Shown in pieces: positions 1-64,000 of a stretch of DNA of 64,000 bases. This DNA comes from Winogradskyella undariae (GTDB taxonomy: Bacteria > Bacteroidota > Bacteroidia > Flavobacteriales > Flavobacteriaceae), in NCBI RefSeq assembly GCF_013285155.1, contig NZ_JABTEL010000004.1, forward strand, positions 186,001 through 250,000, in the 5' to 3' direction. The notes under the pieces were generated by a model, which made no database searches, was not told the origin of the DNA, and saw nothing but the letters and a program-made list of their open reading frames with translations. A program made the translations under genes and the position numbers. Each line of letters starts with the position of its first letter. The stretch's first letter is position 1.

Positions 1-34
1 TTCTCATTTTAAGTTTGTCGTCATATTATTTTTT

Positions 35-1318
35 ATGACACACAAAAAGCGAAACTACCATTCATTAATCCCAGTACTTTATGCCAAAGGGTTACTGGGT
101 AAGCAACAGCTTAATAAAATACCTAAACGCACCCTACAACATTGGAACAAAAACAAAGATAAAACTTATGATTTTGAATCTTGGGTAATGCCTTTTGAAG
201 AACACATAGAAGGTATTAAAAAAACATACGAACGTAAGCAACTAAAAAAAGTAATACAGTTTATCATAAAAGTAAGTGATGGCTATCACCGTGTATTAAC
301 CAATGTTAATAAGAATAAAACCGTTTTAAAAGAAAATGCAGAATATATTATTGGTTCTATTGACGAAATTGTGTTTCAATCTCATATTAAAGTAAAACGT
401 GCCTGTAAATTTTATGGTGTTTCTAGTGATTGGTATTATCGTGAAAAACGAAAAGCTAATTGCGCTCTTAATATATTTAATAACTGTTTTAAACAACACC
501 CTAATCAGTTAACATTTAAAGAGACAAATGCTATAGAACAACTTGTTAAAGCCCCAAAACACTTTGGTAAAACAAAAGTCACATTGTATTACCATGCCTT
601 ACGACATAATTTAGTCTCATGCGGAAAATCTACCTTTAGCAAATACGCAAAGGCATTGGGATACCAAAAGCCTAAGAAACCAAAGATTCCACCAAAAAAA
701 GGTATACGTGCTACTCGTATTTTTGAATGGTTACATGTTGATATTACCTTAGTACCAACACTAGATAATGGTATGCAAAAAGTAGCCTTTGTAAAAGATA
801 ATTTTTCTAAAGCTATTTTACATTATGCCTCTGTTTATGAAAAAGCAGATAGTAAATTTATCACCAAATTATTTAAAGAAACTTTTGATAAACATAATTT
901 ATACAGTTTAACTAAGCCAATAAACATTTTAACTGATGGCGGCTCTGAAAACAAAGGTGATTTCACCACTTGGGTACATCATTTTAATGCACCTCCTGTA
1001 GTTTCTAAAATTACAGCCAGGACTAAAGACTTTCCATTATCTAATTCTATGGCAGAGAGCACTCATAGTATATATAAAACTGAATTTTTAAAAGGACAGG
1101 TTTCTAAAACTAGAGAAAATCATCTAGAAAGTCTTAATCGTTTTGTTAAATATTATAATTACGAGAGACATCCTGCTGATTTATGTGGCTTACATCCTAT
1201 GGAAGTTATAAATGGTAAAATACCTGATAAAGATTATTATAAAAATCAAATAGCAGAAGCCAAAATTAACCGAGTAATTACCAATAAAGTATTTAATAAG
1301 TGTGTTTTTACAAGATAA
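35..1318 (+). CDS. DDE (rve-type) transposase/integrase
   Basis: 427-residue transposase. The C-terminal half is an rve (retroviral integrase-like) catalytic core: first Asp in WLHVDIT, second Asp in ILTDGGSEN, Glu in SNSMAESTHS, with 39 residues between the second Asp and the Glu. The final part, with YYNYERHP and a G-x-x-P-M-E-V-I motif, is typical of the end of IS3/IS481-like transposases. The N-terminal half is basic and probably binds DNA. The protein would cut and join the ends of its insertion sequence. The ATG at 35 is the only start inside the window, so an upstream orfA or a longer reading frame cannot be excluded. I could not identify terminal inverted repeats, so element boundaries are not given. 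Family assignment (IS3-like) is inferred. Confidence 0.85.
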   Translation: MTHKKRNYHSLIPVLYAKGLLGKQQLNKIPKRTLQHWNKNKDKTYDFESWVMPFEEHIEGIKKTYERKQLKKVIQFIIKVSDGYHRVLTNVNKNKTVLKENAEYIIGSIDEIVFQSHIKVKRACKFYGVSSDWYYREKRKANCALNIFNNCFKQHPNQLTFKETNAIEQLVKAPKHFGKTKVTLYYHALRHNLVSCGKSTFSKYAKALGYQKPKKPKIPPKKGIRATRIFEWLHVDITLVPTLDNGMQKVAFVKDNFSKAILHYASVYEKADSKFITKLFKETFDKHNLYSLTKPINILTDGGSENKGDFTTWVHHFNAPPVVSKITARTKDFPLSNSMAESTHSIYKTEFLKGQVSKTRENHLESLNRFVKYYNYERHPADLCGLHPMEVINGKIPDKDYYKNQIAEAKINRVITNKVFNKCVFTR

Positions 1319-1440
1319 TTATGTTAATAACCAAAAAACACATGCTTTTTAGTTTTTTAAACTATTATTTTTAAATCATAGTCTTAGGTACTTTCTATCT
1401 TAAATACAATTCTGCACTAACTATAAAAAATATATCTTAA

Positions 1441-1578
1441 TATCATTTTATCACAACACGCAAACATTGGCGTAGTTTTGTTGTAGATTTTAATAGATGT
1501 TGCTCTGATAAATCTACTGTTACCAAAATTATAGACGCTTTTATTAGAGATACTAAAACTAAAAAAGCGTACGCATAA
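1441..1578 (+). pseudogene. 3' remnant of an unidentified coding sequence
   Basis: An open frame of about 45 codons without a start codon ends at a TAA at 1576-1578. The tail reads R-K-H-W-R-S-F-V-V-D-F and finishes with the basic stretch KTKKAYA. It has coding-like composition, sits directly before a strong terminator hairpin, and lies just after the transposase gene. It therefore looks like the surviving 3' end of a gene whose 5' part was lost, perhaps through the transposon. I do not recognise the family. Confidence 0.4.
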
Positions 1579-1580
1579 AA

Positions 1581-1602
1581 AAACCACCCGAAGGTGGTTT
1601 TA
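1581..1602. terminator. Rho-independent terminator, probably bidirectional
   Basis: AAACCACC-cgaa-GGTGGTTT, a perfect 8-bp stem with a tetraloop, preceded by an A-run and followed by T-rich sequence. It lies between the rightward remnant and the leftward lipoprotein gene, so it can serve both directions. Confidence 0.8.
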
Positions 1603-1607
1603 ATTAT

Positions 1608-2030
1608 TTATTTCCATTCTGGAACATAATCGTGATTTCTTGGTGGACTTTCTTTATTTAGAATATAACTTTTAACCTCCTTTATAATATCATTATGATA
1701 AATATAAACAGCTAACAATTCTCCTTCTTTCGAATAAAATTTCACTTCGCCATTTAACCTACCGTTTTTAAAAATCATTCTCTTGTCTACATTTCCATTA
1801 TCGAAAAATAAATAACTATATCCTTCTAAAAAACCATCTTTGTAGTTGAGTATTTTTTTTACTTTTTTTGAGGAATTATAAAAAACCCAACTTCCTGTTT
1901 TATTCCCTTTTTCATCTTCATTTCCAACAATTGCCTCATCACCATTTTTATTAACGATTAAATCATTTTCTTGTGCAGTACAAGAAAAAAATATTAATAA
2001 TACTAAAATATTTATAAAATTTAATTTCAT
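1608..2030 (-). CDS. MORN/YwqK-like repeat lipoprotein, possible immunity protein of the RHS system
   Basis: About 140 residues. The start at 2030 is preferred over an upstream ATG at 2057 because it begins directly with a lipoprotein signal peptide (MKLNFINILVLLIFFSC, lipobox FFSC). The mature part has successive MORN-like units of the G-x-x-x-G-x-W/Y-x-F/Y-Y type (KGNKTGSWVFY, DGFLEGYSYLFF, NGRLNGEVKFY), as in the YwqK antitoxin family. It follows the RHS gene (stop at 2044) by 13 bp on the same strand. Family knowledge: YwqK-type proteins neutralise polymorphic toxins in Firmicutes. Inference: this periplasm- or outer-membrane-anchored protein may protect against the C-terminal domain of the neighbouring RHS protein. 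It could also be a generic MORN lipoprotein. Confidence 0.65.
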   Translation of the reverse strand: MKLNFINILVLLIFFSCTAQENDLIVNKNGDEAIVGNEDEKGNKTGSWVFYNSSKKVKKILNYKDGFLEGYSYLFFDNGNVDKRMIFKNGRLNGEVKFYSKEGELLAVYIYHNDIIKEVKSYILNKESPPRNHDYVPEWK

Positions 2031-2043
2031 AATCAATGTTTTA

Positions 2044-5000
2044 TTAATTTTTAACAAATTCGTTTTTTAAGACTTCATTGGTAACAGATATTTCCCCATC
2101 CTCACCTGTTATAACTTTTAAATTAAAATTCAATTTAACATCCCCGAAATCAAAGACATAGTTAACAGAACCAGTACCATCTTCGCCTACTTTCAAAGAA
2201 GAATTATCAAAACCTTCCCCTTTAAATTCTATATTTAAATCTTCTCCAAAAGTTTCTTTTATAAAATCAACTTCTGCATCAATCCCTGCTTGATGAGCAT
2301 CATTAAAATCTTGACGTGATGCCGTATCTTTATTTTTGTCAAATCCACCTTCAATATCATTTCTCTCCATAACAAAATGAAGTACATTATCTTTAAATGT
2401 ATTAGCATTACCAGATAACATATCTCCCATATCTACTTTACCACTATTAAAAGCATCTATCATTACACTTTCAGATGCATCAACTAATTTTAGGGTTTGA
2501 ACATTTTCTGATTTAATAGCCTTATTTAAATTTTCAGCAAAAGTTCCTTCGACCTTTTTTGGATTTCTAACATACAATTCTCCTGTAGTCTCTCTTATTC
2601 CAAACTGTGTTGTAGAATCTTTATTGATTTTCTCTAAAAAGGCTTTCTTATTTTCTGCGGAACCTTCAATGATAACATCTTGAGGTGCCATTCCATCTGG
2701 GTCAGTATACTTTACAGGATTATTTATTGAATAATTATAAGGACTAACTAAAGAATAAAACTCCGCTAAAGCATCAATTGAAAACCAACGCCCTAAAGAA
2801 GCATCATAATTTCGAGCTCCAAAATCTAACCATTCTAATCCAAGTTCATTCTGCTCTTCTTTACCATTAAAACCGTAAGGATGTTCAGTACCATTTATCA
2901 CATTATTATACCCTTTGTGCTGTAAGCCAAAGGGATAATAATTTTTCTCTTCAATAATTTCAGAACTGTCCACAGAACCATTATTATCTGCATCCGAGTA
3001 GGACAGTCTAATGTTCCCTAAGTGGTCCTTGTATTGATATACATAATCATATCCACCATTGTTATTAGATTCAACATAGCCTTCAGGTTGACTAAAAAAT
3101 TTTAGTAGGTTGGGTACTTGCTCATTGTCTTGCTCATAGATGTAATTGCCAGCATATTGGGTGGTTTTAGTTTTTCCCGTATTGTAGTTTTCAACTACTT
3201 TTTCTAACTTTACCCCTGTTGCATCATATTTATAATAAATTCCACCTCGCTCATCATCACCTTCAATATTTAATTTTGTTGGTAAGTTTAAATGATTATA
3301 AGCTATATCTATAATTCCTTTGTTCAAATCTTGGGTCATGTTGCCATTAATATCATAAAGGTAATCAATTTCTTCAGAATCGTTATCTTTAAAACCATCT
3401 TTTGTAGCAGAATCATATACTCCTATTAATTGATTACTCATAGGTGCATAATTATAAATAAGTTTATCGATGAGACCAATTGTACCATTAACCTCATCAA
3501 GTCCTGTACGACTAAGTTTCAATATGTTTCCATTTTTATCATAACTAACACTATTTAAACTATAATCCTCAATCTCAACTGGATATGACACCAAAGCATA
3601 ATCACCTATATAATTTGCTTTTTTAATTCTGTTTAAGGCATCATAATAATATTCATAACTTCTCGTATTATTGTCGTTGGCAGTTTGCCAATAGGTTTCA
3701 CTAATGTTTCCATTAAATAACGCTGTACCAGTAATAGGGTTATTATATCTCAATTCAAAATCAAACAAATCGTTATCAGAAAGATTATCCTTATTTATCG
3801 TTTTAAGCCATCCTCTAATATTGTAACCATAATTTATAATTTGTAAACCATTAGAACTCTCTGGCTCAGAAGTCGCTACAATACCACCCACATTTTTACT
3901 TACTAATTGCCCCAACTCATCATAGTGATTGTTAACTATAAGTTCTTCATGGTCTCCTATAATCTGCACCTGTGTTAATAATCTACCGGCATGGTCGTAG
4001 GTAAAATTATCTTTTACAATAACAGCTGCATTATTATCTTTTTTATGTATTGCAGTAGTCTCTATAACCTTACCCACAAAATCTAATTGAGTGGCAACTT
4101 TATCTATACTATTGAGGTATGCATTATAACTCTCCATATATATAGGTCTTGCTTTATCATCATAATAACTAACACTAGTTATCCACAAATCTGTATCTAA
4201 CACACGAACCTTACTCCCTGTAGCTAAAGATTTTGTGCTTTGTACGACATTCTGATTATAAGTGTTTTGAAAACCTTCTAATTCGGTTGGAATATCAAAG
4301 TTATAATCGTCGTAATAATTAATAGTTAATATTTCTATTTTCTTGTTTAAAGGAAAAGCATCAGCTGTGTAAAAAACAGCTGTACCATCATACATTATTG
4401 TTGCAAAAGTCGTTTTAGTTTCAAATTGTGTACTTTGATTATCAACCAAGTCCTGAAGAGCTGACCTGTCTTCATCATTTGAATATAGCCCTGTATAAGC
4501 AACGCGACCAAAAACATCATATTTTGTAAACAACCATTTTCCATCTATACTTTGCTTACCATCTTGAGTTAATATTGGCATATCTAATTTGTTATAAATA
4601 ATATGCTCCCAATCTTTTCCTGGTATCTTTTTTTCTATAAGTCGGTTTCTTAAATCATAATGATAAATATAACAAAGCCCCTCTACTGTTTCTTCTTGAA
4701 TTGTTGGATTTGCAATTACGGGGGAAGAGGAAAATATATTTCCATTAAAAGCCGTAACAAGTCCTTCTCCTCTGGCGTATAAAACGTTATCCTTTATATA
4801 GAAATCATAACTGAAATCTTGCCCAGAAACGGTACCTAAAGTTCTATCTGAAAGGCGTCGTTTTAAACCTAAAGCTATTGACAAATCTTTATTAAGCGAT
4901 AAAGGCACATTACTATTTATATTAAAATTAAGCGTTACATTATCATCGTCATCAACTAAAATTTGTAAACCGCCTTGCGCCCCATAGTCATTGTCTATAT

Positions 5001-6408
5001 AAATACTTAAAGGACTTAAATTATTTTGATTAGCGTAATCTCTAAGGCTATTATCAAACTCCTTTGCAAAGTCGGAATCTACATCAGTTAGCATAGGCCA
5101 TGTATAATCTAACTCATAACTAAGTATCTGAGTTGAACTATAGCTCTCGTTTATAGCACTTACCTTTCCACTTCCTTCTACATATATTGCGTTATTTCTA
5201 ATACTAAAATAATAATCGTAATTAGCACCTTTTAAAGCTCCTAACTCCGTGTCTTTATAAACTCCATAATCTTTTAAAGATAATAACTCTCCTTTTTTGA
5301 GCTCTAATGCTTCTAATGCGGAAAAACTAATATTGAGAGTTACCAAATCACTGTTTGAAAAAGTTGTAACAGTATAACCTCCTTGTCCTTCATATTCATT
5401 GGTTACGTCTGCATTTAATATCGCTTGATTATCATAGTCACTTAACGCTTTATTATACGCTTCTGCAAATTCTGCATCTACATTCACTAAATCTACCCAA
5501 GAGTAGTTAGTCTGGGAGGCTACCCTAAAGTTTTGCTCTCCTGCTATTAATATTTCATCAGAAGCCTCTGGAGGTAACACATATGTTAAATTTCCATAAT
5601 CATCATATACATAATAAGTGTCATGAGCTTCATTAGATTCATAAGTACGCTTTAAAACAACCTGTCCTTGTTTATTTTTAAACTCTTCTGTGGTGTGGTT
5701 ATTGCCTGATATCCAATTCTCATCTTTTGTAATCGTTTTGTATAACTCGTTTTCTAAATAATAACCATCATAAACTAAACTAGTTTGCACTGTATCATCT
5801 CCTGGATGATTAACCGAAAAAAGCTTTACTTCTTCAAACCCATTTGTATCATAAACAAATTTTATGGTGTGCCCACTATCTATAGCCCAATCTTTACCTG
5901 GTGCTGCTTGTTCTAAAACCCTTCCAAGTGGTGAAGCCTCTAGCTCTTTGTGACTGTAAGGATTAGGTGTAACTCCAATCCATTCATCTGGATACTTGCT
6001 GCTATAATAAGTGTTTAAGGCTGATATACCTCCTTCGCTATCAACTGTAAGACCCGTGTGATATCTTAATGGGTCAATACTCGAGTTATTAGAAAAATCT
6101 CTAGCAATTGGTAAATAATCTTTTATCTGCCTACCGAACTCATCATATGCTATTGGTGTTATGATATCTTGTTTTTCTCCACCTGCTTGAGCAGACACAC
6201 TCTGTATTGGCCGACCTAATCCATCAAAATAAGTAACCGTTTCTTGTTTATCATCTGGTGTTAATTCTGTGGCTGTCCCTGATTCGTTTTCGCCATCTGT
6301 CGTCTCAACTTGATAAGTCGTACTCTTAACGTAATTCTCTGTATCTGTCTGTGCCAAAACTAGATTTGACACAAATATTGCTATTAAGGCGTATAGTAAC
6401 TTCTTCAT
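2044..6408 (-). CDS. RHS/YD-repeat protein with DUF6443-like N-terminus and variable C-terminal domain
   Basis: 1454 residues with a Sec signal peptide (MKKLLYALIAIFVSNLVLAQ). The N-terminus (YFDGLGRPIQS, YDEFGRQ) matches the DUF6443 region found in Bacteroidota RHS proteins. YD-type repeats follow, such as YDHAGRLLTQ, YDELGQLVSK and YDINGNMTQD. The RHS-associated core (DHLGNIRLSYSD, YPFG, GFNGKEEQ, ARNYDASLGRWFSID, NNPVKYTDPDGM) ends near residue 1240. The last 214 residues are unrelated to RHS; they contain HFVMER (about 1344) and DAHQAGIDAE (about 1371-1379), a His/Glu arrangement reminiscent of the metallopeptidase-like tips of other flavobacterial RHS proteins, but with HF instead of the usual HE. 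It is the second gene of a leftward operon, 7 bp after 6416-9964. Likely an exported polymorphic toxin; activity unproven. Confidence 0.85.
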   Translation of the reverse strand: MKKLLYALIAIFVSNLVLAQTDTENYVKSTTYQVETTDGENESGTATELTPDDKQETVTYFDGLGRPIQSVSAQAGGEKQDIITPIAYDEFGRQIKDYLPIARDFSNNSSIDPLRYHTGLTVDSEGGISALNTYYSSKYPDEWIGVTPNPYSHKELEASPLGRVLEQAAPGKDWAIDSGHTIKFVYDTNGFEEVKLFSVNHPGDDTVQTSLVYDGYYLENELYKTITKDENWISGNNHTTEEFKNKQGQVVLKRTYESNEAHDTYYVYDDYGNLTYVLPPEASDEILIAGEQNFRVASQTNYSWVDLVNVDAEFAEAYNKALSDYDNQAILNADVTNEYEGQGGYTVTTFSNSDLVTLNISFSALEALELKKGELLSLKDYGVYKDTELGALKGANYDYYFSIRNNAIYVEGSGKVSAINESYSSTQILSYELDYTWPMLTDVDSDFAKEFDNSLRDYANQNNLSPLSIYIDNDYGAQGGLQILVDDDDNVTLNFNINSNVPLSLNKDLSIALGLKRRLSDRTLGTVSGQDFSYDFYIKDNVLYARGEGLVTAFNGNIFSSSPVIANPTIQEETVEGLCYIYHYDLRNRLIEKKIPGKDWEHIIYNKLDMPILTQDGKQSIDGKWLFTKYDVFGRVAYTGLYSNDEDRSALQDLVDNQSTQFETKTTFATIMYDGTAVFYTADAFPLNKKIEILTINYYDDYNFDIPTELEGFQNTYNQNVVQSTKSLATGSKVRVLDTDLWITSVSYYDDKARPIYMESYNAYLNSIDKVATQLDFVGKVIETTAIHKKDNNAAVIVKDNFTYDHAGRLLTQVQIIGDHEELIVNNHYDELGQLVSKNVGGIVATSEPESSNGLQIINYGYNIRGWLKTINKDNLSDNDLFDFELRYNNPITGTALFNGNISETYWQTANDNNTRSYEYYYDALNRIKKANYIGDYALVSYPVEIEDYSLNSVSYDKNGNILKLSRTGLDEVNGTIGLIDKLIYNYAPMSNQLIGVYDSATKDGFKDNDSEEIDYLYDINGNMTQDLNKGIIDIAYNHLNLPTKLNIEGDDERGGIYYKYDATGVKLEKVVENYNTGKTKTTQYAGNYIYEQDNEQVPNLLKFFSQPEGYVESNNNGGYDYVYQYKDHLGNIRLSYSDADNNGSVDSSEIIEEKNYYPFGLQHKGYNNVINGTEHPYGFNGKEEQNELGLEWLDFGARNYDASLGRWFSIDALAEFYSLVSPYNYSINNPVKYTDPDGMAPQDVIIEGSAENKKAFLEKINKDSTTQFGIRETTGELYVRNPKKVEGTFAENLNKAIKSENVQTLKLVDASESVMIDAFNSGKVDMGDMLSGNANTFKDNVLHFVMERNDIEGGFDKNKDTASRQDFNDAHQAGIDAEVDFIKETFGEDLNIEFKGEGFDNSSLKVGEDGTGSVNYVFDFGDVKLNFNLKVITGEDGEISVTNEVLKNEFVKN

Positions 6409-6415
6409 GTCTATT

Positions 6416-9400
6416 CTAGTTTTGTAGTTTATAGTTATAATCGTTCTTGCTCAAAATATTACCATCTTGGTCTTTAACCTGTTTTAAACGATTAAAACCA
6501 TCGTAATCGTAGTAAATTGTCTGGCCACGAGCATCCGTTATGCTAGTAACACCTATTAATGGATCGTAGGTATAAGTAGTAACCATAGATCCTGAAAGGT
6601 CTGAATGAGACCTCAAGTTTTCTAAAGCATTACGTAAATTCTCCTCTTTACAGCCAACTTCTCTACAGTGGTCATCGTCATTATTTGATGCTGTTTTAGC
6701 TATATCTATTACACTGAGTAACTCTGGAGACATCCCATCGTAACTTGCGTTTTCTATCTTAGCAATGGGCTGGGTGTCATTATAGCCCCAAACATAGATA
6801 ATCCTTGCACCATCTGTTTTACTAACTTCTAAAGGGTTGCCAAAGGCATCGTAATCATGAAAAGTGATGCGATCTTCTAAGGAGTTACCTCCTTTACTGG
6901 TTAAGATGTTTTTAGGCAAAACAAAATCGTTATCAAAATTATAAAACTCCGTTTCTGATTTAGATATGTCTCCAACAGAATTAGGACTATTAATAGATAT
7001 CACTTTATTACTTGATATTTCAATAGGCTCTGCTAACATATGCAGCTCAACCATTTTCTGTACAGCTTCACTTGGATTTAAAATATCTTCTGGATACTTT
7101 GTTTTTGTTTGAAAATTTTCTCCTTTACTTGTCGTTGTTCCAGTTCTTACCAATTGTTTGTGAGATGCTCCATATGTATATGACTTTTCAGTAGTTATAC
7201 TATTAATATCTAAAGAAACAGGATCGTGAAAAAAAGTTTCTGAAGTAATACTGTTTAATTTCGCCCAACCTGATGCCATTTCAACCGGTAAAACTCTTAT
7301 TAAAGAATTAGAACTACCATAAACATTTATACCATAACATCCTTCATTATCAATAAAAGATTGATAACCTGGATAAACCAACGGATAACCACATCCTACA
7401 TGCTGATTATTATAAACCTTATAACCTGTTTTAATCACCTGTTCATCGAAATTATAATTACGCTCTTCAACTTGTAGTTTTTTTAAATCACTAGAATATA
7501 TCTCTGTTTTTAATAATAAACCTCGTTTATAACCTAAGTTTAATGACGACATAAAAGGGTAACTATTAATAGGCATACCATTACCAATAATTTCAGGATA
7601 ATCTATGGGTGAGGTATAAGTAAAACGCTGGCTACCATTTTCTGATTCTGGAAGTAATATTTGTGGTGGTGATATAGGAGTAAGAATTAGTGACTCCTCA
7701 CTTTCTTTAATCTCTATCACTTCTACATTTTTATACCCAATATCTCCTTGAGTTTTTTGTACATTTAGATTATTATAATCTGTTGTCACGTCATATGTAA
7801 AGTTGATATTATGATACCCTCCAGTAGCTGACCACTGATATATAGCTCCTTTTGTTATAGAATATCTAAAAAATGGAAAAGAAATTAAAGAACCACTTGA
7901 CAAACTGTTATCATCAAAGAGTTGATAACGATACTCCTTTTCTTTTAGCACATTATTCTCTTCTTTAAATTTCACCTTTTGTATTCTTAACCCTCCTCCT
8001 GTGACATATTTTCTCACATAATTCATATTATAGTAAGATAAATCAAACTCCATTTCAACCGAACCAGCACCGAAACAATCTGTGCTTTCAAATTCCACTT
8101 TATACCATCCTTCATTTAAAACCATATGGTCTGAAATCTCTAAACTTGTAACATTATGCTCCCCTGGTAAATTAGAGTTTTCTGGAAGACATTCATCAAT
8201 AAAAAAAGATTTTGGCCTGTCTCTAGTAGGGTCTTGAAATGTCTCAAAATGACTAATATTAGGAATAAGGTTCAAATTACTTGTGTTTTGCGATATATAA
8301 TCTTCTCCTAATTGATTTAAAACTACTGGAGTTATTCTAGTCCTAAACATATTAATTGCATCTAAACTTGAGTAACTCAAAACCTTTAAATTAACATCTA
8401 CTATTTGACTTTTCTCTATATAAATAAATTTCTGTACACTTCCAACACTACTATAATTCATACTTTCGGTTAGACTAGCACTTTTAGAAACTCTATTTTC
8501 TGGAATATCCAAGCTGTCTTGTAATTGATTTCCAATATAACTATAAGTATGAGGCTCAAAAACAAACTTCTTAACACCCCCTGTTGGGTATTCAATCTCT
8601 TCTAACACCCCCGTTGTTACTTTAGAACTATTTGTTGACCTATCAGCTCCAAATAATATACCCTCATCTACAGACGGAGGAAAAATTAAATTATTATTAC
8701 TAACTCCATTATAATACCCCCAGTAATCTACATTACTTGAACCAATTTCAGGTAAATTCTCTATATTATTATACTTAAACTTATATGCAAAATAATCAGA
8801 TTCACCTCTATTGTTTTGTCTTAATTCATTTAAAACAAGACGATTACCCACTCCCTCGAAACTATGCAATAAATCATAAGAAACAATATTCTGACTATGC
8901 TCGTTTTCAACCTCTATCTTACTTAAATAACTACCTGTCATAACGTTAACATCATCTATAAGATCTTCCCTACCGTTATTTTTTGAGAAAATGATACGTC
9001 CTTTATTTACAACATCTATACTTGTAAGTTTTTTTGTTAGTACTTGAGTATTCGATGATGAAAAAGATATCTCAGGCAACAATCCTTTAACTATATTAAG
9101 GGTACTATACATAGCCTCAGGTGTTCTGTTTTTATTCCTCACATAAACCCTCCTACCTGCATAAATCTCTTTAACCTGAGTATAATTAAAACTACAAATC
9201 AATTCATTATTTGGTGTTCTTATTTCAGAAAGATTCCAAGCCGATGAAAATACTGTTGAAGGAAGTAAATTAACTGAAGAAATTATAGGGAATATAGGGA
9301 TTTTTGTCGTGGTCTCACTAGACATAAATATATACTTATATCCCTTATCATCTATAATTGTAAAACCTATAATTTCAGAATTCCCAGGACTAGTATCCAT

Positions 9401-9964
9401 TATTGCTTTTATTTTATATTCTCGATTAGCAGAAACTACCACAACACTATTAGATGTCCCCTGAAAATAAAACCTCCCAGACATACCCATAAAATTAAAC
9501 TGAAATAAATCTGCCTCTGTATCATACCTATTATTAGCATATATGTCATATATAAGTGCAGTATTATCTGTATGAAGAAAATTAAAACCAGTATTTAATA
9601 AACCATTATAAAACAAACCGTATTGCAATTGCTCATCTGGTTTATCATATACTGTTCGAGAAATTGCTCCACCAGCATTTAAAGACCAACCATTACCTAC
9701 CCAACTTGCTATATTGTCTACAACTACACCCGATGGATGATAAGACAAAGACAAATTTATGGGATACCCACCAATACCGGTTGTACTATAAATTGGTATA
9801 GAAATATCAGGTATTCCTGTATAATTATTAACAGGGACTTCCTCAAATTTCATTAAATTAGCAACTGTAGGAGAGGGAGGAATAATCTCTGGCAATTCTT
9901 GAGCTAAAAGATTAATTGACAAAAAAAATATAAAAAAAACTGGAATAATGAGGCGGTTTTTCAT
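6416..9964 (-). CDS. Large RHS-family surface protein, operon partner
   Basis: 1182 residues with a signal peptide (MKNRLIIPVFFIFFLSINLLAQ). The N-terminal segment (PVNNYTGIPDISIPIY, LSLSYHPSGV, SWVGNGWSLNAGG) is the SpvB/TcB-like beginning common in Bacteroidota RHS proteins. The long middle is beta-rich, and the C-terminus has YD repeats (TYTYDPLIGVTSITDARG, YYDYDGFNRLKQVKDQDG). It ends without an RHS core or a toxin tip. In Bacteroidota such proteins are usually encoded directly upstream of a DUF6443/RHS gene, as here. By analogy with TcB/TcC it may help build the cocoon or shell that holds the partner's C-terminal domain; that is inference. First gene of the leftward operon; promoter in 9965-10272. 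Confidence 0.85.
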   Translation of the reverse strand: MKNRLIIPVFFIFFLSINLLAQELPEIIPPSPTVANLMKFEEVPVNNYTGIPDISIPIYSTTGIGGYPINLSLSYHPSGVVVDNIASWVGNGWSLNAGGAISRTVYDKPDEQLQYGLFYNGLLNTGFNFLHTDNTALIYDIYANNRYDTEADLFQFNFMGMSGRFYFQGTSNSVVVVSANREYKIKAIMDTSPGNSEIIGFTIIDDKGYKYIFMSSETTTKIPIFPIISSVNLLPSTVFSSAWNLSEIRTPNNELICSFNYTQVKEIYAGRRVYVRNKNRTPEAMYSTLNIVKGLLPEISFSSSNTQVLTKKLTSIDVVNKGRIIFSKNNGREDLIDDVNVMTGSYLSKIEVENEHSQNIVSYDLLHSFEGVGNRLVLNELRQNNRGESDYFAYKFKYNNIENLPEIGSSNVDYWGYYNGVSNNNLIFPPSVDEGILFGADRSTNSSKVTTGVLEEIEYPTGGVKKFVFEPHTYSYIGNQLQDSLDIPENRVSKSASLTESMNYSSVGSVQKFIYIEKSQIVDVNLKVLSYSSLDAINMFRTRITPVVLNQLGEDYISQNTSNLNLIPNISHFETFQDPTRDRPKSFFIDECLPENSNLPGEHNVTSLEISDHMVLNEGWYKVEFESTDCFGAGSVEMEFDLSYYNMNYVRKYVTGGGLRIQKVKFKEENNVLKEKEYRYQLFDDNSLSSGSLISFPFFRYSITKGAIYQWSATGGYHNINFTYDVTTDYNNLNVQKTQGDIGYKNVEVIEIKESEESLILTPISPPQILLPESENGSQRFTYTSPIDYPEIIGNGMPINSYPFMSSLNLGYKRGLLLKTEIYSSDLKKLQVEERNYNFDEQVIKTGYKVYNNQHVGCGYPLVYPGYQSFIDNEGCYGINVYGSSNSLIRVLPVEMASGWAKLNSITSETFFHDPVSLDINSITTEKSYTYGASHKQLVRTGTTTSKGENFQTKTKYPEDILNPSEAVQKMVELHMLAEPIEISSNKVISINSPNSVGDISKSETEFYNFDNDFVLPKNILTSKGGNSLEDRITFHDYDAFGNPLEVSKTDGARIIYVWGYNDTQPIAKIENASYDGMSPELLSVIDIAKTASNNDDDHCREVGCKEENLRNALENLRSHSDLSGSMVTTYTYDPLIGVTSITDARGQTIYYDYDGFNRLKQVKDQDGNILSKNDYNYKLQN

Positions 9965-10272
9965 GGATAATAATGTTTACATTTTAAAATACTTTTTTTA
10001 CTTATAAAATTTTTAAGTGTTTTTAAAATATGTTAAAAATTTTGTTAAAAATAATTAATTACACTTACTTTAAACCTTACAATTAGTAAGGTATATTTAA
10101 GAATACCCAAAAAAAACCATTACATAGATATCTATTTCCTACAAAAAAACATGTAAATCCTTCTTAATCAGAAATTATTAGAAAAATAAAATCTATACTT
10201 TAACTCATTAAAATGTGTTACTTCAAAACACTAAAGTTACTCCTCTAAAACTATTCAAAGACCAACTGCAAT
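9965..10272. promoter_or_regulatory. Divergent intergenic region with palindromic operator-like site
   Basis: 308 bp between the leftward RHS operon and the rightward response regulator. It is AT-rich and has no ORF. The notable element is A-CCTTAC-AATTA-GTAAGG-T at 10074-10092, directly followed by TATATTTA (10092-10099), which resembles a Bacteroidota -7 box. The same palindrome and TATATTT arrangement recurs at 10968-10994 in front of the pseudopilin gene. I infer an operator/promoter serving the response regulator and possibly the RHS operon. Confidence 0.5.
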
Positions 10273-10956
10273 ATGAAAAAACTTATAAATGTGCTTTTAG
10301 TAGATGACCATAAGTCAACCATTGATGCATATTCTAATTTATTAAATCAATATGAAATTACAAACCCTAATTACACCATTAAAGTATTAACAGCAGCCTG
10401 TTGTGATTCTACAATTAAAATCATTAATAATATGCATCATAATAACAAAGAAGTTATAGATGTATCACTAATTGATATGCGACTTCCAAAATCTAAAAAC
10501 GGAAACTACAGTTCTGGCGAGGATTTATGCCTTTTACTAAAAAAAATGTTTCCGAAAATAAAAATCATCATCATCACAGGTCACTATGAAACTCTTATAC
10601 TAAGTAATGTTCTTCAAAATGTAAATCCTGACGCTATGCTTCTTAAAGGAGATATACAGAGGGAAATAATTTTTGATGCTTTAACAAAAGTTTTAAATAA
10701 CGAACCTTATTATAGTATAAGTGTACTGAATTTATTACGAAAAAAAATATCGAGTAACATCAGTATAGAACCTATAGATAAACTAATGCTGTATGAATTA
10801 TGGAAAGGGACAAAAACAAAAGATCTTGTTTATTATTTACCCTTATCAATAGGTGCAATTGAAAAAAGGAAGCGAAACCTAAGGTTAAAATTTAACACCA
10901 ATCCCAAAGACGACAATATGCTTATTAAGCTAATATTAGAGAAAGGTTTTTTATAA
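10273..10956 (+). CDS. NarL/FixJ-like response regulator
   Basis: 227 residues. The receiver domain (about 1-140) has the acidic pair in LLVDDHKS, the phospho-acceptor Asp in SLIDMRLP, the conserved Thr in IIIITGHYE and the conserved Lys in AMLLKGD. The C-terminal region (about 165-227; GTKTKDLVYYLPLSIGAIEKRKRNLRLKF) is the LuxR-type helix-turn-helix, somewhat divergent. No histidine kinase lies beside it in the window. Its position between the RHS operon and the secretion operon, with the same palindrome in front of its own gene and of the pseudopilin gene, suggests that it regulates itself and the secretion genes; this is inference. Confidence 0.85.
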   Translation: MKKLINVLLVDDHKSTIDAYSNLLNQYEITNPNYTIKVLTAACCDSTIKIINNMHHNNKEVIDVSLIDMRLPKSKNGNYSSGEDLCLLLKKMFPKIKIIIITGHYETLILSNVLQNVNPDAMLLKGDIQREIIFDALTKVLNNEPYYSISVLNLLRKKISSNISIEPIDKLMLYELWKGTKTKDLVYYLPLSIGAIEKRKRNLRLKFNTNPKDDNMLIKLILEKGFL

Positions 10957-10967
10957 CCATATCCTAA

Positions 10968-10995
10968 CCTTACTAAAAGTAAGGCTATATTTTAG
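10968..10995 (+). promoter_or_regulatory. Palindromic operator-like site and promoter upstream of the pseudopilin gene
   Basis: CCTTAC-TAAAA-GTAAGG (10968-10984) followed one base later by TATATTTTAG. It duplicates the arrangement at 10075-10099. It lies about 50 bp before the pseudopilin start. A weak terminator for the response regulator gene is possible, but the second copy in front of the regulator gene argues for a protein-binding site overlapping a promoter. Confidence 0.5.
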
Positions 10996-11041
10996 CGATT
11001 ATAATTCTCGAATGATATCTTTAACTCCAAATCAATTTAAT

Positions 11042-11434
11042 ATGAAAGTAGCTTCATACAACCTTCAAGAAGTATTAGTGGTATTAGTAATCATTGGTAT
11101 CTTATTATTATTAGCCCTACCAAATTTAATGCCTCTTATTAGCAAAGCTAAAAGTACCGAAGCACAAATACAATTAAACCAGATTTACAGCTCGCAGACA
11201 ACATATCGTTATATGTATTCAAAATACTCAGTCGACTTAAATGAAATAGATTTTGAAGCCCCAAAAACAGTGAATGAAAATGGAAGATCGTATTATCACT
11301 ATGAAATTTTGAGCGCAACCAACAATAGTTTTAAAGCAAGAGCAACGGCAATAACTGATTTTGATGGAGATGGTGTTTTTAATGTTTGGGAGATTGATGA
11401 GAATGGGGCACCCAAACAAATTGTAAAAGACTAA
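11042..11434 (+). CDS. Type II secretion/type IV pilus major pseudopilin (GspG-like)
   Basis: About 130 residues from the ATG at 11042. An in-frame ATG at 11012 would add ten residues and is less likely because prepilin leaders are short. The start reads MKVASYN followed by LQEVLVVLVIIGILLLLALP: the class III leader and hydrophobic N-terminal helix with Glu at position 3 of the mature form (LQE), processed by prepilin peptidase, whose gene follows. The C-terminal part (FDGDGVFNVWEID) resembles the calcium-binding region of GspG proteins. The usual Gly before the cleavage site is replaced by Asn, as is seen in other Bacteroidota pseudopilins. First gene of the secretion operon. Confidence 0.85.
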   Translation: MKVASYNLQEVLVVLVIIGILLLLALPNLMPLISKAKSTEAQIQLNQIYSSQTTYRYMYSKYSVDLNEIDFEAPKTVNENGRSYYHYEILSATNNSFKARATAITDFDGDGVFNVWEIDENGAPKQIVKD

Positions 11435-11435
11435 A

Positions 11436-11915
11436 GTGATTATCTTAAAAATAATTTTAATAATTGCTTTAATTATGATATTGCTTCAAGATATAAAGGA
11501 ACGTAAAGTATATTGGTTTTTATTTCCTACCGTGGGGTTGTGTGCTGGAATTTTATTTCATCAAAACACATGGGATCAACTATTTTATACCTCGGTATCT
11601 ATAAATTTTTCTTTTGTTTCCATTTTATTATTAACGATTTTAATATATTCAAAATTAAAACTAAAAACTTCAATATCTAAAACGTTTGGGCTAGGTGATG
11701 GCATGCTATTTTTAGCTTTAATATTTAGTTTTCCAAGTGTTACATTTATTGTTTTTTTAGTTTTTGGTCTAATTTTCTCTTTACTATTACATCTCTTTTT
11801 AAAAAAGAAATCCGAACACCAAACAGTTCCTTTAGCTGGCTATTTAAGTCTGTTTTTTACAGTCGCTTACCTAGCCTATTGGTCTGGTTTTTTAAAATCT
11901 GTTTATACTATTTAA
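11436..11915 (+). CDS. Prepilin peptidase, A24 family, short form
   Basis: 159 residues, nearly all membrane-spanning. The two catalytic aspartates of A24 peptidases are visible: D in LQDIKERKVYW (about residue 19) and GLGDG (about residue 90). The N-terminal methylase domain and zinc cysteines of long PilD/GspO proteins are absent, as in archaeal-type and Bacteroidota short forms. The start is GTG at 11436, one base after the pseudopilin stop, and the next gene follows one base after its own stop, so translation is probably coupled. It would cleave the leader of the GspG-like pseudopilin. Confidence 0.85.
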   Translation: MIILKIILIIALIMILLQDIKERKVYWFLFPTVGLCAGILFHQNTWDQLFYTSVSINFSFVSILLLTILIYSKLKLKTSISKTFGLGDGMLFLALIFSFPSVTFIVFLVFGLIFSLLLHLFLKKKSEHQTVPLAGYLSLFFTVAYLAYWSGFLKSVYTI

Positions 11916-11916
11916 T

Positions 11917-13323
11917 TTGAAAAACACCTACAACATAGCAACAAACTTAATACAGCTCATTTCTAGTGAGCAAGCGTACCATTACCGAATAATTCCTGTT
12001 GCTGTAAAAAATGGAATATTAACTTTTAAATCCGATTCAAAATCTGATACTCTAAGACAAGAGTTACAAATTGTGCTAAACAAAGATATTGAACTAATCT
12101 ATGATACTACCGAAAACATACATCAATATCTAAGCCTAAATTTTAGGCAACGCAATAAAAACCAAATACAAGATTTAAACTATAGTACTGATTTTTTGGA
12201 AAAACTATTATTTACTGCTAAGGATATTGGCAGTAGTGATATTCATTTTGAACCTTACGAACATAAATGTAGAGTTCGGTTTCGTCTGGATGGGAAGTTA
12301 AAAGAACAATTTATAATTTCTATAAAGGAATATCCTGTCATTGTAAACAAACTAAAAATAAAAGCAGGATTAGACATTTCAGAAAAACGTTTACCTCAAG
12401 ATGGTCGTATTACCATCAAAACAAACACTAGTGAATTTGACATCCGTGTTTCCACTTTACCTACACTTCATGGCGAAAAAGTAGTATTACGTATTCTTAG
12501 TAAGGATGCTAATCATATTCAATTAAAAGAATTAGGATTTACTGAAGATGAATTGAAAACCTATAAAGAAACAGTAAAAAAACCAAATGGTATTATTTTG
12601 ATTTCAGGCCCAACAGGTTCAGGAAAAACGACAACTCTTTATGCTACACTAAAATTGCTAAATGATGACCAAACTAATATTTTAACCATTGAAGACCCTA
12701 TAGAATACACACTTGAAGGCGTAAATCAAGTTCAACTCAAAGAAAACATAGGCCTGGACTTTGCAAGTACCTTAAGGACATTCTTACGTCAAGATCCTGA
12801 TGTTATAATGGTTGGTGAGATTCGTGATGCAAAAACCGCCAATATGGCTATTCGTGCCGCTTTAACTGGTCACTTGGTACTATCAACGATTCACACCAAT
12901 TCTGCTTGGGCAACAATCTCTAGATTAATTGATATGGGTATTCCTTCATTTTTAATAGCAAGTACTCTAAATGTGAGTGTGGCTCAGCGTTTAGTTAGAA
13001 AATTATGTACTGACTGCAAAGAGAAAGCTGAAGTTACTAAAGATTTATTTCCTTCAAGTTTTGAAATACCAAAAAACTTCTCGACCCATTTTATAGCCAA
13101 AGGCTGCAATAACTGTTATCATACAGGCTATACTGGAAGAAAAGCTATTTACGAAATTATTCCTATAACGAAAACATTAGTACAAAACATCAAGAACAAC
13201 GATTTAGAAATCGATAACTATATAAAAAAACACAATATTTCAACCCTAAAAAGCAATGCTATTGACCTGATAAAAGAAGGAATTACTTCTATTGATGAAG
13301 TTTACGCTCTTCTTTCTGATTAG
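11917..13323 (+). CDS. GspE/PilB secretion ATPase
   Basis: 468 residues. It has the GspE/PulE family order: N-terminal domain (SSDIHFEPYEHKCRVRFRLDG, about 106-125), Walker A GPTGSGKT (231-238), Asp box (TIEDPIEY), Walker B (DPDVIMVGEIRD) and His box (GHLVLSTIHTN). Near the C-terminus is the tetracysteine motif (CTDC ... CNNC) of GspE proteins. It hexamerises under the inner membrane and powers pseudopilus assembly. The start is TTG at 11917, one base after the peptidase stop; no better ATG is available nearby. The short N-terminus may match the unusual GspL-like partner downstream. Confidence 0.95.
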   Translation: MKNTYNIATNLIQLISSEQAYHYRIIPVAVKNGILTFKSDSKSDTLRQELQIVLNKDIELIYDTTENIHQYLSLNFRQRNKNQIQDLNYSTDFLEKLLFTAKDIGSSDIHFEPYEHKCRVRFRLDGKLKEQFIISIKEYPVIVNKLKIKAGLDISEKRLPQDGRITIKTNTSEFDIRVSTLPTLHGEKVVLRILSKDANHIQLKELGFTEDELKTYKETVKKPNGIILISGPTGSGKTTTLYATLKLLNDDQTNILTIEDPIEYTLEGVNQVQLKENIGLDFASTLRTFLRQDPDVIMVGEIRDAKTANMAIRAALTGHLVLSTIHTNSAWATISRLIDMGIPSFLIASTLNVSVAQRLVRKLCTDCKEKAEVTKDLFPSSFEIPKNFSTHFIAKGCNNCYHTGYTGRKAIYEIIPITKTLVQNIKNNDLEIDNYIKKHNISTLKSNAIDLIKEGITSIDEVYALLSD

Positions 13324-13375
13324 GTGATCATCTAATCTTTTTAACTAAAAAATTTCCGCCTTAGTGAGAAATAAT

Positions 13376-15553
13376 ATGAAAAAAATACTATCTATATTAT
13401 TATTTGTAAACTTCACTTTTGTGTTTGCACAAAAAGAAGATGTACGAATACAAAAAATTAAAAACCAATTAACCACATTATCAGTTGAATCTGTTGGATT
13501 AACCGAAAATTTAAAAACAGAGGTGAGTGTTAGCAACATAAGTTTGTCTAATTTTTTATTGGCACTAGCAGAGGTACATAAACTTAATTTGAATGTCTCT
13601 CAAGAGCTCAATCAAATATCAATTTCACCAAAATTTCCAAATGTAATTGTAACAGACCTCTTAGTATATCTCTGTAAAGAATACAACTTAACTATCGATT
13701 TTACTGGAAATATTTTATCGTTCAAGTCTTATAAAGAAATACCGAAAACTTCTGAAAAACGAATTATACCTATTTCCTATAATCCAAACTCAAATATTAT
13801 TTCTATAGATGCAAAAGCAGATAAGCTATATGACTTATTTAAAAGAATTATAGACGAAACTGGTAAAAACCTAGTGTTTTCTCCTGGGCTTGAAAACAGA
13901 ACACTTACCGCTTATATACAAAATATCGATTTTGATGCTGCAATGGATAAACTTGCTTTTGCAAATGACCTATACTTTGAAAAATCTAAAGATGGTTTTT
14001 TTGTATTTGAAGACAATACAGAAATTATTAATACTAATGCCAATAACTCTAATCAACCAAGACAACGACCAGTAAGGCATCGAAATTCTAATTTTCTCTT
14101 TAAAATTCTGGATACTGACAAACAGTTGCTTGAGGTCGATCTTGTTAATACACCAATCTCTGATGTTATTAATGATATAGGTAATGAACTTAATATTGAT
14201 GTGTTTACTGCAACCCCCTTAACAGAAGCAGGAACTATTACTTTTAAAACAAAACATATTAGTTTTAATAATTTACTTATTAAAATATTTGAATCTAATT
14301 CATCAACCAATCCAAAAGTCTCAAATCAACAGCAATTCGGAAACACTCAAAATACCCCTACAAATATTCCAAATAACTTCACATTTAAAAAAGAAGACAA
14401 TACTTACTTTTTTGGAACAGAAAATCAGTTAAGTGTTCGTAATGTTGAAATTGTATATTTACAGTACCGCTCTGTAGAACTTCTATCAGACCCACAAGGA
14501 GGAAATTCCACAAACAACTTTAATAATAACCTTAAAACCACTACAAATATTATAGGTCAACCAAACTACAATAATAACTATTCGCAAAATCAGAATAGCA
14601 CAAACACTAATTATCAAAATACAGGAAACAATAGTAATTCACCTTTTAATACTACAAGTACAAATAATTCAGATTTATTAAGCATAATTCCTGAGGAAAT
14701 AAAAGAAGGGTTAGAATTTAAAACGGATATTGAACTAAACAGCTTCTATGTTAGTGGCCCAAGTACTAAAATAAATAGATTTAAACATTTTATTCATAAA
14801 ATAGACAAGCCTGTTCCAGTAATCTTAATTGAAGTTATGATTATTGAAGTCAATAAAAATTCGACTACTGATACAGGTGTAGAATGGGGAATTGGAGAGA
14901 ATGCATCAGAAACACAAGGTAGTATCTACCCCAGTACTGATTTAACTCTCGGAGCCACTACAGTTAACAAAATAATTGGTGGATTTAATAATTTTAGTGG
15001 TTTCAATTTAGGTAAAGTAATTCCTAATTTTTTCGCTACGATAAAAGCTATGGAAACTAATGGTGATTTTAAAGTTTTATCAACACCAAAATTAGCAACT
15101 TTAAATGGGCATCGCGCTAATTTCTCAAATGGACAAACCTCGTACTATTCTATTACAGATAGAAGTATCATTGGTGTAGAAAACCCTATTACTAATGAAA
15201 TTGTAAATTATGTCCCAGTTGAAGCTGAACTAGGTCTTACAATAAAACCTTCTGTATCTGGAGATGGACATATTCTGCTAGATATAAATGTTATTCAATC
15301 AAGTTTTGGCTCTCGTATAGCTGAAGATGCTCCTCCAGACATAAACTCAAGGACTTTTACATCCATTATAAGAATGCAAGATCAAGATATCGCCATTCTT
15401 GGAGGACTAGAAGAGAACTCTAAAACAAATTCGGGTACAGGTGTACCTTTTTTAGCACGAATACCTATTATCAAATACCTTTTTAGTAGACATACGAGAA
15501 CTGCTAGAAAATCTAAGCTATCAGTCTTAATTAAACCAACAGTTATCTATTAA
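13376..15553 (+). CDS. GspD-like secretin
   Basis: About 725 residues. ATG 13376 is preferred over a GTG at 13364 because it starts a Sec signal peptide (MKKILSILLFVNFTFVFAQ). N-domains with secretin STN-like folds occupy the first half (for example DLFKRIIDETGKNLVFSPG and DLVNTPISDVINDIGNELNID). An Asn/Thr/Gln-rich low-complexity linker follows at about 370-445. The C-terminal third is the secretin barrel (VILIEVMIIEVNKNSTTDTGVEWG, VLSTPKLATLNGHRANFSNG, IAILGGLEENSKTNSGTGVPFLARIPIIKYLF). It forms the outer-membrane channel of the system. Its last base overlaps the start of the next gene. Confidence 0.93.
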   Translation: MKKILSILLFVNFTFVFAQKEDVRIQKIKNQLTTLSVESVGLTENLKTEVSVSNISLSNFLLALAEVHKLNLNVSQELNQISISPKFPNVIVTDLLVYLCKEYNLTIDFTGNILSFKSYKEIPKTSEKRIIPISYNPNSNIISIDAKADKLYDLFKRIIDETGKNLVFSPGLENRTLTAYIQNIDFDAAMDKLAFANDLYFEKSKDGFFVFEDNTEIINTNANNSNQPRQRPVRHRNSNFLFKILDTDKQLLEVDLVNTPISDVINDIGNELNIDVFTATPLTEAGTITFKTKHISFNNLLIKIFESNSSTNPKVSNQQQFGNTQNTPTNIPNNFTFKKEDNTYFFGTENQLSVRNVEIVYLQYRSVELLSDPQGGNSTNNFNNNLKTTTNIIGQPNYNNNYSQNQNSTNTNYQNTGNNSNSPFNTTSTNNSDLLSIIPEEIKEGLEFKTDIELNSFYVSGPSTKINRFKHFIHKIDKPVPVILIEVMIIEVNKNSTTDTGVEWGIGENASETQGSIYPSTDLTLGATTVNKIIGGFNNFSGFNLGKVIPNFFATIKAMETNGDFKVLSTPKLATLNGHRANFSNGQTSYYSITDRSIIGVENPITNEIVNYVPVEAELGLTIKPSVSGDGHILLDINVIQSSFGSRIAEDAPPDINSRTFTSIIRMQDQDIAILGGLEENSKTNSGTGVPFLARIPIIKYLFSRHTRTARKSKLSVLIKPTVIY

Positions 15554-16755
15554 TGTTTAATAATATTCTTAAATATTTGACCTATGGCAACTGCTATTGT
15601 GGTATTGAACACTACTCTAATAATGGTAAGGATATTCTTCAGATTTGCCTTATTAAACAATCTAAAAATGAGCTAGATATAACATCAACGTTTACCGTTG
15701 CAACTATTGAAGAGGTTTCTAAAAAGCTTCCCAAAAACCAACATGTTACGCTGGTAATTAATAACGATAAAGTATTATCCAAAACCATTGAAAGCGAACA
15801 AAATGATGCTTTTAAAATTGTGTATAAGGCATTTCCAAATATTAATTTAGAGGACTTTTATTTTGAAATACTTTCAGAAAAAAATACACACTTTGTATCG
15901 CTTTGTAGAATAGATTATATTGAATCAATAATTAAAAATTATTCGAAACAAAGAGTTTCAATTATTGACTTATCTCTTGGAAACACCATTGCCTCTTCCA
16001 TAAAATCTTTTATCAATAATCAGTCAATACTCACATCTAATTCAGTATTAACTATTAAGGATCAGCAAATTGTTCGAATTAAAAAACAGGAAACAGAACA
16101 CAACTCGTATAATATCAACGGACTTACAGTTTCAAATGACCAATTATTATCATTTTCAGCTACATTAAAATCTGTTCTAAGAAATGGTATAACAAAAACG
16201 AATTTTGAAGAAAAAAAATATACTCTAACCAAGGACTTTAAGAACGTTCATTTTTTTAATCAGTTCTTAAAACTTGGTGGTTTCTTTATTTTAATTTTGC
16301 TTATAGCCAACTTCTTTTTCTTTAGTTATTTTTTTAATAAGGTTAATGAATTACAACAGGTTTCAGAAATCAATCAATCCATCAAAACCAAAATTCTCAA
16401 ACTTGATGAAACGGTGACTAAAAAACAGAAAATGGTAGATGATCTATTAAAAAGTAATGGATCTAAAAGCTCGTTTTATTGCAACTCCATTATTCACAGT
16501 TTACCTAATTCCATACTGCTTTCTGAATTTAATTACCAACCACTATCAAAGCGAATAAAAACGGGGAAATTAATTGATTTGGATGAGAATACTATTAGTG
16601 TTTCCGGAAGTTCTAATGATAGCGAAATATTTTCAAATTGGTTAAGTAAACTAGAGAAAGAAGATTGGATAGAAAGAATTGACATTATTGATTATGGAAA
16701 AGCGGCTTCAAATCAGTCAGACTTTAAACTAAAATTAATTTTAACAGATGACTAG
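15553..16755 (+). CDS. GspL/PilM-PilN-like inner-membrane assembly protein
   Basis: 400 residues. The N-terminal 230 residues are cytoplasmic and resemble the actin-like fold of GspL/PilM only in outline. A single membrane helix (about 239-261, FLKLGGFFILILLIANFFFF) is followed by a coiled-coil stretch (VNELQQVSEINQSIKTKILKLDE) and a periplasmic alpha/beta domain like PilN. This is the GspL architecture. It would link the GspE ATPase to the membrane platform. The gene overlaps the secretin gene by one base (TAATG) and the next gene by 8 bp. Assigned from architecture and position, not a strong signature. Confidence 0.7.
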   Translation: MFNNILKYLTYGNCYCGIEHYSNNGKDILQICLIKQSKNELDITSTFTVATIEEVSKKLPKNQHVTLVINNDKVLSKTIESEQNDAFKIVYKAFPNINLEDFYFEILSEKNTHFVSLCRIDYIESIIKNYSKQRVSIIDLSLGNTIASSIKSFINNQSILTSNSVLTIKDQQIVRIKKQETEHNSYNINGLTVSNDQLLSFSATLKSVLRNGITKTNFEEKKYTLTKDFKNVHFFNQFLKLGGFFILILLIANFFFFSYFFNKVNELQQVSEINQSIKTKILKLDETVTKKQKMVDDLLKSNGSKSSFYCNSIIHSLPNSILLSEFNYQPLSKRIKTGKLIDLDENTISVSGSSNDSEIFSNWLSKLEKEDWIERIDIIDYGKAASNQSDFKLKLILTDD

Positions 16756-17260
16756 AAACCAAAAAAACATAGCACTCATATTAAGCTTTATTTTAGCTCT
16801 TGTTATCTGTTACCAATTAGCAATTATTAAAACTTTAGAGCAAAAAGAACAGTACAATGCTATGTCTAAAGAAGCTGTTCTGTTTAAAAATGCACCAAAG
16901 CAATTATCATTCTTGAAGCAAAAAGAAGTGTACTATGATTCTTTATTAACCAAATATCAGTTAGATGGTTCATCGATACAGAATAATCTACTAAAAGTGA
17001 TTAATAGATTTACACGTGACAACAATATAAAAGTAATTAATTTTCTAGAACCACACGTCATTGAAAATGATGACTTAGTCATTAAAACCTATGAATTTGT
17101 TCTCGAAGGTGATTATAATTCTATTAATAAACTCATTTACCAATTGGAGCAGCAAACTAAATTTGGTGAGATTATTAATTTACATTTTGAGAAGAAGAAA
17201 AACTTTCGAACAGGCAAGTATTATTTGCAGACTAAGGTTTTACTACGAAGTTTTGGATAA
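16748..17260 (+). CDS. GspM/PilO-like protein
   Basis: 170 residues: a short cytoplasmic start, one membrane helix (about 7-27, KNIALILSFILALVICYQL), a coiled-coil segment (KTLEQKEQYNAMSKEA) and a small periplasmic domain. Size, topology and position after the GspL-like gene fit GspM/PilO. It overlaps the previous gene by 8 bp. It is the last gene before the mobile-element border, and no gspF gene follows although an inner-membrane platform protein is required in known systems. Confidence 0.65.
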   Translation: MTRNQKNIALILSFILALVICYQLAIIKTLEQKEQYNAMSKEAVLFKNAPKQLSFLKQKEVYYDSLLTKYQLDGSSIQNNLLKVINRFTRDNNIKVINFLEPHVIENDDLVIKTYEFVLEGDYNSINKLIYQLEQQTKFGEIINLHFEKKKNFRTGKYYLQTKVLLRSFG

Positions 17261-17273
17261 TATAGAATAAAGC

Positions 17274-17299
17274 TTGAGCATATATTTTAGCACTTGAGC
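17274..17299 (+). repeat. Left arm-type repeat of element A
   Basis: Two TTGAGCA units in direct orientation, separated by TATATTTTAGCAC. The same TTGAGC...TTGAGC pair occurs at the right end of the element (27482-27501). By analogy with arm-type sites of tyrosine recombinases, these may be integrase-binding sites. The sequence is shown directly; the function is inferred. Confidence 0.45.
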
Positions 17300-17372
17300 A
17301 AAAATTGATTTAAAACCCTTTATTAAAGACTGTTTTAATAAAAATTAAGTAGTCCACAAAGTATTAACCTCG

Positions 17373-18038
17373 CTATTCCCATTCCTCAAATCCAAGTATT
17401 TTCGATCTTTTCAATACCCATTCCCCATTTAGATTTTGAATGTGAGTTATATCTAAAATCTTATTACCGTCTTTAAACTCACAAGTAATAATTACTTTTT
17501 GGCTCTTACGATACCCTATACGATGTTGGTATTTCTTTAGTAGTTGGTATTCCTGAAGTTGTTTTGTCCAATTTGTGATACTTTCTTCACAAGCATTTAG
17601 TCTCTTTGAAGTATAGCTTCTTTTTGCAAAATACTCTCTTCTCCCTTTGCTAAGCGAGTTGTATTCTCCCCACAACAGTTTCGCTCCTGTTGATAATTGT
17701 TTATGATTGTATATTTCAAAAGGCAAGAATATTTCTCTTTTATCCTTAGCCTGATGCTCTTTATGTTTATCCGTTAAAGTGTATTTAGATTTATCTTTTA
17801 ACAAGTATCCTTTTTTAACAAGATTCTTTCTGCAGTACGAAATAATGTTAGGATGAAGATTAAATAGCTGACCTGTTTTTGAATTGGTAAGCTTGGTATA
17901 TCCTTTTTTAGATTGATAGGTATAATCCAATCCGAGAATTAGTTTCTCATTAAACGATAATTCATTACTTGAAAGTATTGTTGCAGGAATTTTTAGAACT
18001 AGTTGCTTGTTCTCTTTAGAATGGAGATTGTTGTACAT
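17373..18038 (-). CDS. Winged-helix Rep-like protein (putative replication initiator)
   Basis: 221 residues with two helix-turn-helix regions. The first (about 20-85) has FNEKLILGLDYTYQSKKG and NLHPNIISYCRKNLVKKGYL. The second (about 105-175) has LSTGAKLLWGEYNSLSKG and ACEESITNWTKQLQEYQLLKK, like the HTH_36/RepA_N winged helix of plasmid initiators. Basic throughout. Its gene lies just downstream of an iteron-like repeat array (18131-18269), which is the classical rep/iteron arrangement. It probably binds those repeats to start replication of the excised element and to control its own expression. A pure transcription regulator is the alternative. Confidence 0.6.
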   Translation of the reverse strand: MYNNLHSKENKQLVLKIPATILSSNELSFNEKLILGLDYTYQSKKGYTKLTNSKTGQLFNLHPNIISYCRKNLVKKGYLLKDKSKYTLTDKHKEHQAKDKREIFLPFEIYNHKQLSTGAKLLWGEYNSLSKGRREYFAKRSYTSKRLNACEESITNWTKQLQEYQLLKKYQHRIGYRKSQKVIITCEFKDGNKILDITHIQNLNGEWVLKRSKILGFEEWE

Positions 18039-18130
18039 CTTAATACTAATTTTTAAAAGGAAGCTGTCGACCCAAAAAGACGCTTCCTTTTTTTATTTTA
18101 TGATGTAACTATCACTAACTTTTGTTAATT

Positions 18131-18269
18131 CACCAATTTTGCATTTCATTTTTGATAATCATGCCATTGTTTTCACAAAACACACCAATTTTGCATTTCA
18201 TTCTTACCAATTATCCATTTCATTTCACACCATTTGTGATTTTCAAATACACCAATCTTGCACTTATAA
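18131..18269 (+). repeat. Iteron-like direct repeats (possible replication origin)
   Basis: CACCAATTTTGCATTTCATT occurs exactly at 18131-18150 and again at 18183-18202. Diverged copies start at 18205 (TACCAATTATCCATTTCATT), 18228 (CACCATTTGTGATTTT) and 18250 (CACCAATCTTGCACTT). The last four copies are spaced 22-23 bp apart, about two helical turns, so a protein would meet them on one DNA face. They sit immediately upstream of the winged-helix Rep-like gene in an AT-rich, ORF-free stretch. Confidence 0.65.
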
Positions 18270-18310
18270 TTAAATAGCTAGTTAAAAAAAGAATTAAAGA
18301 AAAGAAGTGG

Positions 18311-18359
18311 CGAATAACTTGTTGTAACGCCTTCGGCTAACAACGGCCAGTCATTCGCT
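18311..18359. other. GC-rich dyad structure downstream of the 18379-18669 gene
   Basis: An island of higher GC in AT-rich DNA. GCGAAT (18311) pairs with ATTCGC (18354-18359), and inside it GTTGT-AAC-GCC-ttc-GGC-TA-ACAAC forms a second stem. It could end transcription of the 18379-18669 gene, although a clean T-run is missing, or be a recombination or origin structure next to the iterons. Confidence 0.45.
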
Positions 18360-18378
18360 TTTCATTTTTTTAAAAATT

Positions 18379-18669
18379 TTATCTCAATTTTATTCTACAA
18401 TTATTAATCTCATCTTTTGTAAAGATACTTTCGTATTTAGGATTAACAATCAAACTTTCTATTGATAAATCTAAGCGTTGCTTTAAAGCTAGTTTAGTAA
18501 ATCCATCAGACACTTCTCTATCTGATGCAATCTTTTTTGCCGCTTGATAATAACCATATTTGTCTACCATATTTATAAAATATTGAGGCCTGTAAATGCT
18601 CTCAACTACTTCATTAATGTTTTTTTCAAGCTGTTGTTCAAATTCTCGGATTAGATTATTTTGTGTCAT
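18379..18669 (-). CDS. Small mobile-element protein of unknown function
   Basis: 96 residues, predicted largely helical, no signal peptide or membrane segment. The pattern Y-F-I-N-M-V-D-K-Y-G-Y-Y-Q-A-A-K-K followed by VSDGFTKLALKQRLDLSIESL is one I associate with small orphan proteins of phages and integrative elements, but I cannot name a family. It is the third gene from the left end of element A, 44 bp downstream of 18714-19169, and probably cotranscribed with it. Confidence 0.55.
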   Translation of the reverse strand: MTQNNLIREFEQQLEKNINEVVESIYRPQYFINMVDKYGYYQAAKKIASDREVSDGFTKLALKQRLDLSIESLIVNPKYESIFTKDEINNCRIKLR

Positions 18670-18713
18670 ACGATTTTTTTTATGACACTAATATATTAAA
18701 TCGTAGAAATCAA

Positions 18714-19169
18714 TCAATAATCGCTAGCTAACATTAATGTACAATAGTTATCTTGTTCTGTATATCGATTACTGTCAAGCATAGTCTTATTAAGCTGATC
18801 TATAAAGAATAGCTTACAATCTTGCTCAACACTATAAAAAACCTGTAAATAATCGATGCTTTTATGTTGTTTTACTAAGTCTTGAGTGAACACATAGATT
18901 TCTAATATCTCTTCTGGTGTTAAACAACTATTTACATTTTGAGTAACATAAAATGTTCCATGAAAGAAATAATCGCCTTCATTTTCTTGAAGTTTATATT
19001 CCAAGTTGTTTATAAATGTGTGTTGACTTATTAAACAACCTAACTCCTTTTTAGAGTAGCTTAAATGTTTCGCTATATTCTCATTTGTATAATTAAGTTC
19101 TTTCAACTGCAAGTAAACATTATAGTCTGCTACTTCTCTTTGTTTGTCATTTTCTTTGTGAATATTCAT
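18714..19169 (-). CDS. Hypothetical protein of element A
   Basis: 151 residues, acidic and aromatic-rich, no signal peptide. The first 50 residues (YLQLKELNYTNENIAKHLSYSKKELGCLIS) look like a helix-turn-helix of the kind that recognises DNA. The rest (GDYFFHGTFYVTQN, EEILEIYVFTQDLVKQH) is unrecognised. Its ATG overlaps the TGA of the upstream broken frame (ATGA), so it was once translationally coupled to a gene that is now decayed. Confidence 0.55.
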   Translation of the reverse strand: MNIHKENDKQREVADYNVYLQLKELNYTNENIAKHLSYSKKELGCLISQHTFINNLEYKLQENEGDYFFHGTFYVTQNVNSCLTPEEILEIYVFTQDLVKQHKSIDYLQVFYSVEQDCKLFFIDQLNKTMLDSNRYTEQDNYCTLMLASDY

Positions 19170-19537
19170 AGTGCAAAGTTTTGGTAACCTTCACCATTTT
19201 TATCCATAAAAGATAACTGTTGCATATCTTTTTTATTAGAGTGGCCTTTATAGCTTAAAGCTTTAACAACTTGCAAGTTCGCTTTATCGAGAGGTTATGT
19301 TGTATTTCTTTAGTACGTAAATAAAGAATAATAGACCTGCTTTATTTGCCGAAGTTTCTTTGAGTGCCTTCCTCTTTAATAAAAAGACACTGAAAGAAAT
19401 TTTTACTTTTTAAATTGGTTACCTTTAAGTATGGAGGTCTTACGTTCAATTGTATTTGAATCTATAATGTCAAACACTAAAATACCTTCTGAATCTTCAC
19501 CATAAATTTTACTGTATTTAATCTTATACTCTAAATT
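19166..19537 (-). pseudogene. Frameshifted remnant of an element A gene
   Basis: Three coding-like minus-strand segments in different frames. Directly after the stop of 19538-20134 the same frame runs on for 44 codons (containing KIYGEDSEGILVFDIIDSN) to a TAA at 19403-19405. The next segment (VFLLKRKALKETSANKAG, then LLFFIYVLKKYNIT) and the last (LDKANLQVVKALSYKGH, ending YQNFAL at a TGA that overlaps the next ATG) are in other frames. It looks like one gene broken by a stop and at least two frameshifts; sequencing errors could mimic this. Product unrecognised. Confidence 0.5.
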
Positions 19538-20134
19538 TTAACCACTAGGTTTTATACCATTTTCAATCAAATACTGTTTTCCATGGTTATATTTAGAGAA
19601 CTTATCAATACATATTGATTTTACCTTATTGGATTTTAAATACTCAATACTTGTGGGAAATTCAATAATAACTGCCTCTAATGTTTTATGACATAAATTA
19701 ACCTTAATCAGTTTTAGAAAACCAATTGATGATTCTTTGCTCGTTACATATTTTTCAAATAATTCGAGCTTTTCATTATCATCAGTCAACGAGTTCCATT
19801 TCGGTTTTAAACGTTTGGGATGATATACTCCCTTAGTTCCCATATTCTGAACACGCTCATCAATAATTCTAATCAATTGTTTTTTCGATATCGGATTCTT
19901 TGACTTAGTAGTTAATTCAATATCTTTCATTTTGGTATTTGTGTCAATCTTATTTCCTGATTTTGTTTCAAACACTCGTGGTCCAAGTCTGAAATGATCT
20001 GGTTTAATTTTGGTAACGCTAAGACCTAATACGGTTATGGTATCTAATTTCTTAAAAGGGACGTTCCTTTCTTCTAGGTAAGCAACAAAGTCATTCTGTC
20101 CCATGATTTTAAAATTGGTTCTTTTTCCGCTCAT
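19538..20134 (-). CDS. Hypothetical protein of element A, possibly C-terminally truncated
   Basis: 198 residues, basic, no signal peptide or membrane helix. The N-terminus (MGQNDFVAYLEERNVPFKKLDTITVLGLSVTKIK) and a helical Lys-rich middle (PISKKQLIRIIDERVQ) give no family match that I recognise. It lies between the integrase gene (78 bp upstream) and the remnant. The frame continues in coding-like sequence for 44 codons past its TAA, so the gene may have been longer and cut by a premature stop. Confidence 0.5.
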   Translation of the reverse strand: MSGKRTNFKIMGQNDFVAYLEERNVPFKKLDTITVLGLSVTKIKPDHFRLGPRVFETKSGNKIDTNTKMKDIELTTKSKNPISKKQLIRIIDERVQNMGTKGVYHPKRLKPKWNSLTDDNEKLELFEKYVTSKESSIGFLKLIKVNLCHKTLEAVIIEFPTSIEYLKSNKVKSICIDKFSKYNHGKQYLIENGIKPSG

Positions 20135-20211
20135 TATGTATAGCTTTTAAGGGTTTTTAAATTGAATTTGTTCCGTCTGCTTTTATATTTTCAACACCTT
20201 TGGAAAACAAC

Positions 20212-21459
20212 CTATGCTGATTGTTCTAGGTACCTCAGCATCATTTCGGCATTCTCATCCTGTGACACCTTTATGTAAGTTGAAAATGCTCTTTCTGTTC
20301 GGTGACCTGTAATCTTCATAATTACTCGTGATGGAATACCTCGTTTGAACATATTAGTTGCAAATGAACGTCTTGCAGTGTGGGTTGTAATTAATTCATA
20401 TTTACTCAATGTTTGCTCAACACGTTTTCTCCCTTTAGTTCTTATTTTTAAGAAACTCTCGTTAATTTTAGCACGTCTCCCTATTTCCTTTAGGTGCTTA
20501 TTCATCGTCTGATTTACACAAGATTTAGGTAAACTATTTACATTGTCTTTATATTTTTCCATAATATCCTTGACAAAAGACATGAGAGGAATAGTTACCC
20601 ATTCGTTCGTTTTAATTGTTTTAACTTTAAAAGTGTTCCCGACAATATGTTCTTTTTTTAGTTCGCTAAAGTCACTAAATCGCAATCCTGTATAACATCC
20701 AACGATGAATAAATCTCTAACACGCTCCAATGATTTATTATAACTTAAATCAATGTCTATCATTCGTTGTAATTCTTCTTCACTTAGGTAAATATTGTTA
20801 ACCTCTTCTCTAACAGTTTTAAAATTCTTGTTCTTGTACATCAGTTGAGTGTTAAACCCTTTATCTGTAGCGTCATTCAATATCACTTTTATGTTTTTAA
20901 TCACTCTTCCAAAACCATTATTCAAAAAGCCTTGAACACCTGTATAAAACTCTTGGAAGTCATAGTAAAAATCCATATCTATATTATGCCAATCTAGTTG
21001 TGTTGCAGAATACCTCTCATATTTTCTTAATTGATTGAGTACAGTACGATATGTTTTTAATGTACCAGGACTTTTACTTTTTTTACTGATTTCAACATAA
21101 TGTTCTGCGTATTCAAAAAACGTGTATTGTGTTTTCTTTTGTTGCTCAACCTTTGTTTCATTATAAAGGGACTTAACATAAATTGTTCCTGGGTCTTCTC
21201 CCTTAATTAAAAGTCCGTTTACAATGTCATCCACCTTTTGTTTAATAGTTGTTAGATAAATATTGAAGCGATCTGAGCCAGAATAACTTCTTTTTATTTT
21301 TTGATTTTTAACGTCCCAGTAGTCATCTCTGACGTTTTTATGAGTAGTGAAATACGTAACTTTCTTTTTGTGCGAATACCGAAGCATTAGCATCGATTCT
21401 GGACTTTTAATTTTCTTTTGATGTTGGGATTTACTTAATACAAATTTTAATGTTGCCAT
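20212..21459 (-). CDS. Tyrosine recombinase (integrase) of element A
   Basis: 415 residues with the layout of Bacteroidota integrases: N-terminal arm-binding domain (about 1-95), SAM-like core-binding domain (about 100-210, FFEYAEHYVEISKKSKSPGTLKTYRTVLNQL) and catalytic domain. Catalytic residues visible: R in TGLRFSDF, H-x-x-R in THTARRSFATNMF, H/R in TGHRTERAF and the nucleophile Y in FSTYIKVS. It would integrate and excise element A. Unusually for such elements it is internal, with about 3 kb of unknown genes between it and the left end. The first Met gives the full arm-binding domain. Confidence 0.93.
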   Translation of the reverse strand: MATLKFVLSKSQHQKKIKSPESMLMLRYSHKKKVTYFTTHKNVRDDYWDVKNQKIKRSYSGSDRFNIYLTTIKQKVDDIVNGLLIKGEDPGTIYVKSLYNETKVEQQKKTQYTFFEYAEHYVEISKKSKSPGTLKTYRTVLNQLRKYERYSATQLDWHNIDMDFYYDFQEFYTGVQGFLNNGFGRVIKNIKVILNDATDKGFNTQLMYKNKNFKTVREEVNNIYLSEEELQRMIDIDLSYNKSLERVRDLFIVGCYTGLRFSDFSELKKEHIVGNTFKVKTIKTNEWVTIPLMSFVKDIMEKYKDNVNSLPKSCVNQTMNKHLKEIGRRAKINESFLKIRTKGRKRVEQTLSKYELITTHTARRSFATNMFKRGIPSRVIMKITGHRTERAFSTYIKVSQDENAEMMLRYLEQSA

Positions 21460-21592
21460 AATTTTACAATTTTATGGAACCAACCATACGCCATATTTTA
21501 ATGGAAGGTCCCTAATTTTGATATTACTTAGTTATCTTTTTTGGTGTTGTGCGTTATAGGTAGTGTCTAGCTCCAACAAGGATTTTTTGCGT

Positions 21593-22399
21593 TTACTTTT
21601 TTTGAGAAGGTGATAATTCCATTTTTTCTAATAAGTCCACTGTTTTAGCGTAAATAGGAACACCTAATTCTTGCTCAACATTTTTAAGTGTTGCGAACAG
21701 AATGTGATTTATTGAGGCATCTATAGGTAGATATCGGTCATCACTTCTAATAAGCAAATGATCTAAATGTGTATTTAGTTTTTTATTAAATGATATGAAT
21801 GTCTTAGGTAGACACAAATCTTCTACTTTTAAATGCGTCGGTTTTAAATCTTTGATTTCGTATTTAATCAAACACTCATTAGGATATTGACTAAGCGAAA
21901 ACGTCTTCTTGCGTTTAGCATTTATAATAGGGTCATATATTTTTAAATGAAGACCTTTAGTATTGCCAAACATTTTCATTGATGAAGTAGATTTCTCTAA
22001 CCTATAATCCTGTAGCCCGATAAGTGAGTTAATATAATCCTTTGAAGAATTTTCAATCTTTTGATAAGCCCCAAACTCTAATTCTATCAGTTTTGCCTCT
22101 GTCAAATCAATACCTAATATATCTGACAACGATTTCATCGCTTTTAGTAAATCTAGTGCATCAAACGCCTTAAAATTATGCCCATAAATGAGATACGGTA
22201 TACTTGAACGAATAGTGATGTTTTGTCCGCCATCAATAAATAGATCAAAATTCTTGTCGAAGAATCGACCATTAGAAACTAATGAATAATGATTATTTAA
22301 GGTTTTATGAGGTTTTAATACGTCCCAATTTATGAGACTTGAATTAACATTATATAGCTTAAACTTAATAAAGTCATAGTGATAGTTAAATAATTTCAT
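21593..22399 (-). CDS. Putative replication-associated protein of element A
   Basis: 268 residues, soluble. Three short motifs, LIELEFGAYQK (about 105-115), LHLKIYDPI (about 150) and LIKYEIKDLK (about 178), recur in the same order in the element B protein at 45041-45934 (LTQLEFGLNIK, YYFKIYDKAK, IIRIEIKYK), so the two appear homologous. The pattern recalls plasmid and phage rolling-circle-type initiation proteins (G2P/Rep-like), but a catalytic His pair or Tyr cannot be assigned. It lies 11 bp downstream of the DNA polymerase gene, in the replication operon. Confidence 0.5.
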   Translation of the reverse strand: MKLFNYHYDFIKFKLYNVNSSLINWDVLKPHKTLNNHYSLVSNGRFFDKNFDLFIDGGQNITIRSSIPYLIYGHNFKAFDALDLLKAMKSLSDILGIDLTEAKLIELEFGAYQKIENSSKDYINSLIGLQDYRLEKSTSSMKMFGNTKGLHLKIYDPIINAKRKKTFSLSQYPNECLIKYEIKDLKPTHLKVEDLCLPKTFISFNKKLNTHLDHLLIRSDDRYLPIDASINHILFATLKNVEQELGVPIYAKTVDLLEKMELSPSQKK

Positions 22400-22410
22400 A
22401 TTGTATGAGT

Positions 22411-23703
22411 TTAATGAGCCATAGCCCAGTTATGTCCTTTATCTAAACCAACTTCTAATGGTATAGACAGTCTAACCACGTTTTCCATCGTATTTTTAAC
22501 TAAGGTTTCCATAACCTCCATTTCGTCATCAGGTACTTCAAATAATAATTCATCGTGGACTTGAAGGACTAATTTTGATTTTAAGTTTTTGGTTTTTATC
22601 TGCTCATCACAGGCAACCATGGCCATCTTAATAATGTCAGCTGCTGTACCTTGAATTGGTGAGTTCATAGCCAGGCGTTTACCTGCATTACGTTCTGATA
22701 GTTTACTTGATGATAATTGTGGAATTGGTCGACGTCTTCCATAAATGGTTTCTGAATAACCGTTAGTGTCGGCGAAGTCTATCAAACTATCTAAACATGT
22801 TTTTACACCACTAAACCGCTGAAAATATTTGGACATGATAACTTCTGCTTGTTCTTTGGAATGGTGTTTTCCAGTGATTTCGGTCAGTGTTGCAGATAAA
22901 CCAAATGCTGTTTTGCCATAGATTAGTCCGAAATTAATACTCTTGGCTATTGAACGCTGCTCATCAGTAACTTCTGAATATTTAATATTGAACACTTCCG
23001 AAGCAGTTAATCTGTGTACATCTAAATTCTTCCCATTGGTATCTTTGGTGGTGTATGCTTTTAGTAGATATTCATCTTGACTCATATCAGTAACTACTCG
23101 AATTTCAATCTGAGAATAATCGGCACAGATAAACTGGCAACCTTTCTTGGGAATGAACATCTCTCTAAATCTTGATTCTAATATTATTAGCTCATTGATT
23201 TCTCCGTCATTAAGCTTGACATTGGGTATGTTCTGTAAATTAGGCTTACTGCAACTGAACCGTCCTGTTGCTGTGCCTGATTGATTAAATTGACCGTGAA
23301 GCCTTTTAGTTATTGGATTAACATTCTGTAGTTGTTTACAAAAGTTTATTAAACTAATGGTTTTGCGATAATCCAACAATAATGGAACTATCTCATGCTT
23401 ATCTATTAACTTTTTCAAGTGTGATTTATCCGTGGAATAGCAACCGTTCTTACCAACTTTATCAATTTCAGGCTGTAACTGAAGTGTCTCAAACAATAGT
23501 TTGTTTAATTGTGGAGGACTCTCTAGGTTAATTTCATCTTCAGTAAAAGCTTGTATTTGTCGTATTAATTTTTCATTAAATTTCTTGAGCTGTTTAAGAG
23601 TTTCTTTACATTTTTTAACGTCTATCTTTACACCATCAAGTTCCATCTTCATTACAACATGAAGGGTTTTATATTCTAAGTCTAGTATATCTTGGTTCAT
23701 CAT
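22411..23703 (-). CDS. Family A DNA polymerase (polymerase domain only)
   Basis: 430 residues, corresponding only to the polymerase domain of PolA. Motifs in order: TATGRFSCSKPNLQNIP (144-160), motif A CADYSQIEIRV (193-203), motif B R-x3-K-x2-NFGLIYG (250-263), SPIQGTAADIIK (348-359) and motif C LQVHDELLFEV (380-390). All catalytic residues are present (D195, R250, K254, F258, H383, D384). There is no exonuclease domain; that domain is instead at the C-terminus of the upstream gene, whose stop precedes this ATG without a gap. It presumably replicates the excised element. Phage T7-type polymerases are the nearest functional analogy. Confidence 0.93.
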   Translation of the reverse strand: MMNQDILDLEYKTLHVVMKMELDGVKIDVKKCKETLKQLKKFNEKLIRQIQAFTEDEINLESPPQLNKLLFETLQLQPEIDKVGKNGCYSTDKSHLKKLIDKHEIVPLLLDYRKTISLINFCKQLQNVNPITKRLHGQFNQSGTATGRFSCSKPNLQNIPNVKLNDGEINELIILESRFREMFIPKKGCQFICADYSQIEIRVVTDMSQDEYLLKAYTTKDTNGKNLDVHRLTASEVFNIKYSEVTDEQRSIAKSINFGLIYGKTAFGLSATLTEITGKHHSKEQAEVIMSKYFQRFSGVKTCLDSLIDFADTNGYSETIYGRRRPIPQLSSSKLSERNAGKRLAMNSPIQGTAADIIKMAMVACDEQIKTKNLKSKLVLQVHDELLFEVPDDEMEVMETLVKNTMENVVRLSIPLEVGLDKGHNWAMAH

Positions 23704-25761
23704 TTATTGATTTAATTTATTAGCTATAAAATGGTATAATTGATAGGTAAGATCCGTGTCCTCACAAGCGTATTTGGTTAACTCATCAGTAGGTATTTCA
23801 GTAATTAATTTACCACCTGTTATTTGCTTGAAGTTGATTTGTCTATACCCTAAATGCAATTCTGAAATTTCCTTTAAACCATGTTTTTTTCGATTAGGGT
23901 CTAAGAAATGGTCAAGTATCATGGTGTCTTCAATACGTCCTAAAACAGGTATTCCATAGCGATGTAAGAATTTAAGGTCGAATTTGGCATTGTGGAACAC
24001 TTTAGTAATATGCTCTGCCGTTAAAAACGTAAGTAATGGTTCTATAAACAATAATGCTTTGGCTTTATGTTTTGGAAATACAATGTTATAGCCCGTGCGC
24101 TTTTTAAACGTCAATGACATACACACAATATCATCCTGAAAACAATCAAATCCTGTCGTCTCCAAATCAACAGCTAAAACCTCATCTGAATGATCTTTAA
24201 AATGTTTTATCATTTTGTTAACCAGACGAGTCATTTTGTTGGGTGTATCGACTGTTTTATAATCGGCATCAACATCTTCAATTGTCAGTAGTGTTTGCTC
24301 TGCTTTTTGTGTAATAATCTCAAAGAATGCCTTAGAGTTTGACGGCGTCTCTTTATAAGCTAGATTTTTATATTCACAGTATTTCTTTAGTTTTACTGTG
24401 AAAGTGCGTTGTGTTGGAGCATAGCGTCTATCAACATAGCCACCATTTTTAAATTCATTGAAAAGCTCTTTCTTATGATACTTGGGTTTTTCAGCAAACT
24501 TTTCATCCAAGAAGTCTAAAAGGTCAGCACCTAATTCACTAATAAGTCTTCGCTCAATAAGGTTTACAGGATCAGCCTCAACAAGTCCGTAGTTTAAATA
24601 ATATCGAATACAAAAGATGATGAACAGTGTTACTTCATTCCATTCAAATTCATTCCAATCTTCAAAGAACTGTTGTTGAAATTCATCATATACAGTTAAA
24701 TGAGATCCATAATGTTCTGAAAGTTCTATTTCATATTTACGACGCTCCGTACTATGCCCAGAAGGTGCCTTAATCATAAAATTAGATGATAAAACTATTT
24801 TTGGAGAACGCTCAAAAGGAATTTCTATCTCGTCTTTGTACTTTCTATTTATAGTAAAGTTATCTGTAACACGACCATACATACTCTCAAAATTGAAGTT
24901 AGCCTTGACATCATTAATTGAAATGATATTAGTATTTGGTGTTGCTCTTTGAAAAGAAAATTGATTGTTACTACTGAAGTCTTTTCCTGGCAGTTCACAC
25001 AACTCCCTAAAATAACTCAACGACTTAATCAATAGACTTTTACCAGTTCCTCCATGGGCTGCATTAAGTTCATTAATAGACTGATCTAACAGAACAATAG
25101 CCTTGGTATTTGACGCCTTTTTAAATCGATGAAGTAGATAGCCGATTAAAGATAAAAACGCTTTAGATCGCTGTATTTTCTTATCCGATATGTTGTAGAT
25201 GAATTTAGCAAAATTAGTATTACGAAATAGTTTCTTGACTTTTTTTGGATTGAAATGTCTACTAATAATCTGCTCATGGAAAACATAGCCATCTAAGTTT
25301 TTGTAATTGATCAGTTCAAATCCATTTCTGGTGATTTTAACTACGGTATTCTTGAAGTATAAGAAACAGTTATCTTCTGTATCAAAATGAGAGTTAATGA
25401 TAACAGCAGGTAAAAACTTAAGGGTAAGCGGACTGAACAATTGTGGTGTCTTATTAATCCAAGCACTTTCAATTTGATCTATATAAAGACCATCAATCAT
25501 ATTGCTCTCAGAATTATTCTGTAACCATTGCTTGACTAAAGTGATAATTTCTGAATGGTCCTTTATAGTATAGACTATGTTGTCTACTATTCTTACCATT
25601 TTATAAACACCATTAACAAGAGCGTAACGAAATCCTAGCTCACCTAGAAATCTGATAAAATTTAATGTTGGTACTTTGACCTTTCCTGCGTCCTTACCTT
25701 CTTCAATGACAAACCACGGCTTAGAAATAATTTGAGATACTCGTGGAAATATATGTTCCAT
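23704..25761 (-). CDS. SF3-type helicase fused to a DEDDy 3'-5' exonuclease
   Basis: 685 residues. The N-terminal 220 residues are unrecognised and may be primase-like. Residues 225-400 are an SF3/DUF5906-like helicase: Walker A GGTGKS (237-242), Walker B-like NIISINDVKANF and a sensor region KIVLSSNF followed by the arginine-bearing STERRKYE. A winged-helix linker follows. Residues 525-685 are a PolA-type proofreading exonuclease: motif I VLAVDLETTG (D532, E534), motif II VFHNAKFDLKF and motif III YACEDTDL (Tyr-x3-Asp). So helicase and exonuclease are joined, while the polymerase is a separate adjacent protein. The two products probably form one replisome. Start ATG at 25761 lies 4 bp after the excisionase-like gene. 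Confidence 0.85.
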   Translation of the reverse strand: MEHIFPRVSQIISKPWFVIEEGKDAGKVKVPTLNFIRFLGELGFRYALVNGVYKMVRIVDNIVYTIKDHSEIITLVKQWLQNNSESNMIDGLYIDQIESAWINKTPQLFSPLTLKFLPAVIINSHFDTEDNCFLYFKNTVVKITRNGFELINYKNLDGYVFHEQIISRHFNPKKVKKLFRNTNFAKFIYNISDKKIQRSKAFLSLIGYLLHRFKKASNTKAIVLLDQSINELNAAHGGTGKSLLIKSLSYFRELCELPGKDFSSNNQFSFQRATPNTNIISINDVKANFNFESMYGRVTDNFTINRKYKDEIEIPFERSPKIVLSSNFMIKAPSGHSTERRKYEIELSEHYGSHLTVYDEFQQQFFEDWNEFEWNEVTLFIIFCIRYYLNYGLVEADPVNLIERRLISELGADLLDFLDEKFAEKPKYHKKELFNEFKNGGYVDRRYAPTQRTFTVKLKKYCEYKNLAYKETPSNSKAFFEIITQKAEQTLLTIEDVDADYKTVDTPNKMTRLVNKMIKHFKDHSDEVLAVDLETTGFDCFQDDIVCMSLTFKKRTGYNIVFPKHKAKALLFIEPLLTFLTAEHITKVFHNAKFDLKFLHRYGIPVLGRIEDTMILDHFLDPNRKKHGLKEISELHLGYRQINFKQITGGKLITEIPTDELTKYACEDTDLTYQLYHFIANKLNQ

Positions 25762-25765
25762 AACT

Positions 25766-26062
25766 CTACTGTTTTAAAGATTTAATGAAATGTTCTACTT
25801 CAGAAAGTTTGTAGCGTTTGGCACCATCAATGTCATAGACAGGGAAGTCCTTGTGTCTGCGTTTAACTTTATAAAAATGAGCTGTAGAAATTTGAAGAGC
25901 TTCGCACAACTCTACATCTTTTAAAAGTTTTTCACTCGTTATTGGCATTCCAACTAGAGCATTAGACTGCTTAGATAGTGCATCGACAACACGCTGTGCT
26001 ATCCGACTTTCTAATTCCGAAAAAGCTTTGTAAAGATGATATTGTAGTGCGTCCTGCTCCAT
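25766..26062 (-). CDS. Helix-turn-helix excisionase-like protein (DUF3853-like)
   Basis: 98 residues. The C-terminal half is a MerR/excisionase-type helix-turn-helix (LLKDVELCEALQISTAHFYKVKRRHKDFPVYDIDGAKRYKLSEVEHFI, given here as several joined motifs only for orientation: VELCEALQIS, KVKRRHKD, AKRYKLSEV). Such proteins control excision and act as regulators in Bacteroidota integrative elements. It heads the replication operon, 4 bp before the helicase gene. The element B protein at 45931-46233 occupies the equivalent place. Confidence 0.75.
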   Translation of the reverse strand: MEQDALQYHLYKAFSELESRIAQRVVDALSKQSNALVGMPITSEKLLKDVELCEALQISTAHFYKVKRRHKDFPVYDIDGAKRYKLSEVEHFIKSLKQ

Positions 26063-26143
26063 AACTTTCTGTGTTATGAAAACAAATTTATTGAGAAGTT
26101 AGGTATGTGAGTAATAAATGCGTAAAACCATTGTGAAATTACG

Positions 26144-27253
26144 TTATTTACGCAATTTTATGTTTCTGCATTCTGTTCTAAGATAATTAGGTAAATCCGA
26201 ATAATCATTACATTCGGTATGATTCAAATATGAATCTCTTATTACTGGAAAAGAAAAAAAGAAAGCGCATAAAAAATCGTACTTTCTAACATTCGTACTA
26301 TTATATTTGAATTTCTTTCTAAGACCAAGCTTCTTATAAAGCTCTCTTGTCTTTTTATCTAAATGATCTTTTAGTTCTTCTTTACCCAACTGATTTTTAA
26401 CAGTCAAATTAACTTCATAAGCAGCTATAAGTCTATTAAACTTAGTAACATCCTTTTCATAATTAAGGAGCATTTCCTTCTGAGTATTTTCCCGATAGAT
26501 TAGGTAGAGCCTATAAATTCTATCATACAAATCAGACTTGCTGATACAGTTCAGACTAAGAAAGTCTAAAGGAATTATACTATTATCATTTTTTGATTCC
26601 CTAAATAAATTATTTGATAACCTTTTAAGGTCGCTGCTAGAAAGAAAATCAGAGAAAAGTCTTTTATACTCATCCAAAACACCATTCATTTCAACATATT
26701 TTAAAATGCCCTGATTACTTTTTGTAGAAATATGAATACTGAGCGGTATTCTTATACTATTCATTGAAACAGAATCAAAGCCTTTATTGATTTTATTGTC
26801 TCTATTATTCAATATAACCCTCTTAACAGCTTCTAAGTTTGAATTGTCAAAAACAATCCAACTACTACCTACCTTTCTACCATTAATTAAATTTTTGTAA
26901 TATTTACTTCTAGTGCTATCAATGTGCTTTGAGCAATAGTATTGTAATTCTTCAGCATTAGACTTAATTTCGAATTTGTACGATATAAAATCATCTATCA
27001 TTTGCCTAGACTCGTCTATCTGTTCTATGTGAAGCCTTATATGTGATTTAGGATTACTAAAATCAAAATATCGTAATGAGTAATACATTAAAAAATATGT
27101 CTCTCCTATTGTGAATCTTTGATGATTTTGTTTGAAAAAATTTAAATCCAGTTTCTCTTCTTTTAATAGTTTCTCTAAAAAGCTGAAAACCTTTATAGCA
27201 GATTCTAACGGTATATCTGTTAATTTCAGCTTTAATCGAGAGTATTTTGGCAT
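26144..27253 (-). CDS. Hypothetical protein at the right end of element A
   Basis: 369 residues, basic, mostly helical, no signal peptide or membrane segment, and rich in Lys, Asn and Tyr. I recognise no domain. It is the first gene from the right end and is followed after 81 bp by the excisionase-like gene; element B has an unrelated-looking 284-residue gene in the same place (46344-47198). A regulatory or end-binding role is possible from position only. An ACTACTT...AAGTAGT dyad (27272-27304) sits just upstream of its start and could be an operator. Confidence 0.6.
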   Translation of the reverse strand: MPKYSRLKLKLTDIPLESAIKVFSFLEKLLKEEKLDLNFFKQNHQRFTIGETYFLMYYSLRYFDFSNPKSHIRLHIEQIDESRQMIDDFISYKFEIKSNAEELQYYCSKHIDSTRSKYYKNLINGRKVGSSWIVFDNSNLEAVKRVILNNRDNKINKGFDSVSMNSIRIPLSIHISTKSNQGILKYVEMNGVLDEYKRLFSDFLSSSDLKRLSNNLFRESKNDNSIIPLDFLSLNCISKSDLYDRIYRLYLIYRENTQKEMLLNYEKDVTKFNRLIAAYEVNLTVKNQLGKEELKDHLDKKTRELYKKLGLRKKFKYNSTNVRKYDFLCAFFFSFPVIRDSYLNHTECNDYSDLPNYLRTECRNIKLRK

Positions 27254-27481
27254 AAATGGAACTGTTGTGAGACTACTTAATTTTACTGTAGACTCAAAAG
27301 TAGTTAAAATGAGTGATTGCCAAAAACGGAAACATCGATAAGCTCTTTAGACAGAATGCCTTTAAACAAGAATGATCGATTCAGTTTTTATCAAATATTA
27401 ATCACAAAATCACAATATTATTATTTTAGTGATTAAACCTAATCTCTCGGAAGTCAATAATAGCAAGGGTTTCAGGAAAGG

Positions 27482-27501
27482 TTTGAGCATATACTTGAGC
27501 T
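27482..27501 (+). repeat. Right arm-type repeat of element A
   Basis: TTTGAGCATATACTTGAGCT: two TTGAGC units 12 bp apart, matching the pair at 17274-17299. It stands about 58 bp from the tRNA fragment; the element B arm repeat stands 49 bp from the intact tRNA with a terminator between, the same order as here. Confidence 0.45.
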
Positions 27502-27507
27502 CAATAA

Positions 27508-27545
27508 AAAAAGCCTCGAATATCTTACTGATAATCAAGGCTTTA
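27508..27545 (-). terminator. Terminator behind the displaced tRNA 3' half
   Basis: On the minus strand AAGCCTTGATTATCAG... folds back on ...GAGGCTT followed by a T-run. The position matches that of the terminator behind the intact tRNA at 47267-47292, so it is probably the old downstream terminator of the same tRNA gene. Confidence 0.5.
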
Positions 27546-27559
27546 TAAAGTTTAAAAAG

Positions 27560-27603
27560 TGGTCCCACATGGACTCGAACCATGGACCACCTGATTATGA
27601 GTC
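27560..27603 (-). pseudogene. Displaced 3' half of a CAU tRNA gene (att site, left end of element B)
   Basis: Runs from the anticodon loop to the discriminator base. Its first 20 bp on the tRNA 5' side, ggaccacctgattatgagtc (27584-27603, plus-strand reading), equal 47332-47351 exactly. The T stem differs from the intact gene by compensatory changes (CATGG/CCATG here, CTTGG/CCAAG there), so this was once a functional half. It lacks the acceptor 5' strand and the D arm and cannot make a tRNA. Confidence 0.85.
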
Positions 27604-27718
27604 TGTAACTGTTATGTTTCAGATTGTTGCTTTTTGTTTCAGATGGCTGATTATCAATGATATAATTAAAAACCATTCTTTTCTTTGTTTCCTTTAGTTA
27701 CCTATTATTATAAAAATG

Positions 27719-27736
27719 TTTGACCTATGTTTGACC
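27719..27736 (+). repeat. Left arm-type repeat of element B
   Basis: TTTGACCTATGTTTGACC, two TTTGACC units 11 bp apart, 115 bp inside the left att core. An identical copy in the same orientation is at 47241-47258. Probably an integrase arm-type site. Confidence 0.6.
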
Positions 27737-28123
27737 CAGAATTTTAAACACTCTTAGCTTTATATCTTTCTCTATATCTAGCATCAGACTAAATTCTGGA
27801 AAACTGAAAACAGTAAATGTTTGACCTAAATCAAATTTATCTGTAATTAATAAATAATCACTTAACTTCTCTTGCAACTTACCTAAATCCTTTATATCAA
27901 AGCTATATACTATTCTAGAAAGTATATCTCCATTGTACTGTAAGATTGGATTACTGCAAAAAGAAACCCCGAATAGTGTTCTAAAATCTCCTTTTATATA
28001 TTCGTAATTTTCATTCTCTAATCCATTACTAAAAGTTGATTCTAAAGCCTTAAGATTAAACTCATTTAATTCATACTGTTCTCCAATACTAAAGCGAAAT
28101 TCTTTTAATAAGGAATTACACAT
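27725..28123 (-). CDS. Hypothetical protein, element B left end
   Basis: 132 residues, soluble, no signal peptide. Acidic and aromatic-rich (FNLKALESTFSNGLENENYEY, YIKGDFRTLFGVSFCSNP). No family recognised. It is the last gene of a leftward group with the two lipoprotein genes (3 bp gap to 28127-28516). Its C-terminal codons overlap the arm-type repeat at 27719-27736, so the end of the gene and the putative integrase site share sequence. Confidence 0.5.
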   Translation of the reverse strand: MCNSLLKEFRFSIGEQYELNEFNLKALESTFSNGLENENYEYIKGDFRTLFGVSFCSNPILQYNGDILSRIVYSFDIKDLGKLQEKLSDYLLITDKFDLGQTFTVFSFPEFSLMLDIEKDIKLRVFKILGQT

Positions 28124-28126
28124 ACC

Positions 28127-28516
28127 TTAATTAAAAGTATATTGATATTGAAAACTCTGTTGGTTTATGCTTTCTTGATGAACATTAACGTTATCTACAG
28201 AACCATAAAAACGCATTTCAGCTTGAGAAGAATCTTCTATATAAAATTCTAACTCAAAGCTTACTGTATTCTCTGGAATCTCTACACTAACTATATTTTG
28301 GGTATAGTCAAAATCTGAACTAATTGTTGACTCTGTTCCATCATCTGAAGTTAATGTCGTTGTTAAGCCTACAGATACCCAATCCTCAAGAGCACCTGTT
28401 GTAAACTCTACTATATGAGATTGACTAATTTGTTGTTCTTCTTCCTGATTGTCATCATCACTTGAACAGGCTGTAAATGCAAAAATGGCTATTAATAATA
28501 AAAATGTATTCTTCAT
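28127..28516 (-). CDS. Small SCSSDDD-type lipoprotein (paralogue 1)
   Basis: 129 residues. The signal peptide is MKNTFLLLIAIFAFTAC with lipobox FTAC, followed by the acidic SSDDDN stretch usual for Bacteroidota surface lipoproteins. The mature part is a small beta-rich domain ending in the strand pattern QSFQYQYTFN. It is paralogous to the neighbouring 28535-28918 (same signal peptide, similar length, both ending in Y-T-Y/F-F-N). Surface-exposed cargo of unknown function. Confidence 0.7.
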   Translation of the reverse strand: MKNTFLLLIAIFAFTACSSDDDNQEEEQQISQSHIVEFTTGALEDWVSVGLTTTLTSDDGTESTISSDFDYTQNIVSVEIPENTVSFELEFYIEDSSQAEMRFYGSVDNVNVHQESINQQSFQYQYTFN

Positions 28517-28534
28517 TGTATTTGGTTTTAGTTT

Positions 28535-28918
28535 TTAAAAATTATGGATATAAGTATAATTTACTTCTGAAATAGTCTGTTCATCTATGATGTTACCTTC
28601 AGAACTAATTAACTTAATATTTACTTCTGAACCTCCTTCAATATAGAAATTCGATTCTATTTTAACTGGATTTAAATCTGTTTCTACTGTAACAGTTCTA
28701 GTATCTTCATCATAACCAACTTCTTTAAACTCAAAAGAATCTTCATATGTAATTGTATTTCCCGCTCTTACTACATAATAACTAGGTAATACACCTGTAG
28801 TATATACTAACTTATAACTGAGGTTAGCATTTGTCATTTCTGCAACCTCACCATCATCATCACTAGAACAAGCTACTAATGACAAAATCGCTATTAATGT
28901 TAAAAAGATATTCTTCAT
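28535..28918 (-). CDS. Small SCSSDDD-type lipoprotein (paralogue 2)
   Basis: 127 residues with signal peptide MKNIFLTLIAILSLVAC and then SSDDDGEVAE. The mature domain shows alternating beta strands (YKLVYTTGVLPSYYVV, TVTVETDLNPVKIESNFYIEG). It shares its layout with 28127-28516, 18 bp downstream, and the pair probably arose by tandem duplication. No function known. Absence of a nearby SusC/D pair or protease gives no hint of role. Confidence 0.7.
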   Translation of the reverse strand: MKNIFLTLIAILSLVACSSDDDGEVAEMTNANLSYKLVYTTGVLPSYYVVRAGNTITYEDSFEFKEVGYDEDTRTVTVETDLNPVKIESNFYIEGGSEVNIKLISSEGNIIDEQTISEVNYTYIHNF

Positions 28919-28949
28919 AATTTATTATTTATTGGTTAATTGATTCTTA

Positions 28950-29309
28950 TTAAAATGGCAAGTCGTTATCTGCTTCATCCAAAAAGCTAACTGGTTCTTG
29001 CTGTGTTTGTGTTTGAGGTGTAGGCTGTTCACTATTGACAAGCTCTATTCTCCAACCTAGAATAGCATTAAAGTATTTAGCTACACCTTCAGGATTAATC
29101 CACTCTCTACCTCTTAAATTAAGAGCTATTTTCACTTCTTGACCTACATTAAAACTATCTAGCAAATCACATTTATCTTGAATGAATTCTACTAAAATAT
29201 GTTGTGGATATTGTTCTTCTGTAGTGATAACAACTTCTCTTTTTCTAAAGCCATTACTCCCTATATTTTGAACATCATTTAAGACCTTTATTTTCCCTGT
29301 TAATTCCAT
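28950..29309 (-). CDS. DUF3127-like OB-fold protein with SSB-like acidic tail
   Basis: 119 residues. The core (MELTGKIKVLNDVQNIGSNGFRKREVVITTEE, VGQEVKIALNLRGREW, FNAILGWRIELV) fits the DUF3127 family of Bacteroidota, thought to be OB-fold single-stranded DNA-binding proteins. A Pro/Gln-rich linker leads to an acidic terminus DEADNDLPF resembling the SSB tail (DDDIPF type) that recruits replication and repair enzymes. It lies 10 bp after 29320-30552, whose product has a related C-terminal domain. Likely an element-encoded SSB analogue. Confidence 0.75.
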   Translation of the reverse strand: MELTGKIKVLNDVQNIGSNGFRKREVVITTEEQYPQHILVEFIQDKCDLLDSFNVGQEVKIALNLRGREWINPEGVAKYFNAILGWRIELVNSEQPTPQTQTQQEPVSFLDEADNDLPF

Positions 29310-29319
29310 AGTTTTTTAT

Positions 29320-30552
29320 TTAAAAAGGTAATGGTAAAATGTATTTATAATACAAATCCATTTCCTTTGTGTTTTTCTTTACTTTTGGTTTAGCATCTAA
29401 TATCTCTACACGCCAACCATATAAATGATGTTTATACCCTTTAGTGCCTTCTGAATTTTGCAGCTCTCCACCTGTGAGTCTTGCAAATACTTTTACAAAC
29501 TGACCTACACTTAAATTATCTAAGTGTTTTACCCTTCCATCTGTAAAAACCACTTGAAATTCACTACAACAGAAATCATCAATTGACAGTACTATTTTAC
29601 GTCTTGTGTATGCTCTTGTATTTTCAGTTTTTTTATAAACTTCTAAATCATCTATTGATTTGATTTTTCCTTCAAAGTGGATAGCTTTAGCTTCCTCTAT
29701 AATACTCATGTATTTAAGTGTGTACTTAAAATCTTCAGGGTTTAATGTTAGTTCATCTAATTCTAAACGATAATGAGTAAGCTCTCTACTATCATAAAAT
29801 ACAGAAGAAAATAATTGATATTCATTTTTGTTTTCTGCTTGATATGAAAACCAATTTTCAAGTTTCAATACACTGTCTTTAACTCCGTTATAGTTATCTA
29901 ATTGTTGCCTAAAGTAAGCTTCCTTCTTATACAGCCTTGATAAAATATCTAACTTACCATATAAGACCTCAAAATCCTTTTTCACTAATACCTCTATCGA
30001 ATTCAGTTTAGAAACATATCTCTTATCTTCTAGTATTGTAACCACATCATCATAGAAACCTCTGTACTTTTCTAGCCATAACACTATAGTCTTCATTTTA
30101 CAAACACTTTTAGAGCTGAATGTATTGTATTCACAAATCGGATTGGAATCATTTAGATGTTTCCTGTATTCTGAAGTGCTTTCTGGCTTTATAGAAAAGT
30201 AATGGAATTTACCTAACTGGTGTTTATTATCATACAGGATTTCACTGCAAGACGTAGAAAAATTATAATAATTATTTTCATCTTCTTGATAGGTTATTGC
30301 AAAGTAATCTTGAGTGTAATTACCTACAAAACAAAATATTTTTTTGTCTTTATTACAGCCACAAACACCAATGGTTTTGTAAAGTTCTAAAGATGTATTA
30401 CCACTTGCTTTTAACTCTGTAAATAGCTTGTTCAGCTTCTCTAAAAAAGAAACATTTGCATATCTTTTAAAAGCGTTTTTTACTAAAACAGTTTCTAGTG
30501 ATTTTGTATTCATTGAAGAAATACAGTTTATAAACTCTTCTTTTTGGCTCAT
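29320..30552 (-). CDS. Protein with unknown N-terminal domain fused to a DUF3127-like OB fold
   Basis: 410 residues. About 1-290 is unrecognised, helical, and contains CGCNKDKKIFCFVGNY and several Cys residues. Residues about 295-385 (HFEGKIKSIDDLEVYKKTENTRAYTRRKIVLSI and VGQFVKVFARLTGGEL, HHLYGWRVEIL) repeat the order of the DUF3127 core of the neighbouring 119-residue protein. The protein ends KYILPLPF, again resembling an SSB tip. Two such proteins in tandem suggest a two-subunit ssDNA-binding or annealing complex, perhaps working with the Sak4-like ATPase (42762-43625). Role inferred. Confidence 0.6.
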   Translation of the reverse strand: MSQKEEFINCISSMNTKSLETVLVKNAFKRYANVSFLEKLNKLFTELKASGNTSLELYKTIGVCGCNKDKKIFCFVGNYTQDYFAITYQEDENNYYNFSTSCSEILYDNKHQLGKFHYFSIKPESTSEYRKHLNDSNPICEYNTFSSKSVCKMKTIVLWLEKYRGFYDDVVTILEDKRYVSKLNSIEVLVKKDFEVLYGKLDILSRLYKKEAYFRQQLDNYNGVKDSVLKLENWFSYQAENKNEYQLFSSVFYDSRELTHYRLELDELTLNPEDFKYTLKYMSIIEEAKAIHFEGKIKSIDDLEVYKKTENTRAYTRRKIVLSIDDFCCSEFQVVFTDGRVKHLDNLSVGQFVKVFARLTGGELQNSEGTKGYKHHLYGWRVEILDAKPKVKKNTKEMDLYYKYILPLPF

Positions 30553-30588
30553 AATCTTAATAGATATTATATTTTCCTGTGTTTATAA

Positions 30589-30969
30589 TTAATTAAAAAG
30601 CATTAATACCCAATTAAAAATAGGCTTTATTAAAAGCACCCATATACTACTAATAATAATAGCGCCAAATGCTACTCCTCCAAAAATTATAATAACACTA
30701 GATATTTTACTACTTTCTCCTAATTTAATCTTTAGAAACCCCAGAAAAACAACCAATACTACAGCTGAATAAGGAATTGACTCTGGATAAAAGTGATATA
30801 TTATGTAAGGTAATATTAGTAATGTTATAATTTTCAGAACACCCTTTTCTTCAAAAAACTTAGCTATCTCTTCATTTATCTCTTTGAATAAATCTTGAAT
30901 AAATCTTGAAATTTTATTAAGTTTTTCTCTATCCCACTGAAATAAAAGTTTAAGTAGCTTCAAGTTCAT
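30589..30969 (-). CDS. Small membrane protein of unknown function
   Basis: 126 residues. An amphipathic, charged N-terminus (LLKLLFQWDREKLNKISRFIQDLFKEINEEIAKFF) precedes three hydrophobic segments (about 47-64, 70-86, 92-118). No recognised motif. It lies 36 bp upstream of 29320-30552 and is probably cotranscribed. The layout (helical cytoplasmic part plus small multipass membrane part) is seen in some accessory proteins of defence systems, but nothing specific supports that here. Confidence 0.55.
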   Translation of the reverse strand: MNLKLLKLLFQWDREKLNKISRFIQDLFKEINEEIAKFFEEKGVLKIITLLILPYIIYHFYPESIPYSAVVLVVFLGFLKIKLGESSKISSVIIIFGGVAFGAIIISSIWVLLIKPIFNWVLMLFN

Positions 30970-31026
30970 AAAGTTAGTTTTTATTTATCCCCTCTATTAG
31001 AGTTTTACCTTTTTTAGTGCTCTCCA

Positions 31027-31398
31027 TTATAAACTTATTAATAATAAAACTATCATTAAAATAGATAGGGTTATGTAAGTTATAATAGTTTTTGGATAAG
31101 GGCTGACTATATATTTAAGTATACTACTAGGAACAATAAGAGATAAAATTTTTATAGTAATCGCTGGCACTATTAATAACCCTACAAAAAATATCAACAC
31201 ACTATAACCCCAGTAGAATGAGTAATACAAATTAATAGCTAAAACAATATAGCCAATCCAAGGTGTTGCTCTTAACAACAAATTAGGCAGGAAAGAGCCA
31301 GTAGCTAGAATCTCACCTTCTTTAATTCTTGATGAAATTGAGTTATGTATCCCAAATATTATAAATGATATTGCCAATAAAATGTAATAGTAATTCAT
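31027..31398 (-). CDS. Small multipass membrane protein
   Basis: 123 residues with four predicted membrane helices (YYYILLAISFIIFGIH, IGYIVLAINLYYSFYWG, VLIFFVGLLIVPAITIKIL and TYITLSILMIVLLLISL). No recognised family. It is transcribed divergently from the XRE regulator at 31508-31738; the intervening region has a palindromic operator candidate, so its expression is probably under that regulator. Confidence 0.55.
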   Translation of the reverse strand: MNYYYILLAISFIIFGIHNSISSRIKEGEILATGSFLPNLLLRATPWIGYIVLAINLYYSFYWGYSVLIFFVGLLIVPAITIKILSLIVPSSILKYIVSPYPKTIITYITLSILMIVLLLISL

Positions 31399-31436
31399 AA
31401 GTCCTTTTTAAAAGTTATTTAACAAACATACTTTTT

Positions 31437-31486
31437 TTATCATTTATGATAACCATAACAGCTTACTTAATTATCATTTTTGACAA
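31437..31486. promoter_or_regulatory. Two operator-like sites in the divergent region of the XRE regulator
   Basis: A perfect palindrome TTATCAT-TT-ATGATAA (31437-31452) and a degenerate copy TTATCAT-TT-TTGACAA (31471-31486), 34 bp apart centre to centre, between the leftward membrane-protein gene and the rightward XRE gene. This is a typical layout for an autoregulating Cro/CI-like repressor. Confidence 0.55.
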
Positions 31487-31507
31487 CTAGATAATGTATG
31501 TTTTAAA

Positions 31508-31738
31508 ATGGACGATAAAGACCAACTTCAAATAGCAATTGGAAAGCGAGTTAAAATGTTAAGAGAAGAGCAAGGTATTGCTCAACAAGACCTTGCTGCC
31601 AAATGTAATATTGAAAAATCTAACTTTAGTCGTTTAGAAGCTGGTGGAACCAACCCTACTTTATACACCTTAAAAAGGATTGCTGATAATTTAGGTATCA
31701 CTTTATGTGATATTGTAAACCTTGAAGATAAAAAGTAA
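31508..31738 (+). CDS. XRE-family (Cro/CI-like) regulator
   Basis: 76 residues, nearly all one helix-turn-helix domain (IGKRVKMLREEQGIAQQDLA, CNIEKSNFSRLEAGGTNPTL, LKRIADNLGI). It is a single-domain repressor without oligomerisation or peptidase domain. It is transcribed towards the leftward radC gene, with a shared bidirectional terminator downstream. It probably represses its own promoter and the divergent leftward operon of element B through the palindromes at 31437-31486. Confidence 0.85.
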   Translation: MDDKDQLQIAIGKRVKMLREEQGIAQQDLAAKCNIEKSNFSRLEAGGTNPTLYTLKRIADNLGITLCDIVNLEDKK

Positions 31739-31837
31739 GATTTAGCTATTAATATTAATCTATAGGGCTTACAAACAGTAATTTTTTACTTAAAAAGCCT
31801 ACTCACACACTCTTTCATACATAAACAAAAGACAAAA

Positions 31838-31887
31838 AGTCCCACTTTTTCCAATTCACTATATATAGAAATGGAAAAAAGAGGACT
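31838..31887. terminator. Bidirectional terminator between the XRE gene and radC
   Basis: AGTCCCACTTTTTCCA (31838-31853) pairs imperfectly with TGGAAAAAAGAGGACT (31872-31887) around an AT-rich loop, with A and T runs on the outer sides. The right arm overlaps the radC stop codon. Confidence 0.6.
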
Positions 31888-32323
31888 ATTTTATCAATCC
31901 ATTATCACTAAAACTATAAAAATCATCTTTAGTTACTATTAAGTGGTCTAACAGCACTATATCTAGATACTGCCCTGCTTGTTTTAGCTTTTGTGTTAAA
32001 TTCTTATCTGCTTCACTTGGCTGAAGGTTTCCTGAAGGATGATTATGTGCTATTATAATGTTTGAAGCATTGCATTTAAGAGCAACACTAAACACTAATT
32101 TCGCATCTACCACAGTAGCAGAAACACCTCCTTTAGAAAGCGGATAAACACCTAAAATCTGGTTACTCCTATTCATCATTAATATCTTAAACTCCTCTTG
32201 TAATTCTATAGTAGAATCACTCCAACAAGCTCTTATAATATCATAAGACTGCTTACTATTACTTATTTTTAGCCTATCACTCCTGTTATTTGAGTATGAG
32301 ACACTTATTTCTGAAATTTTCAT
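31886..32323 (-). CDS. RadC-like JAB/MPN domain protein
   Basis: About 145 residues from the ATG at 32323. An upstream in-frame ATG at 32428 would add a basic leader and overlap a palindrome, so it is less likely. The JAB metal site is intact: Glu in IELQEEF region, H-x-H-P-S-G-x6-D as HNHPSGNLQPSEAD, and DHLIV further on. This matches the RadC/DUF2466 proteins that are frequent in mobile elements, here without the usual N-terminal HhH region. The biochemical role of mobile RadC proteins is unsettled; a DNA-related peptidase or nuclease-like role has been proposed. Confidence 0.9.
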   Translation of the reverse strand: MKISEISVSYSNNRSDRLKISNSKQSYDIIRACWSDSTIELQEEFKILMMNRSNQILGVYPLSKGGVSATVVDAKLVFSVALKCNASNIIIAHNHPSGNLQPSEADKNLTQKLKQAGQYLDIVLLDHLIVTKDDFYSFSDNGLIK

Positions 32324-32705
32324 GATAATTATTTTTTTTATATACCTTAGAAAAAGAAGCTTCTTTCTCAAATACTTCTTAGAAAGTCTTCTACAAAGTT
32401 TCATAATATGATTTACCATCTGTGTCAAACAATAGTATAGTACTTTGACACAAGTGGTATTTTTTATTTTTAACTCTACTATTCTTAAAGAAATTTACAC
32501 TTGAACTTTAACATTTCAATCAATTAGGCGTATTTCAACTGACCTTCAAGATTAATAATATATCCTTATAGTAATAAAGTAAACTCGCTACAGTTATACT
32601 ATCTTTTATTTATGAAGGTATGAGCAATCAAGCACAATATTGTAAGGGTATTTTAAAACTCAAAAAACAAAGCCCAATCTATTTACATAGACTAGGCTTA
32701 TATTT
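32324..32705. promoter_or_regulatory. Intergenic region with TGTGTCAAA palindrome and a terminator
   Basis: 382 bp without a gene. TGTGTCAAA-N14-TTTGACACA (32421-32429 and 32444-32452) is a perfect 9-bp inverted repeat about 100 bp before the radC start, a probable operator. At 32668-32702 the minus-strand hairpin AAGCCTAGTCTAT-gtaa-ATAGATTGGGCTT followed by T-rich DNA terminates the 32706-33101 gene. A 66-codon plus-strand frame here is not convincing. Confidence 0.5.
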
Positions 32706-33101
32706 TTACTCTGCATGCTCAAGAATACCATTCTGTGAAAACACATCAGAATTAGCTATAATATTATGTTTAGGCACAAAAGTTTCTTGCTTTGGTTTTA
32801 CAGCATTTTCTGTAACATAAACCCACCTGTGGGATAATGTAATTTCCTCTCCTGTTTCCTTTACAACATATTCAAAAGGCTCACAGTCTTCTTTAATGAT
32901 GCTTCCTGGCATTTCTGTACCAATAAGCCCAGTACACACCTGCTCATCAAATGTTGAAGGTATATAAGCTTTCTTAGCAGTAGCATAAAAGTTTCCTGTA
33001 ACTTTGCTTAATACCATTTCAATTCCTCCTTGCAGTTCCAGAACGAAGAATGAAGTACCATCCTCTTTCTGTCTCTCTTTGTAATTTACGATTCTAACCA
33101 T
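32706..33101 (-). CDS. Hypothetical mobile-element protein
   Basis: About 131 residues from the ATG at 33101 (MVRIVNYKERQKEDGTSFFVLELQ). A longer frame to 33179 would add a hydrophobic leader that does not look like a signal peptide. The protein starts with a beta-rich domain (GIEMVLSKVTGNFYATAKKAYIPSTFDE) and has FEYVVKETGEEITLSHRWVYV. I recall similar small proteins from flavobacterial integrative elements, but no function is known. It has its own terminator downstream (32668-32702). Confidence 0.55.
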   Translation of the reverse strand: MVRIVNYKERQKEDGTSFFVLELQGGIEMVLSKVTGNFYATAKKAYIPSTFDEQVCTGLIGTEMPGSIIKEDCEPFEYVVKETGEEITLSHRWVYVTENAVKPKQETFVPKHNIIANSDVFSQNGILEHAE

Positions 33102-33385
33102 TTTTCTAAAAGTTTTTGAGTTGTAGTATACCACACACAGAAAATCAATTACCAACAGCATATAAATCTCAACTATCACCTTGAATTTATTAACTCTGCT
33201 AGAAAATCTTCTTTACTGTATAAAGTGGTAGGGGCATCTTTATCCCCAGAACTTAGTGGGGGTTTTGCACAAGGTATCTGGCTCTCTCACAAAGCATTCA
33301 AAAAATATATTTTTCAAAAATTTTTTATAACAGAATTTCTAATTAGATTTAGACAATCTTTGACAAGAACTAATTTGACTACCAA

Positions 33386-33679
33386 ATGATACTCTCAGAA
33401 TTACTAAAATCTAAAAGGGAAACTAAAAACCTATTACTGCGTGAAGTAGCCTCTATGATAGATGCAGATACGGCTTTAATAAGTAAAATTGAAAAAGGAG
33501 ATAGAAAACCTACTAGAGAGCAAATAGATAAATTGGCTATTGCACTAGATATTGAACATAGTAAACTTTTAAAGTTATGGCTTAGCGAAAAAGTATATGA
33601 AGATGTAAAAGGAGAAGATTTAGCTATAGACGCCATTAAAATAGCCTTAAAAAGAATTAAAACAGAAGAAAAGAACTAA
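33386..33679 (+). CDS. XRE-family controller of the restriction-modification operon
   Basis: 97 residues with an N-terminal helix-turn-helix (LLKSKRETKNLLLREVASMIDADTALISKIEKGDRKP, quoted here as motif order LLREVASM, DTALISKIEKG) and a short acidic-basic helical C-terminus. It stands 4 bp before the mod gene. C proteins in this position delay and balance restriction relative to methylation when the system enters a new host. The 206-bp region upstream (33180-33385) contains GGGG/CCCC hairpin-forming sequence and would hold its promoter. Confidence 0.8.
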   Translation: MILSELLKSKRETKNLLLREVASMIDADTALISKIEKGDRKPTREQIDKLAIALDIEHSKLLKLWLSEKVYEDVKGEDLAIDAIKIALKRIKTEEKN

Positions 33680-33683
33680 CTGT

Positions 33684-35438
33684 ATGCCAACATTAAACTG
33701 GATAGGAAAAGAAAAAGTAATTAACCATCATCAAGATGTACCCTATAAAACATTAGAACCTCAATACACCTTTACTAATGGTAAAGAAAGTAACGATGCT
33801 ACTTCACAGAATAAAATTATACATGGAGATAATCTAGAAGCCTTAAAAAGTTTATTACCAGCATATGAAGGAAAAATTGATTGCGTATATATTGACCCTC
33901 CTTATAATACTGGTAATGAAGAATGGAAGTATAATGATAATGTAAGCCACCCTAGATTTAAAAAATGGTTAGGTGAGATTGTAGGTAAGGAAGGAGAAGA
34001 TTTATCGAGACACGACAAATGGTTATGCATGATGTACCCTAGACTTAGATTGATAAGTAAATTATTATCTAAGGATGGTGGACTAGTAATAAGCATTGGC
34101 TACCATGAAATAGCTAATTTGACAATTCTGTGTAAAGAAATTTTTGCCACTAGACAAATTATTACTATTACAATACAAACTTCTGGAGGAAAACCATCTA
34201 AAGGCTTTAATTATCAACATGAATATTTGATTTATATAGTTCCAAAAGATTTTAATCCGAACAATCTAAAACATTCTGGAGGGAAGTCTAGAAGCCCTTT
34301 TGAAGGACTAACTTTAGCTACATTTGATAAAATCCAAAGACCTAATCAAACTTACCCAATTTTTGTTAACCTTAAGGATGGCAAATTACATTCTACCGGA
34401 AAATCTCTACAGGAAAGAATAGATACAGGAGAGTATACAAAAGATAAGAAGTCTTTTATATATAATTATAATGAAGCACCTGAAGGTACTTGTGCTATAT
34501 GGCCAGTAACAAGTAAAGGAAAAAATTGTGTATGGAGATTAATATCATCAAGACTTCAATCAGATTGGAAAAAAGGGTATATAAAAATAAGTCCGAATCG
34601 TTCTAATACGGCTAAAAATAAATTTAGTATTCAATATTTGCCAAGTGGAGTTATAAAAAAAATTAATTCAAAAATATTAGAAGTCACAGGAACTGAAAAC
34701 AATTCTCCGACATTAGCATTTGGTGATAATAAAACTGAAGGAAGTCAAATCCCAACACTATGGTTAGAAAAGGATTTCTATACTGTTAAAGGAACCAATT
34801 TACTTAAAGATATTTTTAAAGAAAAAATGTTTGATTATCCAAAATCACATGAATTGATTGAGGAAATAATAAGGTCAATCTCACATCCCAATTCCATTGT
34901 TCTAGATTCCTTTGCAGGTTCAGGTACAACTGCTCACGCAGTTCTAAATCTTAATAAAGAAAATGGTGGTAACAGAAAATTCATTTTAGTAGAAATGGAA
35001 GACTATGCTAATACTATTACTGGAGAAAGGGTAAAACGAGTTATAAATGGTTACGGAGAAGGTTCTAAAGCTATTGAAGGTACAGGAGGGGATTTCACAT
35101 ATTATGAGTTAGGAGAACCTTTGTTTTTAGATAATGGTTTTTTAAACGAAGATATTGAGTTAGATAAAATACTAGAGTATGTTTGGTATAGTGAAGCTAA
35201 AGCCCCTTTTATAAAACCTAAAGAAGGTTACCTGCTAGGAGCTAAAAATGATACTGCTTATTATTTCTATTACCAAAAAGATAGTATCACTACTTTAGAT
35301 GAAAGCTTTTTAAGGTCTATTAAAAGCAAGGCTAGTCAGTACATTATATATGCAGATAATTGTTTGCTAGACCAAAGCATCATGGATAAGTATAACATTG
35401 TATTTAAAAAGATACCTAGAGATATAACTAGATTTTAG
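33684..35438 (+). CDS. mod: Type III restriction-modification methyltransferase (Mod)
   Basis: 584 residues. Adenine N6-methyltransferase of the beta class: motif IV DPPYNTG at 71-77 precedes motif I (LDSFAGSGTTAHAV) at 407-420, with the target-recognition region (about 150-370) between them. A Phe-containing AdoMet pocket and the C-terminal conserved region (FILVEMEDYANTITGERVKRVI) are present. In type III systems Mod defines the recognition site and forms a complex with Res. The recognition sequence cannot be read from the protein. It is part of the operon 33386-39910. Confidence 0.93.
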   Translation: MPTLNWIGKEKVINHHQDVPYKTLEPQYTFTNGKESNDATSQNKIIHGDNLEALKSLLPAYEGKIDCVYIDPPYNTGNEEWKYNDNVSHPRFKKWLGEIVGKEGEDLSRHDKWLCMMYPRLRLISKLLSKDGGLVISIGYHEIANLTILCKEIFATRQIITITIQTSGGKPSKGFNYQHEYLIYIVPKDFNPNNLKHSGGKSRSPFEGLTLATFDKIQRPNQTYPIFVNLKDGKLHSTGKSLQERIDTGEYTKDKKSFIYNYNEAPEGTCAIWPVTSKGKNCVWRLISSRLQSDWKKGYIKISPNRSNTAKNKFSIQYLPSGVIKKINSKILEVTGTENNSPTLAFGDNKTEGSQIPTLWLEKDFYTVKGTNLLKDIFKEKMFDYPKSHELIEEIIRSISHPNSIVLDSFAGSGTTAHAVLNLNKENGGNRKFILVEMEDYANTITGERVKRVINGYGEGSKAIEGTGGDFTYYELGEPLFLDNGFLNEDIELDKILEYVWYSEAKAPFIKPKEGYLLGAKNDTAYYFYYQKDSITTLDESFLRSIKSKASQYIIYADNCLLDQSIMDKYNIVFKKIPRDITRF

Positions 35439-35445
35439 AACAATT

Positions 35446-36279
35446 ATGATAGAAGATATTTATTTTCAAGATGAAGGAAAAGTAAAAATACTAGCTGCTT
35501 CAGTAGGTATCAGTAAAAAAAGATGGATTGCTATAACTGAAGATGAAGATGATGGAGGCAAGCATAGGGAGAAAATGTCTGAATACAGGATAGACCATTT
35601 ACCTATTATTCCAAATAATGGTGTTATCACTGAATTCTACAAAACTAAAACTCCAGATAATTTTACAGAAATAGAAAAAGAGCTAATTTCTCATGAAGAT
35701 GTATTGCCCATAGATACCACAATTGAAACTGTAATTGATAAGTTTTGTAAAGAAAAAAAATCATTTTATTTCTTGAGTTTTAATAAGGAGATTTCTGGCT
35801 TAATAACTATTGGAAACTTGAATTGTAAACAGGTTCAAGTTTATGTATTTAGTTTAGTATGTGAATTAGAAAGAGAGTTAGCTATATTCCTCAACTTTCA
35901 TCTTAACAACGATGAAATTTTGAAATGGCTTAATGAAAAATCTGAAGGTTCAAAAGAGAAGAGGAATAAATACTCACAGATACTTAATACCTACAATACC
36001 CTAGCAGAACAAGGTTTAGAAAACATGCTTACAGAGCATCTTTTTTTTGTTGATTTTTTTAATATTATTAAAAGTTATGGATTGCACAATGAATTGTTAT
36101 TGTCAAAACAAGTTTGGAAATCTTTCAGTAGTATTAATGAATTAAGAAATAAAATAGCACATCCTACAAGAAGTTTATTAGACAATTCTAATACTATTAA
36201 CGACCTTGGAAAAAGACTATTAAAAATAAATGATTTACTGTTTAGATTAAATACATATAAAAAAACTAATAATTTGTAA
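35446..36279 (+). CDS. CBS-HEPN fusion protein embedded in the type III R-M operon
   Basis: 277 residues. The N-terminal half looks like a pair of CBS domains: YRIDHLPIIPNNGVITEF (47-64), then PIDTTIETVIDKFCKEKKSFYFLSFNKEISGLITIGNLN (88-126; given as motif pieces TTIETVIDKF and GLITIGNLN). The C-terminal half is helical and ends with R234-N-K-I-A-H239, the R-N-x3-H signature of HEPN ribonucleases. CBS domains bind adenine nucleotides and HEPN domains often cut RNA in abortive-infection and toxin systems. It lies 7 bp after mod and 9 bp before res, so it is cotranscribed. I infer a nucleotide-sensing RNase that backs up restriction. A non-catalytic scaffold is the alternative. Confidence 0.7.
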   Translation: MIEDIYFQDEGKVKILAASVGISKKRWIAITEDEDDGGKHREKMSEYRIDHLPIIPNNGVITEFYKTKTPDNFTEIEKELISHEDVLPIDTTIETVIDKFCKEKKSFYFLSFNKEISGLITIGNLNCKQVQVYVFSLVCELERELAIFLNFHLNNDEILKWLNEKSEGSKEKRNKYSQILNTYNTLAEQGLENMLTEHLFFVDFFNIIKSYGLHNELLLSKQVWKSFSSINELRNKIAHPTRSLLDNSNTINDLGKRLLKINDLLFRLNTYKKTNNL

Positions 36280-36288
36280 TACAAATAA

Positions 36289-38970
36289 ATGGAATTAAAA
36301 CCATATCAACATAAAGTCATTAAAGATTTAGAGCATTTTTTGTCTTACACACAAAAAGAGTCTACACCTGCAAAAGCATTTAATCAATATTGGGAAGACA
36401 AGTTAGGCATACCCTATACCCCACAATTAGATGGTTCTTTTACAGGCATGAAACCTTATAAAGATAATGTGCCAAATGCATTACATATAGCTATAAAAGT
36501 ACCTACTGCTGGTGGTAAAACATTTATTGCTTGCAATGCTATACACACTCTAAACAAGCATTTTTATCAAGGTAATGCAAAAGCAGTTGTTTGGTTAGTC
36601 CCTTGGTCTAATTTATTACAACAAACAGTAAAAAACCTTTCAGACTCTAATCACCCATATAGAGAAAAGTTAAATAGCCTATTTGGTAACAGAGTTGAAG
36701 TGTATGAAAAAGACCAACTCTTACAAGGTGCTAATTTCAATCCTACTTCTGTAACAGAACAGCTCAATATTTTTGTGTTCAATTTTAGTAGTTTACGCAT
36801 AAATTCTAGAAAAAAAGAGGATAGAAAAGTGTTTCAAGAAAATGGCGCTTTAGAGTCTTTTAGAAACACTATTGTAGATAAAGAACGTGTATTACCAGAT
36901 ACAGATGAAACTGCCTTAATTAATGTTATAAGAAGCCTCAACCCTATTGTAATTGTAGATGAAAGCCATAATGCCGAAAGTGATTTAAGTGTTGAAATGC
37001 TGAACAATCTAAACCCTTCTTTAGTTTTAGATTTAACCGCTACACCAAAAGAAAACAGTAATATTATTTCTTTTGTAAATGCATTGGCTCTTAAAAAGGA
37101 AAGCATGGTCAAACTTCCTGTTGTAGTCTATAATCATCATAAAAAAGAAGAGGTTATAACTAGTGCTCTACACCTACAAAGGCAATTAGAACTTTTAGCT
37201 ATTGAAGAAGAAAAACTAACAGGGAAATACATTAGACCTATTGTATTATTTCAAGCTCAATCTAACATAAAAGGAAAGAACAACACTACTTTTCAGAAGA
37301 TTAAAGAGCAGTTAATAAAGATTAAGATTCCAGAAGAACAAATAAAAATAAAAACTAGTGGCATTGATGAGCTAAAAGGTATTGACCTAATGGCTAAAGA
37401 CTGCCCTGTTAAATATATCATTACAGTAAATGCTTTAAAGGAAGGTTGGGATTGCCCAAATGCATACATATTAGCATCATTGGCAGACAAATCGTCCCCT
37501 GTGGAAGTAGAGCAAATTTTAGGTAGAGTTTTAAGACAACCATATGTCGTTAAACATAAAGAAGCATTATTAAATATGTCTTTTGTTTTAACAGCTTCCG
37601 CAAAGTTCAATGAAACTTTAGATAGTATTGTTAAAGGTTTACAAGAATCTGGTTTTAGTAAAGATGATTATTATGCAGAAGAAGCACCTGAAGAAGAATT
37701 AACTCCAAATGAAATACTTACAGATAACTTATTTTCAGAAGAACCTAAACCTGATGACTATGTTAAATCTGATGAAGATTTTGATGTGGAAGCTGTTGAG
37801 TTTAATCCAGAGGAAGAAGTTACATTAAACACGATTAGTAAGCAAAATACTTTAGTATCTTATATTACAGAAAAGGCAAAAGTTGAAGGACAAACTTTTG
37901 AACAGAAAGTAAATGATATTGAAATTGATGATACCACTTCTATTTTTACAGATATTATGAAAACTGCACCTAAAGTTTATAAACTGGACTCCCAATTTAA
38001 AGAAGTTGCAACTACTATTAAATTACCTCAATTCTTTAAAAAAGTGGAAGAAGGAGAGCTTGGTGAGGTTAGCCTGTTTGAAGAATTAAATTCTGAAGAC
38101 CAATACTTAAATAAGGTAAGTTTACTTGATGGTTTTAAGCTATCTAATTACAGTACACAAGTTACTTTTGATGATATTTCTAAAGAGATATACGCAGTAG
38201 ATTTTAATGAGCAGAAAAAGACTGCTACTGCTCAAAAAGTAAGTAAAAGAGCTAAGGATATTCTTGTAGATACTATTCTTTCTAAACCTAAAGAATCACA
38301 AGTAAATCAGATTAGTAGCATTCTAGTATCCAAGCTTGGAGATATGACACCTATATCTCAGCAAGAACTTCAAAAGTATGTTAATAGAGTTTTTGACAAC
38401 CTATCTAAAGAACAAATTAGAGATATAGTAGATAATGATTTCATCTATGTTAAGAGGATTAAAGACAAGATTAGCGAATTAACTGATACTTATGCTAAAG
38501 AACGATTTAGAAAGCTTATTGATAGCAACAAGATAATTGTAAAGGAGAATTTTGTATTCCCAAAAAGCTTATCATTTTTAAATCCTAGCACCACAATTAG
38601 CAAGTCATTGTATGACAGGGAAGCTAGTATGAACAATTATGAACAGAAAATGATTATGGAGGTTGCTTCACTTGAAAACATAGTCTTTTGGCATAGAAAC
38701 CTCGAAAGAGGTAAAGGATTTGCTCTAAATGGGTTTAGTTCTAACCACTATCCAGACTTTATCCTTTATACAAAAAAAGGAAACATCATACTATTAGAAA
38801 CCAAAGGAGATGTGTATGATAATGATGATAGTAGAAATAAAAATATTTTAGGTAAGACTTGGGCTGAAAAAGCAGGAGATAACTTTAAATACTTTATGGT
38901 ATTTGAATCTAAACAGGTTGAAAATACTTATACAGCTAGAAGTGTAATTGAAGTATTAAAAGGATTATAA
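36289..38970 (+). CDS. res: Type III restriction endonuclease subunit (Res)
   Basis: 893 residues. SF2 helicase core: Walker A PTAGGKT (72-78), DESH box (224-227), motif III LDLTATP, and motif VI EQILGRVLRQPY (about 410-421). A long middle region follows. The C-terminal endonuclease has the PD-(D/E)xK motif P822-D823 ... E837-T-K839. This is the translocating and cleaving subunit that works with Mod and needs ATP. The length fits Res proteins. It is separated from mod by the CBS-HEPN gene, an uncommon insertion in this operon type. Start ATG at 36289. Confidence 0.93.
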   Translation: MELKPYQHKVIKDLEHFLSYTQKESTPAKAFNQYWEDKLGIPYTPQLDGSFTGMKPYKDNVPNALHIAIKVPTAGGKTFIACNAIHTLNKHFYQGNAKAVVWLVPWSNLLQQTVKNLSDSNHPYREKLNSLFGNRVEVYEKDQLLQGANFNPTSVTEQLNIFVFNFSSLRINSRKKEDRKVFQENGALESFRNTIVDKERVLPDTDETALINVIRSLNPIVIVDESHNAESDLSVEMLNNLNPSLVLDLTATPKENSNIISFVNALALKKESMVKLPVVVYNHHKKEEVITSALHLQRQLELLAIEEEKLTGKYIRPIVLFQAQSNIKGKNNTTFQKIKEQLIKIKIPEEQIKIKTSGIDELKGIDLMAKDCPVKYIITVNALKEGWDCPNAYILASLADKSSPVEVEQILGRVLRQPYVVKHKEALLNMSFVLTASAKFNETLDSIVKGLQESGFSKDDYYAEEAPEEELTPNEILTDNLFSEEPKPDDYVKSDEDFDVEAVEFNPEEEVTLNTISKQNTLVSYITEKAKVEGQTFEQKVNDIEIDDTTSIFTDIMKTAPKVYKLDSQFKEVATTIKLPQFFKKVEEGELGEVSLFEELNSEDQYLNKVSLLDGFKLSNYSTQVTFDDISKEIYAVDFNEQKKTATAQKVSKRAKDILVDTILSKPKESQVNQISSILVSKLGDMTPISQQELQKYVNRVFDNLSKEQIRDIVDNDFIYVKRIKDKISELTDTYAKERFRKLIDSNKIIVKENFVFPKSLSFLNPSTTISKSLYDREASMNNYEQKMIMEVASLENIVFWHRNLERGKGFALNGFSSNHYPDFILYTKKGNIILLETKGDVYDNDDSRNKNILGKTWAEKAGDNFKYFMVFESKQVENTYTARSVIEVLKGL

Positions 38971-38971
38971 A

Positions 38972-39910
38972 ATGAATGCAGATTTAAAAACACAAATACC
39001 AGATTTTCAAACAATAATGCTTCCTATGCTTAAATTATTAGCAGATGGTCAACCTAAATCGCTTAATGATGTAATGACATTACTTTCTAGTCATTTTAAT
39101 TTGACTCAAAACCACTTAAAGATTAAAGTTCCTAGTGGTCAAATGGGGCTATTTAGAAATCGTGTAGGTTGGACAAGAAGCTATTTAAAAAATGCGGGGT
39201 TAATTCATTATCCAAGTAGAGGAATATATCAAGTTACAGACTTTGGTAAGGATTACTTGAAAACTAATCCAACAGATTTAAGAATAAAGCATTTAAAAAA
39301 AATGCCTAAATATAAAGAATGGACTGACACATTTAATCAAGACCAGCCTGACTTGGTAGATAGCACTTTAACTAAAGATATTGTTAGTAAAACTCCCGAA
39401 GAGATTTTAGCGAACACAGTTACTCAACTAAATAAACAGTTAGCCACAGAAGTATTAGATAAGCTGAAAGAAAATACGTTTGGATATTTTGAAAGCTTTG
39501 TAATATCCTTATTACAAAAAATGGGGTATGGTGAGTTTAGAGAAGATTCAGGTACAGTTACAGGAGGAACAGGAGATAATGGTATAGATGGTATTATCTA
39601 CCAAGACAGGTTGGGTCTAGAAAGTGTATATATACAAGCAAAACGATTCACTACAGGAACTGTAGGCTCTCCTGACATAAGAAACTTCATCGGTTCATTG
39701 GCTCTTCAAGGAGTAAATAAAGGTGTGTTCTTAACTACATCCAAATTTTCAGATAGTGCTATGAAAACTGCCCAAGACAGTAAACAACAAAAAATCATTT
39801 TAATAAATGGTCAAGAGTTATCGAAACTTGCCATAGAATACAATTTAGGCGTTCAAGAAGATAATACTATCGTTATCAAAAAAATTGATTTAGATTATTT
39901 TGAAGAGTAA
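38972..39910 (+). CDS. mrr: Mrr-type restriction endonuclease
   Basis: 312 residues. The N-terminal winged helix (Mrr_N; KSLNDVMTLLSSHFNLTQ and FRNRVGWTRSYLKNAGLI, about 30-95) is followed by the Mrr catalytic domain (about 170-300), with YFESFVISLLQKMGYGE, D206 in GDNGIDGII and the Q222-A-K224 motif in YIQAKRF (PD-(D/E)xK fold). Mrr enzymes are type IV-like nucleases that cut modified DNA. It starts one base after res, so it is part of the same operon: restriction of unmodified DNA by Mod/Res and of foreign-modified DNA by Mrr would cover opposite phage strategies. Confidence 0.9.
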   Translation: MNADLKTQIPDFQTIMLPMLKLLADGQPKSLNDVMTLLSSHFNLTQNHLKIKVPSGQMGLFRNRVGWTRSYLKNAGLIHYPSRGIYQVTDFGKDYLKTNPTDLRIKHLKKMPKYKEWTDTFNQDQPDLVDSTLTKDIVSKTPEEILANTVTQLNKQLATEVLDKLKENTFGYFESFVISLLQKMGYGEFREDSGTVTGGTGDNGIDGIIYQDRLGLESVYIQAKRFTTGTVGSPDIRNFIGSLALQGVNKGVFLTTSKFSDSAMKTAQDSKQQKIILINGQELSKLAIEYNLGVQEDNTIVIKKIDLDYFEE

Positions 39911-39913
39911 TTT

Positions 39914-40084
39914 ATGTTTGACAATGAATGGTATTCTATTTATATTCCAAATGCTAAAAGACAAAATAGATAGGGTTTTAATGGCTCTATAGCAAAGGAC
40001 AATGTTAGAAACCTTTACACTAATAAGTCAATAGCCCACACGAAGAAAAAGGGAGCTGCAAACCCAATTAAATATTTTTTATAG
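39914..40084 (+). pseudogene. Decayed short reading frame behind mrr
   Basis: A frame starting MFDNEWYSIYIPNAKRQNR is interrupted by TAG (39971-39973) and continues in phase (GFNGSIAKDNVRNLYTNKS) to a TAG ending at 40084. Coding-like composition with an internal stop suggests a broken gene. Family not recognised. Confidence 0.35.
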
Positions 40085-40087
40085 ATA

Positions 40088-40189
40088 ATGCAACTCACTA
40101 AAACAGATTTCATACAATACTTAAATTGCCCAGAATTATTAAGATTACTTAAAAACAAGCTTGAAATTTACCCTAAAGGAAAGATGTAA
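40088..40189 (+). pseudogene. 5' fragment of a DUF2779-like gene
   Basis: 33 codons, MQLTKTDFIQYLNCPELLRLL and then YPKGKM before TAA. This is the characteristic beginning of DUF2779/PD-(D/E)xK-like proteins (they start M-x-I/L-T-K-T-D-F and continue with C-P-E-S), after which several hundred residues should follow. The rest is missing. It points to a deleted defence-type gene between mrr and the toxin-antitoxin pair. Confidence 0.5.
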
Positions 40190-40277
40190 ACGATTAACTT
40201 TAATTATTGAAATTGAGTTATCAACAAAATTTAAATTTTAATTAACACCTTCTGTTAACAAAAAAATCTATATTTGC

Positions 40278-40610
40278 ATGAAGATTACGTTTGATAATAA
40301 CAAATTAAAAAAGTATGCTAACAATGATAGCTTAGCAGAAAGAAAATTAGGAAAGCGAGAAGCCGAACTGTTTAAGCAAAGACTTGATGACTTAACAGCA
40401 GCCAAAAACTTAGAAGATGTTAGATATTTACCAGGAAAGTATCATGAATTAATTGGAAATAGAAAAGGACAATGGGCTTGTAATTTAGTTCATCCTTATA
40501 GATTAATTTTTGAACCCCATGAAGACCCAATCCCTGAAAACGAGAATGGTCAATATCTTTGGATTGAGATAAAGGGGGTTGAAGTAATTGAAATTGAAGA
40601 TTATCACTAA
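40278..40610 (+). CDS. HigB/RelE-like toxin
   Basis: 110 residues. The fold pattern of the RelE/HigB plasmid-maintenance killer family is visible: helix with ERKLGKREAELFKQRLDDLTAA, then LEDVRYLPGKYHELIGNRKGQWACNLVHPYRLIFEP and a final strand VEVIEIEDYH. Basic residues R/K in the middle strand correspond to the mRNA-cleaving site of such toxins. Its gene is 11 bp upstream of the HigA-like antitoxin. A TATATTTG box ends one base before the ATG (40269-40276), so the mRNA may be leaderless or the box may be incidental. Confidence 0.8.
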   Translation: MKITFDNNKLKKYANNDSLAERKLGKREAELFKQRLDDLTAAKNLEDVRYLPGKYHELIGNRKGQWACNLVHPYRLIFEPHEDPIPENENGQYLWIEIKGVEVIEIEDYH

Positions 40611-40621
40611 CAAAAAAAAAA

Positions 40622-41716
40622 ATGGCAACAATTAACGAATATTATCCGCAGTCTGTTTCACACCCAGGAACTACTTTGTCAGAAATATTATCTGAAAAAA
40701 AAATGGGAGCAAAGGAGTTTGCAGTAAGAACAGGTAAGCCTGAGAAAACAATATCAGATGTACTAAATGGTAAGAGTAGTATAACTCCTGAAATGGCTAT
40801 TCTATTTGAACAAGTTTTGAAAATTCCTGCACACTTTTGGATTAACAGACAAAAAAATTATGATGAATACTTTGCTAGAATAGAGTATCAAAAGACTATT
40901 GAAGAGGGAATAGAATGGTCTAGACAATTTCCCTATGCAAAGATGGCTTCATTAGGCTGGATTGAACCGACATTAAAAAAAGAAGCAAAAGTTATTAATT
41001 TATATGATTACTTCGAGGTTTCTAATACCAAAGGGTACCATGACTTTTATTACAATCAGAAACTTTTAGTTAATTTCAGAATTTCATTAAAAAACAATGA
41101 AAATGCAGGAGCAATAGCAGCTTGGTTAAGGCAAGGTGAAATACAAGCAAAAAAAATGGTAGTTACTGAGTTTAGTAAAAACGGCTTAAGTAAGGTTTTA
41201 CCAGAACTAAAGAAAATAATGGCTATACAGCCAATTGATTTCTTTGCCCAAATACAAGAACTTTGTAAAAGTATTGGTCTTAAGGTTGTTCATACACCTT
41301 GCTTACCTAAAGCTCCTATACATGGTTCTACTAGATGGCTCGGCAATACACCTTTAGTACAATTAAGTGGTAGGTACAAAAGAAATGATATTTTTTGGTT
41401 CACTTTTTTCCATGAAATTGGTCATATTTTACTACATGGTAAAAAATACATATCAATAGAGAATATTGAATATGATGGTGAAAACCAAGTTTATGAAAAT
41501 GAAGCAAATGAATTCTCTGCAAATATTCTTTTAACCAAAGCTGAAGAACAAGAAATAATAAAAAATCAAAGATTAACTGAAAAAGACGTAGTTGCTTACG
41601 CAAATAAATTTAAAACTCATCCTGCTGTCATCATAGGGAGGCTACAGTACTTAAAACTAGTCCCTTTTGGTTTGGGTAATCATTTATGTAAACCTATTGA
41701 TTTCACAGTCAAATAA
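40622..41716 (+). CDS. HigA antitoxin fused to an ImmA/IrrE metallopeptidase domain
   Basis: 364 residues. Residues 1-95 form an XRE/HigA antitoxin domain (HPGTTLSEILSEKKMGAKEFAVRTGKPEKTISDVLNGKSSITPEMA; motif pieces SHPGTTL and PEKTISDVLNG). The C-terminal half has the ImmA/IrrE zinc motif FTFFHEIGHILLH (H-E-x-x-H, about 262) and a second Glu (YENEANEFSANILL). Toxin is encoded upstream. ImmA-type domains cleave repressors in other elements, so this antitoxin could be removed by proteolysis under stress or infection. Such HigA-ImmA fusions are known; their mechanism is less studied. Confidence 0.88.
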   Translation: MATINEYYPQSVSHPGTTLSEILSEKKMGAKEFAVRTGKPEKTISDVLNGKSSITPEMAILFEQVLKIPAHFWINRQKNYDEYFARIEYQKTIEEGIEWSRQFPYAKMASLGWIEPTLKKEAKVINLYDYFEVSNTKGYHDFYYNQKLLVNFRISLKNNENAGAIAAWLRQGEIQAKKMVVTEFSKNGLSKVLPELKKIMAIQPIDFFAQIQELCKSIGLKVVHTPCLPKAPIHGSTRWLGNTPLVQLSGRYKRNDIFWFTFFHEIGHILLHGKKYISIENIEYDGENQVYENEANEFSANILLTKAEEQEIIKNQRLTEKDVVAYANKFKTHPAVIIGRLQYLKLVPFGLGNHLCKPIDFTVK

Positions 41717-41727
41717 GATAAAAAAAA

Positions 41728-41749
41728 CACCCTGTAATTAAACAGGGTG
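41728..41749. terminator. Bidirectional terminator
   Basis: CACCCTGT-aattaa-ACAGGGTG, a perfect 8-bp stem flanked by A-run on the left, between the converging antitoxin gene and DUF3871 gene. Confidence 0.8.
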
Positions 41750-41755
41750 CATCAC

Positions 41756-42790
41756 TCAACTCAAAAACCAACGATGTTTAGAATCACCATTGATAGCATT
41801 TGCCAGACCTTGAGTAAAATCAAAGGCATTGACATTTCTTGATAGAAAAGAATCTATGTAAGAGCCCTTATTAGCTCCTGTGAAGAGATTATATACATTC
41901 CAAAGGTTAATATCTCCATTTCCGTTTCTACAAAAGCTATCATCTAAATAATAGTCTTTAGCTACTGTAGAAATCTGTCCATCATTAAGCATTAATTCTG
42001 GAATTAGAGCCTTTTCCGCTTTTGGTAAAAAGTTATATAACCTTGCTCTACCTATAAGCTGAGCAAATTGCTGTTCAGTTAAATTATGCTGTGATAGCTG
42101 CTTCATATCCTGTAAATGGGATTGTGCACTATACCCCTCTATTAAGTCCATAATTTTAGACTGTAATTCAGAATAGTTTCCTACTCGCATTTCATCTTGA
42201 TACCCATCTGTAGAAATACATAGGTTACAACAGACCATATTTTGAAAACCTACAAAAAACTTAAATTTCTCATACGTTTTTCTGTTATACAAGTTTTCTT
42301 GATTGTAAGCTCTAACACCTCCAACAGTTAATGATACATCATGACCATTTATGTTTTCTGTAATAGATGGTATTCTAATGATAAATGCCATTCTTTCAAA
42401 GTACTGTGTTTTCTCATGTTCTAAAAGCTCTTTTACTGGCTTGTAAATAGCATCAGCAGTTCTGCCTTTAATTTGATGAGAAACTCTAACCTCTGGCACT
42501 TCAATTGTATGATGTGAAAACACCTTACCAATACAGTCTTGAGCTATTTCTATAAACTCTTGATGCGCTAATGTCTTCTCATTATCTTTACTGAATACAG
42601 GAATGATACATTCATGTTTTAAAGTAGAAAGGCTAACCTCTTTTGTGTTAGCCTCTATAAATGGGTTATGCTGATATACTTTATTTTTTGAAGGTATTTG
42701 CAAAGGATGCACAATTTCAGGAATACCTTCAAGATTATTAAATACTCCTTGACGTTGCTTGTTAAGCTCTGTTACTGATACTATTTCCAT
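41756..42790 (-). CDS. DUF3871 family protein
   Basis: 344 residues, soluble. Segments such as TVGGVRAYNQENLYNRKTYEKFKFFVGFQNMVCCNLCISTDG (pieces GGVRAYNQENLY and FFVGFQNMVCCNLCI) and GSYIDSFLSRNVNAFDF match my memory of DUF3871 (related to the DUF932 phage/plasmid proteins) in Bacteroidota mobile elements. Role unknown. Its start overlaps the end of the Sak4-like ATPase gene by 29 bp, so the two are translationally linked and probably act together in element DNA processing. Confidence 0.75.
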   Translation of the reverse strand: MEIVSVTELNKQRQGVFNNLEGIPEIVHPLQIPSKNKVYQHNPFIEANTKEVSLSTLKHECIIPVFSKDNEKTLAHQEFIEIAQDCIGKVFSHHTIEVPEVRVSHQIKGRTADAIYKPVKELLEHEKTQYFERMAFIIRIPSITENINGHDVSLTVGGVRAYNQENLYNRKTYEKFKFFVGFQNMVCCNLCISTDGYQDEMRVGNYSELQSKIMDLIEGYSAQSHLQDMKQLSQHNLTEQQFAQLIGRARLYNFLPKAEKALIPELMLNDGQISTVAKDYYLDDSFCRNGNGDINLWNVYNLFTGANKGSYIDSFLSRNVNAFDFTQGLANAINGDSKHRWFLS

Positions 42791-43625
42791 TTTGACTAAA
42801 ATTTTGTGGGTTAACTAATTTTTCTAATAAATCTTTTTTAGCTTGATACAAAGCTTTTAAAGGCAACTGAAAACTCGGGTGTTCTTTGTATAATTCCATT
42901 AGTTTACTAACAGATAAACACTCTTCTATTCTCTGTTTTATATCTTCTTCTTTTACAGGTGAAGTACACCATTCTAAAATGCGTTTTCCTGTAGAAGTAT
43001 TAATCATAAATTCTGGTCTACCTGAAAACAGATTAGTTCTATCTTTACTTGCTACTGCAAAGTGCTTAATATCTATATCAAATACTATAGTAAATTCATA
43101 AGACACATCATCTCTTTGTACAGCTTTAAGACCAACTTTTTCAGGAACATACTTTCCATCTTTTTGTTGTAGCACATAATCCTGTTTTGTTCTCATTGTC
43201 GCTATAACATGTGCATCACATTGTAAAATCTTATTTATAAATGCTTTTTGTCTAGGTGTAACTTTACTCCAATTAGCAAAAGAATTCCCTGGTAGTTTTG
43301 AATGGTAATCTAAAAGCTCATCCCATACTTGAGAGATGGAATCCAGCACTATCACTTCCATTCCTGCCTCTTCACAAACAGTTATAGCTTCTATAAATTT
43401 CTCTGGTGTATAAGGTGGTTGTAATGGCAATACATTGTAGTTACCTAAATGAGCATAAAGGTCAGCTGAGCCATTTTCTGTATCAATTACAGCCACTTTA
43501 TCCAGTTGGTCATTAGTTAGCCCTTTAGCCAATAAAAGTGAGCTTAAGCTCTTGCCTGAACCTGATGAACCTTGTAGAGCCATTTTAATTTTTGCTTGTT
43601 GTCTTTCTGATTTTCTTAATTGCAT
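42762..43625 (-). CDS. AAA/RecA-like ATPase (Sak4-like)
   Basis: 287 residues. Walker A GSSGSGKSLSS (about 19-29), Walker B MEVIVLDSISQVW and a conserved VIATMRTKQDYVL. It resembles phage Sak4-type single-strand annealing/recombination ATPases (RecA-core only, no DNA-binding N-terminal domain). Such proteins pair with an SSB partner; element B also encodes two OB-fold proteins with SSB-like tails. It probably promotes recombination or annealing during replication of the element. Followed by DUF3871, overlapping 29 bp. Confidence 0.8.
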   Translation of the reverse strand: MQLRKSERQQAKIKMALQGSSGSGKSLSSLLLAKGLTNDQLDKVAVIDTENGSADLYAHLGNYNVLPLQPPYTPEKFIEAITVCEEAGMEVIVLDSISQVWDELLDYHSKLPGNSFANWSKVTPRQKAFINKILQCDAHVIATMRTKQDYVLQQKDGKYVPEKVGLKAVQRDDVSYEFTIVFDIDIKHFAVASKDRTNLFSGRPEFMINTSTGKRILEWCTSPVKEEDIKQRIEECLSVSKLMELYKEHPSFQLPLKALYQAKKDLLEKLVNPQNFSQNGNSISNRA

Positions 43626-43701
43626 AATCTTATGTTTTTGAAGGTTAATATTAATTTGAATTATTTTTAAGTTGAACCTGAATAGATTCAGTACATAATG
43701 A

Positions 43702-43729
43702 AAAAGACTCTCAGTGTTGAGAGTCTTTT
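43702..43729 (-). terminator. Terminator of the element B integrase gene
   Basis: AAAAGACTCTCA-gtgt-TGAGAGTCTTTT, a perfect 12-bp stem followed on the minus strand by a T-run. It lies 9 bp after the integrase stop. Confidence 0.85.
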
Positions 43730-43738
43730 CATATAGTT

Positions 43739-44971
43739 TTAAGATGCATATTGTAATATGGGTTCTTCTAAAAGTTTTGACATTGCGTCATCAATAATGT
43801 CATCTTTAAACTCTTTAAGGTAAGCTTGTGTTATACTAACATCAGCATGCCCCATAGACTTTCCAATAACATCAGTTGAAATACCTGCAAACTTTAAGTT
43901 AGTAGCAAAGCTATGTCTAATAACATAAGATGTTACATTTTGTTCCAAACCTTGAATTTCAGCTATCTCTTTGAGTTGCTTATTAAATCGTCTTAATGTT
44001 TTATGCTTCCTGTTGTCTATTTGTATTGGTGTTAAGTCTTCTTTTAGTAAAATTGGAAACACATATTTTGTTGGTCTATTCTGAGCTTTGTAATAAGCTA
44101 TAATTTGCTTTACAGGCTCTAACATTTTAACTGTAAACTTACCTTTGGTTTTAGAACGTATATATTGAACCCTATCTCCTTGAATATTATCCCATTTCAA
44201 TTTCATCATATCAACAAAATTCATTCCTCCCATGTAATAGCTAAAAACCAAGTAGTTCTTAGTGTTAATCAAATGCGGATATTTCTGGGTATCAATAGCT
44301 TCCATCAACTTCATTTCATCTCTAATCAATGCTTTTTTAACCCCTTTAGCTTTAAACTTTGAAATTTTATAAATCTTAAACGGATAGTATTTTTCATCTA
44401 CAATTCCACTTTTAATAGCATAGTTATATAAAGCTCTAATAGTTCTCATTTTTATACCAATACCTCCATTGGAATTATTATTACCCCTTAAAAAGGTTTC
44501 ATACTTATCTAGAAAAGCTGGTGTGACTTCTCTAAACACAATGTTTTTGTTCTTATGAAATTTAAAAAACGAGTTATAAGTGTCTTTATATGGTTTTGAA
44601 TTACCTATCCTTCCTGCTTTTATAAAATCTTTTATTTTTTCTTTCCAGAATTCTGAGACAGTTACACTGGAAGATTTACGCCCCCTAAACTTGGCTTCAA
44701 ATTGATTTAAAGTAAAGTCAATGTCATCTAAAGCAAAGTCGTATATTATTTGTAGTGCTTTTTCTTGTTTCTTTAATAGAATTCTATTTCTCTGTGAAGC
44801 ATTTGGACATGATTTTTTAAACTCATTTTTTTTAGTATCCCAATCCTCTTTTTTACATATCATACCTAAAGAAATTAGCTTAGACTTTCTGTCTTTGACT
44901 ATTCTTAGGATTACTGGTAATTCATTTTGTTTATTCGGTTTGTTTCTAAGGGTTATATTAATACTTGCCAT
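43739..44971 (-). CDS. Tyrosine recombinase (integrase) of element B
   Basis: 410 residues. N-terminal arm-binding domain (Arm-DNA-bind type, NELPVILRIVKDRKSKLISLG), core-binding SAM-like domain (about 100-205), and catalytic domain with YYMGGMNFVDMMKLKWDNI in place of the usual GLRxSE motif (a Met-Asn variant of the first catalytic Arg region), H-x-x-R in YVIRHSFATNL, GHADVSITQAYLKEF with the nucleophile Tyr. The first catalytic Arg is not obvious, as in several Bacteroidota integrases where another residue takes the place. It would recombine the att core ggaccacctgattatgagtc in the CAU tRNA. Confidence 0.88.
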   Translation of the reverse strand: MASINITLRNKPNKQNELPVILRIVKDRKSKLISLGMICKKEDWDTKKNEFKKSCPNASQRNRILLKKQEKALQIIYDFALDDIDFTLNQFEAKFRGRKSSSVTVSEFWKEKIKDFIKAGRIGNSKPYKDTYNSFFKFHKNKNIVFREVTPAFLDKYETFLRGNNNSNGGIGIKMRTIRALYNYAIKSGIVDEKYYPFKIYKISKFKAKGVKKALIRDEMKLMEAIDTQKYPHLINTKNYLVFSYYMGGMNFVDMMKLKWDNIQGDRVQYIRSKTKGKFTVKMLEPVKQIIAYYKAQNRPTKYVFPILLKEDLTPIQIDNRKHKTLRRFNKQLKEIAEIQGLEQNVTSYVIRHSFATNLKFAGISTDVIGKSMGHADVSITQAYLKEFKDDIIDDAMSKLLEEPILQYAS

Positions 44972-44994
44972 CTTATTTATGTTTTAGAAAAGTG

Positions 44995-45027
44995 ACATAT
45001 TCCTGTTATAGTAAGTAAGGAATGTGT
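44995..45027. promoter_or_regulatory. Imperfect palindrome upstream of the integrase gene
   Basis: ACATATTCCT (44995-45004) and AGGAATGTGT (45018-45027) around a 13-bp spacer, just before the integrase start and after the Rep-like gene. A candidate operator for integrase control, or a weak terminator. Confidence 0.35.
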
Positions 45028-45040
45028 AATACTTTATTTG

Positions 45041-45934
45041 TTAACTATTTAGTAATTCATTAAACTTTTGGATTAAACTTGCTCTTAAAAAGGTCTTAGT
45101 TTTTAGTAAATCGTTTTTAACCAATAATCTTTGAAATTCTAATTTTTCTTTAGATTTACGATTTCTGTTTTCTCTCTCTGAAAGTGTTTCCCAATAGTTG
45201 TAGCTTAAGTAAGACTCTAATTGACTTTTATCTTTTTTAGTTATTTTGGTATCAGCCATAACACTATCTACTATGGTGAGTTCATCAAACCGTTTTAGTA
45301 AATCGTTGAAAAGATTCAGTAAGCACTTTTTAGATTTTAAATCGTGAAGTTTAAAGACTCCCATTGGGTGAAAGCTCTTGTTACTTTTGTACTTTATTTC
45401 AATCCTAATAATATGCTCTTCTAAGCCATATTGTTTTGCCTTATCATAAATCTTAAAGTAATAGTTGTAATGGTTGAATTGTTTGTATTCTCCTTTACCT
45501 CCAAACTGCTCATTATGATTATGTATTTTTAGTTGATGTAGTATTAAATTTTGTCTTATAATACATTCTGCTGGCACTGGTAATTTTATATTTAAACCAA
45601 ATTCTAACTGGGTTAAACGCGTGTTTTTTAAATCTGTTAACCTATTATCTAAATGGTCTATAGTTTTACAAAGTTCAGAATACCTAAAGTCATTATGATT
45701 GTGAGCATCTTTACCATTTAATTGGTTATTTAACTTATGAATTGAATTCTTTACATAAGCATACTTATCATTGATTCTAATTTCCATATTACCAATATTA
45801 GTAGTAAATGGGTATCTAATTTCACCTGAATGACATTCAAGAACTGTAAGTAATTCCTCAAAATTATCTTTGTTACAAACAAAGGGCTCAATTCTATCTT
45901 TGTCCTTAAAGTTAAGTCTAACAAAATCTATCAT
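45041..45934 (-). CDS. Putative replication-associated protein of element B
   Basis: 297 residues, basic. Motifs LTQLEFGLNIK (about 110-120), YYFKIYDKAK (about 165-174) and IIRIEIKYK (about 182-190) recur in the element A protein 21593-22399 and recall Rep/G2P-type initiators of small replicons, where R-I-E-I/L and K-x-Y-D-K patterns are common. No HUH pair can be identified. Its start overlaps the excisionase-like gene by 4 bp (ATGA). Probably initiates or assists replication of the excised circle; tentative. Confidence 0.55.
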   Translation of the reverse strand: MIDFVRLNFKDKDRIEPFVCNKDNFEELLTVLECHSGEIRYPFTTNIGNMEIRINDKYAYVKNSIHKLNNQLNGKDAHNHNDFRYSELCKTIDHLDNRLTDLKNTRLTQLEFGLNIKLPVPAECIIRQNLILHQLKIHNHNEQFGGKGEYKQFNHYNYYFKIYDKAKQYGLEEHIIRIEIKYKSNKSFHPMGVFKLHDLKSKKCLLNLFNDLLKRFDELTIVDSVMADTKITKKDKSQLESYLSYNYWETLSERENRNRKSKEKLEFQRLLVKNDLLKTKTFLRASLIQKFNELLNS

Positions 45935-46233
45935 GATGCTAGATTTTTGCTGGTTCTACTTAAATAGTCCTCAACGTCAGTATCTAATTCATCATTAGAC
46001 AGTACTTTGCCATTAAAAATCCATTCATCAAGTTCAGATTTCTTGAAATAGATTTTTTTACCTCCAGGTTTGTAAAATGGAATTTCCTTTTTACTCGTCA
46101 TCTTGAACAAACAAGACTTTGAAAGTTGTAAATACACTGTAGCATCTTCTACAGTTAGGATTTCTTTTTGCTGTATGTTTAGAGCTAAAAGAAGGTCTTT
46201 AATTTCTTTAATTTCATTTTGGATAAATTCCAT
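45931..46233 (-). CDS. Helix-turn-helix excisionase-like protein
   Basis: 100 residues. An N-terminal coiled-coil stretch (FIQNEIKEIKDLLLALNIQQKEI) precedes a MerR/excisionase helix-turn-helix (LTVEDATVYLQLSKSCLFKMTSKKEIPFYKPGGKKIYFKKSELDEWI; pieces VEDATVYLQLSKS and GGKKIYFKKSEL). It probably acts as recombination directionality factor for the element B integrase and as regulator of the small operon. The same position is taken by 25766-26062 in element A. Confidence 0.8.
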   Translation of the reverse strand: MEFIQNEIKEIKDLLLALNIQQKEILTVEDATVYLQLSKSCLFKMTSKKEIPFYKPGGKKIYFKKSELDEWIFNGKVLSNDELDTDVEDYLSRTSKNLAS

Positions 46234-46343
46234 AACTTTAAATTGTTATGGATGTGCACATCCTTGTTATTGTTGAAACAAAGAAACTGCGAAGAAGACC
46301 TTACATTAGTTTACCATACCTTGACCGTATGGTAAAGCTATAT

Positions 46344-47198
46344 TTATAGTGAAGAAATAATGATGTCAATTCTATCTTTAGAAGCCGGATTGTCTGACAT
46401 AGCTTCTCTAGATTGTTTTAGATTTTTTAATTCATTTCCTTTATGGTCTCTAAACACATATCTAATGAATTTATAAAGGTCGTTTATGATACTTCGACTT
46501 AAAAATCTCTTATCTATAAGCTCGTCTAAAAAGTAAAGCAATGATGGCTTACTAACATAATTTTTATTCTTACCTGTAATTAGCCAATTAATACCTTCGT
46601 CTATTTCTTTTCCTGTAAAGGCATTAATAAACTCTTCTAGTGAACAAGAAATAACTGATGGTTTTTCATGAAGCTGTTTATATAAAGTTTTAATTTTAGA
46701 TAATTGCTCTTCAGGTGTCTTTGCTATAAACACAAAGGAAGGTGTATAAGAATAGTTTGTAGATTGTTTTGAATACTGGTCAATCAAGCTATCTAATTGC
46801 TCTAAATACGAGAGTAAAAAGGGAAATTCTTTACAAGCACTATTACTAAAAAGACTGTTTAGTTTTATTCTTAAAAAATCGGCATAAGCCCTAACTTCTT
46901 TTTTTTCAGAAAAGCGTTTCTGAAAGCCTAACTCAATGAACTCTTTAGCTCTTTTAACTTCCTGCTTAAGCTTTGATTTAGAAGAATGTTCAAAAGAAAA
47001 AGTAATATACTCTGATGCTACTTCGTCATGATGAATGTTAAGTACTTTAATAATGTGATTTACATTATCTATTTCATCTGTATTATTAAAATACAATTCT
47101 TCAGTAATATCTGTGTAAAACTTTTTTAGGTCTCTATGTATTTCATTTTCTAAATACCAATCAAAAAATGCTAAAGGGAATTCTGCTGTACTTTCCAT
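46344..47198 (-). CDS. Hypothetical protein at the right end of element B
   Basis: 284 residues, acidic, helical, no membrane segment. The last gene before the tRNA. I see no domain; features are EEQLSKIKTLYKQLHEKPSVIS and the helical C-terminus RSIINDLYKFIRYVFRDHKGN. A gene of similar size occupies the same place in element A (26144-27253), as in many Bacteroidota elements next to xis. Function not assignable; a regulatory role is possible by position. Confidence 0.6.
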   Translation of the reverse strand: MESTAEFPLAFFDWYLENEIHRDLKKFYTDITEELYFNNTDEIDNVNHIIKVLNIHHDEVASEYITFSFEHSSKSKLKQEVKRAKEFIELGFQKRFSEKKEVRAYADFLRIKLNSLFSNSACKEFPFLLSYLEQLDSLIDQYSKQSTNYSYTPSFVFIAKTPEEQLSKIKTLYKQLHEKPSVISCSLEEFINAFTGKEIDEGINWLITGKNKNYVSKPSLLYFLDELIDKRFLSRSIINDLYKFIRYVFRDHKGNELKNLKQSREAMSDNPASKDRIDIIISSL

Positions 47199-47240
47199 AA
47201 ATCAAAACTAATAAAAACCGTGATTACAAAAAGAGAAATG

Positions 47241-47258
47241 TTTGACCTATGTTTGACC
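47241..47258 (+). repeat. Right arm-type repeat of element B
   Basis: TTTGACCTATGTTTGACC, identical and co-oriented with 27719-27736, 49 bp inside the 3' end of the tRNA. Likely integrase arm-binding site. Confidence 0.6.
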
Positions 47259-47266
47259 TCAATCCA

Positions 47267-47292
47267 CAAAAAAAGCCTTACATCTCTGTAAG
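47267..47292 (-). terminator. Terminator of the tRNA gene
   Basis: On the minus strand AAGCCTTAC-agagat-GTAAGGCTT followed by a T-run, 16 bp past the tRNA 3' end. It is carried by element B, which supplies the whole 3' half of the tRNA and its terminator. Confidence 0.85.
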
Positions 47293-47307
47293 GCTTATGT
47301 TTACTAG

Positions 47308-47381
47308 TGGTCCCACTTGGGCTCGAACCAAGGACCACCTGATTATGAGTCAGGTGCTCTAACCAACTGAGCTATAGGACC
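47308..47381 (-). tRNA. tRNA with CAU anticodon (Met or lysidine-modified Ile2)
   Basis: Minus-strand cloverleaf: acceptor GGTCCTA/TGGGACC, D arm TAGCTCAGTTGGTTAGAGC, anticodon arm CCTGACTCATAATCAGG with anticodon CAT, T arm CTTGG-TTCGAGC-CCAAG, discriminator A. CCA is not encoded (CTA follows). An elongator Met and an Ile2 tRNA cannot be told apart from the gene alone. It is the attachment site of element B, and its 3' half comes from the element. Confidence 0.9.
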
Positions 47382-47461
47382 AATTAACATTACTGTTAAT
47401 TTTACTCTTATTTAAAAGAGATTGCAATATTACTACATATTTTAAAACTGACAAAGAATTT

Positions 47462-47866
47462 TTAACTCTTTATATCTTGGCAAAGTTCAATTAGTACACC
47501 ATTGGTTGATTTTGGGTGTAAAAAAGCGATTAATTTATTGTCCGCTCCACGTTTTGGTTGTTTATGAATCATTGTAAAGCCTTCTTTTGTTAAGCGCTCT
47601 ATTTCAGCTTCAATATCATCTACAGCAAAAGCAATATGATGCATGCCCTCCCCTTTTTTCTCAATAAATTTAGCAATCGGACTGTCTTCTGTTGTTGCCT
47701 GCAATAATTCAATTTTATTAGGTCCACACTTAAAAAATGAGGTTTTTACACCTTCACTTTCTACATCTTCAATTTTATAATGAGCTTCACCAAATAAGGT
47801 TTTAAATAAATGGTTAGAATTTTCAATGTCTTTTACTGCAATACCTATATGTTCTATTTTTTTCAT
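47462..47866 (-). CDS. mce: Methylmalonyl-CoA epimerase
   Basis: 134 residues, VOC superfamily, two beta-alpha-beta modules. Metal-binding His in the opening IEHIGIAVKD, Glu in KIELLQAT, His in GEGMHHIAFAVDD and Glu near the end (GVLIELCQ). Length and sequence fit epimerases that interconvert the R and S forms of methylmalonyl-CoA in propionate/branched-chain metabolism. It is transcribed leftwards towards the tRNA, divergently from rbfA. Confidence 0.93.
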   Translation of the reverse strand: MKKIEHIGIAVKDIENSNHLFKTLFGEAHYKIEDVESEGVKTSFFKCGPNKIELLQATTEDSPIAKFIEKKGEGMHHIAFAVDDIEAEIERLTKEGFTMIHKQPKRGADNKLIAFLHPKSTNGVLIELCQDIKS

Positions 47867-47950
47867 CTTTATTGGATTACAATTTCAGCTAAAAACAGAA
47901 ATCGTATTAATAATTTACATTCAAAAATAAGATTATCTTTAAATAACCTC

Positions 47951-47958
47951 TACTTTTG
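47951..47958 (+). promoter_or_regulatory. Bacteroidota -7 box for rbfA
   Basis: TACTTTTG matches TAnnTTTG, 26 bp before the chosen rbfA start. A clear -33 TTG is not visible. Confidence 0.45.
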
Positions 47959-47983
47959 CAAATCATTAGTTATAATGATTATT

Positions 47984-48382
47984 ATGGAAGAATTTACACA
48001 GAGACAGAAAAAAATAGGAGGTATACTCCAACAAGATTTAGCAGAAGTTTTACAAAAAGCAGCTTCTGATGGGGGTTTACGAGGTGTTATTATCTCAGTA
48101 AGTAAAGTAAATGTTACTACAGATCTTTCTATGGCTAAGGTGTATCTTAGTATTTTTCCGAATAAAGAAGCTGAGCCTTTATTAGAAGGAATTAAATCTA
48201 ATAAACCACTTATTAGACACGAATTAGCGCAACGTACACGTCACCAATTGAGACGTATGCCACAATTAGAATTTTTTATTGACGATTCTTTAGAATATAT
48301 TGATGGTATTGAGCGTTCTCTTAAAGGTGAAGACAATCCGTTAGAGAACCCAGATTTATTAGGTAAGCGCAAAAAATCATAA
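47984..48382 (+). CDS. rbfA: Ribosome-binding factor A
   Basis: About 132 residues from ATG 47984 (MEEFTQRQKKIGGILQQDLAEVLQ); an ATG three codons upstream (47975) is also possible. Family features: R-Q-x-x-I-x-x-x-L-x-x-D-L start, KVNVTTDLSMAKVYLSIFP and HELAQRTRHQLRRMPQLEFFIDDSLEY. It binds 16S rRNA in the 30S subunit during maturation. The C-terminal tail is short. The following permease gene starts immediately after the stop, so the two are cotranscribed. Confidence 0.95.
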   Translation: MEEFTQRQKKIGGILQQDLAEVLQKAASDGGLRGVIISVSKVNVTTDLSMAKVYLSIFPNKEAEPLLEGIKSNKPLIRHELAQRTRHQLRRMPQLEFFIDDSLEYIDGIERSLKGEDNPLENPDLLGKRKKS

Positions 48383-49585
48383 GTGAATTTCCCTTTATAT
48401 ATAGCAAAACGTTATCTGTTTTCTAAAAGCAGTAATAATGCTATTAATATAATGACGTTAATTGCTTCTGGTGGTGTTGTTATAGCAGCAGCAGCACTCT
48501 TTATTGTATTGTCTGTCTTTGCGGGCTTAAAAGATTATAGTCTTAACTTTTCCTCTTTTGTAGATCCAGATTTAAAAGTATTACCTTCTGAAGGTAAGTC
48601 GTTTAAATGGACAGAAAACGATATCAATTCTCTTTTAAAGATTGAAGGTATTGCGGCCTATTCTGCGATTATTGAAGAACGGATTATCATTAAATCTGAA
48701 AACAAAAATCTTATTGCAACTCTAAAAGGAGTCGATAAAAACTACCTTAATGTTACTAATATTGATTCAATGGTAACAAAAGGGTATTGGATTAAACCCG
48801 GTAGTCACGAGGTCGTTTCTGGTTGGGGAATATCTAATAATCTCTCTTTTGGCATTTTAGATTTCCGAAAATCCTTATCCTTATATATTCCTAAAGCAGG
48901 GAAAGGCCAAGCGAGTTCTGCTAAAGGCTATTATAATTCTGTATATGTAAATAATGTTGGCTTATTTGAAATTAATGAAGAACTTAATAATAACTACATT
49001 TTTTCAGATATTACGCTTGCTAAGCAATTATTAAGCTATCAAGACAACCAACTAAGTGCTATTGAACTTAAGTTAAAACCAGGCACTAAAGAAGAAGAAA
49101 TAAGAACACAGCTTAAAGCTACCTTTGGAAATAAAATAGTAATTAAAAACAGAGCACAATTAAATGATGCGTTATTCAAAATGTTGAATACTGAAAACCT
49201 TGCTGTTTATCTCATATTTACTTTAGTAATTATCATTGCCCTTTTTAATGTTATTGGTGCTATTATTATGATGATTCTGGATAAGAAAAAATCACTTAAC
49301 ACCTTATTTAATTTAGGTACAGAAACCAAAACGATTAAGTCTATTTTCTTTCTACAAGGAAGTTTAATGACTGTTGTTAGCGGACTAATTGGTGTGAGTA
49401 TTGGCCTTGTAGTAGTCTTATTACAATTATCTTTTGAATTGGTAATGTTAACTCCAGACTTGCCTTACCCTGTTCGTATTAACTTCTTTAATGTACTTAT
49501 TGTTTTAGCTACGATTTTTACTTTAGGTATTATCGCATCTAAAATTGCTTCTCAGAGAATTACTCAAGGTTTGATAAAAAGTTAG
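48383..49585 (+). CDS. LolC/LolE-like FtsX-family ABC permease
   Basis: 400 residues. The N-terminal anchor helix follows the start (about 18-47, INIMTLIASGGVVIAAAALFIVLSV). A periplasmic domain of about 220 residues comes next, and three C-terminal membrane helices make the FtsX domain (AVYLIFTLVIIIALFNVIGAIIMM, a central helix and VLIVLATIFTLGIIAS). This fits lipoprotein-releasing or MacB-like permeases of Bacteroidota, which use a separate ATPase. The start is GTG at 48383, directly after the rbfA TAA. Substrate inferred. Confidence 0.88.
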   Translation: MNFPLYIAKRYLFSKSSNNAINIMTLIASGGVVIAAAALFIVLSVFAGLKDYSLNFSSFVDPDLKVLPSEGKSFKWTENDINSLLKIEGIAAYSAIIEERIIIKSENKNLIATLKGVDKNYLNVTNIDSMVTKGYWIKPGSHEVVSGWGISNNLSFGILDFRKSLSLYIPKAGKGQASSAKGYYNSVYVNNVGLFEINEELNNNYIFSDITLAKQLLSYQDNQLSAIELKLKPGTKEEEIRTQLKATFGNKIVIKNRAQLNDALFKMLNTENLAVYLIFTLVIIIALFNVIGAIIMMILDKKKSLNTLFNLGTETKTIKSIFFLQGSLMTVVSGLIGVSIGLVVVLLQLSFELVMLTPDLPYPVRINFFNVLIVLATIFTLGIIASKIASQRITQGLIKS

Positions 49586-49637
49586 AAAATAAATAAACTT
49601 ATTTTTCAAATACCCCCAAATTTTAAAAATCAAAATC

Positions 49638-50780
49638 ATGAAACAACTTTTACTTTTAACTATTTTAATTTTTTCTAAATCTCTTTCTGCGCAGACAATT
49701 TATACCTATACGGGCATAGGGGACTGGACAGAAGAAACCAATTGGTCACCAAATTACCCTGGCATAATAATAAGTGAGACTGATGAAGCTATAATATCTA
49801 CTGATAGTGAGGTCTCTCTTCTATACGGAACTATTAACGGAAAACTAACTATTAATGGTGAGTTAGAGACATCGTCTACCTTAACCATTAACGGAGAACT
49901 AACTATTAATGGTTACCTAAACAATAGATCCACATTAACAATTAATGGAACAGCAACAAACAATGGAACGCACCTATCTAGTTCATTTTTAAGAATATAT
50001 GGACAGTACACAAATAAAGAAACCCTAACACTTAATTCTTTTTCATATATTTATCCTGATGGAGTTTTAAACAATGAAACTTCTATGACTAGTATTTTAT
50101 TTTATAACGATGGAACTCTAAATAACACAGGGACTTATATAAATAACAGTAGTTTATACGGGAATAATAATATACATACTTCAGATTTTGTAAACACCAA
50201 AAATTTAATACCAGGAAGCAATAGTAATAGTATTGGAACTTATAATTTTGATGCTAACTTAAGCTTAATTAGTAGTGCTACTTTAACAACAGAAATTGAA
50301 AGTACCACTGAAGTTGATTTAGTAAACGTTAATGAAACAGCAACAATTGGTGGTAAATTAAAGGTTAATCTACTAGAAGATTACGACCCAGCAATAGGAA
50401 CAACTTATACCATTTTACAAGCCAACGCTATAACAGGTACTTTTAGTAGTATTGAATATCCTGATTTAGGTACTAATAAAGAGTTTTCTATTACTTATAA
50501 CACAGATAATATAGTTCTTGAAGTTGTGGAAAGTACATTATCTATCGGTTCTGACAACGAATTAAACAGTGTAATTATTTACCCTAATCCTACTTCGAGT
50601 GTTTTAAATATAAATAACACTAATACTGTTTCACAAATAGCTATCTATTCTGTTTTAGGTCAAAAAATTAAAACATTGACACTAAGTATAGGAAATAATA
50701 GTATAGATGTAAGTCATCTAAAAAAAGGCGTTTACATGCTTTTAATTGATAAAAACTTATACAAGTTTATTAAAAATTAG
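49638..50780 (+). CDS. Secreted T9SS cargo protein with type A sorting domain
   Basis: 380 residues: signal peptide MKQLLLLTILIFSKSLSAQ, then short repeats of the LTINGELT/LTINGTAT type (about 70-115) that suggest a beta-helix, a beta-rich middle, and a C-terminal T9SS sorting domain (VIIYPNPTSSVLNI, IYSVLGQKIKTL, IDVSHLKKGVYMLLI, ending KFIKN). The sorting domain directs secretion across the outer membrane and removal or anchoring. Substrate and function of the passenger unknown. Confidence 0.88.
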   Translation: MKQLLLLTILIFSKSLSAQTIYTYTGIGDWTEETNWSPNYPGIIISETDEAIISTDSEVSLLYGTINGKLTINGELETSSTLTINGELTINGYLNNRSTLTINGTATNNGTHLSSSFLRIYGQYTNKETLTLNSFSYIYPDGVLNNETSMTSILFYNDGTLNNTGTYINNSSLYGNNNIHTSDFVNTKNLIPGSNSNSIGTYNFDANLSLISSATLTTEIESTTEVDLVNVNETATIGGKLKVNLLEDYDPAIGTTYTILQANAITGTFSSIEYPDLGTNKEFSITYNTDNIVLEVVESTLSIGSDNELNSVIIYPNPTSSVLNINNTNTVSQIAIYSVLGQKIKTLTLSIGNNSIDVSHLKKGVYMLLIDKNLYKFIKN

Positions 50781-50807
50781 AGAACTTATTCTTTTATAAA
50801 CTTATTT

Positions 50808-50847
50808 GGGCGCTATTTGGTTTTAATCAAATAGCGCCCATTTTTTT
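50808..50847. terminator. Strong terminator behind the T9SS cargo gene
   Basis: GGGCGCTATTTG (50808-50819) and CAAATAGCGCCC (50828-50839), a perfect 12-bp stem with an 8-base loop, followed by a T-run. Confidence 0.9.
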
Positions 50848-50931
50848 AAATCAATTTAGCATACAATACTTTTTAAAATAAATAAAAGTAAGCACAAATC
50901 AATAATAGCATTTTAGTTAAATATGAAGAAT

Positions 50932-51927
50932 TTATAAAGTGAATTTATAATCAGAAAACTTATCTAAAACCTCATCAAAGGCAGCAAAAACATCCTTAGA
51001 GTCATCACTTGTTACCATTTTCATTCGGTATTCCTTAAAATGCGGAATTCCTTTAAAATAGTTAGTATAATGTCTTCGGGTTTCAAAAACCCCTAAGGTT
51101 TCTCCTTTCCAATCAATTGCCATTTGAAGATGACGTCTTGCGGCATCTATACGTTCTGCTAACGAAATAGGAGCTAAGTGTTCACCTGTTTCAAAAAAGT
51201 GCTTCACCTGCTTAAAAAACCATGGATTTCCTATAGATGCTCTACCAATCATAGCGCCATCTAACCCGTAAGAATCTCGCATTAGCATCGCTTTTTCTGG
51301 TGTATCTACATCTCCATTTCCAAATACAGGAATATGCATACGAGGGTTATTCTTCACCTCAGCAATCGGTTTCCAATCAGCTTCACCTTTATACATTTGA
51401 GCCCTAGTTCTACCATGAATAGAAATTGCTTTACAACCTACATCTTGCAAACGTTCTGCAACCTCAACTATTTTAATAGAATCATGATCCCAACCTAGTC
51501 TGGTTTTTACAGTGACAGGTAAATTAGTACGCTTTACCATTTCTGCAGTCAACTGTTCCATTAAACAGATATCTTTTAAAATACCTGCTCCTGCTCCTTT
51601 TGATACTACTTTTTTAACCGGACAACCAAAATTGATATCTATAATATCTGGATTCGACTTTTCAACAATATCAATAGTTTGCAGCATACTTTCCATATTG
51701 GCTCCAAAAATTTGAATACCAACAGGGCGTTCTTTTTCATAAATATCTAATTTCATAACGCTTTTTGCTGCATTACGAATAAGACCTTCACTACTTACAA
51801 ACTCTGTATACACTACATCTGCGCCCTGCTCTTTGCAAAGTGCTCTAAATGGTGGATCGCTAACATCTTCCATAGGTGCTAAAAGCAATGGAAAGTCAGG
51901 TAATTCTATGTCGCCTATTTTAACCAA
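50932..51927 (-). CDS. dusB: tRNA-dihydrouridine synthase
   Basis: 331 residues, TIM-barrel FMN enzyme. It shows APMEDVSDPPFRALC near the N-terminus, the catalytic Cys in NFGCPVKKVVSKGAGAGILK, VKTRLGW, SIHGRTRAQMYKGEADW and GAMIGRASIGNPW, all typical of DusB/Dus. It reduces uridine in the D loop of tRNA with NADPH. Promoter: TAATTTTG at 51945-51952 (minus strand), 18 bp before the start. A close match to NifR3/DusB; the exact subfamily is an inference. Confidence 0.93.
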   Translation of the reverse strand: MVKIGDIELPDFPLLLAPMEDVSDPPFRALCKEQGADVVYTEFVSSEGLIRNAAKSVMKLDIYEKERPVGIQIFGANMESMLQTIDIVEKSNPDIIDINFGCPVKKVVSKGAGAGILKDICLMEQLTAEMVKRTNLPVTVKTRLGWDHDSIKIVEVAERLQDVGCKAISIHGRTRAQMYKGEADWKPIAEVKNNPRMHIPVFGNGDVDTPEKAMLMRDSYGLDGAMIGRASIGNPWFFKQVKHFFETGEHLAPISLAERIDAARRHLQMAIDWKGETLGVFETRRHYTNYFKGIPHFKEYRMKMVTSDDSKDVFAAFDEVLDKFSDYKFTL

Positions 51928-51944
51928 GAGTATATATTTTGTCG

Positions 51945-51952
51945 CAAAATTA
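51945..51952 (-). promoter_or_regulatory. -7 box of the dus gene
   Basis: Minus-strand TAATTTTG fits TAnnTTTG, 18 bp before the ATG. Confidence 0.5.
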
Positions 51953-52043
51953 AGGTTTTTATTATTCTTTGTTAATCTACTTAATAAACTATGTAAAAAA
52001 TCAATTCAGTTTTAATATGTATATTTATCTCAAAACATTAAAA

Positions 52044-52577
52044 ATGAAAAAGATATTACTTCCTATTTTTATAGTATTAGGCTTACTTGTGAGTTGTGAT
52101 GCTATAGATGAATTAACAAAATTTGATTTAGATTATCAAAGCAATTTTTCAATTCCGCCAACAACCTTAGTTAATATTCCTATTACTTTAGATACTCCCG
52201 ATATCACCACGGGTTCTGAATCTTCTTTTGAAAGTAATAACACACACAAAGATTTAATAGAAAGTATTAAATTAAAAACAATGACAATAACAATTGAAAC
52301 TCCAGAAGATGGTGATTTCAATTTTCTAAAAGAAATATATATTTACATTAATGCTGAAGGTCTTGAAGAGATAGAAATTGCAAATGGTATTGATTTACAA
52401 AACATCAATTCTAATGTTTTAGAATTAAATATTTTAGACCAAGAATTAAGAGAATACATTAAAGAAGATAGTTTTAACCTAAAAGTGAGAACAACTACTG
52501 ACGAAACTATTAATGAAACTCACAATATCGTAATTGACACAAAGTTTAGGGTTGATGCTGAAATTTTAGGTGTATAA
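52044..52577 (+). CDS. Small lipoprotein of unknown function
   Basis: 177 residues from the ATG at 52044; a longer frame from 51969 has no signal peptide and is rejected. Lipobox LLVSC in MKKILLPIFIVLGLLVSC. The mature protein has alternating acidic and beta segments (NFSIPPTTLVNIPITLDTPDI, LKTMTITIETPEDGDF, KFRVDAEILGV). Reminiscent of flavobacterial lipoproteins found near envelope genes; no family assigned. It is followed by the divergent-facing TonB-dependent receptor. Confidence 0.7.
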   Translation: MKKILLPIFIVLGLLVSCDAIDELTKFDLDYQSNFSIPPTTLVNIPITLDTPDITTGSESSFESNNTHKDLIESIKLKTMTITIETPEDGDFNFLKEIYIYINAEGLEEIEIANGIDLQNINSNVLELNILDQELREYIKEDSFNLKVRTTTDETINETHNIVIDTKFRVDAEILGV

Positions 52578-52718
52578 ATGATATAAAACGTGTTACAAAT
52601 TGCGAAACGTTTAATCTATTCCTTGTGTTTTCTTACGATGGTAAATATTTAGCTTTTTTTCAAACCGAAATAATAGCGGTAGTAGAGATACTATTTTGTT
52701 TATTGCTCAATGACAAGA

Positions 52719-55157
52719 TTAGTTTAAATCTTTAAGTCTATCTCGTTCTTCAGCATCTGTGGTGTGTTCATTGGTATTAAGTTTAGTGTTACCAAATTTG
52801 TAACTAAAACCTAACTTAATAAATCGATTATCACTATTTACAAAACCAGTATTGCTTTGATCTAAGTATTGTGTTTTTGTATAAGTATATTGCTTATTAA
52901 ATAAGTCTTCAACAGAAAGTGATAAGGTTCCTTTTTTATTTAAAATAGATTTAGAAATGCTTAGCGTAGAAAATAGTTGTCCCTTAACTGTAGTAAAACG
53001 TTGAAGGTTTTTAGTTGAATAGAACATTGATAAATTGACATTTAAACTATTATCCTTGAGAAGATATAAGTTTGGTGATAAAATAAATATCTGAGACCAT
53101 TGATCTTTTTCTACATAGTCTGTATCAAAATTTAATTGCTCTTTTACATAATACGTTGAAGAAACAGCATAAACGCTCCATTTATTAGATGGATAATAAT
53201 TAAAAATTAAATCTAATCCCGTTTCTGACGTTTTATCAATATTAGTTGGTGTGTAAGCAATGATATTTGTATCGTTATCTTGTCTTGGAAATTCTTCAAT
53301 TGCATCATCCGTATTCACATAATACCATTCTACAGTAAAATAGTCTAAAAAGTTAACACCAACTTTAAAATGATCTATAAATGAAGGTGTTAAATATGGG
53401 TTACCTAAAACAACCGTATTTTCGTTTATAAAAAAGGTAAATGGGTTTAGATCTTTATAACTCGGCCTAGTAATACTACGTTTATAACTGGCATCAATAG
53501 TTACATCATCTGTTAATTGGTATGATAAACTAGTGTTTGGAAACCAATTTAAATAATTTTGTGTATTTGTTTCACCCATCATTAAAGACTCTCCTTCAAT
53601 ATTAGTTTGTTCTACTCTAAAACCAAGAATTATATCCCATTTATTCCAAGTTGTGCTATAGTTTGCGTATCCTGAAAACACATTTTCTTTGTAATTAAAA
53701 ACATCTGTATTACCCACATTTAAAACTTCAGAATTCCCAATAATATCTAATCTTGTAATATCACTATCTGTTTTTACATTAGAATATTTAACGCCAGTTT
53801 CAAAATTAGAACTTTCATTGATAGGTAATCTATAATCTATTTTGCCCGTTGTAATATCTGTATTTTGATTTGCATTGGTCATAAATTCAGCATCGCCGGT
53901 AAACACATTACTATTATCATAGAAACGACTTAAAACCTTTTGGTCTCTATCATAATCATAAGCTGTATAGTGTAAATTAAAAGAAAGAGTAGAGCTGTTT
54001 TCATAATTATGTACAAAAGTTACATCTGTACCAACATTATACTTATTATCTCTAGATAAATTACCTGAAGTAAAACGGGATGCAAACACTGAGTTTTCAT
54101 CTGTAATATTAGTATTGTTATTTATCTTATATTTAAAATAGGGCATATACAACCCTGTACTGGTTACGCTTAGTGTACTTTTATCATTAATATAATAATC
54201 AAAATTAAGATTAAGATTATGTGTTTGATACCAGGTATTTCTATTTATGTTAGACTCCCAAATTTCTTCTGTATTATTAGAATTGTCTAAATAATTTACA
54301 ACATATTCTTGATCTCTATTAATTTTTTTATCAGAATAGCTGTAGTTAAGGTTAAGGTTTATTTTGTCATTTTTAAAATAATGACTTGTTGATGCATTGT
54401 ATCTTGGAAAAACACCTTGAGTATAATTAGTTTGTACACTTCCTCTATAACCAGTCACTAAATTTTTACTCATTACAATATTTATTATCGAACCGCTATC
54501 TGCATCGTAACTAGCAGGTGGATTTGTAATAACTTCAATAGATTTAATATTATTGGCAGGTGTACTTTCTAAAAGCTGTATTAATTCAGATGACGTTAAT
54601 TGTACTCTTAGATTATTTATAAAGACTGTTGCTTTTGCACTTTTAATATTAATACCTTGATCTCCTACTATAATTCCAGGCGTATTTTTTAAAACACTTA
54701 ATGTAGACCCCTCTATTAATGCTGTATTCTCTACATTAAAAATTAAACGATCTAGTTTTCGTGTTATGGTTGGTTTTTTAGCAACGACAGTAACTTCTCC
54801 TAGGTTTTCTGAAGATTCTTTAAGTGTAATCGTTTTTAAATCTAAATCTGAGGTAAGTACAATTTTTTGATTAAAGTTTTCAAACCCCACATAGCTAACC
54901 TTAAGAAAAAATGTACTCTCTGTTAAAGTAGTTAAACTAAAAAAACCTGAATCATCTGTTGAAGTGCCTGTAAAGTAATCATCTTCATTTTCTGTTAAAA
55001 GAACAACATTCGCAAACTCAATCGGATTATTATTCACATCAACGACACGACCAGAAAGAGTATATTCTTGTGCAAATGCCATAAAAGATAGAGCAAAAAA
55101 AAGGACACAAAAATAGTGGCGTTGGTTAATAATCATAAAATTACGTTTGTCTCGCAA
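52719..55157 (-). CDS. TonB-dependent outer-membrane receptor with carboxypeptidase-regulatory-like domain
   Basis: 812 residues. A possible second start at 55136 would begin MIINQRHYF; both give a signal peptide ending FMAFAQ. Order: CarboxypepD_reg-like domain (about 32-115, YTLSGRVVDVNNNPIEFANVVLL), plug (LIEGSTLSVLKNTPGIIV, IKSIEVITNPPASYDADSGSIINIVM, about 145-235) and a 22-strand beta barrel of the outer-membrane family seen in flavobacteria (OMP_b-brl_3 type). It imports a ligand driven by TonB. The ligand cannot be inferred; there is no SusD partner. Confidence 0.9.
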   Translation of the reverse strand: MRDKRNFMIINQRHYFCVLFFALSFMAFAQEYTLSGRVVDVNNNPIEFANVVLLTENEDDYFTGTSTDDSGFFSLTTLTESTFFLKVSYVGFENFNQKIVLTSDLDLKTITLKESSENLGEVTVVAKKPTITRKLDRLIFNVENTALIEGSTLSVLKNTPGIIVGDQGINIKSAKATVFINNLRVQLTSSELIQLLESTPANNIKSIEVITNPPASYDADSGSIINIVMSKNLVTGYRGSVQTNYTQGVFPRYNASTSHYFKNDKINLNLNYSYSDKKINRDQEYVVNYLDNSNNTEEIWESNINRNTWYQTHNLNLNFDYYINDKSTLSVTSTGLYMPYFKYKINNNTNITDENSVFASRFTSGNLSRDNKYNVGTDVTFVHNYENSSTLSFNLHYTAYDYDRDQKVLSRFYDNSNVFTGDAEFMTNANQNTDITTGKIDYRLPINESSNFETGVKYSNVKTDSDITRLDIIGNSEVLNVGNTDVFNYKENVFSGYANYSTTWNKWDIILGFRVEQTNIEGESLMMGETNTQNYLNWFPNTSLSYQLTDDVTIDASYKRSITRPSYKDLNPFTFFINENTVVLGNPYLTPSFIDHFKVGVNFLDYFTVEWYYVNTDDAIEEFPRQDNDTNIIAYTPTNIDKTSETGLDLIFNYYPSNKWSVYAVSSTYYVKEQLNFDTDYVEKDQWSQIFILSPNLYLLKDNSLNVNLSMFYSTKNLQRFTTVKGQLFSTLSISKSILNKKGTLSLSVEDLFNKQYTYTKTQYLDQSNTGFVNSDNRFIKLGFSYKFGNTKLNTNEHTTDAEERDRLKDLN

Positions 55158-55255
55158 TATATAAATTGTTTTTTACTTTCTATTGTGGTTTTTCCTCAGT
55201 ATAATCCATTTTATAAAACAAATATTTTAGATACGTTAAAGCACAAGAAATCAAT

Positions 55256-55263
55256 TATATTTG
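55256..55263 (+). promoter_or_regulatory. -7 box of lepA
   Basis: TATATTTG matches TAnnTTTG, 29 bp before the lepA ATG. Confidence 0.5.
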
Positions 55264-55292
55264 CAAATTAGTTATTGCCTTAGAAAAAAGAC

Positions 55293-57089
55293 ATGAAAAA
55301 CATACGTAATTTTTGTATTATAGCCCATATTGACCACGGTAAAAGCACTTTAGCTGACCGTCTATTAGATGTTACAGGTTCTGTAACTGCTCGTGAACAA
55401 CAAGCTCAGCTTTTAGATAGTATGGATTTAGAGCGCGAACGTGGTATTACCATAAAATCGCACGCCATTCAAATGGATTATGAATATAAAGGCGAAAAAT
55501 ATGTATTAAATCTTATTGACACACCTGGTCACGTAGATTTTTCTTACGAAGTTTCTCGTTCTATCGCAGCTTGTGAAGGTGCTTTATTAATTGTAGATGC
55601 AGCGCAAAGTATACAAGCACAAACGATTTCTAACCTTTATTTAGCCTTAGAAAATGATTTAGAAATTATTCCGGTATTAAACAAAGTAGATTTACCTAGT
55701 GCTAACCCGGAAGAAGTTACAGACGATATTGTTGATCTTTTAGGTTGTGATCCAGAAGAAGTAATTCACGCTAGTGGAAAAACAGGTTTTGGTGTCGAAA
55801 ATATTTTAAAAGCCATTATTGAAAGAATTCCTGCACCAAAAGGAAATGTAGATGAACCACTTCAAGCTTTAATTTTCGATTCAGTTTATAATACTTTTAG
55901 AGGAATTGAAACTTATTTTAGAGTCTTTAATGGAGAAATTAAAAAAGGACAAAAAATTAAATTCGTTGCTACAGGAAAAGAATATTTTGCAGATGAAGTT
56001 GGGACTTTAAAACTAACTCAAGTTGCAAAACAAAGTGTAAAAGCTGGTGATGTTGGCTATTTAATTACAGGTATAAAAACGGCTAAAGAAGTAAAAGTAG
56101 GAGATACCATAACTGATTTTGCTAACCCAACAACCAATGTTATTGCAGGTTTTGAGGATGTAAAACCAATGGTATTTGCTGGTATTTACCCCGTAGATAC
56201 AGAAGATTACGAAGAGTTGAGAAACTCTATGGAAAAACTTCAACTAAACGATGCGTCATTGGTGTTTCAACCAGAAAGTTCTGCAGCTTTAGGATTTGGT
56301 TTCCGTTGTGGTTTCTTAGGAATGCTTCACATGGAAATTATACAAGAACGTTTAGAACGTGAGTTTGATATGACGGTAATTACTACCGTACCTAACGTAT
56401 CGTACCACGCGTACACCAATAAAAATCCTACTGAAGCTTTTATAGTTAACAATCCTACTGATTTACCAGAACCAACAACCGTAAACCGTGTTGAAGAGCC
56501 ATTTATAAAAGCTACCATTATTACAAAATCTGATTTTGTTGGTAATGTAATGAGTCTGTGTATTGAAAAACGCGGAATGATTATAAATCAAACCTATTTA
56601 ACTACAGAACGTGTTGAGTTAATTTTTGAAATGCCATTAGCCGAAATTGTATTCGATTTTTACGATCGTTTAAAAACGGTTTCTAAAGGTTATGCATCTT
56701 TCGATTATCATCCAATAGGTATGAAAGCTTCTAAATTAGTACGTTTAGACGTATTATTAAACGCACAGCCTGTAGATGCCCTTTCTGCTTTAATACACAC
56801 AGATAACGCACATGACATAGGTAAGAAGATGTGTGAGAAGCTAAAAGAATTAATACCTAGACAACAATTCGATATTCCTATCCAAGCAGCTATTGGAGCA
56901 AAAATTATAGCACGTGAAACCGTAAAAGCACTTCGTAAAGATGTAACTGCAAAATGTTATGGTGGTGATATTTCTCGTAAACGTAAGTTATTAGAGAAAC
57001 AGAAAAAAGGTAAGAAACGTATGCGTCAAGTTGGTAATGTAGAAATACCTCAACAAGCATTTATGGCTGTTTTAAAGTTAAATGATTAA
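55293..57089 (+). CDS. lepA: Elongation factor 4
   Basis: 598 residues, the usual LepA length. G1 [15 protein letters not shown], switch region [13 protein letters not shown]3 [13 protein letters not shown]4 NKVDLP and G5 ASGKTG. Domains II, III, V and the LepA-specific C-terminal domain ([28 protein letters not shown]) are complete. A ribosome-dependent GTPase that acts on stalled or mistranslocated ribosomes. Well-conserved core gene. Confidence 0.97.
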
Positions 57090-57140
57090 ACTTTAATTGG
57101 TAATAAATATTAAAAATTTATTGTTTTCCCTATAATTCAA

Positions 57141-57170
57141 AAAAACAGAAGCAATTAGCTTCTGTTTTTT
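57141..57170. terminator. Terminator of lepA
   Basis: AAAAACAGAAGC-aatta-GCTTCTGTTTTT followed by further T residues; also usable in the other direction for the leftward lipoprotein gene. Confidence 0.85.
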
Positions 57171-57192
57171 TTTATACAATAATAACTATTTC

Positions 57193-57471
57193 TTAGTTAC
57201 AAGTAGCTCCTGCTGCTTCATATGCAGAAATAATATCGTCAAAAGAAGTTCCTTCAGGAAGATCCTCAGTAACCGATTGACCTTCAGTAGTATAAGTATA
57301 AGTACCATCTCCATTATCACAATATTCTGTAGAGGTAGCGAATCCAAATATTTCTAAATCACATGTTTGACAAGCAGAATCACTTCCTCCATCGCTACTG
57401 TCATCATCACTTGAACAAGATGTAAAACCGATAGCTGCGATTACTGCAAAAGATAAAATAATTTTTTTCAT
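57193..57471 (-). CDS. Small SCSSDDD-type lipoprotein with Cys-rich domain
   Basis: 92 residues from the ATG at 57471. A longer frame to 57579 is rejected since it lacks the signal peptide at its start. Lipobox GFTSC followed by SSDDDSSDGGSDS. The mature part has CQTCDLEIFGFATSTEYCDNGDGTY and a C-terminal Cys (GATCN), four to five Cys that could form disulphides. I associate this with small secreted flavobacterial lipoproteins of unknown function. Confidence 0.7.
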   Translation of the reverse strand: MKKIILSFAVIAAIGFTSCSSDDDSSDGGSDSACQTCDLEIFGFATSTEYCDNGDGTYTYTTEGQSVTEDLPEGTSFDDIISAYEAAGATCN

Positions 57472-57649
57472 AATAAATTGATTTTTGTTAAGATTTTTAA
57501 CAAATATGCACTTTTTATGATAAAAACAAAATAAAATAATTTTTTTTAGACGAACGGTACAATCAAAATTGGTAATCACCTACAATAAATGATATAAAAT
57601 ACTAAAAAACAGCTATTTAATATAAAAATTATTAAAATGAAAATAACAA

Positions 57650-58000
57650 GGAAGCTCTCCTTCATCATTTTTTTTAACAAAGGATTCCAATATTTATCTT
57701 TACTTGCCTTTTTCATAAGGTTTTCATAATAGGCTACATCTTCTATTTCTTGCATTACAGGATATTTACGTGTTACTTCTATTAAATTGAAAAATCATCC
57801 GTAGGAGAGAATAAACCTTCTTTCTGTCTCTTTTCCGGAAAACTCATCTTAACTGAAGCACTAATAAACACAAACCGTTTTCTCCAAATTATTTTCTAAA
57901 TTTTTCAAGGTTACAGTTTTCTAACACCAAAACCACTAATAAACCAGACTCGTGAGTAAACAATTCAAATTCAACAAATACTAATAACATATTATAATAT
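57650..58000 (-). pseudogene. Remnant of a cation:proton antiporter gene
   Basis: The sequence follows the downstream antiporter gene 60059-61963 in two blocks: about 57650-57905 matches 60172-60430 and about 57905-57995 matches 61105-61195, so roughly 670 bp are deleted between them. Small indels break the frame. It is a decayed tandem copy. Confidence 0.75.
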
Positions 58001-58033
58001 TAAACTCAACCCAATATGTTAATATGGAAAATT

Positions 58034-58741
58034 ATGAGTAGAATTTTACAATGTTGCTTGGTTATTTTTTAATTTATTTTAATGAATGGACAAGCATTTT
58101 TTGAAGACTTTTTAAGTGCTTCTGGCATAGCGAACAACTTTTCCTTAGTTGGCTGAAAATGAAACAAGAGACACCAACGACTCTTATGAAGATGGTTATT
58201 CTGTAGATGATGGTGGTGCATGGCCACAGATGGTTTTCTCAATGATGGAACCACAACCATGATAATTAACATGGCAAACAGTGTAAAGCGTGGGTGGTTA
58301 ATCCTACAATAGAGTATAGCCTCTAATCCAAATAATGAATCTACTTTTAAAACACTTAATTCAGGAGATAAAATTAGATTACTTATCTGTACAGATGGAG
58401 GAACAACATTTACTTCTTTAGCTTTATTTGATAGTACTATAGCAGAGTTAGGAGAAATATTCTCCGTAGTATTGATAACTCATATTTTTTAAGCGTTATG
58501 CAGTTTACTTTTTATGCATATGAAAGCGATATCAATGCTAATGTTACAAATGTATATATAGATAATTTTGTAGTAACAGATAGTTAAACTCTTTCTACAA
58601 TAGATATAACCATTGCTAAAGGAATACAGCAGATAATCTATATGGGAAAGATTTAGAATTTTATGAAGTAAATGTGTTTACATTGTTGAATTAAAAAATA
58701 AGGAAGGATATACTTACACAGGTAAGTTTATTAAAAAATAA
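58034..58741 (+). pseudogene. Remnant of a T9SS secreted-protein gene
   Basis: It parallels 59054-59914: both begin ATG followed by a near-identical stretch (agaattttacaatgt...), share the acidic motif region and end with AAGTTTATTAAAAAATA plus stop. Several frameshifts and premature stops (e.g. TAA early in the signal peptide) inactivate it. Decayed paralogue. Confidence 0.8.
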
Positions 58742-59017
58742 TTCCATCTTTTGTCATTTTAGATTAAAAATAAAACACCACTAATAATAGAATAATTTAT
58801 TCAACTAATTAAACCGTTTTTGTAGAAAAAACTTAGAAAGTGTGTCTAATTATTTTAAAGTTGAATGATAATATTAAACAATACTACAGTCATTTCTTTA
58901 GGGTTCTGTAAAATAACTTTTTTTGCATTTTGAAACCTGTAATCTATATATTAAAATATATAATTTAAAAAAAATTAACATAACTCCTATACAACTTGTT
59001 TTTATACAATCTTTTAA

Positions 59018-59025
59018 TATATTTG
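59018..59025 (+). promoter_or_regulatory. Promoter -7 box of the T9SS cargo gene
   Basis: TATATTTG, with a -33 TTG at 58996-58998 (19 bp spacer) and the start codon 28 bp downstream: the standard flavobacterial promoter layout. Confidence 0.6.
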
Positions 59026-59053
59026 TGTTAATATTAACTTAAAATATATAATT

Positions 59054-59914
59054 ATGATTAGAATTTTACAATGTTTCTTGGTTTTTTTTGCATTTAATGT
59101 AATGAACGGTCAAGTGTTTTCGGAAGACTTTACAGGTGTTTCTGGTGTTGCAAATTCATTTTCTTTAGGAGACTGGGATCAGTTTAGAGATGATGATGAT
59201 AATTATGCTAATGGAAGTTCAAATACTACTGGTGGAGCATGGGCTGCAGATACTTTTAATAATGAATCAACATCTGATGCTATTAGAATTAACATGACAA
59301 ATAATGTAAAACTTGATTGGTTAACTACACCTTTAATAGATTTATCAGCTACACCTGCATCAGGTAGTTATTTTATTGAGTGGGACATGGCTTTTTCTAT
59401 AAATAATGAAAGTACATTTCAAGCACTTAATGAAGGAGATGAAATTAGATTACTTGTTTCTAAAGATGGAGGAGACACATTTACATCTTTAGCCTTATAT
59501 GATAGTAATACTATTATAGCAGAAGGAGGAGAATCATTCTCAATAGAATTATCTGACAACTCTTATTTTGTGGATAATGTGCAGGTTGCATTTTATGCCT
59601 TTGAAAGCGATATAACTACTAATGCTACAAATGTTTTTATTGATAATTTAGTGATAGCAGATGAAACGCTATCTACAACAGACTTAACAATCTCTGAAGG
59701 ATTTGATTTATATCCAAACCCTACAACAGATGATCTTTATGTGAAAAATGTACAATTATCAGAGGTGCAATTATTTACATTAATAGGAAGAAAAATAGAC
59801 GTAGAATATAGCGGATCTACTATTCACACTTCAGCTTTAGCAGCAGGAACTTATATCGTTAAATTAACAGATGATAAAGGTTATACGCACACAAGTAAGT
59901 TTATTAAAAAATAA
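59054..59914 (+). CDS. Secreted T9SS cargo protein
   Basis: 286 residues: signal peptide MIRILQCFLVFFAFNVMNGQ, a beta-rich module (about 25-205) reminiscent of a choice-of-anchor or cleaved-adhesin domain (FSEDFTGVSGVANSFSLGDWDQF, PLIDLSATPASGSYFIEWDMAF, VFIDNLVIADE), and a type A sorting domain (FDLYPNPTTDDLYV, VQLFTLIGRKID, LAAGTYIVKL, KFIKK). Probably an extracellular or surface adhesin-like protein. A decayed copy lies at 58034-58741. Confidence 0.88.
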   Translation: MIRILQCFLVFFAFNVMNGQVFSEDFTGVSGVANSFSLGDWDQFRDDDDNYANGSSNTTGGAWAADTFNNESTSDAIRINMTNNVKLDWLTTPLIDLSATPASGSYFIEWDMAFSINNESTFQALNEGDEIRLLVSKDGGDTFTSLALYDSNTIIAEGGESFSIELSDNSYFVDNVQVAFYAFESDITTNATNVFIDNLVIADETLSTTDLTISEGFDLYPNPTTDDLYVKNVQLSEVQLFTLIGRKIDVEYSGSTIHTSALAAGTYIVKLTDDKGYTHTSKFIKK

Positions 59915-59943
59915 GACTTTCTTAAGTCTGTTTATCTAAAATT

Positions 59944-59980
59944 AAAAGCAGTTATTTCAAAAAGAAATAACTGCTTTTTT
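59944..59980. terminator. Terminator after the T9SS cargo gene
   Basis: AAAAGCAGTTATTTC-aaaaa-GAAATAACTGCTTTT with a continuing T-run; also suited for the converging antiporter gene. Confidence 0.85.
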
Positions 59981-60058
59981 TTATTTAAAGTTATAATAAT
60001 TAAGACATATTACATCAACTTAAAAACGACTAATAATTTAGAGTTTACTTCCTAAAAA

Positions 60059-61963
60059 TTATACTTCTTCTTTTACAACCTTTTCAACATCAAAAGGTTT
60101 ACCTAAATACACCAATTTAAAACCTTCACCTATATCTTCTGCTTTAGTATCGTATACAGATATTATATGAAGTTCACCTTCATCATCTTTTAAAAATAAA
60201 GGAATTACAAACTGATCTTTACTTGCTAATTCTATAAGACTAGCATAATGCTCCGAATCATCAATATTCACTTCTTGTATTGCTGGATATTTACGAGTTA
60301 CTTCCATTAGATTAATATAGTCATCAGTAGGAGAAAACAAGCCTTCTTTAGGGCTATTTTCAGGATTATTCATTTCATCTGAAGTCACCAAACGATACGA
60401 ACCATTTTCACCAAATTCTTTACCAAACTTTTCAATAACATAAGAATTTATATCAGAATTCCCTGTCATTGCCATAATATAACCCACATCATTTAACTCA
60501 ATATTATCTGATAGTGTATCTGAATAAATATTACTACTCAAAGCATCTAAACCTAATTCTTGAGCTTTATTTATATTATTTTGATTGCTATCTATAAGCA
60601 CTACATGACGTCCGTTATTCACTAAATAATGTCCTAATAATCGTGGTAATTTAGAAGCACCGATAATTAAAATACCGTTAGATTTTGTTAAAAACACACC
60701 AACCAATCTCGCAAATAAACGAGCAGTGGTAGCATTTAATAAAACGGTTCCTAAAACAATCATAAATACCAAAGGTGTAATGTATTCTGCACCTTCAACA
60801 CCTTGTCTCATTAGTTTACTTCCAAAAAGAGAAGCAATACCTGCAGCAACAATACCACGGGGACCAACCCAACTTATAAACAATTTTTCTCTAAAGTTTA
60901 ATTTTGAACCTTTAGTACTTACAAAAACAGCTAATGGTCTAATGACAAAAACTACAATAGCAAAAAGTATTGCTGTTTTCCATGTATAAAGTAAAAGTAA
61001 ATCTGAAATATTAATATTTGCTGCTAGAAGAATAAATAAAATTGAGATTAACAATACACTTAAAGATTCTTTAAAATAAAGCAGTTCTTTTAAGTTTTCT
61101 AGTTTACTATTCCCTAACACCATTCCCATCACTACTACGGCTAATAAACCCGATTCATGTGCAAACAATTCAGACTCAACAAAAACCAATAATACAGTAG
61201 ATAATGAAACCACATTTAATAAGTAATGCGGAATCAATTTCTTATTTATAGCAAAAGCTAAAGCATGTGCAAAAGTGAACCCAAAGGTTGTACCAAATAA
61301 TACAATTTTACCAAATTCTATAAGCGCAGTTTTAGTAAAACCACTATCACCGCCAACACTTATAAACTCGAACACCAAAACGGCTACTAAAGCTCCAATT
61401 GGGTCAATAAGAATTCCTTCCCATTTTAAAACCGCTGACACGTCTGTTTTAAGAGGAATATTACGTAAAATAGGTGTAATTACGGTTGGGCCAGTAACAA
61501 TAATAAGTCCGGCAAATAAGAAAGATAAATCTAAACTTAATCCAAAAACATAATGTGCAACCATACCAGATCCAAAAAATGTAATTGCAGAACCTACAGT
61601 TATCAATTTTGTAATAACGGGACCTACATTTTTTATTTCAGATCGTTTAAGTGTTAGTCCTCCTTCAAATAAAATAATACTTATCGCAAGTGATACAAAG
61701 TAGTATAAACTATCACCAGGAAACAAACCTTTACCCGGAATTAGCTTTCCAAACTCATCTAAAATAGGTTTTCCATATTGATCTAATAATGGATTATAAA
61801 TCGGTTCAATCCATTTAGTACCATCTTCACTTAAAAATTCTGCAGCAATAGGGCCAACCAATAATCCAATAAGTATTAAAGGTAAAATCGCTGGAATTTT
61901 AAATTTCCAAGCTACCCATTGTGCTAATATGCCAAGGATAATAATTCCTGCTAATTCTAACAT
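60059..61963 (-). CDS. Cation:proton antiporter with RCK domains (CPA/NhaP-type)
   Basis: 634 residues. About 12 membrane helices in residues 1-415, with the Na+/H+ exchanger signature region PTVITPILRNIPLKTDVSAVLKWEGILIDPIGALVAVLV (pieces TVITPILRN and EGILIDPIGAL containing the conserved E and D residues) and FISWVGPRGIVAAGIASLF. The C-terminus is an RCK (TrkA-N) domain (ILIIGASKLPRLLGHYLVNNG, VVLIDSNQNNINKA, about 424-540) and a second RCK-like segment to the end. Exchanges Na+ or K+ for H+ and probably senses nucleotide. Confidence 0.9.
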   Translation of the reverse strand: MLELAGIIILGILAQWVAWKFKIPAILPLILIGLLVGPIAAEFLSEDGTKWIEPIYNPLLDQYGKPILDEFGKLIPGKGLFPGDSLYYFVSLAISIILFEGGLTLKRSEIKNVGPVITKLITVGSAITFFGSGMVAHYVFGLSLDLSFLFAGLIIVTGPTVITPILRNIPLKTDVSAVLKWEGILIDPIGALVAVLVFEFISVGGDSGFTKTALIEFGKIVLFGTTFGFTFAHALAFAINKKLIPHYLLNVVSLSTVLLVFVESELFAHESGLLAVVVMGMVLGNSKLENLKELLYFKESLSVLLISILFILLAANINISDLLLLYTWKTAILFAIVVFVIRPLAVFVSTKGSKLNFREKLFISWVGPRGIVAAGIASLFGSKLMRQGVEGAEYITPLVFMIVLGTVLLNATTARLFARLVGVFLTKSNGILIIGASKLPRLLGHYLVNNGRHVVLIDSNQNNINKAQELGLDALSSNIYSDTLSDNIELNDVGYIMAMTGNSDINSYVIEKFGKEFGENGSYRLVTSDEMNNPENSPKEGLFSPTDDYINLMEVTRKYPAIQEVNIDDSEHYASLIELASKDQFVIPLFLKDDEGELHIISVYDTKAEDIGEGFKLVYLGKPFDVEKVVKEEV

Positions 61964-62073
61964 TTATTTCTTTTTGTGTGAAAATACTAAATTCTAATTT
62001 TATATAAGCCTTTAAGTTATGGGATATAACAAAGATTTATATATTAAATTTACTTATAAAACCTAATGTATAT

Positions 62074-62436
62074 CTAACTTTCAACAGCATTTGGATCTTT
62101 TTCTTCAGATTTATAATAAACCCGTTTTAAGCTCTTCTTTAATAACGTAAACCTATAAATACCGATAATAAAAAATAAGATACTAAATATAATAGCTGTT
62201 AGTGCTAAGTATTGAAAATTTGAAAACTCTTTAAGCTCAAACAAAGCAATAGCCCCTAATAATAAATATAGAGAAGAACGGACGTAAGATAAAAGCGTAC
62301 GCTCATTAGCCAAACGTGTGCGTTCAATAGCTAAATAATCTCGCAAAATAACCTGTTGATCTGGCTTAAAATCACGCCCAAAACGTAAAAGTTTAATCTT
62401 CTTTATTTTTAAAGGTGATTTTGATACTTTTTTCAT
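62074..62436 (-). CDS. DUF202/YidH-like membrane protein
   Basis: 120 residues. The conserved DUF202 stretch is LAIERTRLANERTLLSYVRSSLYLLLGAIALFE (pieces AIERTRLANERTLLSYVRSSL), followed by a second membrane helix (LTAIIFSILFFIIGIYRF). N-terminal extension is basic. Inner-membrane protein of unknown function, widespread in bacteria. It stands 110 bp upstream of the antiporter gene, on the same strand, with a separate start. Confidence 0.85.
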   Translation of the reverse strand: MKKVSKSPLKIKKIKLLRFGRDFKPDQQVILRDYLAIERTRLANERTLLSYVRSSLYLLLGAIALFELKEFSNFQYLALTAIIFSILFFIIGIYRFTLLKKSLKRVYYKSEEKDPNAVES

Positions 62437-62592
62437 TGCTAATTCATTTTATACATCTAAATGTAATTATTTTTAAAGTGAGTTTAAAATATGTAGGATT
62501 AAATTGTTAAATAACCACTAATAAATTATCCTTTCGTCGATAAAGTTTCACGGATTTAGTAATTTGCGGAGTCTATCTCTAAATATTATATA

Positions 62593-63453
62593 ATGCAATT
62601 ATATCCTATACAAGCTGGAAACTTTAAACTCGATGGCGGTGCCATGTTTGGTGTCGTACCAAAACCTATATGGCAGCGTACAAACCCCGCTGATAACAAT
62701 AATATGATAGATATCGCTGCGCGATGTTTATTAATAGAAGATGGAGATCGACTGATCTTAGTCGATACCGGAATGGGGGACAAACAAAATGATAAATTTT
62801 TTGGCTATTATTACCTCTGGGGAGATGATACCATTGATAAATCATTAGCCGCTCATGGATTTCATCGTGATGATATTACCGACGTTTTTATGACGCATCT
62901 TCATTTTGATCATTGTGGTGGAAGTGTACAATGGAATAAAGACCGAACAGGTTACGAAACAGCCTTTAAAAACGCACATTATTGGAGTAATAAAGACCAT
63001 TGGAAATGGGCTACTGAACCCAATAGAAGAGAACGTGCTTCGTTTTTAAAAGAAAACATTCTACCTATGGAAGAAAGCGGCCAATTAAAATTTACCGGTC
63101 TTCCTGAAGATAAAATTCTTAAAAATTCAGCTTTAGATTTCGATCTATTCTTTGCTGACGGACATACCGACAAACAAATGATTCCGATGCTACAATACAA
63201 AGGAAAAACCATTTGTTTTATGGCAGATTTATTGCCAACCGTTGGCCATTTACCTATGCCTTTTGTAATGGGTTATGATACAAGACCTTTATTAACTCTC
63301 GATGAAAAAGAGTTATTTTTAAATATGGCTGCAGACAATAATTTTTATCTCTTTTTAGAACACGACGCTCATAACGAAATTATAACCGTTAAACATACTG
63401 AAAAAGGTGTAAGGCTTAATGAAACTTTTACTACAAACGAATTATTTATCTAA
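62593..63453 (+). CDS. MBL-fold metallo-hydrolase
   Basis: 286 residues. Zinc motif H-x-H-x-D-H as THLHFDHCGGS (about 98-106), further His in DGHTDKQM and the D/H of MADLLPTVGHLPMPFVMGYDTRP and FLEHDAH. The architecture is close to N-acyl homoserine lactonase/quorum-quenching-like and related hydrolases, but the substrate cannot be assigned. Start ATG at 62593, with 25 bp to the next ORF on the same strand downstream. Confidence 0.88.
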   Translation: MQLYPIQAGNFKLDGGAMFGVVPKPIWQRTNPADNNNMIDIAARCLLIEDGDRLILVDTGMGDKQNDKFFGYYYLWGDDTIDKSLAAHGFHRDDITDVFMTHLHFDHCGGSVQWNKDRTGYETAFKNAHYWSNKDHWKWATEPNRRERASFLKENILPMEESGQLKFTGLPEDKILKNSALDFDLFFADGHTDKQMIPMLQYKGKTICFMADLLPTVGHLPMPFVMGYDTRPLLTLDEKELFLNMAADNNFYLFLEHDAHNEIITVKHTEKGVRLNETFTTNELFI

Positions 63454-63477
63454 ACAAAAAAACAATAAAAAAAACTA

Positions 63478-64000
63478 ATGAAATTTAATTACAAACCTTT
63501 AGCATACTTAAGTCTTGTTGGAACCTTATTTCTAGGTTGTGGTAGCACATCAGAAATTCTTTCTACTCCAATAGAAAATATTGATTCTTCACCTTTAAAA
63601 GTTACTGAATTAACTGATACTGAAAAGAAACATTGGGGACATTTAGACCTTGTAAAAGATACCATTCCTGGAATGAGTGTTGATAAAGCTTATACTGAAA
63701 TTATAAAAGATAAAAAAGGAACTAAAGTTATCGTTGCTGTTATCGATTCTGGTATTGATATCGATCATGAAGATTTAAGAAATGTACTTTGGACTAATGA
63801 AGATGAAATTCCTAACAACGGAATTGACGATGATAAAAATGGTTATGTAGATGATATTCATGGTTGGAATTTCTTAGGAGATGCCTACGATGAACAATTA
63901 GAAATGACTAGAATAGTTGCTTCAGGTAACACAAACAATCCTCAATTTGCTGAAGCTAAAACGGAATTAGAAGCAGGAATAGCTAAATTATCTCCTACTA
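63478..64000 (+). CDS. Subtilisin-like S8 peptidase, partial (runs off the window)
   Basis: The first 174 residues of a larger gene. Lipoprotein or Sec signal peptide MKFNYKPLAYLSLVGTLFLGC (lipobox FLGC), an N-terminal region, then the start of the S8 catalytic domain with the catalytic Asp in VIAVIDSGIDIDHEDL (about 105-118; the motif piece AVIDSGIDIDHEDL). The His and Ser motifs lie beyond the window. Probably a surface-located protease of flavobacteria. Confidence 0.9.
   Translation, partial: MKFNYKPLAYLSLVGTLFLGCGSTSEILSTPIENIDSSPLKVTELTDTEKKHWGHLDLVKDTIPGMSVDKAYTEIIKDKKGTKVIVAVIDSGIDIDHEDLRNVLWTNEDEIPNNGIDDDKNGYVDDIHGWNFLGDAYDEQLEMTRIVASGNTNNPQFAEAKTELEAGIAKLSPT

Follow-up and report, generated by a model that had tools for sequence, protein, structure and literature searches.

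A polymerase-only PolA encoded next to an SF3-type helicase carrying the exonuclease, in a putative integrative element of Winogradskyella undariae

The helicase-exonuclease and polymerase genes and the surrounding element

In the 64-kb stretch of Winogradskyella undariae DNA analyzed as a whole (hereafter, the window), it was found that an element of the integrative type, about 10.2 kb in length, lies beside a tRNA-Met gene between attachment-like repeats at 27502-27483 and 17293-17274 (minus strand). Its features are as follows.

27483..27502, minus strand: tRNA-proximal attachment-like core GAGCTCAAGTATATGCTCAA, 56 nt past the tRNA-Met 3′ half
26144..27253, minus strand: 369-aa protein, first gene of the conserved cassette; no family over the cut-off
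25766..26062, minus strand: 98-aa helix-turn-helix protein, excisionase-like (phrog_668, E 3.2e-8; phrog_66, excisionase and regulator, E 2.5e-4)
23704..25761, minus strand: helicase-exonuclease fusion, 685 aa (Pfam and predicted structure)
24331..25743, minus strand: D5/SaPI5-type SF3 helicase part of the fusion (aa 7-477), with no primase domain ahead (structural superposition)
23713..24222, minus strand: DEDDy 3′-5′ exonuclease domain of the fusion (aa 514-683; Pfam DNA_pol_A_exo1, 2.5e-27)
22411..23703, minus strand: polymerase-only family A DNA polymerase, 430 aa (Pfam DNA_pol_A, E 1.6e-123)
21593..22399, minus strand: Rep_trans-fold protein, 268 aa, rolling-circle initiator or MOBT-like relaxase (predicted structure)
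20212..21459, minus strand: tyrosine recombinase, 415 aa (Phage_integrase, 5.9e-16; SAM-like and arm-binding domains)
19538..20134, minus strand: 198-aa protein, no recognized family; also in L004 and L009
18714..19169, minus strand: 151-aa protein, no recognized family; also in L003, L004, and L009
18379..18669, minus strand: 96-aa protein, no recognized family
18131..18267, minus strand: iteron-like array of the 18-mer TGAAATGCAAAATTGGTG, spacings 22, 23, 22, and 52
17373..18038, minus strand: Rep-like protein, 221 aa, two winged-helix-like segments by eye (phrog_19658, replication initiation protein, E 1.2e-8)
17274..17293, minus strand: distal attachment-like core GTGCTAAAATATATGCTCAA, adjoining the host gene end at 17260

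The first-pass annotation had read 22411-23703 as only the polymerase domain of a family A polymerase with all motifs, and 23704-25761 as an SF3-type helicase with a C-terminal DEDDy exonuclease. Both readings hold, and the coordinates given for the two ORFs are exact. Pfam DNA_pol_A covers residues 30-427 of the polymerase (412.8 bits against a cut-off of 34.3), and Pfam gave no exonuclease match in it. The motifs DYSQIE, RSIAKSINFGLIYG, and QVHDELLFE are present, and their key residues are invariant in all eight whole element polymerases aligned. DNA_pol_A_exo1 scored 96.2 bits on the C-terminus of the fusion (cut-off 23.6). It had been asked whether the exonuclease motif residues are non-functional; the motifs D[LF]ET, HNAKFD, and YA[CV]ED are intact in the exonucleases of all nine elements described below. 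On the NCBIfam PolA model NF004397, the exonuclease part corresponds to positions 274-478 and the polymerase gene to positions 489-889. Thus, the two together amount to a PolA minus the 5′ nuclease. The host PolA is encoded separately elsewhere as a 967-aa open frame, and the plus-strand frames opposite both ORFs (22411-25761) are packed with stops.

The predicted structure secures the helicase part as an SF3 helicase of the D5/primase-helicase type. Residues 7-477 of the fusion model could be superposed over 398 residues on the primase-helicase of SaPI5 (Z 21.8, rmsd 5.0), and the comparison with D5 gave a Z of about 19. The aligned regions are 316-750 of SaPI5, 323-700 of D5, and 305-718 of NrS-1; for the majority of the D5-type targets the alignment begins at about residue 305-397, and for one row (8wgy_E) at residue 96. 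Since the helicase fold begins at residue 7 of the model, there is no N-terminal primase. G237, G240, and K241 of the Walker A motif are invariant, and DUF5906 matched residues 236-341 slightly below the Pfam cut-off (E 1.5e-5; 26.0 versus 27.6 bits).

The core repeat pattern, derived from the window sites themselves and from those of L003-L005, has exactly two minus-strand matches and no plus-strand match in the whole window, and none in 20 mononucleotide shuffles of it. In the window, L003, and L004, the core lies at both element ends, and these three have the recombinase and direct repeats of a tyrosine-recombinase integrative element. The pattern search did not find the core in L006-L008, nor was a distal copy found within the stretches examined of L005 and L009. 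L155 has a distal candidate with two mismatches, which is doubtful because it is placed short of the Rep-like gene. Integration inside the tRNA-Met gene was rejected, since the core sits 56 nt beyond its end and not within; the tRNA-Met itself seems to be used by a neighbor of the element. The tRNA-Met next to secretion genes in L282 was rejected as an empty site, being a different tRNA where the upstream gene was not found, and no empty integration site was found.

Among the ten proteins of the element, several of which are familyless, no virion family (capsid, portal, terminase, or tail) was recognized with Pfam, PHROG, and NCBIfam. No type IV secretion gene was recognized in them, so the element is not classed as an ICE, and PolB gave no match. 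PADLOC found no defence function in the seven proteins scanned.

Conservation and partition of the three replication functions

Is this arrangement found in other genomes? A six-gene core of the same order is present in nine elements, namely the window, L003-L009, and L155, the latter eight being from other genomes of Flavobacteriaceae and Weeksellaceae. Carriers include Winogradskyella psychrotolerans E3R09 and Gelidibacter pelagius DF109. The earlier suggestion to look elsewhere for the same pair beside a tyrosine recombinase was thus fruitful. The 369-aa protein has a counterpart at the same position in all eight relatives (23-28% identity), and the 98-aa protein occurs in all nine elements. 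Between the window and L004, dN/dS is 0.118 for the helicase-exonuclease gene and 0.105 for the polymerase gene. Because the same cassette occurs in eight other genomes and dN/dS is low, the pairing is not due to chance.

In the window, the stop codon of the helicase-exonuclease gene directly abuts the polymerase ATG in frame. Three of the nine elements (the window, L003, and L004) keep the two frames in phase across this junction. The other six are out of phase, with an overlap of 4 nt (L005 and L155) or 17 nt (L006) or a gap of 1 nt (L007 and L008) or 2 nt (L009). Therefore, the junction is not a conserved read-through, and read-through of the in-frame stop was rejected. It is hardly credible, too, that the exonuclease and polymerase look split only because a single stop breaks what is otherwise one long gene, as the in-phase frames of the three elements might suggest, because the six out-of-phase junctions refute this for the family.

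Six of the nine elements encode the exonuclease as part of the helicase protein, and the three Chryseobacterium elements have a separate gene for it. Thus, the fusion is not obligatory. In three further loci of the same class, outside the nine, a related helicase gene overlaps an intact exonuclease-polymerase gene. There are accordingly three natural partitions: helicase and exonuclease-polymerase, helicase-exonuclease and polymerase, or three separate genes. The segment preceding the exonuclease matches the Chryseobacterium helicases strongly (E 7e-13 to 8e-17) and L298 and L297 at noise level only (0.096 and 0.57), with no match in L299 or the host PolA. It had been claimed that the exonuclease was moved onto the helicase. 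It does reside there in six elements; however, since the helicase-exonuclease-polymerase order is kept and only the gene boundaries differ between lineages, a move of the domain itself is improbable. The most plausible reading of the "moved" exonuclease is that a collinear operon was partitioned anew.

An alignment of the intact exonuclease-polymerase, searched against 296 genomes of the phylum, gave matches swamped by host PolA. A helicase of the element type was not found beside the short PolA frames of L300-L302 in the stretches examined (L300 lies at a contig end). Short PolA frames also occur at G1342 and G1219 (414 aa in the latter), both near contig ends.

In the phylogenetic tree, the element polymerases form one clade (support 100/99). 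The 12 host PolAs group separately in a clade of their own, and the window polymerase shares 37-39% identity with them. A recent capture of a host polA is thus unsupported. The fusion is matched by 145 phage records and 62 plasmid records, none of which covers 80% of it. Within the stretches examined, of at most 6 kb on each side, none of the 80 listed viral contigs with a related helicase has a PolA or an element-type exonuclease, and none of the 79 listed PolA-bearing viral contigs has the helicase together with PolA; nor do any of the 160 viral loci among the matches listed hold both genes. A phage origin is therefore unsupported among these matches. As for the possibility, raised earlier, of a known phage cassette with flanking virion genes, no such cassette was recognized among these matches, and no virion gene among the ten proteins of the element.

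Proposed replication of the element and alternative readings

The model of the 268-aa protein (pLDDT 86.9) matches RepDE with a Foldseek E of 2.7e-5 and RepSTK1 with a Z of 10.5. Rows of the Rep_trans fold have Z 9.8-10.5, versus 6.9 for the next row, and Foldseek E 2.7e-5 to 4.4e-4, with weak TM-scores of 0.38-0.47. The Pfam Rep_trans family gave no match. D9, E106/E108, Y155, and E181 are invariant and stand in the same order as the acid-acid-Tyr-acid set in the available part of PMC6499999, where the lysine of the Y-x-K motif is essential in the MOBT relaxase RelSt3. Y155 is invariant here, but the residue two positions on is not lysine in any of the nine rows. Weak homologues occur at six other loci with a tyrosine recombinase and without an element-type helicase or PolA. 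PDB sequence searches with this family, and likewise with the Rep-like gene, yielded no useful result, and the HTH_36 match of the Rep-like protein (six members scanned) is weak and below the cut-off. Iterons in tandem at about 22 bp, with five copies in the window, precede the Rep-like gene in seven elements (the window, L003, L004, and L006-L009). They were not found in L155/L296, nor in the stretch examined of L005.

The earlier proposal of a self-replicating integrative element using family A agrees with this anatomy, i.e., the recombinase, att-like repeats, Rep-like gene with iterons, helicase, and PolA; the self-replication is retained here as a model. With moderate confidence, I regard the genes as the replication module of a non-viral integrative element of small size (about 10.2 kb), which after excision would be copied by its own PolA replisome. 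The tyrosine recombinase, together with the helix-turn-helix protein, may excise the element. The Rep-like protein would open the circle at the iterons, the Rep_trans-fold protein would nick it, or both would act, and the ring helicase would then be loaded. The element's own PolA may extend the strand; if it starts at the nick, as is conceivable, the lack of a primase would be accounted for. The helicase-borne exonuclease would supply proofreading and may hold the polymerase via the same contact that joins the two inside the Klenow fragment. The split itself may have arisen by gene-boundary shifts within the collinear operon, with no domain transfer. More tentatively, this could be a new kind of PolA-replicated integrative element: the Klenow halves would be separate proteins, with the exonuclease half in a ring-forming SF3 helicase and the exonuclease/polymerase contact coupling helicase to polymerase. 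Such a replisome would be minimal, with two proteins, and its motor would carry the proofreading function.

It is possible, but rather doubtful, that the element is mobilizable; a MOBT-like relaxase would nick an oriT, the conjugation pore of another element would be borrowed, and the main role of the helicase, exonuclease, and polymerase would be to copy the strand that is transferred or displaced. According to the available part of PMC6499999, MOBT relaxases are relatives of the Rep_trans initiators and have the same fold, and the RepSTK1 and RepDE matches, the published residue order, and the six recombinase loci would suit this reading. The 268-aa protein, however, lacks both the Pfam match and the Y-x-K lysine, and the iterons and Rep-like gene suggest vegetative replication. 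A phage satellite (PICI/P4-like), whose module amplifies the element on helper phage induction for packaging in helper virions, is less probable still. The SaPI5 primase-helicase is the closest helicase fold, and the size, integrase, helix-turn-helix protein, and lack of recognized virion genes agree; but no packaging or capsid gene was recognized, the seven scanned proteins have no PADLOC match, a primase is absent, and phage satellites are not known to carry a PolA. It is very unlikely that the locus is a prophage in decay or a pseudogene remnant in which the replication genes simply linger: although the polymerase gene is interrupted in L003 and the Rep_trans-fold protein of the window is about 20 residues shorter at the C-terminus than its relatives, dN/dS is about 0.1, the motifs are intact in all nine exonucleases and eight whole polymerases, and the gene order is common to nine genomes with no virion genes recognized.

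Comparison with known systems

Integrative elements with their own polymerase have been described for family B, namely pipolins and casposons. This class would be extended by a small, bounded, non-viral element that has iterons and encodes a PolA, an SF3 helicase lacking a primase, and a nicking-type protein. In the titles and opening abstracts of the open-licence literature matches listed, no PolA-encoding integrative element with this split was described. A replisome of two or three proteins would be small enough to reconstitute, and the three operon partitions offer a comparison for proofreading in trans and helicase-polymerase coupling. Proofreading on the unwinding motor instead of the polymerase could reveal what keeps such a tiny replication machine together.

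The helicase fold is that of the SaPI/D5/NrS-1-type primase-helicases (Z 14-22). Those proteins carry an N-terminal primase; the element protein lacks it and has a DEDDy exonuclease added at the C-terminus. PREX, an organelle protein, links helicase, exonuclease, and PolA in one polypeptide, with another helicase type plus a primase. The element likewise links helicase to exonuclease, but differs in helicase type and has no primase.

In the part of PMC7689252 available, apicomplexan PREX is named. The OS3173-like Aquificae viruses (proposed genus Pyrovirus) encode a DUF927 helicase, a 3′-5′ exonuclease, and PolA together; depending on the genome, the helicase is either fused or has a frame of its own, which resembles the element. 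However, these viruses have 37-42 kb genomes with capsid, portal, and terminase genes, and they keep the exonuclease with the polymerase, whereas in the element it is with the helicase or alone (PMC7689252, same part). The MEP401/MEP402 phages also make PolA from two genes; according to the portion available of PMC10580990, where an intron is discussed, their PolA is cut within the polymerase domain, so the exonuclease stays with the N-terminal polymerase part, unlike in the element.

Tycheposons, as described in the available sections of PMC10872708, are large cargo-carrying elements of 4-200 kb; like the present element, they are tRNA-Met-bordered islands with a tyrosine recombinase. The text of that paper mentions a polymerase 0 times, and the present element encodes a PolA. 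Pipolins are non-viral integrative elements encoding their own primer-independent PolB (PMC7385651, available part). The element shares with them the tyrosine recombinase, att direct repeats, tRNA target, and own DNA polymerase; unlike in pipolins, as far as that part describes them, this polymerase belongs to family A, lacks the exonuclease, and is accompanied by an SF3 helicase-exonuclease, iterons, and a Rep-like gene.

The exonuclease joined to the helicase

22411-23703, minus strand: polymerase-only PolA, 430 aa (Pfam DNA_pol_A, 1.6e-123)
23704-25761, minus strand: helicase-exonuclease protein, 685 aa (DNA_pol_A_exo1 at residues 514-683, 2.5e-27)

The first-pass annotation had described a polymerase-only PolA beside an SF3 helicase carrying the exonuclease, and both ORFs were borne out at these positions, on the minus strand. 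The exonuclease catalytic motifs are kept in all nine elements compared (the window's and eight relatives). In the NCBIfam PolA model NF004397, positions 274-478 are covered by the exonuclease end of the helicase protein and positions 489-889 by the polymerase protein, both matches lying below the full-length cut-off of that model. Thus, the two parts together correspond to a PolA without the 5′ nuclease. A separate host PolA is present in the genome (open frame of 967 aa).

Residues 26-477 of the helicase-exonuclease match phrog_28855 (1.6e-60), and residues 236-341 match DUF5906 slightly below the cut-off. An AlphaFold model (19-row alignment, mean pLDDT 80, with the exonuclease domain modelled less confidently in blocks of 44-87) was best matched by the SaPI5 primase-helicase (Z 21.8, 398 residues, rmsd 5.0), and further by poxvirus D5, AsfvPrimPol and the C-terminal region of NrS-1. 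Most of these targets align only from about residue 305-397 (one row, 8wgy_E, from 96), behind their primase. Since the model aligns already from residue 7, the protein is, as modelled, one whose primase half is missing and which has an exonuclease added at the opposite end.

Layout and ends of the element

27502-27483 and 17293-17274, minus strand: 20-bp core repeat GWGCTMAANNATATGCTMAA, exactly two copies on the strand
Starts at 18267, 18245, 18222, 18200 and 18148 (spacings 22, 23, 22, 52): array of the 18-mer TGAAATGCAAAATTGGTG before the 221-aa gene

On the minus strand, the genes are, in order, a 369-aa unknown, a 98-aa HTH gene, the helicase-exonuclease, the polymerase, a 268-aa protein, a tyrosine recombinase, three small unknowns and a 221-aa Rep-like gene. 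The proximal core copy lies 56 nt beyond the end of a tRNA-Met. ARAGORN placed a tRNA-Met upstream of the cassette in seven of the eight relatives; L006 has a matching tRNA 3′ end only. Two core copies were found each in L003 (10.7 kb apart) and L004 (9.7 kb apart), only the proximal copy in the stretches examined of L005 and L009, and none in L006-L008. The distal candidate of L155 is doubtful because it has two mismatches and falls short of the Rep-like gene. Family-profile searches of all ten element proteins returned no virion or conjugation family. The earlier proposal of a self-replicating integrative element stood as to its anatomy, for which the recombinase, the end repeats and the element's own helicase and PolA make a strong case, while its replication, its excision and the coupling of helicase and exonuclease are what I infer.

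The 18-mer array with 22-23 bp spacing recurs in L003, L004, L006, L007, L008 and L009 and was not found in the stretches examined of L005 or L155/L296. No other window site on the array's strand lies within four mismatches of the 18-mer. In a shuffled control, about 41 sites per strand reach six mismatches, and thus the array is judged only by its close copies and their spacing. For the 221-aa protein, the searches returned a phage replication-initiation family (1.2e-8) and a weak HTH_36 match. The 268-aa protein belongs to no sequence family (nothing below E 0.016 across nine members), and its model (pLDDT 86.9) resembles RepDE and RepSTK1 (Z 9.8-10.5 vs 6.9 for the next row; Foldseek 2.7e-5 to 4.4e-4, TM 0.38-0.47). 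According to passages of PMC6499999, RepDE and RepSTK1 also come closest to MOBT relaxases among solved structures. The invariant D9, E106/E108, Y155 and E181 of the 268-aa family follow the order of the catalytic set described in those passages, from which the family departs at the lysine two residues after the Tyr. The protein could act as an initiator or as a relaxase, or it could derive from one of these.

An apparent second integrative element (27559-47381) lies between the first element and a whole tRNA-Met (47307-47381). The anticodon-loop region recurs over 19 bp at 27584 and 47332, and the tRNA 3′ half displaced to 27559 is identical to that of the L004 tRNA, so that insertion of the second element into the tRNA gene probably came later than the first element. 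It has tyrosine recombinase, HTH and DUF3871 genes and, by eye, restriction-like genes. Between its HTH and recombinase genes, a 297-aa protein (45041-45934) without a convincing Pfam match, in which IYDK and RIEIK were seen by eye, looks like a more canonical Rep_trans/MOBT relative. Two adjacent genes at 40278-41716 resemble a HigB/HigA-type toxin-antitoxin pair.

Distribution and descent of the split

A search with the fusion gave 42 genome-contig loci, of which 7 (L003-L009) have the full helicase and the other 35 match the exonuclease part only. Some match was found in 375 of 397 Flavobacteriaceae genomes, but the full fusion in just two, the window's and G154; beyond these, the matches are due to a host PolA exonuclease or to a helicase without this exonuclease. 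The six-gene core is present in 9/9 elements, by profiles built from the same elements' proteins. In six of them, helicase and exonuclease form one fused protein; the three Chryseobacterium elements have the exonuclease as a separate gene of 166-175 aa. Eight elements have a whole polymerase, and that of L003 is interrupted. A probe for the 268-aa family matched 5/395 genomes of the order and 9/395 of the phylum, strongly only in the window's genome and G154; six of the weak phylum matches (1.2e-8 to 4.1e-6) all lie in tyrosine-recombinase loci from which this helicase and polymerase are absent.

In comparison with L004, dN/dS was 0.118 for the helicase-exonuclease, 0.105 for the polymerase, 0.150 for the 268-aa gene and 0.066 for the recombinase. 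The 369-aa gene (26144-27253; 28% identity) is too diverged for dN/dS. The genes after it are 92-97% identical to their counterparts; thus, this end of the cassette may have been swapped between elements. Within 23704-25761, the share of synonymous sites differing from L004 is 0.02 for the exonuclease part vs 0.35 for the helicase part, suggesting that recombination took place inside the gene. In a PolA tree of 67 rows, which does not resolve the deeper branching, the eight whole element polymerases group together (100/99) on a long stem, apart from a clade made up of the 12 host PolAs. The pattern points to an old lineage carried by elements.

Among the matches listed from 345 genomes of Bacteroidia, no polymerase-only frame other than the window's lies away from a contig end; G1219 has a 414-aa PolA frame that begins at base 34 of the contig. 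At three loci of the class (L297, L298 and L299), the second PolA copy is an intact exonuclease-polymerase protein of 598-635 aa whose gene overlaps one from the window's helicase family (E 4e-111 or better); L297 and L298 also have an integrase. These loci may represent a sister class of elements. In L298, an SSB-like gene and a methyltransferase are present as well. The PolA ORFs of L301 and L302 (537 and 473 aa) are shorter than the exonuclease-polymerase type, and the stretches examined around them lack this helicase.

One collinear operon thus exists in three partitions. The fused members have a 36-residue segment before the exonuclease motif, and the separate Chryseobacterium helicases end in the same segment (E 7e-13 to 8e-17). 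In that genus, this argues for fission of a fused ancestor. The segment matched at noise level in L298 (0.096) and L297 (0.57), and not at all in L299, host PolA or other helicases. Thus, the claim is limited to shifting gene boundaries, with no direction. The parts of the system are few and naturally varied.

Comparison with viruses and known systems

The possibility of a phage replication cassette, raised in the first-pass annotation, came out negative among the viral loci listed: none of 160 has helicase and PolA together, the stretches examined having PolA or this exonuclease in 0/80 contigs with a related helicase and this helicase in 0/79 contigs with PolA. No phage or plasmid record reached 80% coverage of the fusion, and no account of this arrangement was found among the open-licence PMC papers listed by the searches. 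OS3173-like Aquificae viruses, alongside which PREX is named, encode a helicase and an exonuclease-polymerase, fused or as separate frames; in the passages concerned (PMC7689252), however, the exonuclease stays with the polymerase and the genomes have virion genes. Pipolins are described in PMC7385651 as tRNA-sited integrative elements with their own PolB. OM43 phages are also reported to have a PolA cut into two genes, but at another point than here (PMC10580990). With the SaPI5 primase-helicase, the window protein shares the helicase fold, while the primase half is absent and an exonuclease is added at the other end.
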